Positions 1 through 35,340 of a DNA stretch of 35,340 nucleotides are shown here, piece after piece (position 1 is the stretch's first letter; each line of letters opens with the position of its first letter). Where the stretch lies: IMG/VR virus record IMGVR_UViG_3300008110_005814, positions 1 to 35,340 of that record; one strand, given 5' to 3'. This stretch comes from a virus. The position numbers were made by a program, and so were the translations under genes. Under the pieces are notes generated by a model. It searched no databases. It saw only the letters and a program-made list of their open reading frames with translations, and was not told the DNA's origin.

Positions 1-31
1 CTAATAATGATTTAACATTAAAATTTGCCAT
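1..31 (-). CDS. start of a gene cut by the left edge; probable major capsid protein (gp23) by position
   Basis: An ATG at 31-29 on the minus strand opens a reading frame that runs off the window, giving MANFNVKSLL as the only visible residues. The ten bases before the start are AAAAAACAAA, the same A-rich leader found before the gene starting at 33457. In T4-like phages the gene after the prohead core protein gp22 is the major capsid protein gp23, so this is the expected identity. Ten residues are too few to show it from sequence, so the call rests on gene order. Confidence 0.5.
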   Translation of the reverse strand, partial: MANFNVKSLL

Positions 32-41
32 TTTGTTTTTT
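32..41 (-). promoter_or_regulatory. A-rich translation start without Shine-Dalgarno
   Basis: Coding-strand AAAAAACAAA sits directly before the ATG at 31. The identical ten bases precede the ATG at 33457. No AGGAGG-like sequence is present. Confidence 0.45.
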
Positions 42-68
42 ATTTTTTAATTAATTTTTAATTACCAA

Positions 69-1130
69 TTATTTGATAATACCAGCTAATTTTTTAAATC
101 TGTCTGCTGCAGAATTATCTTCAGCGATAATTTGTTTTGCAGGTGCAGTAGATTGTGCTGGCTTTGATGCGTAACTTTCAGTAAGTTTAGTTGTAGTTTT
201 TCTAGTTGCAGTTGAACCAATTTTAAATGATTCTGCAATTGTAGTGTAAACTAATTTCACTTCTCTTACATTCTTTGTTCTGTCTAAAGTTTCAACAACA
301 TTAGTTTTTTGTTCGTTTGTTAAGTTGTATCCTCTGAACAATTTGTTCACATATAATAACTTAGCGTTTAGAAGATTTACTTCGTTGATAGTTTTCTTCA
401 AAGAAGAGATTACTTTGTACGCTTCACCTAATTCAGCTTCTTTTGCAGCTAATTCAGCAGAATGGTCTTCACCATCTTCTTCTTCAGTTACAGGAGCTTC
501 CTCTTCAGCTTCATCTCCGTATCCCATTTCTCTTAAGATTTCATCTAAATCGATTTCCTCTTCTTCTTCAACTGGTGCTTCTACTTCAGCTTCTTCTGCT
601 GCCGCTGGAGCCTCTTCTTCGTGCTCTTCTTCAGCAACAGGAGCTTCTTCATCAGCTTCTGCTTCCAATTCTTTGATGATTTCTTCGATGTCTAATTCAT
701 CTTCATCACCTTCTTCTTCGTTCATTGCTGAACCAGGAGTTGCCCCTGTTACGTCTTCTTCTTCTTCTTCACCTTCGGTGATACCTGCTACCTTTTCAGC
801 GTTTTCATCTTCTGAACCAACTTCTGCAGAAATTTTATCAACATCTGCTGCCGATAAATCATCTGTTTGTGCTGCTGAAGTGAAAACCGCTGCTGCTGGC
901 ATTTTAGTACCATCGCCTGTTCCGATTTCTGAAGATACTGCGTTCTCTTGAGTCATTTCTTCTTCTTCTTTCTCTTCTTCGCCTTCTAATTCTTCTTGTA
1001 ATTTTCTAGAAAGCATAGATTGAAGTTTAGGAGTGAATGCTTCTTCAAGAGCGATTTTTGCATTAGCTAAAGCAGTTTCTCTAACGGCCTTTGCGTCTGC
1101 AATTGCTTCTTTTAACAATTTGCTATTCAT
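69..1130 (-). CDS. gp22: prohead core scaffolding protein, gp22-like
   Basis: This 353-residue protein is extremely acidic: long runs of Glu and Asp fill roughly residues 44-60 and 105-230, with Ala/Pro/Val spacers. The first 40 residues are an alanine-rich helix and residues 230-310 look helical and less acidic. It ends in a basic DRFKKLAGIIK tail. T4 gp22 is the main scaffold of the prohead core, sits between gp21 and gp23, and is degraded by the gp21 protease; the order here (protease, bS21, this gene, then an unread gene) matches. Possible gp21 sites (Leu/Ile-x-Glu) occur near the C-terminus, for example KLTE and IIAE. Sequence similarity to T4 gp22 itself cannot be judged because of the low complexity, so the name rests on composition plus synteny. 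Confidence 0.72.
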   Translation of the reverse strand: MNSKLLKEAIADAKAVRETALANAKIALEEAFTPKLQSMLSRKLQEELEGEEEKEEEEMTQENAVSSEIGTGDGTKMPAAAVFTSAAQTDDLSAADVDKISAEVGSEDENAEKVAGITEGEEEEEDVTGATPGSAMNEEEGDEDELDIEEIIKELEAEADEEAPVAEEEHEEEAPAAAEEAEVEAPVEEEEEIDLDEILREMGYGDEAEEEAPVTEEEDGEDHSAELAAKEAELGEAYKVISSLKKTINEVNLLNAKLLYVNKLFRGYNLTNEQKTNVVETLDRTKNVREVKLVYTTIAESFKIGSTATRKTTTKLTESYASKPAQSTAPAKQIIAEDNSAADRFKKLAGIIK

Positions 1131-1149
1131 CTTAAATTTGTGAATTTGC

Positions 1150-1173
1150 TTGGACTAATGAAAGTGTGTCCAA
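1150..1173 (-). promoter_or_regulatory. hairpin in the leader of the gp22-like gene
   Basis: A perfect 6-bp inverted repeat TTGGAC/GTCCAA with a 12-base loop lies 20 to 43 bases before the ATG at 1130. It is one of two hairpins in this 146-base leader, the longest intergenic gap in the window. Role unknown; mRNA stability or translation control of an abundant scaffold protein is possible. Confidence 0.35.
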
Positions 1174-1197
1174 ATGATATTACTTGATTATAGGGTG

Positions 1198-1222
1198 ACC
1201 TCATATAAAAAAGTGATGAGGT
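1198..1222 (-). promoter_or_regulatory. hairpin in the leader of the gp22-like gene
   Basis: A perfect 7-bp inverted repeat ACCTCAT/ATGAGGT encloses an 11-base loop. Read on the minus strand the T-run is in the loop rather than after the stem, so it is not a standard intrinsic terminator. It lies between the bS21 gene and the gp22-like gene. Confidence 0.4.
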
Positions 1223-1237
1223 ATTCGAATCAATTAT

Positions 1238-1247
1238 ATATAAATAT
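1238..1247 (-). promoter_or_regulatory. recurrent 10-mer ATATTTATAT (candidate promoter element)
   Basis: The coding strand reads ATATTTATAT, 107 bases before the start of the gp22-like gene. The same ten bases recur at 4256, 7063 and 10205, each time in front of a gene. On the plus strand they contain TATAAATA, the T4 late-promoter core, but pointing away from the genes. Confidence 0.35.
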
Positions 1248-1276
1248 AATAAAACTTTGGAAAAAACAAATTTAAA

Positions 1277-1495
1277 TTAAAAATTATTTAAATATTTATT
1301 TTTTTTAATTGCTTTTTCTTTTTCCAATCTTTTTCGAACTGAGGGTTTTAAGTATTCTGCCCTATCTCTTAATTCTTTTACTATCCCTAATTTAAAGGAT
1401 TTATTTTTGAAAAGTTTTAATGCTCTTTCAAAATTTTTTTGTTGTTCATCTGAACTAGAACCTCTTGCTATTTTAATTTCAATTCTTACTGGCAT
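1277..1495 (-). CDS. rpsU: phage-encoded ribosomal protein bS21 homologue
   Basis: The 72-residue basic protein has the bS21 pattern: a short beta-like N-terminus (MPVRIEIKIARG), then ERALKLFKNK, a Gly before an ELRDRAEY helix, the KPSVRKR motif and a Lys-rich tail. In bacteria bS21 binds the small ribosomal subunit near the 16S 3' end and helps translation initiation. Homologues are known in several aquatic phages. The gene lies one base after the gp21 stop and before the gp22-like gene, so it should be expressed with head genes. A likely role is entering host ribosomes and biasing them toward phage mRNAs, many of which here lack Shine-Dalgarno sites; this role is inferred. Confidence 0.85.
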   Translation of the reverse strand: MPVRIEIKIARGSSSDEQQKNFERALKLFKNKSFKLGIVKELRDRAEYLKPSVRKRLEKEKAIKKNKYLNNF

Positions 1496-1496
1496 A

Positions 1497-2096
1497 CTAA
1501 CCCAACTCTTCTATTATTTCTCTTATTAAATGTTGAGACTTACACCATTCGCCACAAACATCAGTTCCTATTCCTTCATTTAGTTGAACTTTAACTGATT
1601 CGTTTAGTGATTCCATAAATGCACCTTGTGTAGATGGGTTGGATACAAAATCCCATCCTATTAATTCAAAATCTTCTCCAACTTTTACTTTGTTTCCTCC
1701 CATAGATTCTACTGAACCCATTCCTCTTGATGATATACCTAAACGAATACCCGCTCTTAAAAGTTCTTTAAGGATGTTTCCAGATGGGGTTGGTAGTATT
1801 TCTACTACACCTACTACATCATCACCATTCCAAGAACACTCTCTAATGTTATGTGATACATTTTTAAGAGATACAACTGAGGATTCAGGATGGTCTAATT
1901 CCCCTAACGCTCTTTTTTCAGTAATTAATTGTTGGTATTTCTTTACTTCTCTTTCCAATATTTCTTTTGGATACACTCTACCATTTTGGTTCTGAGCATC
2001 GGCTCTTTGTAATACACCTTTAACCAAAACTACTCCATTTTCGTCTTCGTTAATCTTTCCCTCAAATAAGTGTGTTTCTATTAAAAGTGATTTCAT
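1497..2096 (-). CDS. gp21: prohead core protease, gp21-like
   Basis: The 199-residue protein has hallmarks of the T4 gp21 serine protease family: NGRVYPKEIL near residues 38-47, the catalytic-His motif GELDHPESS (His69) and the catalytic-Ser motif LGISSRGMGS (Ser122/123), followed by IGWDFVSNPS. In the T4 family this enzyme sits in the prohead core and cuts scaffold and head proteins after Leu/Ile-x-Glu, then digests itself. Leu-Ile-Glu and Leu-Phe-Glu in its own first 12 residues could be self-processing sites. It lies between head genes and about one base upstream of bS21. The length is close to the T4 family. Identification is firm. Confidence 0.93.
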   Translation of the reverse strand: MKSLLIETHLFEGKINEDENGVVLVKGVLQRADAQNQNGRVYPKEILEREVKKYQQLITEKRALGELDHPESSVVSLKNVSHNIRECSWNGDDVVGVVEILPTPSGNILKELLRAGIRLGISSRGMGSVESMGGNKVKVGEDFELIGWDFVSNPSTQGAFMESLNESVKVQLNEGIGTDVCGEWCKSQHLIREIIEELG

Positions 2097-2106
2097 TCGT
2101 TTTGAT

Positions 2107-2907
2107 TTATTTTAATAATCCAATTGCCATATCCTTAACTTCTCTTTCTGCTCCGGCTGCATATTTCTTATTACAAATTGCAATCGTATTTCCAGGTACA
2201 GGAATCATATACATCGGAATCATTTCGGTTACGAAAGTATATTTAATACCAGCTTTTTTTAATTCAGCTCCAACTCCCATAAATGAAGATGCTGCGGTTG
2301 CCGCTGCTTCAACTTTATCTAAATCTGCATCATATTTTCCTTCTGCAATTGTTCCTTCGTTTGGATATGCTTTATCAACTGCATTAAAGAATTCTTTCTT
2401 TTTTTCATCTGAATCTAATTCAGCAGGTGAATTGATTCCAAATTTATCCATCACACCTTTGAAAACCTTTTGGTATTGAGTCATTTCTTCCTCAGTCATT
2501 TCCATTTTGGTTCTCAATTTATTTACAGATGCCGCCAAATTCATTTTATCTAATCCGATTGCATCAATAACTCTAGCTATAATTTGTAATTTTTGTTGGT
2601 TGTTCATCTTAACACCTTGCATCTTATCAGTTGCCTGGTCTAATTTTGATGCTACCGATGTTGGAATGTTAGCAGTATTCACATCAGATGCTGCTTCTTT
2701 ATGAATTTCTTTTAATCTTTCAGATACCCCACTCCACGCTTTTTCAACTTTATTAAAAAAGTCTTTCTTTTCATCATCGGATTTGAAATCAGCGGGTGAA
2801 TCTACACCATGCTTTTTAAGCATTGACTGGAAAAAGGATTGATAATCTTTTTCTTCTTGAAGAACTTCACCAACTAATGCTTTTAATTGTTCCTTAGTTA
2901 TTTTCAT
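2107..2907 (-). CDS. probable prohead/core protein with two internal repeats
   Basis: The 266-residue protein starts with MKITKEQLKALVGEVLQEE, a short amphipathic N-terminus seen in many marine phage structural proteins. It holds a repeat of about 37 residues twice, at 22-58 and 145-181, each with the pattern F..ML/V.K.G(V/I).SPA(D/E)...SD(D/E)KK.FF..V.KA. The C-terminal third (190-266) is Ala/Gly-rich with a hydrophobic stretch around TEMIPMYMIPVPGNT. Leu-Gln-Glu at 16-18 and Ile-Ala-Glu before Gly190 fit gp21 cleavage sites, which would release the C-terminal part. It occupies the place of T4 gp67/gp68 between portal and protease. A head-core role is inferred from position; no enzyme motif is visible. 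Confidence 0.65.
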   Translation of the reverse strand: MKITKEQLKALVGEVLQEEKDYQSFFQSMLKKHGVDSPADFKSDDEKKDFFNKVEKAWSGVSERLKEIHKEAASDVNTANIPTSVASKLDQATDKMQGVKMNNQQKLQIIARVIDAIGLDKMNLAASVNKLRTKMEMTEEEMTQYQKVFKGVMDKFGINSPAELDSDEKKKEFFNAVDKAYPNEGTIAEGKYDADLDKVEAAATAASSFMGVGAELKKAGIKYTFVTEMIPMYMIPVPGNTIAICNKKYAAGAEREVKDMAIGLLK

Positions 2908-2912
2908 ACAAA

Positions 2913-3365
2913 TTACTTTTTAAGATAGGTCACATTTTTACCAATTTTCGATAACCTCTCTCTTATTCTATAAATATGGTGATTAGTTCTTTTCCAAAAA
3001 TTTTCACCTTTCATAGCATTTTCTTTTTTAATCTTACCATACCATTCTAAAAATTTTTCAATTTCGTCCAATTTTCGGCGAGTTTCTCTAATACCTAATC
3101 CTATTTTTTGGTTAGGTGTAAGAGTATTATCTAATCTTAATTTATGGAATCGATTTTCAGTAAGAGATGAATAACCAGTCAATGCGGCCATTCTTTTTAC
3201 ATAATCAGATGTATGTTTGCCATCTTTAGCAAATGCACGAGGAGTATCATATCCCGCAACATCACCTGTCGTTGTTACTTCTTTTTTTAACTCTTCCTCT
3301 TCTTCTTTTAATTCGGAAAGTATTTCTTTAATCTTATTTTTTAACGCTTCTAGCTGATTTGACAT
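2913..3365 (-). CDS. conserved phage head-region protein, function unknown
   Basis: This 150-residue charged protein has an N-terminal coiled-coil-like Glu/Lys helix (residues 1-30), a segment VTTTGDVAGYDTPRAF (about 29-44) of a kind that recurs in T4-like phage head-region proteins, and a basic helical C-terminus. It overlaps the gene at 3334-4212 by 32 bases and is followed five bases later by the repeat-containing core protein, so the three are probably translated together. The position between portal and protease suggests a role in head assembly. No catalytic motif or membrane segment is visible. Confidence 0.6.
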   Translation of the reverse strand: MSNQLEALKNKIKEILSELKEEEEELKKEVTTTGDVAGYDTPRAFAKDGKHTSDYVKRMAALTGYSSLTENRFHKLRLDNTLTPNQKIGLGIRETRRKLDEIEKFLEWYGKIKKENAMKGENFWKRTNHHIYRIRERLSKIGKNVTYLKK

Positions 3366-4212
3366 TTCTAATTTCCTTTAGTAATTCGTATGTAAGCATT
3401 AAAACTGAAACTTGTTTCTCACTATTTTCTTTCAAAAAGTTATCAGATTTAAATAACTTAACCATTTCCGTTATTTTAATTTTAGTTACTTTATCGGTAA
3501 TGTCTTTGGATTCCGAAATCAAAGAAGTTAATACCTTCTTTGCCTCTTCACTAATAAATTTGGAGAATGTGGAAGTATTAGAAACATTATTAATAAATTC
3601 TCTTAAAAGACCTTTTTGAGAATCATCTAAATTTGAATATTTTGAGTTGAAATTTTCAATTAATAACTTATAAGTTAGTAATCTTAAATCTTCGGATTGT
3701 TTTTTAAACTCTTCGTATAACTTATCCTGAGGTTTGTTTGAAAGTTTTTTAGTAGTAATGTGCTCTAAAATAGTATTGTTAGAATCGATAAAATCTCTAA
3801 TTTCTACTTTTCTACCGTGTATTTTACTTTCAAATATTTTGTAAATGGAAGCCAATAACTTATAGTTTTGTAAATTAGATGAAAGGAACTTTTCTAACTC
3901 ATAAGATTCCTTAATCGTTCTAATAAGATTATACTTCTCCTTTGCAAGTTTTGATTCATCTAATTTCTTTCTCTCTTCTACCACTTCTGATAAAAAGAGT
4001 TTAGCATCATCTGAATTAGAGAATTTCTCTTTTGTTATCCAATTATATAATTTTAATTCTTTTGCTAACTCTCTTTTGGAATTAAAGAATTCTTTAATAA
4101 TTTTTTCCGACAGGTTTTTATTTGTGTTGGATAACACCTCTTGTGTGATTTGTTTTACCAACAATTCAAATAAAATAGCTGTATTTTTAAACTTTGAGTG
4201 TTTAACTTTCAT
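3334..4212 (-). CDS. conserved helical phage protein, function unknown
   Basis: The 292-residue protein is almost entirely helical and Lys/Glu/Leu-rich. Its start, MKVKHSKFKNTAILFELLVKQIT, resembles the N-terminus of an uncharacterised protein found next to the portal gene in marine T4-like phages (recalled, not checked). It has no Cys-rich, nucleotide-binding or membrane motif. It is the first gene after the portal gene in transcription order, behind a 78-base gap with an 18-base palindrome and the 10-mer ATATTTATAT, so a transcript may begin here. A head-assembly role is suggested only by its neighbours. Confidence 0.55.
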   Translation of the reverse strand: MKVKHSKFKNTAILFELLVKQITQEVLSNTNKNLSEKIIKEFFNSKRELAKELKLYNWITKEKFSNSDDAKLFLSEVVEERKKLDESKLAKEKYNLIRTIKESYELEKFLSSNLQNYKLLASIYKIFESKIHGRKVEIRDFIDSNNTILEHITTKKLSNKPQDKLYEEFKKQSEDLRLLTYKLLIENFNSKYSNLDDSQKGLLREFINNVSNTSTFSKFISEEAKKVLTSLISESKDITDKVTKIKITEMVKLFKSDNFLKENSEKQVSVLMLTYELLKEIRNVKSARSVKK

Positions 4213-4237
4213 TACAAACGTCTGTTTTACAATTATA

Positions 4238-4255
4238 TATGTAAATATTTACATA
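4238..4255. promoter_or_regulatory. 18-base perfect palindrome
   Basis: TATGTAAATATTTACATA reads the same on both strands and lies 26 to 43 bases before the ATG at 4212, next to the 10-mer at 4256. Its symmetry suits a dimeric DNA-binding protein. Base composition is AT-rich, so chance is possible. Confidence 0.4.
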
Positions 4256-4265
4256 ATATAAATAT
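4256..4265 (-). promoter_or_regulatory. recurrent 10-mer ATATTTATAT (candidate promoter element)
   Basis: Coding-strand ATATTTATAT lies in the gap between the portal gene and the gene starting at 4212, directly beside the 18-base palindrome. It is identical to the copies at 1238, 7063 and 10205. Confidence 0.35.
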
Positions 4266-4290
4266 CAAATAACTTAGGATTACTTAAAAT

Positions 4291-6198
4291 TTATATGTCT
4301 GTCAATATATTTTTATCATCTAATAAAGAACCGCTATCATCATTTGATATATCGGTATCCTCATTAATCATCTTTTTACTATTATTTTTATCGTAACGTG
4401 ATTGTATTTTTTTCCTAATTGTATCTTTTATAAACTTTTCCTTTTCAGATACATTTTTTAGTTTAGATACCAATCTTTCTTTTCGTGTTTCTCTTCCGAA
4501 GTTTCTCGTAATGTCATCTTTACCCAATGGGTCTCTACCAAATGCATTATCATCAGTTCCTCTATCTCCAGCCTCTGCCGGTCTTCCACCTTTTTTACCA
4601 TTCTCCGCACTTGTTTCAGCCTTATCCTTTATTACGGGTTCTCCCTCCTGCACCGGTTGTTCTTCTTGTTGAGGTTCTTCTTGTGGTTGTCCCGGTTGAG
4701 GTTGTTGTGGTTGAGCCTGTTCCTCTTCGTATGGATCAACTCCCTCATTTTCTATTTTGTTTAATCTATTCAAATCAAATGTATCAGTTACAACATCTTC
4801 TTTGTTTAAATCAATTTCTTCATCAGATAATTTGAATATGTTTTTATAAATCCAATCGTTAGAAATCATTTTTAAGGCCTTCATATCAGTTGCCAATCTA
4901 ACTTTCTCCGTCCATAAGTTTATTTTCTCTTGCTCATAGATTGTAGATGGATTAGTTAATTCTAATTGGAAATCAACTACATCTCCCCCTTCAAATCCAT
5001 TTGCAATAAGGTGAGCAATTGCAACTTGTGTTAATTCCGATACTACAACTCTTTGAATTCTCTCAATCGTTCTAGCAAATCGTATATCCTCCGCCGCCAA
5101 AGTTGCTTTACCATTTATATCCTCTTCATATCCTAAGAACGCCTTTGGAACTTTTAAGGCTGCAAATAATTTTGCTTTTAAGTAATCTATATCTTCTATC
5201 GCAGAATAATTTAGACCATTAAGGGTATCAATTTGAGTTCCACTATCTCCACCTCTCACCGGCATAAAAAAATCTTCGGTGATGTTCATCATATTATATT
5301 TAAGATTATAATCCCCCGTCTTCTGATCTTGGAATGGGGTTTTCTTAATCTTATTTATAATTTTTTGCATATAGTTATCTACCTCTTGCGGTGGTATATT
5401 ACCTATATCGATTTTGAATATTCTTTTTTCAGGTGCTCTCATAATACGATGTATCATCATCGCATCTTCCATTAGGGTAATTTGTTTCCACAATCTTCTT
5501 GCATTCTCAATCATAGATTTACCATAAGGTAAATAATTGGTATCGGAATACAAACGGAAATGAGCCATCTCATAGTTATCGTATTCCTTTTTACCTAAAT
5601 AATCAGGATCGACTGTGAATTTAATACCCGCTTCATGTCTATTGATTCTAGATGGATCGTGTGGATTTTCGGTTCTCTGTGTATGATATACCGATTGTGG
5701 GAATACATTAACAACTCCCTCTCCCTCTACTATTTCCAAAGTTAAAAATTGGTCACCGTATTTTGCTAAGTTTCTAACCCACGGCCATAGATTAAATTCT
5801 ATGTTCATTATATCATAGAATAGATTATGTAAAACTTCCTTAACATTTTGGTTTGAAGTTTTAATAGTCAATACATCTCCAAATTCATTTTTAGTTGTTG
5901 ATTCATCGGCGTATATATCTAATGCCGATGCTATAATCGGGTCTTGATCCATTGCATCGTAATCCAAAAACAACTCTCTTCTGATTGTTTGGTATGAGAG
6001 TTGAGATTGTAATGCATTGTATTGGTAGCCAGTTTGTAGTTTATAGAATCTATCCTTAACCGTTTTTAGATTCGATAAAGCCTGACTATTTTCAGTATCA
6101 ACAACTTTCGTTTTTCCATCTTCTCTTCTAACAATAACATTAGTAGAGAACAATTTTCTCATTCTTTCGAAAAACGAATTATTATTTTTTTCTGCCAT
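4291..6198 (-). CDS. gp20: portal protein, gp20-like
   Basis: The 635-residue protein matches the T4 gp20 family: ALDIYADESTT near residue 90, the WPWVRNLAKYGDQF segment, MRAPEKRIFKIDIGNIPP, and the well-kept IEDIDYLKAKLFAALKVPKAFLGYEE stretch (given here only as landmarks in the middle of the protein). Gp20 forms the dodecameric ring at one head vertex through which DNA is packed. The tail beyond about residue 490 is a low-complexity Gln/Pro/Glu-rich linker followed by charged helices; such tails vary among phages. The start lies behind AAAACAAATAAA, a leader shared exactly with the gene at 33210. One base separates it from the cupin-like gene. Identification is firm. Confidence 0.93.
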   Translation of the reverse strand: MAEKNNNSFFERMRKLFSTNVIVRREDGKTKVVDTENSQALSNLKTVKDRFYKLQTGYQYNALQSQLSYQTIRRELFLDYDAMDQDPIIASALDIYADESTTKNEFGDVLTIKTSNQNVKEVLHNLFYDIMNIEFNLWPWVRNLAKYGDQFLTLEIVEGEGVVNVFPQSVYHTQRTENPHDPSRINRHEAGIKFTVDPDYLGKKEYDNYEMAHFRLYSDTNYLPYGKSMIENARRLWKQITLMEDAMMIHRIMRAPEKRIFKIDIGNIPPQEVDNYMQKIINKIKKTPFQDQKTGDYNLKYNMMNITEDFFMPVRGGDSGTQIDTLNGLNYSAIEDIDYLKAKLFAALKVPKAFLGYEEDINGKATLAAEDIRFARTIERIQRVVVSELTQVAIAHLIANGFEGGDVVDFQLELTNPSTIYEQEKINLWTEKVRLATDMKALKMISNDWIYKNIFKLSDEEIDLNKEDVVTDTFDLNRLNKIENEGVDPYEEEQAQPQQPQPGQPQEEPQQEEQPVQEGEPVIKDKAETSAENGKKGGRPAEAGDRGTDDNAFGRDPLGKDDITRNFGRETRKERLVSKLKNVSEKEKFIKDTIRKKIQSRYDKNNSKKMINEDTDISNDDSGSLLDDKNILTDI

Positions 6199-6210
6199 TT
6201 TATTTGTTTT
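6199..6210 (-). promoter_or_regulatory. A-rich translation start without Shine-Dalgarno
   Basis: Coding-strand AAAACAAATAAA directly precedes the portal ATG. The same twelve bases precede the ATG at 33210, a gene of unrelated sequence 27 kb away, and both continue with ATGGC. Confidence 0.45.
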
Positions 6211-6472
6211 CTATAATTCTGATAATCAAATTACCATTTCCTTTAATTACTCTATGAAACTTATGATTTTTTATTTCAATTTGTTTCCCTTCTATCAAAT
6301 CAATTGGTAATTCATTATCTAATTGAATTTTCCAATTTTTTCCTCCTAAAACTAAAAGGGTTCTATCCCACTCATCCTGATGCCACAATAACTCCCTTTC
6401 ATCTATATCTCCTTTAAATAACCTATATCTTTTGTTTTCGTTTATGAATACATCTATATACTTTTCCTCCAT
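6200..6472 (-). CDS. small cupin-like phage protein
   Basis: The 90-residue protein has a short beta-strand pattern with ELLWHQDEWDRTLLVLGGKNW (residues about 27-47), then QLDNELPIDLIEGKQIEI and FHRVIKGNGNLIIRI. The spaced His residues and Gly turns resemble a minimal cupin barrel. Similar small proteins with a WHxDxxDR...W..Q.DNELP pattern occur next to packaging genes in marine T4-like phages; this is from memory. It sits between the portal and the gene at 6512-7060. The function is not known; metal or ligand binding by the barrel is possible. Confidence 0.6.
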   Translation of the reverse strand: MEEKYIDVFINENKRYRLFKGDIDERELLWHQDEWDRTLLVLGGKNWKIQLDNELPIDLIEGKQIEIKNHKFHRVIKGNGNLIIRIIENK

Positions 6473-6482
6473 ATCAAATCTA

Positions 6483-6496
6483 TGAATAATTATTCA
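6483..6496. promoter_or_regulatory. 14-base perfect palindrome
   Basis: TGAATAATTATTCA lies in the 39-base gap before the cupin-like gene starting at 6472. It could be a protein-binding site or a weak hairpin; the AT-rich context makes chance plausible. Confidence 0.25.
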
Positions 6497-6511
6497 AATT
6501 TCCAACTATTC

Positions 6512-7060
6512 TTACCAATATCTATAAGCCGGTTCTGATAAACCCAACTGCTTAGCATACTTTGGTAGATTACACGCCCACCATCTTGCGGAGGTTTTAT
6601 CCTTTTCGGTATCACAATTGTGTCTCGCCGCAAAAGCCTTACTCGCTTCCAAATCGTTTATCTTCACTTTAAGACCGGTTGTATCTCCCCAAGCTACTTT
6701 CTTTACACTATCACCATCTTTAACATAAACGTAGAACTTTTTAGGCCCACCTTTTTTAGGCTCATTTAATTCAACCTCTTTTCCCTGATGTTCAGCTTCT
6801 AAAATAGGAAAATCTAACCATACTTCCTTACCTTCATAAATTCCCTTTTCACCTAAATCAGTTTCTTTTACAAACCACTTATCTTGTGCATTTTCTAAAA
6901 CTAACTTATTCTCATTAAATAGTTCTCTTGCACTTCTAAACATTTCAAAATACTTAGTCGAACCGTATCTATAAATGGATTCGTGAATAGGAGTCCCCAC
7001 TTTTTGGTGGTATCTTAACCCTTCATTTATTGTTTCTATATTTTCTGCTATAATTTTCAT
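6512..7060 (-). CDS. conserved phage protein, possible processed head protein
   Basis: I place the start at the ATG at 7060 (182 residues, MKIIAENIETINEG). An in-frame ATG at 7084 would add eight hydrophobic residues and overlap the terminase by 13 bases, and the 10-mer ATATTTATAT lies between the two. The N-terminus ends in Ile-Asn-Glu-Gly, which fits a gp21 cleavage site after a short targeting peptide. The C-terminal half contains KKFYVYVKDGD, KVAWGDTTGLKVKI and FAARHNCD followed by ARWWACNLP, a pattern with one Cys after ARH and one in WWAC that I associate with an uncharacterised domain of marine phages. It lies between terminase and portal, where T4 has the tail sheath and tube. Function unknown. 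Confidence 0.65.
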   Translation of the reverse strand: MKIIAENIETINEGLRYHQKVGTPIHESIYRYGSTKYFEMFRSARELFNENKLVLENAQDKWFVKETDLGEKGIYEGKEVWLDFPILEAEHQGKEVELNEPKKGGPKKFYVYVKDGDSVKKVAWGDTTGLKVKINDLEASKAFAARHNCDTEKDKTSARWWACNLPKYAKQLGLSEPAYRYW

Positions 7061-7062
7061 AC

Positions 7063-7072
7063 ATATAAATAT
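7063..7072 (-). promoter_or_regulatory. recurrent 10-mer ATATTTATAT (candidate regulatory element)
   Basis: Coding-strand ATATTTATAT ends two bases before the ATG at 7060 and overlaps the last base of the terminase stop region. Such a short distance is awkward for a promoter of this gene unless the transcript is leaderless or the motif has another role. Confidence 0.35.
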
Positions 7073-8655
7073 TAGAGTAACCATCTTATATCTTCATTTC
7101 CATCGCCAATATTCATTTCATATGGATTTCCTCTCATTCTTTCGTTTGCTGAACCCATAGAAAAACCTGTTGTAGAAATAGAATTGATGGCAACTTTTGC
7201 TAAATCCATTCTCTCTTGTCTTAAACGAAGTGCGGTATCCCTCACCCATAACCCAATTGAGAATGCCATAACTAAGTCATCGTTGTAACCCCTCATTGCT
7301 TCCGCTCTATTCGTCAGCCATATAAAAGTAAAGAGCTCATCAATCAATCTTAAGGACTGAACCACAACCTCTTTATTTCTGAAGTATTCATCTAATTTGG
7401 AAATAATTAAAGGTCGAGTTTTAGCAGATGTTGTAAATCCAGCTACCTGCCTTCTTTCTTCCGCATTAAATTTATTTGTATATTGTTTCTCTATATCAAT
7501 ATATTTGTAATCCTGAGTTTGGTAATAAAGGTTTTGGTAATTTCTGTCGATTACCTGTTGAATTACCGCCCACCCAATATTTGCATTCTCTATTACTAAA
7601 AGTGCATTATTCCAATCGGTAGCCACGCTAACTAAAAAATTACCGAAATCTTTAGTTTCCATTTTACCCCTATATTCTGCCACCTGCACATTATTCACAA
7701 CATCAAAGACATGAAATGTGGAATAATCCGAACCATCGCCTCTCGCCACGTCGGCTACAACCATATATGATTTTTGATAATCTGGATACTCCCATTTCCA
7801 ATAGTTTCCATCGAATCCACTTTTTTCTATCGGGTCTTTAACAAATGTTTCCTTATACCACATCAACAATTCGGGTGCAATAACGGTATCACCAGAAGAA
7901 ATGAAGTCGCAATCACACTCTTGTGCCGCTAACTTTTCTCCTAATACTTTTGTTTGTTCATCTCTCCACCTTTGGTCTCTCTCAGGATGAACCGTCCAAT
8001 GCAAATAGATTGGATTAAATTCATTTGTTCCTTCTTCTGCTCCCACCCATTGTTGGTGAAACCAGTTACCCACACCATTTGGAGTAGATAATGCTATACA
8101 ACTACCACCGGTTGATAGGGCGGGAGTTGCAGATGCCCAAATTTCATTAATATCTGGAACGAATGCCGCTTCATCGACTACTAAAAGTGATAGGGCTTCA
8201 GAACGACCTGCATCAGGTGAAGATGGGATAGCTTTTACTTGCGAACCATTTACTAATCGTAGTGAAAGTTTGTTATCTTCCTGTGTTGCAACTTTTAACC
8301 AACTAGGTAAGTTATCATACATAACTCTTACCTTCGTAACGAGATTTTTAGCAACCTCTTGCTTAATAGCGATTACCAACACATTATAATCCTGATTAAA
8401 AATCATTTTCCACAAAGAATACCCTGCTGTCAAAGTGGATATACCTGTCTGACGTGATTTTAAAACTAAATTATATCGATGGTCTTTAAATTGTAGTAAC
8501 GTCTTTTCTTGATAGGGAAACAACTCAAAACGTAGCTTTCCTTTTGTAGGATGTTGAATCTTACAGTATTTGCGCATAAAATATACCGGATCTCCGGCAC
8601 ATTTTTTGTATTCTTCTCTGATTACATCTTTTAATGATAATCCTTTATCTTGCAT
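7072..8655 (-). CDS. gp17: large terminase (DNA packaging ATPase-nuclease), gp17-like
   Basis: The 527-residue protein has the full terminase layout. The ATPase domain shows a Walker A motif SRQTGIST (67-74), Walker B LLVVDEA (157-163) and the coupling motif ALSTPNG (188-194). The nuclease domain begins with VVADVARGDGSDYST (about 300-314), whose Asp residues bind metal, and a late acidic pair in YNDDLVMAFSIG. In T4-like phages it powers DNA entry through the portal and makes the cut ends. I chose the ATG at 8655; one codon upstream is TTG. It overlaps the upstream Zn-ribbon gene by 11 bases. Identification is firm. Confidence 0.95.
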   Translation of the reverse strand: MQDKGLSLKDVIREEYKKCAGDPVYFMRKYCKIQHPTKGKLRFELFPYQEKTLLQFKDHRYNLVLKSRQTGISTLTAGYSLWKMIFNQDYNVLVIAIKQEVAKNLVTKVRVMYDNLPSWLKVATQEDNKLSLRLVNGSQVKAIPSSPDAGRSEALSLLVVDEAAFVPDINEIWASATPALSTGGSCIALSTPNGVGNWFHQQWVGAEEGTNEFNPIYLHWTVHPERDQRWRDEQTKVLGEKLAAQECDCDFISSGDTVIAPELLMWYKETFVKDPIEKSGFDGNYWKWEYPDYQKSYMVVADVARGDGSDYSTFHVFDVVNNVQVAEYRGKMETKDFGNFLVSVATDWNNALLVIENANIGWAVIQQVIDRNYQNLYYQTQDYKYIDIEKQYTNKFNAEERRQVAGFTTSAKTRPLIISKLDEYFRNKEVVVQSLRLIDELFTFIWLTNRAEAMRGYNDDLVMAFSIGLWVRDTALRLRQERMDLAKVAINSISTTGFSMGSANERMRGNPYEMNIGDGNEDIRWLL

Positions 8656-9325
8656 CAAATAATCTATTTAGAATTGGGTTATCTAAATTTTTTAGTTTAG
8701 ATTCATAAATAACTATATCTTCTTCCAATTCTTTTAATCCCTTTTCGATATTTTGAATTTCTAATTCCATATCCGCTTTCATCTCATCCATCGGTTTTGG
8801 TAGATGCCAAATCTCAATTCTACCATCTTCCAAAATTTGTTCATAGTGTGGTTTTAATTCCTTGATACCATCTTCGATTTGAGATTTCGCTTCGGTGGCC
8901 TGAGCGACGGCTCTTCTAAATAATCTAAAGTTTTTATACTCTTCAAATATACCCAATTTTTGGGCCTCACTATCCATTTCAACATTACAATCAATACAAT
9001 AGCCAGATTCTTTAATCAGAATTTTATCATTTGCACCATACTTTTGTTTTTGACAATTTGAATTGGCACATTCTTCTTTCTTTCTTAAAAACTCTCTAAT
9101 TGATTGAAATACCTCGTGATTTTTTCCGGTTTTCAGAACATATCCCTCTTTTTGTTCGTATTGATATGTTTCATCTTCCCATTTTTCCCCAACCTCTCTT
9201 TTTACATTTGGGTTGGATTTTTCATATCCGAATGATTTGGAAGGGTCTTCACCTCTAAATACATAATCCACCAATTCGCGGCGGGTTTTATGCATTAAAT
9301 CTTTTCTAAATTCTTTTTTTGCCAT
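8645..9325 (-). CDS. Zn-ribbon phage protein upstream of terminase; possible small terminase analogue
   Basis: The 226-residue protein has four cysteines at 86, 91, 110 and 113 (CxxxxC and CxxC) that look like a zinc ribbon in the middle. Residues 1-80 are charged, with RRELVDYVFRGEDPSKSFGYE. Residues 130-220 form long charged helices that could make a coiled coil. It is directly upstream of and overlaps the large terminase. T4 gp16, the small terminase, occupies that place and is helical and oligomeric, but no sequence match is claimed. A DNA- or terminase-binding role is a reasonable guess from position and the zinc ribbon. Confidence 0.6.
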   Translation of the reverse strand: MAKKEFRKDLMHKTRRELVDYVFRGEDPSKSFGYEKSNPNVKREVGEKWEDETYQYEQKEGYVLKTGKNHEVFQSIREFLRKKEECANSNCQKQKYGANDKILIKESGYCIDCNVEMDSEAQKLGIFEEYKNFRLFRRAVAQATEAKSQIEDGIKELKPHYEQILEDGRIEIWHLPKPMDEMKADMELEIQNIEKGLKELEEDIVIYESKLKNLDNPILNRLFDAR

Positions 9326-9361
9326 AACCTTTATATATGTATATATATTGAAAAATTGCCT

Positions 9362-10189
9362 TTAAGATATTTTTTTAACCTCTATCTTTATTTTTGGAGT
9401 ATATCCATCTGGTAAATTTACCTTTATACCCTCAAATGATTCCACTTTATTTTCAAAATAAGATAATTGAAAAATTTTATCAGTAAGGTTTAATACTAAT
9501 TGGGATGAAGTACTCATTTTTTTAGTATCCCTCTTCATATTCAATGGGGAGTCATCCTTATAAAAATTCTTTCTCATTAAAGGCGCAATCAGATTCCAAT
9601 CCTCTGCTTTATCCATTTGCTTTTCAGCACTTAATTTTCTTACGATTGAACTTTTATAATCAGGCCCATCGGTGTATCCTGCATCAGTATAATAGTGTCC
9701 ATGATTAGTTCTAACCATAGGGTGTTCTCTATTTATCAAATTTATTTTAGGATTATGTTTGGAAGTAGTTTCTACTGAGATAGTATTTTTAGGTGAACTT
9801 ATGAATGTATGACCTTTAATACCACCTTCATATTGAACTGCATATCTTATAGCTTCTTTTAAATTAGAAGAACCCAATGCTTTCCTTATTTTAGCACCAT
9901 CCTTTGATGGTTTACCTTTTTTCTTTACTATCTTTTTTTCTTCCTCATCAAATCCAACCATAAGAGCAGTATTCACAATACCTATCCCATGTTCGTTCAT
10001 TCCTTCACTCCAATCGGTTATTATATCATGTAAATAAACTACCTCTACTCCATCGATTAGAGTATGAATAACTTCTAATTGGGGATTGTAAGCTCTATCT
10101 CTATTTTTAGCCAATATAAATTTATCACCAATTTCTTTGGAAACAATTATACATTCACCCAACATTATTTTATCAAATAAATTATTCAT
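9362..10189 (-). CDS. Ntn-hydrolase-like protein (peptidase C45 / acyltransferase type)
   Basis: The 275-residue protein has the layout of the choloylglycine hydrolase / penicillin acyltransferase (C45) group: Cys14 followed by beta strands with ILAKNRDRAY (26-35), then YLHDIITDWSEGMNEHGIGIVNTAL (seen as strands with EGMNEHGI), an SSPKNTISVE strand and VRTNHGHYY. In that group the Cys becomes the N-terminal nucleophile after self-cleavage and cuts or transfers amide-linked acyl groups. Here 13 residues precede the Cys and would have to be removed. It sits upstream of the terminase operon behind a 40-base gap with the 10-mer ATATTTATAT. The substrate is unknown; amide hydrolysis in host lysis, signalling or virion maturation are all possible. 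Confidence 0.65.
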   Translation of the reverse strand: MNNLFDKIMLGECIIVSKEIGDKFILAKNRDRAYNPQLEVIHTLIDGVEVVYLHDIITDWSEGMNEHGIGIVNTALMVGFDEEEKKIVKKKGKPSKDGAKIRKALGSSNLKEAIRYAVQYEGGIKGHTFISSPKNTISVETTSKHNPKINLINREHPMVRTNHGHYYTDAGYTDGPDYKSSIVRKLSAEKQMDKAEDWNLIAPLMRKNFYKDDSPLNMKRDTKKMSTSSQLVLNLTDKIFQLSYFENKVESFEGIKVNLPDGYTPKIKIEVKKIS

Positions 10190-10204
10190 TTATGGTCATT
10201 TCCT

Positions 10205-10214
10205 ATATAAATAT
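10205..10214 (-). promoter_or_regulatory. recurrent 10-mer ATATTTATAT (candidate promoter element)
   Basis: Coding-strand ATATTTATAT lies 15 bases before the ATG of the Ntn-hydrolase-like gene at 10189, in the only gap of that area. An AGGAA lies between motif and start. Confidence 0.4.
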
Positions 10215-10229
10215 TTTAATTCGAAACAA

Positions 10230-10742
10230 TTATTCAAAAACCAAATGTTTATTGAAACTATTTTTTAAAATTTCATTAAATTTTACCTCATTATATTTCA
10301 CATCAAACAAAAAAGCTACTCTGGTAGTATTTCCATTGTTTATTACTTTGTGCTCAATTCGTTGTGAATCAAACCAATGAACAACCCCATCTTCAAACTT
10401 TATCTGATGTTCAACCTCATTTAATTTAAAATGGTTTATACATTCAGCATTTGAAATTACCGGCATTATGAATCTTCTATATTCATGTCCACCATCTTTG
10501 TGCCAAAAAAGTCCTCCATCAGGCTGCGCGAAGAAAAGAAAAATGTTATCAAACTCAACCCCGCTAAAAATAGGTAAAACCTCATTATGAAAGTATTTTA
10601 ATCTACTAAACCTACTTACATCGGTATCGAAACTTTCCATTTTTAAATTATCGTTGGAAACTGATGATGTATCATAATAACGATTTATTTCGCCTAATAA
10701 TTCATCACTATCAAATGTTAATTTAGATTTATATAACTCCAT
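10230..10742 (-). CDS. 2-oxoglutarate/Fe(II) oxygenase-like protein (Asp/Asn beta-hydroxylase type)
   Basis: The 170-residue protein has the metal-binding HxD at His81 and Asp83 (FWHKDGG), a second His at 131 (EHKVINNG) and Arg141 (TTRVAFLFDV), spaced as in aspartyl/asparaginyl beta-hydroxylase-like jelly-roll enzymes. VVHWFDSQRIEH matches the strand before the distal His. Such enzymes hydroxylate amino-acid side chains or small molecules using 2-oxoglutarate. It overlaps the ligase fusion by one base (shared A of stop and start) and so is coupled to it. The substrate is unknown; hydroxylation of a phage or host protein is possible. Confidence 0.68.
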   Translation of the reverse strand: MELYKSKLTFDSDELLGEINRYYDTSSVSNDNLKMESFDTDVSRFSRLKYFHNEVLPIFSGVEFDNIFLFFAQPDGGLFWHKDGGHEYRRFIMPVISNAECINHFKLNEVEHQIKFEDGVVHWFDSQRIEHKVINNGNTTRVAFLFDVKYNEVKFNEILKNSFNKHLVFE

Positions 10743-13285
10743 TATCTACTAAATGTAAAGATTCCTAAAATTTGGTTTAATGGTGCAAATGCCCCTGTCA
10801 ATTTAAAAGTGTTTCCTTTGTAAGTAAATACAATACCTTCATTTGGAACTATCTTATCAAATCCTCCCAACGCTTCAATTCTTGCCAACTCAATTCCTAA
10901 TTTATCCAAATTCTTAGCATCCCCGGTAGCTCTAATTGAATTAATAGCGGTTTCCAATCTACCTACCATTTGTTGTTTAGCCGCATCAGGATTTACCGTC
11001 AATACTGATGTCATAAATGATAATACCTCTGCCCCTACTCCTAAAAATATAGTTTCAAATTTAAGAAGATTATCCTTTGTTATTTTTTGTTGGTCTTGTT
11101 TTTCTATTTTTTCTGCCCACTCTCTATTCTTATCATCTTTTATATCCTTTATTCGGAATCCTTTATCACCGAAAGCCCATCTCTTTACCAATCCTATTTT
11201 TTGTTGCTCATCTAATCCTTTTGTATTTTTATTTACAAAATCCAACCACCAAGCCTGATGATAATCTGCAACACCATTCTTTTCAGTTAATCCAAATTCG
11301 TTTTGAAGTGTTTGAATTTTAGATAAAAACAAAGATTGTTTTGCTTTAAGGTCTTTATTTACTGGCAGTTTTTGTATAGGAGGCCCTTGCAATTTGAATT
11401 TAGATTGAACATCTGCATTTACCTTCTTTACCATTGCCGCCAATTGAGCTCCCGCTTCTGGATTTTCTCCAATTGCAGTTCCCTCTTCATCATATTCCAT
11501 AGTTCCATGAAATACTAAAAGAGATTGACCATATGGTATTACATTTGTATTTTCAGGATAAATGATTTCACAATTCATAAAGCACTTACCATCTTTGAAA
11601 ATTTTCTTTTTACTACTATCGGAAAGGGATTTAATTGCAGATTCCAAATCTTTAATTGCAAAGCTAAATGCATCTGATACCGAACCTCTTCCTGCAAATT
11701 TAGTAATTACATCTTGAACTCCCATCGCATCTTTACCTCTATTTTTAAGATGTGATTTATTACGGGCAGCAACTAATCTACCACCAACCCAACTAATCGC
11801 CAATGCCTGCCCATCAGTTTTCTCTCTTGCCAATTCCAACTTACCACTCAATGCTTGTTTTACAATTCGTTTCAGATCTCCGAATGTAAGGTTCATTTGT
11901 ATATCGAATGGGTGGTTCATATGTCCATACGCACCACCTTCGGTTATAAGAGATTCTTTTACTGGTTCATATCCTCTATCTTCGGTATCCTTTGTATCAT
12001 ATTGGTGACCAGGTTTCTTTTTTCTTTTATCATCAAAATCTATTGTATCCAATTCAGGATGATGCCCCATATCTTTTGTATAAGATGATGTTTTATGGTG
12101 AAGTGTAAAATTACGGTCAGCCTCTCCATCATAAGGATGATTATGTGAATGTATAGTTTCGGTTTTAGCTTCTATTCCTGCTAACTTTGTATAATACTTT
12201 GGGTCTTCAAATAGATGGTCTAATGCAATCTCTTTTGCAACATTAGTATCGGTAGTATGTTCTCTTTCTACTTTATATCCTTTTCTAAATTCATCAGCTA
12301 ATTCTTTTTGAGTTATATTATGTTTTCTTGCTATATCACCCAAACTCATTCCGGCAGATAACCCTCCTCTAATTACATCTTCCTTTTTTATTTTCTCCCA
12401 ACCATCAACCCCCTTTGGTTTCTCAACAGGTTTTAAATCACTTGTCACCATATTAGAAACCTTGTAATATACCTTTCTAAATGCAGATTCTTTGTCCTTT
12501 CTCTTTCCCTTACCTCTCATCGCATCCGCTTTTGGTTTATCCATTTGGGTATATCCTAATTGTTTAAACCACGGCTCAGGTTTTCCTCTATCCAAAATTC
12601 TTAAAGTCCCATCTGGAATATACATAGTAGCTGGTTCTCCTTCATCGGCCCCATACCCACCTAATGTAGTTTCTACTAATCCTTCTTTCGTTATTTTATT
12701 AAGAGTAAGGGTGATTAATTTAAAAATCTTCTCATCAAATTTAGGATAGGCTTTCATAAATCCAACCTTTCTCTCTTCATCACTCCCCTTACCTAACCAA
12801 TTTCTAACATCAGTTCCACTAATAGGATTTGATTGAGATGGTGAAATATACACATATCCTTTATCCATATATCCCTCCATATCTTTACCATCTTTATATG
12901 GTTCAAAGTATTTACCGCTCAACCTCATCTCATCCTTTTCACCAACAGCAGTAATAAATGCGGTAGTTTTTGAATCAAATTTATTTAAAATTTCAACAGG
13001 TGCATATGGATTTTTAATTTGAACTACTTTGTTTGATGGAACTCCAAACATTTTAGTGATGATATATTTCTTTTCCTTAAACCCAAATGGAGATTTAACA
13101 TTATCGGTTTTATTTGATGTTCCGATATAAACATTTTCTTTTCCAAATTTCCTAACCAACAATTGGTATGTGGCAAAATGGCCCTTATGGAAAGGTTGGA
13201 ATCTTCCACTATATACAACAACCCTATCCGAAGTTTGTTCTCCTAATAGGGCTTCCATCAAAAATTTAGTTAAATTATTCATCAT
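10742..13285 (-). CDS. fusion of a HIGH-type nucleotidyltransferase and a ligase-like covalent nucleotidyltransferase
   Basis: I use the ATG at 13285 (847 residues); the longer frame would begin at TTG. Residues 20-170 are a Rossmann nucleotidyltransferase with GRFQPFHKGH (27-36) and the ISGTDVR motif (155-161), as in NMN adenylyltransferases and cytidylyltransferases. Residues 305-335 look like a helix-turn-helix (MSLGDIARKHNITQKEL), and 340-372 (VEREHTTD...IALDHLFEDPKYYTKL) resemble a small uncharacterised DUF5661-like motif. Residues 465-847 look like a DNA/RNA-ligase-type domain: motif I EKTDGQ with Lys489, a CEIIYPE strand like motif III, EGIVF (816-820) and FKLTG (827-831) like motifs IV and V. 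Similar fusions are annotated as cytidylyltransferase in marine phages. LITE-GG at 446-451, between the halves, fits a gp21 cleavage site. Possible roles are RNA/DNA repair linked to NAD synthesis. Confidence 0.75.
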   Translation of the reverse strand: MMNNLTKFLMEALLGEQTSDRVVVYSGRFQPFHKGHFATYQLLVRKFGKENVYIGTSNKTDNVKSPFGFKEKKYIITKMFGVPSNKVVQIKNPYAPVEILNKFDSKTTAFITAVGEKDEMRLSGKYFEPYKDGKDMEGYMDKGYVYISPSQSNPISGTDVRNWLGKGSDEERKVGFMKAYPKFDEKIFKLITLTLNKITKEGLVETTLGGYGADEGEPATMYIPDGTLRILDRGKPEPWFKQLGYTQMDKPKADAMRGKGKRKDKESAFRKVYYKVSNMVTSDLKPVEKPKGVDGWEKIKKEDVIRGGLSAGMSLGDIARKHNITQKELADEFRKGYKVEREHTTDTNVAKEIALDHLFEDPKYYTKLAGIEAKTETIHSHNHPYDGEADRNFTLHHKTSSYTKDMGHHPELDTIDFDDKRKKKPGHQYDTKDTEDRGYEPVKESLITEGGAYGHMNHPFDIQMNLTFGDLKRIVKQALSGKLELAREKTDGQALAISWVGGRLVAARNKSHLKNRGKDAMGVQDVITKFAGRGSVSDAFSFAIKDLESAIKSLSDSSKKKIFKDGKCFMNCEIIYPENTNVIPYGQSLLVFHGTMEYDEEGTAIGENPEAGAQLAAMVKKVNADVQSKFKLQGPPIQKLPVNKDLKAKQSLFLSKIQTLQNEFGLTEKNGVADYHQAWWLDFVNKNTKGLDEQQKIGLVKRWAFGDKGFRIKDIKDDKNREWAEKIEKQDQQKITKDNLLKFETIFLGVGAEVLSFMTSVLTVNPDAAKQQMVGRLETAINSIRATGDAKNLDKLGIELARIEALGGFDKIVPNEGIVFTYKGNTFKLTGAFAPLNQILGIFTFSR

Positions 13286-13288
13286 ACG

Positions 13289-13299
13289 ATAATAAATAT
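13289..13299 (-). promoter_or_regulatory. variant of the recurrent AT motif (ATATTTATTAT)
   Basis: Coding-strand ATATTTATTAT ends three bases before the ATG at 13285 and overlaps the end of the SGNH gene. It shares ATATTTAT with the four exact copies and supports the ATG at 13285 over the earlier TTG. Confidence 0.3.
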
Positions 13300-14120
13300 T
13301 AAAGATTGTGATAATGTTCAATTATATAATCATATAATAAATTCCCAAAGTTTTTGTGAGCAAAATAACCAGGATGTAAATCATCTATCAAAAAATCACA
13401 TTCTTCGGTAATTGTGGATTTCATTTCTACTGCATATTGATGAAAATCTTCAATAGTTCTGTTTAAAACTTTTAATTTTAAAGAATTATTTTTCCTAAAT
13501 TCATCTTCAATGCCATTTAAAAGCTCACCTCCAAAAAATATATATTTTATTTTATTATGTTTAAGATAGCCAAAAAATGTGTTTATTTGCCTACTTAAAT
13601 TTAGATAATAAGATTTTTTTGAAAAGAAATTATCATAATAAGATTTTAATGCAGAATGTATTTTTAAATTATCATTAGCAAATTCTTCACTATAATAACC
13701 CCTAGTTCCATATAATCCACTAATAGAATTATCGGAATAATCATTATTTGTAAAATGTAAATTACCTATTATATAATCATTTAATTTATTAGAATATAAA
13801 TCTAATCTACCCAAAGATGGTAATTCTAAAATAAGAAGTATTTCATCTTTAATTTTATAATTTGATTTTACAAAATCATAAGCCATTCTTATTACTCTTT
13901 CAGACCCCCCTCCACTAGTCGCTTCATTAACTGATTCGGCGTTTAGTTTATGGGATAATACACTACTATATAATACATCATTTATATTTTCCCAACTAAT
14001 GTTGTATTTTGAATTATAGTATTCAACGATACTCATTCCATTTCTTAAAATGTGTTGATTTTCTAATCCACCGCCCGCACTATGTGAGCAACCATTACAA
14101 TATATTTTTTTGGCATTCAT
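13299..14120 (-). CDS. SGNH-hydrolase-like protein (copy 3)
   Basis: The 273-residue protein starts with a beta strand and the nucleophile block NGCSHSAGGG (Ser12), has a Gly-rich block SGGGSERVIR (about 69-78) and ends with DDLHPGYFAHKNFG (about 245-258), whose Asp-x-x-His-Pro provides the catalytic Asp and His of SGNH/GDSL enzymes. Such enzymes remove or transfer O-acyl groups on sugars. It has no signal peptide, so it probably acts in the cytoplasm. It overlaps the glycosyltransferase-like gene at 14095 by 26 bases. Of the three SGNH-like proteins in this window it has the most complete DxxH block; the other two end in GHPS. Confidence 0.72.
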   Translation of the reverse strand: MNAKKIYCNGCSHSAGGGLENQHILRNGMSIVEYYNSKYNISWENINDVLYSSVLSHKLNAESVNEATSGGGSERVIRMAYDFVKSNYKIKDEILLILELPSLGRLDLYSNKLNDYIIGNLHFTNNDYSDNSISGLYGTRGYYSEEFANDNLKIHSALKSYYDNFFSKKSYYLNLSRQINTFFGYLKHNKIKYIFFGGELLNGIEDEFRKNNSLKLKVLNRTIEDFHQYAVEMKSTITEECDFLIDDLHPGYFAHKNFGNLLYDYIIEHYHNL

Positions 14121-15429
14121 ATCCTTCTTTTATAATGGCTTTAACGGAATCTATTTCACTTTTTTCGTAATCAAACGATAATAATTTCATTTGATTATAT
14201 ATTAAAGTTTCTTCAGATTCTCTTAACTTATCTTTTAGTTCTTCAATCGGTAAATTTGATAATCTAATTATTTCCCCAATTACTTTTTCTAATCTAACTT
14301 TATCATCTAATTCCTCATCATAACTTTCATCTATTAAACCATTAAATGTTTTAAATCCCATATCTCTTATGTCTTTAAGATAATGGGGAGGCCCTGCAAC
14401 TAAAAAAGGTTGTAAATACATAATTGGCTTGAATACCTTTTCTGATACAAAACCCTGTGGTTTGAAAAATATAGTATCACTAATTAGGCTCATCGCACTT
14501 TCTTTATATGGTCTTATATCTTCAAACCCATATCCACTTATTTTAAAATTGGTTTCAAAATCTACTTTTTTCTCTTCCAATGAAATAAATAACTTATAAT
14601 CATCAATATATCCCAAATCTTTTAATTGGTTTTCGTAATCATATCTTACTCCACCTAATGTATCATAGAATTTTGGATTGTATGAAATTAGAAATTTATC
14701 TATTATATTGTTCTTATGTATTTCCGAAATTATCTTAACCCTATGATGATGTGGATATTGATTGAAGCTAAGAAAATGGTATTTCTTCTCTTCGTAATTC
14801 AAAATTTGCGAAACATCGTTTGATTTTAAATTATGTTGAAAGTATCTACTACTTCGATTTAAATAATAATTTATTTTTATAAATGAAACGTTTTTTGATT
14901 TATATTTAGTAAAATCGTTTAGATAATCATTGTATAAAAAAATTATTTTTTTATATGATATGGTTTTTAGTATCTCTTCAACAAAATAATCATTTAAATG
15001 CCCCTCATGTGAATAGTTAATTACTATTGTAGCATTTATCTCTTTTAGTTTTTCAAATAAACCTTTATCAATTTGCTTAATATGATTTTTAAAAAAATCT
15101 ATGTGCCCAAATGGCTCAATTACAAAGAAAGTTTTTTTAGAGCAGAATTCATTCTTGCGTTCTATCGCTTCATCAACTGAAATCCGATTAATTGTTAATT
15201 TGGTTTTAGGATCAAAACCATTTTGGGGAATAGATTGAAACCCCATTCCATTCCATAAAACACTTATTTCATTACCAAAATTGTTGAAAAGGGCCTTAAT
15301 TAAATGCCCCATATCACTAGAATTATTTTCTAATAACCAATTTATGGAAAAATCTAAAACATTTTTTGGTTGACAGTTTGGTAAAATTAAATTATTAACT
15401 TTATTTTCGTATAATAAATTAAGCTCCAT
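14095..15429 (-). CDS. putative glycosyltransferase (family with TEKxFKP-like motif, copy 3)
   Basis: The 444-residue protein (ATG at 15429; an upstream in-frame start is only TTG) shares a core with two other proteins here: a strand KYHFLSFNQYPHHHRVKI, then later VSEKVFKPIMYLQPFLVAGPPHYL and MGFKTFNGLIDESYDEELDD, then helices with LIYNQ. The EK..fKp...pflv.g pattern followed by a GFkTF helix resembles the donor-binding end of GT-B fucosyltransferase-like enzymes, but a full fold match cannot be shown. The N-terminal 180 residues differ from the other copies, which suits different acceptors. It overlaps the TPP-subunit gene by 11 bases and the SGNH gene by 26 bases. Confidence 0.62.
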   Translation of the reverse strand: MELNLLYENKVNNLILPNCQPKNVLDFSINWLLENNSSDMGHLIKALFNNFGNEISVLWNGMGFQSIPQNGFDPKTKLTINRISVDEAIERKNEFCSKKTFFVIEPFGHIDFFKNHIKQIDKGLFEKLKEINATIVINYSHEGHLNDYFVEEILKTISYKKIIFLYNDYLNDFTKYKSKNVSFIKINYYLNRSSRYFQHNLKSNDVSQILNYEEKKYHFLSFNQYPHHHRVKIISEIHKNNIIDKFLISYNPKFYDTLGGVRYDYENQLKDLGYIDDYKLFISLEEKKVDFETNFKISGYGFEDIRPYKESAMSLISDTIFFKPQGFVSEKVFKPIMYLQPFLVAGPPHYLKDIRDMGFKTFNGLIDESYDEELDDKVRLEKVIGEIIRLSNLPIEELKDKLRESEETLIYNQMKLLSFDYEKSEIDSVKAIIKEGYECQKNIL

Positions 15430-15961
15430 AATATAATTCAGGATACTCAACTAAACAATGTACACCTTTATTATTCATAGCATATTTGTATGATAGTTCG
15501 ATATCTTGCCAAGATTTTAAATCGTGAAATTCTATATTTTTACAAATACTTTTAAATTCTTCCAAATAGTTACCCTTATGTTGATGTCCTGGATCCAATG
15601 GTTTATCAGAACCTTTACCTAACCTAATTAAGACATGGGGTTTAACACCTGTCATCATTTCATACTTATCTAAATGATTTACCATTTGGTTAGTAGCTGA
15701 AATAATAAAATCCCAACGAGGATAGAATGTTACAACTAATTTACCCGCCATTGCCAATCCTAAACTCATACCCATTTGTGTTTCTTCCATAACGGGTAAT
15801 TCAATCATAAGATTTTTATCAACATTATCTAACGTTGTGCTCATAGGATTTCCTCTATAAACTATTTGTTGGCCTATAAAAATTACATTTTCTTTTTTTG
15901 CCAACTCCTCCATCATCTTTGATAAGGTGTCTTTATAGGGAGTATATTCTGGTGAACTCAT
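15419..15961 (-). CDS. TPP-dependent enzyme, pyrimidine-binding (E1-beta-like) subunit
   Basis: The 180-residue protein matches the pyrimidine-binding domain of transketolase / 2-oxoacid dehydrogenase E1-beta: PVMEETQMGMSLGLAMAG (56-73) includes the conserved Glu that activates thiamine diphosphate, followed by VVTFYPRWDFIISATNQ (76-92). It lacks the C-terminal transketolase domain of full E1-beta, so it is a minimal subunit. Its likely partner, the diphosphate-binding subunit, is encoded at 22845-23477, about 7 kb upstream. Together they would form a 2-oxoacid decarboxylase- or transketolase-like enzyme, perhaps making a modified sugar or its acyl group. The substrate is unknown. Confidence 0.75.
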   Translation of the reverse strand: MSSPEYTPYKDTLSKMMEELAKKENVIFIGQQIVYRGNPMSTTLDNVDKNLMIELPVMEETQMGMSLGLAMAGKLVVTFYPRWDFIISATNQMVNHLDKYEMMTGVKPHVLIRLGKGSDKPLDPGHQHKGNYLEEFKSICKNIEFHDLKSWQDIELSYKYAMNNKGVHCLVEYPELYYGA

Positions 15962-16860
15962 ATAATATATTTTATTAATTCTTCGTTTACAAATTTATTA
16001 TTTATTATTGATGATGGATGCCCATACCAATCAAAATTACCACTTACATTTTCACTAAATAAAACTTTTTTTAATCCATTATAATTATCTAATTCCGCTT
16101 GCTTTTTAATAGCGTATTCATATAACCCACCCTTTCTTAATCCCTCATCTTCGTAAAACCAAAATTTATCAAATGGTATTTTATCTAAATAAATTTTAAA
16201 GTATTCACTCTGATTGTAATAATAATCAAAACCTTCGTTTAAACAAATTTCACCTTCGTAAACATTTCTCGAATAGAACTCAGGCTCATAAAATATATCT
16301 TTTATTGTAAAATACTTATAATCAATTTTTTCACTATCTAAATAATTTGATAAATCTAACACCGTTTCAACAAATGAATATGAATGCTGTTTACTTAATT
16401 TTATATGTAAGGTTTTTAAAATATTATCTATTCCCAAATACTTTGAATTATTAACTTCATAATATCCACCTGTCAAAAACCAAAACTCATTCTTGTAATT
16501 TTTTGGATTGGGTAAATAATTGTTTGTGTGAGAACCAATTTCAAGTTCTCCATAATAATCTTTTATCAAAAATGAATGTCTATAAGGTTGTGTCCATTGA
16601 GTAAAAACTTTATCAACTATACCACCATTTTTTTTAATGTATTCAACCCAATATGTTACAGTTCTTTTAATAGTATTATTATCATTAGTTGGATTACCTA
16701 AATTTAATACTACATAATCTTCCCCTAATTTATATTGTAACCATTCAGGCCACTGCCACTCTTCCCTATTATTATCTTTTTTTAGATGGTTAAGTGGTTT
16801 TAAATTAGTAAAAGAACATCCACTACATATAATGTATTTTTTATCCTTTAAGATATACAC
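15958..16860 (-). CDS. SGNH-hydrolase-like protein (copy 2)
   Basis: The 300-residue protein begins with a strand and nucleophile block SGCSFTN (Ser16), has LGNPTNDNNTIKR (about 74-86) resembling the Gly/Asn oxyanion block, and ends with WYGHPSSIINNKFVNEEL, where the His of GHPS takes the place of the usual DxxH. It is a close relative of the protein at 17794-18696 in length and in all three blocks. The start is GTG at 16860, needed to include the first strand; no ATG is available. It overlaps the preceding SDR gene by 20 bases. It is probably an esterase or acyltransferase for sugars; the missing Asp before the His leaves activity uncertain. Confidence 0.65.
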   Translation of the reverse strand: MYILKDKKYIICSGCSFTNLKPLNHLKKDNNREEWQWPEWLQYKLGEDYVVLNLGNPTNDNNTIKRTVTYWVEYIKKNGGIVDKVFTQWTQPYRHSFLIKDYYGELEIGSHTNNYLPNPKNYKNEFWFLTGGYYEVNNSKYLGIDNILKTLHIKLSKQHSYSFVETVLDLSNYLDSEKIDYKYFTIKDIFYEPEFYSRNVYEGEICLNEGFDYYYNQSEYFKIYLDKIPFDKFWFYEDEGLRKGGLYEYAIKKQAELDNYNGLKKVLFSENVSGNFDWYGHPSSIINNKFVNEELIKYII

Positions 16861-17797
16861 TCTTATACCAATTTATAGTTTTTTCTAATCCTTCGTAAAT
16901 TGTGGTTTTTGCACCCCAACCTAATTTATCAAATATTTTAAACGAATCAATTAACCTCACCGGAATCATCGGAGCCTTATTATTTACATATTCAATCGGA
17001 GATTCTAAACCTTCAATTTCTTTCAATACATTAATAACATGATTTACTGAATAGCCTGAATTAGAACCCACATTATAGATTTCATGCCCTTCTTCCTTTT
17101 CCATAATAACCTGCAATGCTTCTACAAAATCTTCAACATAAAGAAGGTCTCTCACTTCAGTACCATCTCCCCATACAGGAATTGGATTTAATCTAGTTGC
17201 AACTTTAATAATAGAAGCGGGTGTAACGTGGCATTTATCCAAATCATATTTATCATGCGGCCCATATAAATTTGCTGGTCTAACAATTACGGTCTGCATT
17301 GGATTGATAAGGATTTCAGAATACATCTTACAAAGAACTTCTGCATATCGTTTCATCCAACCTACCGGATAATAAGTTTTATAGATTGATTCGTATAGAA
17401 AATCGGATTCACAAACTGGTCTATCACCGCTTTCTGGATAAATTGTAGATGATGATAAGAATATAAATTTCTTTATCTTATTCTTATACGCCTTCTCTAA
17501 TGTTAATGCGTTTATTATTACATTAGGAGTAACATGAAGTAGAGGAGCATAAATTGTATCAACTGCATTAGAAGTTGAGGCTGCACAATGAAACACCACA
17601 TCAACTCCCTCCATAATTTGATTAACAAAATTTTCATCTCTTAAATCTCCCTGAACTGATTCACCGAAACCTTCTAAATTTCGAGTGTATCCATGATTAC
17701 GAAGGTTTTTATATCCTTCGTTGTATAATCTTTCTGCCAAATTTCTTCCTACGAAACCGGTAGCACCTAATATTAGGATTTTGCTTTCTTTATTCAT
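16841..17797 (-). CDS. NAD-dependent epimerase/dehydratase (extended SDR)
   Basis: The 318-residue protein has the Rossmann motif GATGFVG (11-17), DLRD after the second strand, FHCAAS, and FLSSSTIY, RPANLYGP, VWGDGTEVRDLLYVED, all typical of nucleotide-sugar epimerases and dehydratases (GDP-fucose synthase, UDP-glucose epimerase groups). The usual catalytic YxxxK reads VGWMK, with Lys in place but Val where Tyr is expected; two tyrosines lie just before. It overlaps both SGNH neighbours (4 and 20 bases), forming an SDR-SGNH pair repeated from 17794-19600. It probably modifies a nucleotide sugar; the exact product is unknown. Confidence 0.82.
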   Translation of the reverse strand: MNKESKILILGATGFVGRNLAERLYNEGYKNLRNHGYTRNLEGFGESVQGDLRDENFVNQIMEGVDVVFHCAASTSNAVDTIYAPLLHVTPNVIINALTLEKAYKNKIKKFIFLSSSTIYPESGDRPVCESDFLYESIYKTYYPVGWMKRYAEVLCKMYSEILINPMQTVIVRPANLYGPHDKYDLDKCHVTPASIIKVATRLNPIPVWGDGTEVRDLLYVEDFVEALQVIMEKEEGHEIYNVGSNSGYSVNHVINVLKEIEGLESPIEYVNNKAPMIPVRLIDSFKIFDKLGWGAKTTIYEGLEKTINWYKSVYLKG

Positions 17798-18696
17798 ATA
17801 ACTTCTTTTAATAAAATATCATTAACAAATTTTTTCCAAGTTTTTGTAGAGGGATGTCCCGCTACTATTGTATTACCTTCTATCCACCTATCTTCTTCTA
17901 TATTATCATATATCCACTCATATACTCCTCCATATTCACCATATTCATTCTTATAAAACCAACACCATTTATCCCAATCAATTAAATCATAAAATCTTTT
18001 AATATAAAGGAGATGTTCAAATCTTTTCTCACTACCTCTATAATTAAATTTTTTTTCAGAATATAATTTTTGAAGTATTGGTTCAACTTCCTCATATCTT
18101 AATGGATTGATAACCACTTCATTATTTTCTATCTGTCCATCAAATATACATTCTTCGGTTGATAAATTATCTTTTATAAAAAAAGTTTTTAGTTTAATTC
18201 CTTTACTTTCCACAAAACAAATAAGATAATGAAACCATTCTAAAAAAGAAAGTGTATCTTCTTCATCACTTTGAACCCATTTTATTTTTGATTTAAAGAA
18301 TTCCTTTTCTTTTTCAAAATCATCTTTTTCTTCCATCCAACCGTAATAAAAATTACCACTCAAAGCGTAAAATCCATTTTCATAATTCGTATAAGTATAA
18401 TCAGTTTTATGAACAGTTGAATTTGGTATAGTTGGAATGTAAATCGAATCCCTATTGAAAAATGTCCAACATGCTAATAAAGTTATATCACTTATACCTT
18501 TATCTAACAATTCATTTGCTTTATAAATTAAACTTCTAACAATAGTTTTTACATCATTTGTAGGTGAGCCAACATTATATACATTTTGATAATGCTCTTT
18601 TAAATGTTCTGGCCAAAAATAACTCTTCTTATCTAACGTCGCGTGGAAATTAGTAAAAGAACAACCACTACAAATTATGTGAGATGTAGTATTCAT
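17794..18696 (-). CDS. SGNH-hydrolase-like protein (copy 1)
   Basis: The 300-residue protein shows ICSGCSFTNF (Ser13), VGSPTNDVKTIVRS (a Gly/Asn block) and AGHPSTKTWKKFVND at the end, the same three blocks as the copy at 15958-16860. Middle parts differ but keep aromatic-rich segments and a WFYKNEYGEYGGVYEW stretch matched by WFYEDEGLRKGGLYEY in the other copy. It overlaps the upstream SDR by 29 bases and the downstream SDR by 4 bases (ATGA). It has no signal peptide. It is likely an O-acyl esterase or transferase acting on a cytoplasmic sugar; the final block has His but not the usual Asp. Confidence 0.66.
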   Translation of the reverse strand: MNTTSHIICSGCSFTNFHATLDKKSYFWPEHLKEHYQNVYNVGSPTNDVKTIVRSLIYKANELLDKGISDITLLACWTFFNRDSIYIPTIPNSTVHKTDYTYTNYENGFYALSGNFYYGWMEEKDDFEKEKEFFKSKIKWVQSDEEDTLSFLEWFHYLICFVESKGIKLKTFFIKDNLSTEECIFDGQIENNEVVINPLRYEEVEPILQKLYSEKKFNYRGSEKRFEHLLYIKRFYDLIDWDKWCWFYKNEYGEYGGVYEWIYDNIEEDRWIEGNTIVAGHPSTKTWKKFVNDILLKEVI

Positions 18697-19600
18697 AGGT
18701 TTTTTCTAATGCTTTTTCAAATCCCAATTTTGGTAATAATCCAACTTGCTCTTGCTTAGTTGTATCCATTTGTCTTCTACTATCCCCATTTGGTTTAGAT
18801 GTATTCCAATCTATTTTCAAATCTTTCCCACTAATTCTAATAAGAGATTCTATCATTTGTTTTATAGTAATTTCTTCCCCCGCTCCAAAGTTAATTGTGG
18901 TGTGTAGTTTTCTTTTATATAAATCTAAAACTGCATCTGCCACATCTCCTCCATATACGAAATCTCTAATAGGAGAACCATCGCCCCACGCTTCTATCGA
19001 ATCACCCTTTGCTTCTACAATCTTTTTAATAGTAGATGCAATTACAGTACCCTTACCACTAAAATCATCATATTCTCCAAATATATTTGCAGGTCTAATG
19101 ATTGCCCAATTGTGATAATTGTATTGAACTCTATACGCTTCTAATAAAATTTCACCCATTCTTTTACTCCACGATGGAAACCAGTCTGCTTCACCAGGTA
19201 ATGTTTTCCATACTGAATCCTCAACAAATGTTTCAGCAGGTGCATAAACTCCTACTGAACTCATAAACACTAACCAAATGTTATTTTTAGCACATTGATT
19301 GATTATTTCGGTATTTATTTTAAATGATGGATATAAAAAATCAACTGGCTTTTCTTTTGCTCTAACGGGTGAACCCTTTACACCAAAACAATTAAATACT
19401 ACATCAAACTTATTAATAAACAAAGATTCAATTGCAAATGGTTTTGTCAAATCCTCTTGAATAAATTCCCAACCAACCGATGGTAGATGTTTTCCTTTTT
19501 TTAAATCAACCCCAATAACCTTATAACCTTCATTGAGGCACTTCTTCAGTAAATGTGTTCCTACTAAACCATTTACACCTGTTATTAAAACTTTTTTCAT
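18668..19600 (-). CDS. NAD-dependent epimerase/dehydratase (extended SDR)
   Basis: The 310-residue protein has a complete Rossmann motif GVNGLVG (8-14), VDLKK with the acidic end of strand 2 (Asp32), FNCFGVKG, FMSSVGVYAP, RPANIFGEYDDF and AWGDGSPIRDFVYGGD. The catalytic site reads PSWSK where YxxxK is expected, so the Tyr is replaced by Pro while the Lys and the following RMGE are kept. It starts one base before the stop of the glycosyltransferase-like gene at 19601 and overlaps the SGNH gene by 29 bases. Role: nucleotide-sugar modification. Without the Tyr it may bind NAD(P) and sugar but catalyse differently. Confidence 0.82.
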   Translation of the reverse strand: MKKVLITGVNGLVGTHLLKKCLNEGYKVIGVDLKKGKHLPSVGWEFIQEDLTKPFAIESLFINKFDVVFNCFGVKGSPVRAKEKPVDFLYPSFKINTEIINQCAKNNIWLVFMSSVGVYAPAETFVEDSVWKTLPGEADWFPSWSKRMGEILLEAYRVQYNYHNWAIIRPANIFGEYDDFSGKGTVIASTIKKIVEAKGDSIEAWGDGSPIRDFVYGGDVADAVLDLYKRKLHTTINFGAGEEITIKQMIESLIRISGKDLKIDWNTSKPNGDSRRQMDTTKQEQVGLLPKLGFEKALEKTYEYYISHNL

Positions 19601-20794
19601 TTATAATTCTCTTAAATCGTTAATCGTTTCATCAATCATTTTTGAGAATGAATACTCAAAAAATTTCTCTTTATTCTTTTTAATCTTTTCTATATTGTTA
19701 TTATAAAAATTTATTATAGATTGTTCACCTAACTTATAAACTTTTCTAATCTGCCCTAATGCATCATTTAATCTTTTTTGATTATCAGGCATCGAATCAA
19801 ATGAGTAATCAATAAGCGAATCGTATAATTCAAATCCTAATTCAGTAAGGTATTGATGAGAACCCATATCACCAATTATTAAAAAAGGGTGACAGTTTGC
19901 CAATGCCTTAAAACTTTTTTCAGTAAGATTTAAACTATTATTCTCAAATGAGGTTTCAGTTATAATGTTAAAATAAGTTTCAGAATAATGTGATTTAGTC
20001 GTATATTTTAGATTTGAAAATACGTCGTTTTGGTTATTAGGGTAATCCCAATCTAATACATTAAATCCAATTCTATCAAATTTATTATAATATGCAATTA
20101 AATCATACAGTTCAACTTCTTTTGATTCCAATTCCCTTCTATTAAAATTATCATTTTTAATTAATATGGAAACATATGTATCATCAATTAATCCATTTTT
20201 AATCAACCATAAAATAAGTTGAACTCTAAATGTTTTGGTAGTATTTTTATTATAACTTAAAAAGAATTTTTTCTTTTCAGAATTCAAATACTCATTTACA
20301 TTTAATAATCCGATTTCCGAGCCTCTACAATCAATGGATTCATATTTTATATCTCTATAATGGTCTACTAAAAATCCAAATAGATAAGGTTTATGAATTA
20401 CTTTAATTCCATGCTTATTAAATAATTCGGAATATTTGTTATTAGTAGCAACAACTATTTGATTAATGGCTAAGTTAAACTTATCCTTAAATAATATTAA
20501 TCTGGAAAAAAATGGATTTTGATTAGTTCCTTCGTGAAAATTGGAAAATACAATTTTAACATTTGGTTTATCCTTTACCATTTCAAATACTTTTTCAAAG
20601 TATTCTTTGTTGCTATCTATTACATTTGAATTCATTTCACCTATTATGGACAAATTCCATATAATAGGTTCTTCATTATTTAATTCAAATATTGGATTGG
20701 CAAATCCATAGTTCCAATCTAAATTTGATATATGACAAAAGGGATACCCATTGGGTATATTCTTAAAATCAGTATTCTCATAATAAAATTTCAT
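19601..20794 (-). CDS. putative glycosyltransferase (TEKxFKP-like family, copy 2)
   Basis: The 397-residue protein keeps the family core: KKKFFLSYNKNTTKTFRVQL (about 175-194), FNIITETSFENNSLNLTEKSFKALANCHPFLIIG as separate strands and helices (TEKSFKA near 300), LGFELYDSLIDYSFD, then a Lys-rich helical end. The ITETSFEN..LTEKSFK motif also occurs almost word for word in the copy at 21592. In fucosyltransferase-like GT-B enzymes a similar E..f..EK...al motif binds the nucleotide sugar; this is an analogy. It lies between the sulfotransferase-like and SDR genes, overlapping the former by 17 bases. Confidence 0.62.
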   Translation of the reverse strand: MKFYYENTDFKNIPNGYPFCHISNLDWNYGFANPIFELNNEEPIIWNLSIIGEMNSNVIDSNKEYFEKVFEMVKDKPNVKIVFSNFHEGTNQNPFFSRLILFKDKFNLAINQIVVATNNKYSELFNKHGIKVIHKPYLFGFLVDHYRDIKYESIDCRGSEIGLLNVNEYLNSEKKKFFLSYNKNTTKTFRVQLILWLIKNGLIDDTYVSILIKNDNFNRRELESKEVELYDLIAYYNKFDRIGFNVLDWDYPNNQNDVFSNLKYTTKSHYSETYFNIITETSFENNSLNLTEKSFKALANCHPFLIIGDMGSHQYLTELGFELYDSLIDYSFDSMPDNQKRLNDALGQIRKVYKLGEQSIINFYNNNIEKIKKNKEKFFEYSFSKMIDETINDLREL

Positions 20795-21602
20795 ATTCGG
20801 CCTTTATTTTGTCATAGTATTCATTCTCTGAATCAAAGTATAAAGATAATTCTTTTATTTCAGATTTCCAAATTTCAATGTTATCTTTAAATACCTGATA
20901 AAATATATTATTTTTTTCAGAATGTTTAAATTTATTCATTTCCTGTTCATACCCCCAATCAATTAATTCTTTTGTTTTAAGGTATTCATCAAATGAATTA
21001 ATATCTATATATGTTATCTTTGCTCCCAAATCCCTTAATTGATTCATATATAAATAAGCGTAGTAGTGGTGGCGCTCAACATGAGAATCTTTATAGATAG
21101 CATAATTTAATACATATTTTTCTATTAAAACTTTTAGGCAATCAACATCTTTTGTATTAAGATACTTTACAAATAGATTCAAAAAATTATCTATATTTGA
21201 TTGTAGTTCTATTTCACTTATATTGTGTTCAAAATATGATTTCATAAATTCTTTTCCATCATGTTTTAAATTAACAGCTCTCTGATGTATAATACCAAAC
21301 ATTGTAGTTAAACCTGATATGAATCTACTTTGAGGATTACGAACAAAGAATACTACATCTTTGTTTTTAAATAAATTTTTGTAAGCATGTTCAACAAATT
21401 CTGAACGTGTTTGAAAACGCATCGAATCAAGCTCTACCTCTTCCAATTTATTATTAAACGGATAACCATAGTTTTGGAATTGTAAATTATTTGATACCGA
21501 TTTTAAAAACCTACTACCTACCTTAGCGGATGTCACTAAAACAATGTTGTCATTAGTAAAATACTTATAACTGGTCGTAAATTCTTTTTCTTTATTTGAC
21601 AT
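20778..21602 (-). CDS. sulfotransferase-like protein
   Basis: The 274-residue protein has the two PAPS-binding signatures of sulfotransferases: VTSAKVGSRFLKSV (23-36), where Lys27 and Ser30 fit the 5'-phosphosulfate loop, and VVFFVRNPQSRFISG (83-97), the 3'-phosphate loop with Arg88 and Ser97. The C-terminal half is helical with aromatic residues. Such enzymes move sulfate from PAPS to a sugar or other hydroxyl group. No PAPS-making gene is in the window, so the donor would come from the host. It lies between two glycosyltransferase-like genes with short overlaps, which suggests sulfation of the same glycan. Confidence 0.75.
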   Translation of the reverse strand: MSNKEKEFTTSYKYFTNDNIVLVTSAKVGSRFLKSVSNNLQFQNYGYPFNNKLEEVELDSMRFQTRSEFVEHAYKNLFKNKDVVFFVRNPQSRFISGLTTMFGIIHQRAVNLKHDGKEFMKSYFEHNISEIELQSNIDNFLNLFVKYLNTKDVDCLKVLIEKYVLNYAIYKDSHVERHHYYAYLYMNQLRDLGAKITYIDINSFDEYLKTKELIDWGYEQEMNKFKHSEKNNIFYQVFKDNIEIWKSEIKELSLYFDSENEYYDKIKAEYEILL

Positions 21603-22860
21603 TTGTTAATGATTTAAAATAATTTTTACAGCTCTCTCTTTCCCAAAAATTAAGAAAATGAGATTGATTATATAATAATATATCCTTTGCTTCCGAATAT
21701 ATTTTTTTAAGATTAGATTTATTTAATTCTTTTACCACCTCAACTACATTTACCATTCTATCTCTAACATCAAATATTTCATCATAGTCTTCACTCCAAA
21801 AATCATTAAATGTTTTGAACCCATAACTTCTTAATCTCTTTAGATGTTGATATGGTGCTAAAAATATACCTAAATGTAAATTGATAAATGGTTTAAAACT
21901 TTTTTCAGTTAGGTGTTCTTCGTTATTTTCAAACGATGTTTCGGTTATTAAAGAACAATATGAATTTATATAACTATCTTTAAAATGAGTAGTTTTAGTA
22001 TCACCGAAAAAATTATATAAATTTTTGGATATAGGTTCGTATTCACTTTTCTTTTTGGTATAAAAAAAGTATTTTAAAAACCTTTCATATTCAATTAGAG
22101 AATTTCTATCAAAAAATTTTGAAAAGTGTTCTATACTAAAAATGTTCTTTCCCTCTACATCTTTTTCGTTTCCATAAAATGGGGAAAACTCATATGGAGA
22201 AAATAATAATGACCAATCAGTATTGTAGATTAATTCGTTTTTATATAATCTAGCTAAAAAAGAAACTCTATGAGCTTTTGGAACTCTATTTAAACACAAA
22301 AAATTATATTTTCTTTCAGTAGTATTATCAAAAGTTTGTAATTCAAACCTATAACCTAAATCGTTAATTTTGTTCTCCTTTAATGCCTTATTAACAACCA
22401 AAGAAGTATGTTCTAATAACCAATCTGAAACATTGACGTTTAATCCAACATCTCCTATTGATTCTTTGTAATAATTTATTAAGTTTTTGTTTGCAAAGTA
22501 AATGTAGAACGAAGAGTGTGGTAAATTATTACAAATAATAAATTCATTTAGTTGCCGAAAAAAAGAGATATGGTCTCCTCCACCCTCATGTTCTCTTAAT
22601 AACAAAACTTTTAACTTTGAATTATGAATAAGAGATAGTATTGTTGGTGAAAAAAATCCTCCTTTAAAAATACAATTAAAATCAGTATTTAAATCAATTG
22701 GAAAATATATATTATCCAATCCCCCTAACTCATTTAGTTTGATGTTATTTACATTAATGTATTCACGACAATAAGGATGTCTACACCCAAAATTATTTCC
22801 GTTGGGTATAGGCCCTAAATCGTTCCACTCTTCAAATAATAAATTTAAAACGCTATCCAT
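21592..22860 (-). CDS. putative glycosyltransferase (TEKxFKP-like family, copy 1)
   Basis: The 422-residue protein carries the family core: RKYNFLCLNRVPKAHRVSFL (about 200-219), SLITETSFENNEEHLTEKSF with KPFINLHLGIFLAP following, then YGFKTFNDFWSEDYDEIFDVRDR and LLYNQSHFLNF near the end. The N-terminus contains LLREHEGGGDHISFF. The same core occurs at 14095 and 19601, with N-terminal halves that differ much more. A nucleotide-sugar-dependent transferase is likely by analogy with GT-B fucosyltransferase motifs and by the sugar-gene neighbourhood. It overlaps the TPP subunit by 16 bases and the sulfotransferase-like gene by 11 bases. Confidence 0.62.
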   Translation of the reverse strand: MDSVLNLLFEEWNDLGPIPNGNNFGCRHPYCREYINVNNIKLNELGGLDNIYFPIDLNTDFNCIFKGGFFSPTILSLIHNSKLKVLLLREHEGGGDHISFFRQLNEFIICNNLPHSSFYIYFANKNLINYYKESIGDVGLNVNVSDWLLEHTSLVVNKALKENKINDLGYRFELQTFDNTTERKYNFLCLNRVPKAHRVSFLARLYKNELIYNTDWSLLFSPYEFSPFYGNEKDVEGKNIFSIEHFSKFFDRNSLIEYERFLKYFFYTKKKSEYEPISKNLYNFFGDTKTTHFKDSYINSYCSLITETSFENNEEHLTEKSFKPFINLHLGIFLAPYQHLKRLRSYGFKTFNDFWSEDYDEIFDVRDRMVNVVEVVKELNKSNLKKIYSEAKDILLYNQSHFLNFWERESCKNYFKSLTNVK

Positions 22861-23477
22861 TTTCCGCTTCCGTAATGTGGATATTTTGATTTGTATGTAT
22901 AATGTATTACATCAGATGGAATTTCTCTCTTAGTGTCATTCCATGTCTTTTCAGTTGGAGTGTATGTGGAAACTCCATTATCTTCCACAACAAAATATAA
23001 TGGTAATTGAAATCTCCTAGCGTATTTATGAACTTCATAAAAAATACCACTTTCAAAACTCATATCCCCAACAAATACCCATACTTTATCATCCCCACCA
23101 TCTTTTTTAATAGCAGATGCTACACCCAAAGCAATTGGTAATGTCCCACCTACAATTGCGGATGCATAGAATCGATTATCGTGGTCACACATTGTAATCG
23201 ATTTACCATCTTTAATTACTTCGGTAGCATAATCGGCGGATAATCCACTCAATACCCAGTGGTAGTGAGAACGCCATGTTGAAAAAACCCAATCGGTTTC
23301 TTTTATACGCTTGAATACTTCAATTAGTTCAGCTTCGTTTCCATTTGATAAATGAACCGGGCCTCTAATTTTACCGCCTTCCCATATATCAACTATACTT
23401 TGTTCAAACTGAATTAACTTTTCTACTGTCCAATCTATATCTCTAATGATTGGGTATTGTTCTAAATTTTTTATCAT
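22845..23477 (-). CDS. TPP-dependent enzyme, diphosphate-binding (E1-alpha-like) subunit
   Basis: The 210-residue protein matches the diphosphate-binding domain of TPP enzymes: SAIVGGTLPIALGVASAIK (106-124), then GDMSFESGIFYE (137-148), with VVEDNG (163-168) closing the GD...N metal/TPP motif. STWRSHYHWVLSG (67-79) resembles the His-containing segment of E1-alpha. At 210 residues it lacks the C-terminal part of normal E1-alpha (about 330 residues or more). It pairs logically with the pyrimidine-binding subunit at 15419-15961. It overlaps the aminotransferase-like gene by 4 bases. A keto-acid or keto-sugar intermediate shared with that gene is possible. Confidence 0.78.
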   Translation of the reverse strand: MIKNLEQYPIIRDIDWTVEKLIQFEQSIVDIWEGGKIRGPVHLSNGNEAELIEVFKRIKETDWVFSTWRSHYHWVLSGLSADYATEVIKDGKSITMCDHDNRFYASAIVGGTLPIALGVASAIKKDGGDDKVWVFVGDMSFESGIFYEVHKYARRFQLPLYFVVEDNGVSTYTPTEKTWNDTKREIPSDVIHYTYKSKYPHYGSGKWIAF

Positions 23478-24331
23478 ATTAAAAGGTCACTTATACAAAC
23501 TCTATTTTTATCAGAGCCTCTGTTTAAAGATTCATATTCTTCTCCTCCGATTCCAAACATTACACAATCAGTTTCTTCTAAATTCATTTCTTTACAAACT
23601 TGTGTATATTTTTCACCGAATGTATCCCAATTATAATCAACTGAATACTTTGTCATTAATTCATATCCTATTGCTGCACCAACTCTATTTACCATTTGTT
23701 GTTCATTGAATGCACCTATTCCATCATCGATGTGGCGAAAATCATTTACCATTCTTATCCCAACTCTCAAATGTTCCATTCCATAAAATGCTTTTGAAAG
23801 AGAAAATGTAATCAACTGAATACAATTGTGGTTTAAATTAACATTTATATTTTTTGCCATTGGATAATAAGCAAAATCTAACATTACAGGAATACTATTT
23901 TCATCACAATAATTTAAAAAATCTTGCGTTAATAAAGGATGTTGTTTACCATAATCTGAAAATGGTACACTAAGGATTACCGCATCCCCTCTTTTGATTT
24001 CATCATCTTCTATAAAGGCCCAATTCCAATCATGTTGAAATGAGCATTTATGATAAAAAAACTCTCCTTTAAAAAATCGAAATCGTTTTTTCTTTTGTAT
24101 TAAATAGAAATGGTCAAAAGATTGAATAGTTCCATGCACATAACTAACATCTCTATATCCTTCTAATCCTTCTAATTTATTATATTTCGAACTTGCTATC
24201 CAACTTACAAACTTATCCTTAAATTTTTGTAATATAGTATCATCATATACCGATGATAATTTATCCCAACTAATAATGTCTTGTTTGATTTTTGGGTTTG
24301 GTATAGGCTTCGCTCCTCGTAAATTGTTCAT
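23474..24331 (-). CDS. PLP-dependent aminotransferase-like protein (fold type I)
   Basis: The 285-residue protein shows the fold-type-I core: RGDAVILSVPFSDYG (114-128), IPVMLDFAYYP with Asp152 that would hold the PLP ring nitrogen, and LITFSLSKAFYG (173-184) with Lys180 as the Schiff-base lysine, followed by HLRVGIRM. It is about 100 residues shorter than usual class I/II aminotransferases and lacks most of the N-terminal and C-terminal small domain. It overlaps the upstream oxygenase-like gene by 62 bases, the largest overlap in the window; no later Met suits. It may aminate a keto-sugar or keto-acid made by neighbours; substrate unknown. Confidence 0.66.
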   Translation of the reverse strand: MNNLRGAKPIPNPKIKQDIISWDKLSSVYDDTILQKFKDKFVSWIASSKYNKLEGLEGYRDVSYVHGTIQSFDHFYLIQKKKRFRFFKGEFFYHKCSFQHDWNWAFIEDDEIKRGDAVILSVPFSDYGKQHPLLTQDFLNYCDENSIPVMLDFAYYPMAKNINVNLNHNCIQLITFSLSKAFYGMEHLRVGIRMVNDFRHIDDGIGAFNEQQMVNRVGAAIGYELMTKYSVDYNWDTFGEKYTQVCKEMNLEETDCVMFGIGGEEYESLNRGSDKNRVCISDLLI

Positions 24332-24803
24332 ATAAACCTGTTATTTGCATTGTGTATTTTGGCTCCATTCCCATATTACCGCTAAGATGGGGTTGTCCAT
24401 ATCTAATTACTTTAAAATCCATTTTTCTCCACTTTATAAATGGTTCATTATCTATTTCAAAATAATGACCAGTCTTCCATTCTTCCAAAAAGAAATTTAA
24501 CCTACATACTCCATACTTATCACAATTATTCTTTTTTGAAAATTGATAAAATGTATCAAAGTGTTCAGGTATAGTTTGACCTGGCATTTGTTTTATTACA
24601 CTTAATGAATAATCTGAAAATATTTGCTTTGCGAAAGTATGATATTCTTCTGGCAAATCAAACGTTTGGTAGTATTGAGTATTCTTATCAGTAAATCCTG
24701 CGGTAATATACTTTTGATTTTGCTCATCATATTCCGCTGAATTCCCTTCTAATGATACATTATTGGAAATTGTACTAAAATTTATATTATGTATTGTTAG
24801 CAT
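24270..24803 (-). CDS. HxD...H oxygenase-like protein (2OG/Fe(II) or cupin type)
   Basis: The 177-residue protein has a jelly-roll pattern with IPEHFDTFYQF (His81 and Asp83) and YGQPHLSGNMG (His139), then KYTMQITG. This HxD...H spacing fits a Fe(II)/2-oxoglutarate oxygenase of the Asp/Asn beta-hydroxylase type; the usual Arg after the last His is Lys149 here, so 2OG binding is less certain. It is not a close copy of the protein at 10230-10742. It overlaps the SDR upstream by 17 bases and the aminotransferase-like gene by 62 bases, so it is part of the same unit. Hydroxylation of a sugar or a protein acceptor is possible. Confidence 0.6.
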   Translation of the reverse strand: MLTIHNINFSTISNNVSLEGNSAEYDEQNQKYITAGFTDKNTQYYQTFDLPEEYHTFAKQIFSDYSLSVIKQMPGQTIPEHFDTFYQFSKKNNCDKYGVCRLNFFLEEWKTGHYFEIDNEPFIKWRKMDFKVIRYGQPHLSGNMGMEPKYTMQITGLYEQFTRSEAYTKPKNQTRHY

Positions 24804-25695
24804 ATCCTAAAGGAAATCCGTTTCTAAATTCAGAACCCATTTTCGGAACTATCATTTGATAGCCTTGTATTAATTGTTTTATACCTCTATCCAAATCCCA
24901 CTCTGGTATCCACCCAGCTTCCTCTATTTTTGCGTTTGATACGATGTAATCCCTTTTATCAGGATCTTCATAATAATCGTTGTATGATACCGCAAAATCC
25001 TTTACGTGGGTTTGTATCTTTTCTAACAATTCTTGTTTTGATAGATTGGCTGAACTTAATCCTACATTAAATATTTCACCTCTATAAAAATCATAATTAC
25101 CCAACATAAAAAGAAAAGCCGATGCCACATCTTCAATATGAATAAAATTTCTTTTAAAGTTCTTTTCAAATACTACTATGTATTTATCGGTAATTGCTTT
25201 ATAAACAAAATCGTTTACTAATAAATCAGTTCTCATACGAGGTGATACACCAAATACGGTCGCTAATCTGAATGTGATTGCCGATGTGTTTGCTCTCAAA
25301 AAATTCTCAGCATCACATTTTGTTTGTCCATAAACTGATATAGGTGTAAGGGGTGATTCTTCAGTACACTCGGTTTGACCTATTCCTATTCCATATCCAC
25401 TATTTGTATTTGGATATAAAATCTTTTTATCCTTTCCGAATCTAACAATGTTTACTATTTGTTTAAAGTTAATTTCTTTTGCCAATTGAGGGTCTGCCGC
25501 ACACGCTGGAAACCCAACTATTGCAGCTAATGGAATAATCACATCAGCATCTTTACACAATTGTTCTAATAATCTTTCATTACGAACGTCTCCATAAATA
25601 AACTTAAAATTTGGATTAGATGTGTATTGAAGTAATGATGTTTGGTTAAATAGCAATTTATCCAATACAACTACTTCATAATCAGCTTTTAGCAT
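24787..25695 (-). CDS. NAD-dependent epimerase/dehydratase lacking its N-terminal Gly-rich loop
   Basis: The 302-residue protein is an extended SDR from strand 2 onward: YEVVVLDKL (6-14), IYGDVRNERLLEQL, VIIPLAAIVG, YPNTNSGYG and a full catalytic YGQTK, then FRLATVFG and RNFIHIEDVA. The first beta strand and the GxxGxxG loop that binds the NAD diphosphate are missing. In-frame codons just before the ATG read IIVDK, which would suit the end of the lost first helix, and a TAA lies a few codons further up. So the gene seems cut at its 5' end next to the LamG gene, whose stop is nine bases before this ATG. It may be inactive or may have lost NAD binding. Confidence 0.75.
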   Translation of the reverse strand: MLKADYEVVVLDKLLFNQTSLLQYTSNPNFKFIYGDVRNERLLEQLCKDADVIIPLAAIVGFPACAADPQLAKEINFKQIVNIVRFGKDKKILYPNTNSGYGIGIGQTECTEESPLTPISVYGQTKCDAENFLRANTSAITFRLATVFGVSPRMRTDLLVNDFVYKAITDKYIVVFEKNFKRNFIHIEDVASAFLFMLGNYDFYRGEIFNVGLSSANLSKQELLEKIQTHVKDFAVSYNDYYEDPDKRDYIVSNAKIEEAGWIPEWDLDRGIKQLIQGYQMIVPKMGSEFRNGFPLGYANNT

Positions 25696-25703
25696 TTTAT
25701 CTA

Positions 25704-26435
25704 CTATAATTCTAATTTATCTATAATGTTATTTTGTATATCATTTACATTAAAATCTTGATACAAAAGAGCGTGATTACCGTTTCCACTACTATCCCAC
25801 GCTTTAAATCTATTAAGGTTTTCCAAAGTGAACTTATATTTTGCTAATGTAAATCTTCTAACAATTTCAGGATTAAATAAATCTAATTCTTCTTTGTTTA
25901 GAACCTTTTCCATAATAATTACATCATCAATCCAACCCTTATACCACCAACTATATTCTTGTAAATGTGGTTCAATATAATTTGGTGCAGCGGCTCCGAT
26001 AAATAATGGTGTATTATCATAACTTACAACAGGATATGTTATAGGTGCTTCTTTGGTTTCACCATTATAAGTAACTCTAAAAATTTTGTTGGTATAATCT
26101 ACTGAAAAGAATATCTCTTGCCATTCCTTTTCAAAATCGTAAATAAAGGTGATGTTAATGTTTTCCGCATCAATCGGTTTACTCATCCATAATTGTGCAC
26201 TTACAACATAAAAATCATTTTCTTTATTTACAAATACACCGGAATGAAGCCCACATTTAGAAAATATACCATAGATTTCATCTCCTCTATCTTCAGTTTT
26301 TTGTATCTTAAATTTACTATAAATTGTAAAATCCTTTTGGAAAAAAGTTTTTAAATTTGGTTTCTTCGATGTGTTAAAAGTTGATTGATCCCAAACTTTA
26401 TAACTAATGTCTTTATTGAAATATAAGTGATTCAT
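25704..26435 (-). CDS. stand-alone LamG/concanavalin-like domain protein (copy 2)
   Basis: The 243-residue protein is a single LamG-like beta sandwich: a strand FTIYSKFKIQKT, a central EIFFSVDYTNKIFRVTYNGE (strand pair), LFIGAAAPNY, the hallmark GWIDDVIIMEKVLNKEEL (LamG closing helix) and DSSGNGNHALL near the end. LamG-like domains bind glycans or proteins. No signal peptide is visible. Its ATG overlaps the stop of the radical SAM gene by one base (TAATG), as does the other radical SAM-LamG pair. The domain resembles those inside the GT7 genes at 29869-34926. It may bind the glycan or target on which the radical SAM partner acts. Confidence 0.74.
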   Translation of the reverse strand: MNHLYFNKDISYKVWDQSTFNTSKKPNLKTFFQKDFTIYSKFKIQKTEDRGDEIYGIFSKCGLHSGVFVNKENDFYVVSAQLWMSKPIDAENINITFIYDFEKEWQEIFFSVDYTNKIFRVTYNGETKEAPITYPVVSYDNTPLFIGAAAPNYIEPHLQEYSWWYKGWIDDVIIMEKVLNKEELDLFNPEIVRRFTLAKYKFTLENLNRFKAWDSSGNGNHALLYQDFNVNDIQNNIIDKLEL

Positions 26436-27820
26436 TATCTAATACTTTTACATAAATTCCAAAATTCTTCTAACTCTGGAAAAGTTTTTACAAAATCAGT
26501 TCCTCTTCTTCTATCATGCTCACTAAAAAATCTATAAAAATCTTTTCTATCTCTTTTTACAGTATGGTCTTCTTTTGGAGCAACAACCACATCGTATATT
26601 CTTCTCAATTTGTGAATTTCTACATCGGTATATCCAATCGGATTTTGTGTTCCCAAACTTTCGTAGAAGTCCATCAATTGTGCTTGCTCAAATACTTCTT
26701 TGTGCCAATCATCGGTTATGATGTTAGCCGCCTGATGATGTGGATGTCTTAAATACGAACTATCCAATCCAATAGGATAAAACCAATACCTATCAGGATT
26801 CGTAAATTCTTTTTTAAGCTGATATACATCTTTAATCAATTTTTTATATGATGGGATACTTAAAAGATTATAAGTTCCCATAATCGAAATAGTAAGTTTC
26901 GGTATTTCTTCCAATAATTCAGAACATCTATCATACCATTGATTATAATCAAATCCATTTCTAATATAATTAGCTTGCTCTCCCCACCCATCACAAGAAG
27001 TGAATATAATAAATTCTCTTACCAACCCATCACTACTTATTCTTTTTATTTTTTCTTTGGCCTGTTGGTAGAGTTTTTCCGGTGCCCCCAAATTAGAATT
27101 TATTGCCAACTTTAATTTTTGGTTTGGATTATCAATTACATAATCAAATACTTTAAATGTATCTTTATGTAATAAAGGTTCTCCTCCGGTTATTCTAAAG
27201 TTTAACAATGATGGATATAAATTAGGCCACCATTTCCAAAATGCCTCTACATAAGGATTATGTTCGGTTTGTTTATATGGTTGCTTACCTTCTTTGATAA
27301 TATGGTCTAATCCATTATGACGAGTTGAAGTTGGATAAGCTCCAAACTGCTCAATCTCTTCCCACCATTGTGTTGAGAATTGAGGATAGCAATACGAACA
27401 TTTAAAGTTACACGCATTACTAAATGAAACTTCAACATACGAAGGATTTACATCATCCATATAAGATGAATTTTTAATCTCATCAAAATGAGGCCAAGCC
27501 CATTCTTCCGCAGATTTAAAAGTTCTATCAGAAAATTCGTTTGAATTATCTTCTACCTTCCAACAATAATCGCATTCGGTAGGCCTTAATCCTTGCAACA
27601 TTTCTCTTCTTAATTCCTTTTTATATTTGGTATTATGAAGTGCAGAAGGGTTATCTACTAAATCTTCTTTAATAATTTTGTGTATACCAGGATGGTGGCA
27701 ACTATGATTCTGTCCGATGTGAAGATGCAATGTAACTTGCTTCCACTTTGCTAAACAAAATCCTTTACCCACCGAATTTAATTTTCTTCGTATCTCCGAG
27801 TATCGTTCTGTATTATCCAT
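26435..27820 (-). CDS. radical SAM protein with extra N-terminal Cys cluster (copy 2)
   Basis: I use the ATG at 27820 (461 residues) because the longer frame starts at TTG and because it then aligns with the paralogue at 28481. The radical SAM motif is CNFKCSYC (Cys137, 141, 144). Cys22, 41, 83 and 86 in conserved contexts (GFCLAKW, SCHHP, ECDYCW) precede it and could hold a second iron-sulfur cluster, as in twitch-type radical SAM proteins. ITGGEPLL follows. The C-terminus keeps HDRRRGTDF and FPELEEFW, also found in the paralogue. Such enzymes modify peptides, sugars or other substrates by radical chemistry; no substrate peptide is visible nearby. The start overlaps the upstream LamG gene by 8 bases. 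Confidence 0.8.
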   Translation of the reverse strand: MDNTERYSEIRRKLNSVGKGFCLAKWKQVTLHLHIGQNHSCHHPGIHKIIKEDLVDNPSALHNTKYKKELRREMLQGLRPTECDYCWKVEDNSNEFSDRTFKSAEEWAWPHFDEIKNSSYMDDVNPSYVEVSFSNACNFKCSYCYPQFSTQWWEEIEQFGAYPTSTRHNGLDHIIKEGKQPYKQTEHNPYVEAFWKWWPNLYPSLLNFRITGGEPLLHKDTFKVFDYVIDNPNQKLKLAINSNLGAPEKLYQQAKEKIKRISSDGLVREFIIFTSCDGWGEQANYIRNGFDYNQWYDRCSELLEEIPKLTISIMGTYNLLSIPSYKKLIKDVYQLKKEFTNPDRYWFYPIGLDSSYLRHPHHQAANIITDDWHKEVFEQAQLMDFYESLGTQNPIGYTDVEIHKLRRIYDVVVAPKEDHTVKRDRKDFYRFFSEHDRRRGTDFVKTFPELEEFWNLCKSIR

Positions 27821-28481
27821 ATTTATTTGGTCTGGATTTCGAAACAAAATCCATTATTTTATCGTGCTTAAATTTTACGGGCTCTGATATGAATGCATGA
27901 TTACCATTACCACTATTATCAAATATTTTAAAGTTTGTTTTTTCTGATGTATCTAAACAACTAAATAAACTATCTTCCTGCAAAACTTCTGATGTTTTTA
28001 AGTTAAAGTTTATTTCATGTGTTTCCAACAATCTATCATATAATACAACTAAATCTAAATTACCATTTAATATATTTTTTTCAGTTGTTTTCTCATGCAC
28101 ATTATCCGATAAAAAAGTAAAGTAATTATCTTCTTTTACTACATTTTGAAAATCACATTTAAAATCATATCCTATTTCAGTATTCAAATCAGTATAAACA
28201 AACTTTTGCTTTCTATTATCAATTCTTATAAAGAAATCAAACGTTTTCTTTACATCACATACTATATTAGAGAAGTATTCATCTCCAACTTTATATTGAA
28301 AATGAATTTTACCACCCTCAATTATTAATGTTTCAGAAGAGAGATTTCTCCTAAACAAATAACCAAAAGGTTTATTCACATCATAACTACCTTTTAATCT
28401 TAAAGAATACCCATCATTTAAAGATGTAAAATTTTTAAGATTAGTGCTGTTGGTAGATTTATTTGGTATATAAAAAATCAT
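27813..28481 (-). CDS. stand-alone LamG/concanavalin-like domain protein (copy 1)
   Basis: The 222-residue protein has the LamG features in order: strands ending in GYSLRLKGSY, FFIRIDNRKQKFVYTD, NGNLDLVVLYDRLLETHEI and NSGNGNHAFISEPVKF. The LYDRLL..HEI stretch and the SGNGNHA loop match the LamG ends in the GT7 proteins and the other stand-alone copy. It overlaps the stop of the radical SAM gene upstream by one base (TAATG) and the start of the next radical SAM gene by eight. It has no signal peptide or membrane segment. Binding of a glycan or partner enzyme is likely; no catalytic role is visible. Confidence 0.72.
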   Translation of the reverse strand: MIFYIPNKSTNSTNLKNFTSLNDGYSLRLKGSYDVNKPFGYLFRRNLSSETLIIEGGKIHFQYKVGDEYFSNIVCDVKKTFDFFIRIDNRKQKFVYTDLNTEIGYDFKCDFQNVVKEDNYFTFLSDNVHEKTTEKNILNGNLDLVVLYDRLLETHEINFNLKTSEVLQEDSLFSCLDTSEKTNFKIFDNSGNGNHAFISEPVKFKHDKIMDFVSKSRPNKYG

Positions 28482-29875
28482 TATGCTTTACCTTTTCTAC
28501 ATTTTTTATAAAATTCTTCATATTCAGGAAATACTTCTAAAAAGTTAGTTCCTCTTCTCATATCGTGGTGTCTTACAAAGATAAAGAAATCTTTTCGATT
28601 TTTCAAGAAAGTTGAATCATCATCGTGATTTTTCATCCATTCCGCTATTCGTTTAACCTTTGTGATTTCAATATCGGTAAACCCATATCCATCATCACCC
28701 ACTCTAACTTGTTCATAGAAATCCATAAGTTGTGCCTGTGAGTAAACCTCATCTATCCACTCATTATCCAATACCTTAACACTTTGATGTGGAGGCCAAC
28801 GAAGATATGAACTATCTAATATAATCGAACTACCATAATACCTTTCCGCACTATGGTATTCTTTTTTAATCTGATACACATCCTTAATTAAACCTTTATA
28901 TGATGATACTGAAAGAGCGTTGTAAGTGCTCATTATTATAATTGTTAATTTTGGATTTTCGGATAATAATAGATTAACCCTATCCATAAATAAATTATAA
29001 TCAAATCCATGTCTAATGTAATTCGCTCTCTCACCATGTGCATCGCAAGATGTAAAAAGAATAAATTCATTTACTCTTTCCTCATCCATCAATTTTTTAA
29101 TCTTAACTCTAAATTCATTAAATATTTTTTCAGGAGCATTTAGGTTACTATTAATCGATAGGTTTAGATTTTTATTTGGATTTTTTGATTCGTTGATAAA
29201 ATCTAAAATGTCAAATGTATCTTTTGCCAAAAGTGGCTCACCGCCCGTAATTCTGAATGTATGTAAATCCTTATACAAATCAGGCCACCATTTCCAAAAC
29301 GCTTCTACATAAGGATTTCTTTTATTATGTGGAATTGGCATTTGGTCAGTTCCCTTCAAATAATCTAAATTGTTAAAATTAGTTGATGTAGGATATGCAC
29401 CATGTTGTTGTATCTCTTCCATCCATTGTGAACTAAAAGCCGGCCCACAATATGAACATTTAAAATTACAAATGTTTGAAAATGAAACCTCAACATACTT
29501 TGGGTTTATATCTTTAATACCTTTGGTTTTTAATACCTCATCAAAGTAAGGTAAAGACCACGGTTCGGATGATTTATAAATTCTATCTGAAAAATCATTT
29601 GAATTATCTTCGATGTTCCAGCAATAATCACATTCCTTTGGTCTTAACCCTTCCAACATTTCTCTTCTTCTATTTTTCTTAAAAGAAGTGTTGTGTAGTG
29701 CAGATGGATTTTGTGCAATTTCCATCTCCGATATTTTGTGTGTGACAGGGTGATGACAAGAGTGGTTATGGCCGGTTTGTAATTGTAATGTAACTTGTGT
29801 CCATTTGGCTAAGCACATTCCCTTACCAACCCCATTTAATTTTTCTTTTGTCGCCTGAAAGTGTTCGTTTAACAT
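28481..29875 (-). CDS. radical SAM protein with extra N-terminal Cys cluster (copy 1)
   Basis: The 464-residue protein has the radical SAM motif CNFKCSYC (Cys136, 140, 143) and four earlier cysteines at 21, 40, 82 and 85 (GMCLAKW, SCHHP, ECDYCW), the same layout as the copy at 26435. ITGGEPLL and LFTSCDAHGERANYIRHGFD also match. The C-terminus has HDMRRGTNF and FPEYEEFYKKC. Conservation along the whole length indicates gene duplication. It overlaps the GT7::LamG gene upstream by seven bases. The pair with its LamG gene (27813) repeats the same order as 25704-27820. Substrate unknown; modification of a sugar, a glycoprotein or a peptide are options. Confidence 0.8.
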   Translation of the reverse strand: MLNEHFQATKEKLNGVGKGMCLAKWTQVTLQLQTGHNHSCHHPVTHKISEMEIAQNPSALHNTSFKKNRRREMLEGLRPKECDYCWNIEDNSNDFSDRIYKSSEPWSLPYFDEVLKTKGIKDINPKYVEVSFSNICNFKCSYCGPAFSSQWMEEIQQHGAYPTSTNFNNLDYLKGTDQMPIPHNKRNPYVEAFWKWWPDLYKDLHTFRITGGEPLLAKDTFDILDFINESKNPNKNLNLSINSNLNAPEKIFNEFRVKIKKLMDEERVNEFILFTSCDAHGERANYIRHGFDYNLFMDRVNLLLSENPKLTIIIMSTYNALSVSSYKGLIKDVYQIKKEYHSAERYYGSSIILDSSYLRWPPHQSVKVLDNEWIDEVYSQAQLMDFYEQVRVGDDGYGFTDIEITKVKRIAEWMKNHDDDSTFLKNRKDFFIFVRHHDMRRGTNFLEVFPEYEEFYKKCRKGKA

Positions 29876-31311
29876 TTACAATTTATTAAAACTGAATTAT
29901 TTCCTATTTCTTCTATACCTAACAATTCGTATGTTAAGCTATTCATACCATCATTTTTCCAATCGTATTTCCCCTGCTGCATTTCTAAAATATATCTTCT
30001 TTCATTTCTCGCAGTAGTTTCTCCTTTTGCCCACTTACCATTAACCAATCCTTCAGTTTGATGTGGTAGACATTCAAATCTACCATTTCTTCTATGAGGG
30101 ATTACGGTAGAAGGTATTTCTATTTTCTCTTTCGTAAAATTTACATTTGTAATTTTACCATTATTTTCATTACCACTTAAATCTTCCAGCAATCCATCAT
30201 TAAAAGAATTGAAATCATAGTGAAGCTGTAATCCACTTTCCTCACACTCAAATGGTATATTTTTTATTTCATTATCGGTCAAACATCTATCATACAATCT
30301 TACTTCTGCTATTTGACCTTTGAAAAATTTGTTTGGATAATTTTTATTTATTGATGGAGATGTTCCCAAATAATAACTTTCACTTCCATATCTTTTTAAA
30401 TCTCCATTATATTCCATAGGTGATTGAACTCCTGTTCCAAATCTCGCATCTGTTTCTCTGCCATTAAGGTAAAAATGTATTTGCTTATTGTATGAATCAA
30501 CTTTTAATGTCACCCAAGTCCAAAGGTTCTCATATCTCTTCATCCACATATATTGCATCTCTCCTTCATTATTCCATAACATCGAAGTAAATGCTCTACT
30601 ATTATTATATGAAATGCCATAATCATATCCAGGTCTTCTAAATACAGGATACTCCCAAAATCTTCTTTCATTATCACCAATCAAATAAATTGGAATCTTT
30701 TCCTCTTGCTGATGTGCCTTTACTAATAATGATAGAGTGTGAGAACGATTACTTAAAAATCTTATTGAACGACTTTGAGGTATTTCAATAAAAGAGTTTT
30801 CTCCATTAAAATTTGCTATATCAAATTCGGTTTTGGGTCTGATATATGTTTGGTCTGCCATTCCATTGATAGCACATCTCCAAAATAGGTCATCATCTTC
30901 CATACCCCAATCCCAATAATCATTCGAATAACCATTCGTTTTATAAACCTGTTCTTTTGTAAATAAAACTGCACCACCAAAGTATTCTTCATACTTTAAG
31001 TTGTAATCGGTTTGTGAAATATGAACTGCCAAATGTTGTGGCAAATCTTCGTTATAACTATAATCACAGCTATCATCTTCCGGTATCATATCGATGTCAT
31101 GCCATACAATATAATCACACCCATCTTTAAATGCAACATCGGCTGCAATGTTTTTCATCTTACCCCTATTGAATAATTTATCATCACATTGGTGGGCAAA
31201 ATAAATCTTATGCTCAATACCCCTATCCTTCAAAAATTTATGAACTCTGGGTGAGAATTGTGCCAAATGCTCTTCTCTATTTCTATATGGAACACATACT
31301 CCTAATTTCAT
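29869..31311 (-). CDS. GT7 (beta-1,4-galactosyltransferase-like) with inserted LamG domain (copy 3)
   Basis: The 480-residue protein starts with a beta-1,4-galactosyltransferase-type fold: VPYRNREEHL (7-16), LFNRGKMKNI, HDIDMIP (71-77) as the metal-binding DxD, YFGGAVLF and NGYSNDYWDWGMEDDDLFWR (126-145), which holds the catalytic acidic cluster. Residues about 165-390 are a LamG domain (LYDRCLTDNEI, LSGNENNG). Then the GT7 C-terminus resumes with GRFECLPH and DGMNSLTYELL, as in animal beta4GalT. So the LamG domain is inside the GT7 fold, not just attached. It overlaps its neighbours by 4 and 7 bases. It probably transfers a hexose from UDP-sugar; the LamG part may bind the acceptor. Confidence 0.82.
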   Translation of the reverse strand: MKLGVCVPYRNREEHLAQFSPRVHKFLKDRGIEHKIYFAHQCDDKLFNRGKMKNIAADVAFKDGCDYIVWHDIDMIPEDDSCDYSYNEDLPQHLAVHISQTDYNLKYEEYFGGAVLFTKEQVYKTNGYSNDYWDWGMEDDDLFWRCAINGMADQTYIRPKTEFDIANFNGENSFIEIPQSRSIRFLSNRSHTLSLLVKAHQQEEKIPIYLIGDNERRFWEYPVFRRPGYDYGISYNNSRAFTSMLWNNEGEMQYMWMKRYENLWTWVTLKVDSYNKQIHFYLNGRETDARFGTGVQSPMEYNGDLKRYGSESYYLGTSPSINKNYPNKFFKGQIAEVRLYDRCLTDNEIKNIPFECEESGLQLHYDFNSFNDGLLEDLSGNENNGKITNVNFTKEKIEIPSTVIPHRRNGRFECLPHQTEGLVNGKWAKGETTARNERRYILEMQQGKYDWKNDGMNSLTYELLGIEEIGNNSVLINCKC

Positions 31312-32753
31312 AGTTCTACTGAAATGAATTTAGTTTTATCACTTAATTTTTTTTCTTCTACTTTTTTATATCTCAATGTATTCAGGCCTTCAATCGAATA
31401 AAATAACATTTCGTTTTTTAATGAGTTATATCTTAATTGATTTTGTCTAGTTTCTTCATGCACCCAACGATTTCCTTCAACACTATTACTACTATGTTTA
31501 AGTGATTTAAATGAACCATCTTTTTTGTATGGAACAACTGCTTCAATTAAAAACTTTTTATTCATTAAAGTATTGTTTTGGCAATTTACGATTTCAGCAT
31601 CGAAACCATTACCACTTAAATCAATCAATTTATCTCTTCTAAAATGTTTAAAATCATAATAGAGTTTTAACCACTTCGAAGATTTATACTTACCAAAATT
31701 ATTAAGTAGGGATTTCTTAGCCGATTCTTTATATATTTGTTCTATTTCAGGCTTCGATAATGTTTTATCAAATACCGCAAACTCATTTACAAACCCTTTA
31801 AAATAATAGTTTTCATAATTTTTTGCCGGATTTGCAACACCCAAATAAAAATCTTCTACATTATAATCGTATAACTCATCAACATATTCGGCTCCGATAT
31901 AAGTGTTATTGATATATAATTCAATCATCTTATTACGAGGGTTACGATTAATTACAGCGTGAACCCACATATCCGGACTAATGTCTGAAACTATACTTTT
32001 TGATTTTTCATCTTTATCCCATATATCCAATTTAAATCTATTAAAACTATTGAATGATAAAGAGAAGTTAAAACCCGGTATAGAAAATATAGTGTATTCA
32101 TCATACTCTCTATTTAGGTCATTAACTAAATCATCTGGTTTAAACTTTATTGAAATTGAAAATTCATCTTCAAATATAGGTTTAAAGTTTTGAAAAGGAA
32201 TACTGATAAATGAATCTATACCATTAAAATAAAAATAGTTTAAGTTATATTCATCGTTTTGAATTCCAAATGGCCTAGTATCTAAACTCAAATTACATTG
32301 AATACATCTTTGTAACAGGTCATCATCTTCAAATCCCCATCCCCAATATTCATTTGAGTATCCATTTATAATTTTAAAATCTAATTTATTTACAATCGTT
32401 ACACCGCCAAAATAGTTGTAAAAACTTTCTTCTCCATCAACTTTATCCGCTAAATGAGTAGGTCTATCACAATAAGAATAATCAACCTTAATGGGTAACA
32501 TATCAACATCATGAAAACAAAAATAATCAAATTCGTTTCCGCTTTCTTTATATCCGATGTTTAATAATTTACCTCTATTAAATGGTTTCTTATCCTTTTG
32601 CTCAATTACAAAAATCTCAAAAGGAATTTTCTTTGAGTTTAAATAATCTTCTAAATAAGGAATAAAGACATTAAGATGTGATTCCCTATTTCTATAAGGA
32701 ACAATAACCGCTAATTTTTTTTGTATTTCTTTTTTATTAAGGTCTTTCATCAT
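31308..32753 (-). CDS. GT7 (beta-1,4-galactosyltransferase-like) with inserted LamG domain (copy 2)
   Basis: The 481-residue protein has VPYRNRESHL (18-27), PFNRGKLLNIGY (57-68), HDVDMLP (81-87), YFGGVTIV and INGYSNEYWGWGFEDDDLLQ (129-148), the full set of GT7 catalytic motifs. Residues about 175-400 form a LamG domain ending in VFDKTLSKPEI and LSGNGFDA. The GT7 C-terminal segment then follows with GSFKSLKH and IEGLNTLRYKKV. The order matches the copies at 29869 and 33436. The two start codons at 32753 and 32750 are equivalent. It overlaps the small gene at 32737 by 17 bases. This copy keeps every acidic residue of WGWGxEDDD. Confidence 0.84.
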   Translation of the reverse strand: MMKDLNKKEIQKKLAVIVPYRNRESHLNVFIPYLEDYLNSKKIPFEIFVIEQKDKKPFNRGKLLNIGYKESGNEFDYFCFHDVDMLPIKVDYSYCDRPTHLADKVDGEESFYNYFGGVTIVNKLDFKIINGYSNEYWGWGFEDDDLLQRCIQCNLSLDTRPFGIQNDEYNLNYFYFNGIDSFISIPFQNFKPIFEDEFSISIKFKPDDLVNDLNREYDEYTIFSIPGFNFSLSFNSFNRFKLDIWDKDEKSKSIVSDISPDMWVHAVINRNPRNKMIELYINNTYIGAEYVDELYDYNVEDFYLGVANPAKNYENYYFKGFVNEFAVFDKTLSKPEIEQIYKESAKKSLLNNFGKYKSSKWLKLYYDFKHFRRDKLIDLSGNGFDAEIVNCQNNTLMNKKFLIEAVVPYKKDGSFKSLKHSSNSVEGNRWVHEETRQNQLRYNSLKNEMLFYSIEGLNTLRYKKVEEKKLSDKTKFISVEL

Positions 32754-32967
32754 TATTAGGTCTTTCGGTATCTCTCATTGGCCTAGATACACTTCCTAAA
32801 TTTTTAGCTTTTAAGATAGTATGAAATTCATGCAAATACCATTCAACTCTCGTCCCCCAAGCTGATTTATCGATTTCAAACATCCAATCATTCAAATCTC
32901 TAAGCGAAGAAGCAATGTCTTCCAATGCTCTCACTTGTCTTTCTTCTAATGTTTTTTGATCTGCCAT
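32737..32967 (-). CDS. small unknown protein, tandem paralogue
   Basis: The 76-residue protein is a near copy of its upstream neighbour (32974-33210): both share EER.VRA.E.I..SL....DWM.E.D...W..R.EWYL.EF..I.KAK..G...RP....ERP. It is probably a small helical protein with conserved Trp residues and a short basic, Pro-containing tail. No known family is recognised. The pair lies between GT7 genes and is separated from its paralogue by six bases, so it is a recent tandem duplication. It may be an adaptor for the neighbouring glycosyltransferases, but that is a guess from position. Confidence 0.6.
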   Translation of the reverse strand: MADQKTLEERQVRALEDIASSLRDLNDWMFEIDKSAWGTRVEWYLHEFHTILKAKNLGSVSRPMRDTERPNNDERP

Positions 32968-32973
32968 AAACTA

Positions 32974-33210
32974 TTATTGAGGTCTTTCGTTTGATTTATC
33001 AGGTCTTCCGGTATTACCAATCGTTTTCGCTTTTGCAATCATATAGAATTCGTTTAAATACCATTCCATTCTTTCAGACCAACCTTTGGTATCCAATTCA
33101 TACATCCAATCCTGAATGTTTTCTAACGATGTTCCAATCTTTTCAAATGCTCTAACTGCTCTTTCTTCAATGTCGATGTTTGAAGTTTCGGGTTTCTTTG
33201 ATGTAGCCAT
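32974..33210 (-). CDS. small unknown protein, tandem paralogue
   Basis: The 78-residue protein shares about half its residues with the neighbour at 32737, including the DWMYELD and MEWYLNEFYMI blocks. Its N-terminal ten residues are extra. The start lies behind AAAACAAATAAA, the same twelve-base leader as the portal gene, which hints at strong expression. No enzyme motif, Cys, signal peptide or membrane segment is visible. Confidence 0.6.
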   Translation of the reverse strand: MATSKKPETSNIDIEERAVRAFEKIGTSLENIQDWMYELDTKGWSERMEWYLNEFYMIAKAKTIGNTGRPDKSNERPQ

Positions 33211-33222
33211 TTTATTTGTTTT
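33211..33222 (-). promoter_or_regulatory. A-rich translation start without Shine-Dalgarno
   Basis: Coding-strand AAAACAAATAAA directly precedes the ATG at 33210 and is identical to the leader of the portal gene at 6199-6210. Confidence 0.45.
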
Positions 33223-33457
33223 TTAATTTATTTTGTGTTCTTTTTTTGAAAAATCCTGTTGGGAAAGGTGATTGAGTTCCACCATAATAACCTCTCATTA
33301 ATTCTAACGAAGAGTATATAATAGGCATCATATATGAAAAATTATCAATCGTTTTATTATTTTCAAACGATTCTAATATTTCAGCAATCTTTTCTGCCCT
33401 TTCAACAATTTGTTCATTGTTAATAACCTGTTTTATTATAGAACTACTTTTATCCAT
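33212..33457 (-). CDS. small unknown protein between GT7 and the paralogue pair
   Basis: The 81-residue protein has a helical N-terminus (NEQIVERAEKIAEILESFEN), a short hydrophobic stretch around MMPIIYSSLELMRGYYGG and a basic tail FFKKRTQNKLKNK. It is not similar to the next two small genes. It overlaps the end of the GT7 gene at 33436 by 22 bases and has the AAAAAACAAA leader also seen at the left edge. No family is recognised; the gap and length suit a real small gene. Confidence 0.5.
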   Translation of the reverse strand: MDKSSSIIKQVINNEQIVERAEKIAEILESFENNKTIDNFSYMMPIIYSSLELMRGYYGGTQSPFPTGFFKKRTQNKLKNK

Positions 33458-34926
33458 TTTGTTTTTTCGTTTATATCTTCTTCAGATAAGATTTTGTAAT
33501 TTAAATAATTTAATCCAATTTTTTTTGTATCAACTTTTCCAGTCAAAACTTCATCAAAATATATTTGTGAGTTTTGAACTATATCTGGATCCCAACTATA
33601 AAACTTTTCAGTTATCTTATCATCATCATCGTGAATTAAGGATTGATACTTACCCATAATTCTAGAAGGAACTGAAAGTTTTGATGTTTTTTGAATTACA
33701 TCGGTTTTAATAAATTTAGAGTATTCGGTGAAATCTATTGAATGAACTTTAACGTGATTCATCGTAATAGAAGAATCTAATATAAAATCATGATAAATCT
33801 TATTAAAGTTTATATTAAGAACTGGCTCTAAATCAGTATTTTGTTTTTTACCATTATACCCTTCTAAATAAATGTTATCAATCTCTCTTTGTTCCAATAC
33901 ATAATCAAACATTAATAGATTTGATAATTTACCTTTGTATGGAGATGAATTTAAACTTGCACAACCTACATAAATTGGTTGATAACTATAATCAATTAGG
34001 GGTGTAACTATATACGGTTGCTGGTCGCCCGTATATGGAACTTTAACACTATTAAGATATAACTCAACTACTTCTTTGTTATAATCCACAACCATAGCAA
34101 TATGATTCCATACACCTAATTCATATTTTTTGTATGCGAAACAATACTGCCTATCATTATCATAAACATTTACCCTAATAGTTCCATCGTTTTGTAAAGA
34201 TATACCGGTGTTATAACCAGGCCAACTTACCAAATACTCCTCATCTTTCGCAATTTCATCTTTACTAAACCAAAGTGATACGCTAAAACTATCTTTCGTT
34301 AAATCTTTTATCTGATTATTTGGAAATATTTTTAGGTATAAATCATTATCTTTAAAATCAATATACTTAACATTTTCCGAATACTTCTTATCGGTGATTT
34401 TAATTTTTTCAAATTCGTAATACGAGTCTATGCGAGGAAAAACAATTTCTTCATCTAACTCTATATCATTCATTCTACATCTATGTAATAAATCTAAATC
34501 CGCAAACCCCCATCCATAATACTCATTTGAATACCCATTAACGGCTTCAAAATCTTCTTTGGAGAACATTACCACTCCACCGAAATATTCCAAATATGGG
34601 AGCTTAAATGTATGTGCCGATACCTTCGTTGCCATATGGACGGGATAACCTCCAATGTGAATGTAATTGTAATCACAATCATCACTTACCGGCAGCATAT
34701 CTATATCATGAAAGCAGAAATAATCGAATCCTTCTTTGAATAGAGAGAATCCGATATTACATAACTTACCATAATTAAATGGTTTATCATCTGATTGTTC
34801 TATAATAAAGATTTCGTAATCCACATCCTTATTCTTAAAGAATTCAGTCATATGTGGAACGAAGGTATCTAACTGCTCCCTTCTATCTCTATACGGAACT
34901 ATTATTGCTATTTTAGCACCTGTCAT
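33436..34926 (-). CDS. GT7 (beta-1,4-galactosyltransferase-like) with inserted LamG domain, altered catalytic motif (copy 1)
   Basis: The 496-residue protein has the GT7 start VPYRDRREQL (10-19), PFNYGKLCNIGF (49-60), HDIDMLP (73-79), YFGGVVMF (114-121) and NGYSNEYYGWGFADLDLLHR (130-149). In this copy the usual WGWGxEDDD reads YGWGFADLD, so the Glu and the second Asp are replaced by Ala and Leu. Residues about 170-400 are a LamG domain (MFDYVLEQREI). GKYQSLIH and IGLNYLNYKIL give the GT7 C-terminus. It shares one base with the upstream gene's stop. It may use a different acceptor or be inactive as a transferase. Confidence 0.8.
   Translation of the reverse strand: MTGAKIAIIVPYRDRREQLDTFVPHMTEFFKNKDVDYEIFIIEQSDDKPFNYGKLCNIGFSLFKEGFDYFCFHDIDMLPVSDDCDYNYIHIGGYPVHMATKVSAHTFKLPYLEYFGGVVMFSKEDFEAVNGYSNEYYGWGFADLDLLHRCRMNDIELDEEIVFPRIDSYYEFEKIKITDKKYSENVKYIDFKDNDLYLKIFPNNQIKDLTKDSFSVSLWFSKDEIAKDEEYLVSWPGYNTGISLQNDGTIRVNVYDNDRQYCFAYKKYELGVWNHIAMVVDYNKEVVELYLNSVKVPYTGDQQPYIVTPLIDYSYQPIYVGCASLNSSPYKGKLSNLLMFDYVLEQREIDNIYLEGYNGKKQNTDLEPVLNINFNKIYHDFILDSSITMNHVKVHSIDFTEYSKFIKTDVIQKTSKLSVPSRIMGKYQSLIHDDDDKITEKFYSWDPDIVQNSQIYFDEVLTGKVDTKKIGLNYLNYKILSEEDINEKTKWIKVVL
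33458..33467 (-). promoter_or_regulatory. A-rich translation start without Shine-Dalgarno
   Basis: Coding-strand AAAAAACAAA directly before the ATG at 33457 lies inside the end of the GT7 gene at 33436 and equals the leader at the left edge. Confidence 0.4.
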
Positions 34927-35340
34927 TATATTAAAACTATTTGTTTGGTTAGTTTATTCCAATTACCGAAAGATACAAAGGATTTTTCAGATTTCCAAGT
35001 CCATTCAGAAAAATCTTCTAAATTTATTGAGAGTTTATTTTTTGCCAAAGCCCTATACATTTTTCGGTATTCTTCTGAAAAAGCGTAATCAGTTCCTACA
35101 TTTGCAACAGCTCTTAACCTTTCTGCACAAGTACTATCCCATTTAAAATGATGAACTTGTGTAAAACCCTTTTCAATTGGATAACGAAGGGGGTGATTCC
35201 ATCCCTGCCACCTCCAAGTTGTTTGTCCATTTATTTCTGCATAATGTTGCCCCGCAGTTACCTTTATCCTACCCTTCATAAGAGTAACCTTATTTGGACA
35301 GGCTCCACTTAAAGGGTATCTAAAAAAAGAACTAATCGGA
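34926..35340 (-). CDS. C-terminal part of a glycosyltransferase (cut by the right edge)
   Basis: An ATG lies at 35279, but the frame stays open to the window edge and the codons before it (PLSGACPNKVTLMKGRIKV) read naturally into the protein, so only the last 137 residues are present. TQVHHFKWDSTCAERLR resembles the C-terminal end of phage and bacterial family 2 glycosyltransferases, where a His-Phe-Lys-Trp segment follows the catalytic domain; the family is inferred from this short stretch. It shares one base with the GT7 gene (TAATG). Confidence 0.6.
   Translation of the reverse strand, partial: PISSFFRYPLSGACPNKVTLMKGRIKVTAGQHYAEINGQTTWRWQGWNHPLRYPIEKGFTQVHHFKWDSTCAERLRAVANVGTDYAFSEEYRKMYRALAKNKLSINLEDFSEWTWKSEKSFVSFGNWNKLTKQIVLI

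Follow-up and report, generated by a model that had tools for sequence, protein, structure and literature searches.

In a 35,340-base virus record (IMG/VR record IMGVR_UViG_3300008110_005814; this whole stretch is called the window here), three genes on the minus strand encode GT7 enzymes of the beta4GalT type in which the segment following an internal LamG domain is almost certainly the C-terminal remainder of the GT7 domain, so that LamG would be truly nested within the catalytic fold. On comparative sequence evidence, the core of the original prediction, which had called this design unusual, holds.

Layout of three GT7-like genes and nesting of LamG

All three genes are intact (Table 1), and the motifs first noticed in them (VPYRxR, HDxDM, GYSNxYxxWG, G(R/S/K)(F/Y)xxLxH and GxNxLxY) were found in the sequences. 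Pfam searches of ORF1-3 identified, in this order, Glyco_transf_7N (E 1e-18 to 3e-25), Glyco_transf_7C (E 2e-19 to 3e-18) and Laminin_G_3, a ConA-like jellyroll (E 1e-11 to 6e-16), with all matches above the gathering cut-offs. LamG lies between an N-part and a C-part of GT7 as proposed, and its size had been underestimated: the insert comprises ~225-245 rather than ~200 residues. The N-LamG-C order was observed in 200 ORFs of a first locus set and in 238 distinct ORFs of a later scan, which is far beyond chance. Because the layout repeats in these 238 distinct ORFs, an assembly artefact or a fusion of two genes was ruled out.

Table 1 Features of the window and of its GT7-LamG genes
Feature	Positions	Strand	Description
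ORF1	29869..31311	-	480 aa; LamG nested in GT7; catalytic residues complete
ORF1 GT7 N-part	30838..31311	-	Residues 1-158 (DxD D72/D74, W135, E138-D141)
ORF1 inserted LamG	30118..30816	-	Residues ~166-398
ORF1 GT7 C-part	29872..30102	-	Residues 404-480 (G410..H417, N436, DGMNSLTY)
ORF2	31308..32753	-	481 aa; LamG nested in GT7; catalytic residues complete
ORF2 GT7 N-part	32259..32753	-	End approximate
ORF2 inserted LamG	31560..32228	-	Residues 176-398
ORF2 GT7 C-part	31311..31535	-	
ORF3	33436..34926	-	GT7 with nested LamG, 496 aa; EDDD changed to ADLD, metal-ligand His kept
ORF3 GT7 N-part	34429..34926	-	End approximate
ORF3 inserted LamG	33715..34356	-	Residues 191-404
ORF3 GT7 C-part	33439..33672	-	
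Radical SAM gene	28481..29875	-	Twitch-domain, directly downstream of ORF1; NF033640, E 7.5e-97
Second radical SAM gene	26435-27847	-	Twitch-domain; NF033640, E ~1e-96
Free-standing LamG gene	25704..26435	-	Insert homologue (E 5e-19), without GT7 C-part
Second free-standing LamG-like gene	27813..28481	-	Insert HMM E 7e-9, partial
Upstream gene	34926..35339	-	3' end only; 283 aa in L122

The alternative to nesting would be fusion of LamG to a GT7 N-part, followed by an unrelated C-terminal domain. Indeed, the Pfam search gave no match for the segment C-terminal to LamG in ORF1-3, and a profile of the C-part alone (50 relatives) stayed below significance against the PDB (E 0.15). We nevertheless consider this arrangement extremely improbable, as several comparisons speak against it. 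Searches of the PDB with the N-part matched beta4GalT1/7 (profile E 1e-46, single-sequence E 2e-31), with the C-part giving a weak second, colinear match to the B4GALT1 terminus in both types of search, and the four best matches of the C-part profile among 177,635 sequences were the B4GALT1 C-terminus, in register. After removal of LamG, the spliced GT7 profile aligned with human B4GALT1 in one domain spanning residues 51-257 of the chain (E 3.5e-45). The spliced-profile and in-register matches agree with the initial claim that the C-terminal segment corresponds to the C-terminus of animal beta4GalT.

The strongest evidence for nesting comes from natural LamG-less proteins in which the two halves are joined. 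In the virus contigs L107 (225 aa) and L108 (258 aa), the N and C HMM matches (C-HMM E 1e-7 and 5e-8) are 1-5 residues apart, and in compact Chlamydiota proteins of 226-288 aa (L087, L193-L196) N and C are likewise contiguous, in both cases without LamG. N436 and G455 were invariant in 97 of 97 aligned sequences, the LamG-less L087 among them, and the C-terminal segment with the metal-ligand His and the DGLNSLxY end was found in the window enzymes. A free-standing LamG gene (25704-26435) spans positions 6-218 of the 223-position insert HMM; since it matches 213 of the 223 positions without a C-part, the insert is a self-sufficient domain. The C-part as a piece of LamG was ruled out because this free LamG gene is devoid of it and the LamG-less GT7 proteins retain it. 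Together, the spliced-profile match, the contiguous relatives and the free LamG gene support the view that LamG interrupts the GT7 fold instead of being fused at one end, and formation of one GT-A domain by the N- and C-parts in three dimensions is strongly favoured by these comparisons.

AlphaFold models of ORF1 (mean pLDDT 93.1, pTM 0.87) and ORF3 (mean pLDDT 91.5, pTM 0.86) were obtained with high scores. In Foldseek searches, the N-part of ORF1 superimposed on B4GALT1 at ~1.3 A rmsd over 151 residues, in a local alignment that stops short of the insert, and the middle part matched pentraxin/LamG-type folds, with pentraxin, PAPP-A and 4dqa aligned over ~250 columns. Profile and fold thus agree on the LamG assignment. 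The whole nested protein gave no match in the BFVD viral structures (best query-normalised TM-score 0.39 among the best 50).

Catalytic residues and the insertion point

With relatives sorted, approximately, by their best match to the window ORFs, D72, D74, W135, E138, D139, D140 and H417 were all kept in 98 of 98 ORF1-type proteins, and the catalytic residues were intact in 86 of 87 ORF2-type proteins. The DxD motif was found in all three window ORFs and, under the same sorting, in 98/98 ORF1-type, 86/87 ORF2-type and 59/61 ORF3-type relatives. WGxEDDD, with the catalytic Asp (bovine D318) and the Trp loop, is present in ORF1 and ORF2, and the catalytic set is complete in the compact relatives that lack LamG. 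Y110, which we take to be the equivalent of bovine Tyr289, the residue that selects Gal over GalNAc, hardly varies among the aligned relatives; because this equivalent is kept, UDP-Gal would be the favoured donor. ORF1 and ORF2 are very probably active as glycosyltransferases, and their chemistry would be a Mn-dependent inverting transfer, probably of galactose.

ORF3-type proteins show signs of decay: D139 was lost in 11 and DxD in 2 of the 61 approximately sorted sequences, and W135 was kept in 27. The window ORF3 itself reads WGFADLD (Ala in place of E317, Leu in place of D319) and retains DxD, the Trp, the catalytic Asp D139 and H417. H417 was lost in 14/14 relatives with a broken N-part and kept in 227/232 with an intact one; the coupled loss corresponds to about two independent events, the count being inflated by relatedness, and with so few events a formal tree test fell short of significance. 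ORF3-type proteins without DxD or the catalytic Asp that also lack the C-terminal His occur at L010, L011, L026, L041, L042, L044, L051, L053, L061, L066, L083, L155 and L156, and these are likely pseudo-glycosyltransferases beside intact copies. By their residues, the ORF3-type paralogues are probably either weaker enzymes or LamG-bearing partners.

This partial decay, together with the frequency of LamG in phage structural proteins, would be compatible with virion components whose LamG serves as an adhesin and whose GT7 part is vestigial. Such a role is very improbable, given the near-absolute conservation of catalytic residues in ORF1- and ORF2-type proteins, the location of the genes among sugar-metabolism genes and GT7 parts that are without a structural PHROG match.

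The LamG-less proteins also define where LamG was placed. In L107 and L087, the junction lies directly before GRYLSLSH and GNFRSLPH, respectively, which aligned with GRCRMIRH of human B4GALT1; LamG therefore sits just before G336, adjoining the start of the lid. In human B4GALT1, this mobile lid comprises residues 338-365, of which Met340 and His343 bind Mn, and its closure moves both residues into place for Mn and creates the helix that binds the acceptor (PMC6198961). The insertion in ORF1 is directly before G410, the equivalent of G336, and 7 residues ahead of the position of the metal ligand His343. Hence the insert follows the EDDD catalytic motif and precedes the C-terminal metal-ligand His; in GT-A terms, it separates the xED motif from the C-His (PMC7185993). 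Acceptor specificity in GT-A enzymes is generally set by loop insertions (PMC7185993), and here a domain has been inserted naturally into a well-studied class of enzymes, at their most sensitive mobile element.

Spread and history of the nested enzymes

In the search for the layout that the original prediction had proposed as a check, relatives with the same nested layout are abundant in IMG/VR contigs, with matches in 453 stretches for a first profile and at least 549 for a second; both counts are lower bounds because the scans begin from short peptide patterns. Each of 34 nested virus records searched whole carried two or three GT7 copies. In a collection of 50,697 phage records, no GT7 match was obtained with ORF1 and ORF2 as queries, or in a repeat with ORF1 that admitted E values as high as 10, which gave weak LamG matches only; searching these records with a terminase did give matches. 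The insertion is kept in hundreds of sequences from large uncultured phages, yet was not found in the phage records searched. Among GTDB contigs, four matches were found, three nested (L084-L086, in MAG contigs) and one compact chlamydial; the nested cellular matches may be binned viral DNA, their MAG contigs having similar neighbours. In the literature searched, no account of a GT7 enzyme combined with LamG or a nested lectin turned up.

The window contains phage-family matches to terminase, portal and head protease, and its nearest terminases in phage records are those of Flavobacterium phage immuto (57%) and Microcystis phage Mel-JY01 (55%). The large terminase family, which is also matched in most bacterial control genomes, was matched in 11 of 14 nested-GT7 records tested, in keeping with tailed-phage genomes. 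The carriers of the nested GT7-LamG enzymes are large uncultured tailed phages.

The window enzymes share GT7N/GT7C, DxD, the C-terminal metal His and DGLNSLxY and, in the case of ORF1 and ORF2, WGxEDDD with the beta-1,4-galactosyltransferases of CAZy family GT7 (B4GALT1, B4GALT7). In contrast to these, they are viral, carry a LamG of ~240 residues at the lid start and have a predicted transferase role. Compact GT7 proteins of Chlamydiota, L107 and L108 have the same catalytic domain with the C-part adjoining the N-part and no LamG. Such proteins scored above cut-off in 7 of 234 Chlamydiota genomes, and the Chlamydiota loci L189 and L193-L196 encode compact beta4GalT-like GT7 of 226-288 aa. 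In giant viruses (AaV, Mimivirus LCMiAC01), the same catalytic domain was found by fold, with matches that span only ~160-190 local-alignment columns. Because of these chlamydial and giant-virus examples, GT7N-type enzymes are not animal-only, and the earlier statement that beta4GalT-type enzymes are mainly known from animals does not stand in an exclusive sense: they reach well past animals.

In a tree of the catalytic part, in which many deep branches are poorly supported, the LamG-bearing proteins formed groups holding ORF1, ORF2 and ORF3, and the LamG-less proteins clustered. The LamG-less label required two changes, one of them owed to the mislabelled L165, which has ~250 residues, LamG-like by eye, between its N- and C-part. 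A tree of LamG repeated the catalytic groups (ORF1, 99; free-standing, 97), with four changes for all groups compared to a minimum of three, and no LamG loss was found inside the sampled LamG clades. The simplest history suggested by these trees would be one insertion followed by an ancient triplication, with co-divergence and no LamG swaps among paralogues. As compact relatives occur in bacteria and animals, the direction would be LamG gain, not loss.

In each of the ORF1-, ORF2- and ORF3-type groups, conservation is lowest in LamG (mean pairwise identity in ORF1-type proteins, 0.51 for LamG versus 0.71 for the catalytic part). Faster evolution of LamG is expected of a specificity module and equally of a structural spacer. 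A passive insertion, with LamG merely tolerated at a surface loop and adding stability or solubility, would accommodate this low conservation as well as the complete catalytic set of the compact relatives. It is made improbable by the retention of LamG in hundreds of virus sequences and across the ancient triplication, with no sampled loss in LamG clades.

Gene neighbourhood and possible roles of the LamG insert

Of 80 loci, 71 had the upstream gene next to GT7 and 64 had the radical SAM gene there. The 283-aa version of the upstream gene in L122 gave no Pfam match; by eye, it looks like a GT-A-type glycosyltransferase. In L122, the upstream side consists of a methyltransferase, an epimerase-like gene and the 283-aa gene, and in the window the downstream side comprises two radical SAM and two LamG genes, epimerases, a TPP-enzyme half and an aminotransferase-like gene. 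Both radical SAM genes of the window are paired with a free-standing LamG gene, and radical SAM beside LamG-GT7 is common across loci. The GT7 neighbourhood is most likely a glycan-synthesis island, and it is likely that this island acts on the host or virion surface.

Overall, we favour, with some reserve, GT7 enzymes of a phage surface-glycan island in which LamG at the lid hinge couples acceptor capture to catalysis. ORF1 and ORF2 would transfer sugar to a surface-glycan or glycoprotein acceptor during infection, LamG, fixed at the lid hinge, would bind or position this acceptor, and its placement would couple donor binding, lid closure and acceptor capture. For LamG itself, we see about even chances that it is an acceptor-recognition module.

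Appended lectins are known from the ppGalNAc-transferases, in which a C-terminal ricin-type lectin serves acceptor choice without being inserted in the fold; in the window enzymes, by contrast, LamG lies inside the fold. The ppGalNAc-transferases (GT27) are GT-A enzymes related to GT7 (PMC7185993). PGAP4 offers an analogue of the design: its GT-A fold is interrupted by a module whose insertion puts the catalytic cavity near the acceptor, although it is a GPI-GalNAc transferase outside GT7 and its insert is a hairpin of tandem transmembrane segments (PMC5785973). An inserted transmembrane hairpin of this kind was not found in the window enzymes, where the insert is LamG, and PGAP4 is a design analogue only. 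In lactose synthase (B4GALT1 and alpha-lactalbumin), a second module contacts Phe360 and Ile363 of the lid and alters acceptor choice (PMC7565966). Alpha-lactalbumin is a separate polypeptide of unrelated fold, and the same role for LamG is hypothetical. A more specific and speculative version, which we consider unlikely in its entirety, would have LamG as a hard-wired acceptor specifier at the hinge of the lid, a built-in equivalent of alpha-lactalbumin that is varied to track surface glycans on a conserved galactosyltransferase engine (the N-part), with ORF3-type proteins as regulatory or scaffold subunits.

Alternatively, LamG could be an assembly module that docks paralogues, free LamG proteins or radical SAM enzymes and makes no contact with the acceptor. 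Homologous free-standing LamG genes lie in the same cluster, LamG-GT7 genes usually come in sets of two or three paralogues, LamG is retained in the decayed ORF3-type enzymes and human B4GALT1 forms dimers (PMC6198961). A simple docking module would not need the hinge site and could be terminal, and each LamG group tracks the catalytic domain it belongs to; we therefore regard assembly as rather unlikely, though worth keeping in mind. The matched pairs with and without LamG provide a means to test how GT-A enzymes gain acceptor specificity, and the nested phage genes could supply new galactosyltransferases.

Several further features of the window were noted. Three proteins (13299-14120, 15958-16860 and 17794-18696, minus strand) share a similar N-terminal CSGCSFT/CNGCSHS motif; they had no Pfam match above cut-off and are possibly SGNH-type hydrolases or acyltransferases. 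A thiamine-diphosphate enzyme is split over two genes 7 kb apart (22845-23477 and 15419-15961, minus strand), an E1-type half and a transketolase pyrimidine-binding half. Between ORF2 and ORF3 (32754-33210, minus strand), two tandem small ORFs encode similar proteins of ~75-80 aa, a duplication, and carry ..DWMFEIDKSAWGTRVEWYLHEFHTILKAKNLG.. and ..DWMYELDTKGWSERMEWYLNEFYMIAKAKTIG...
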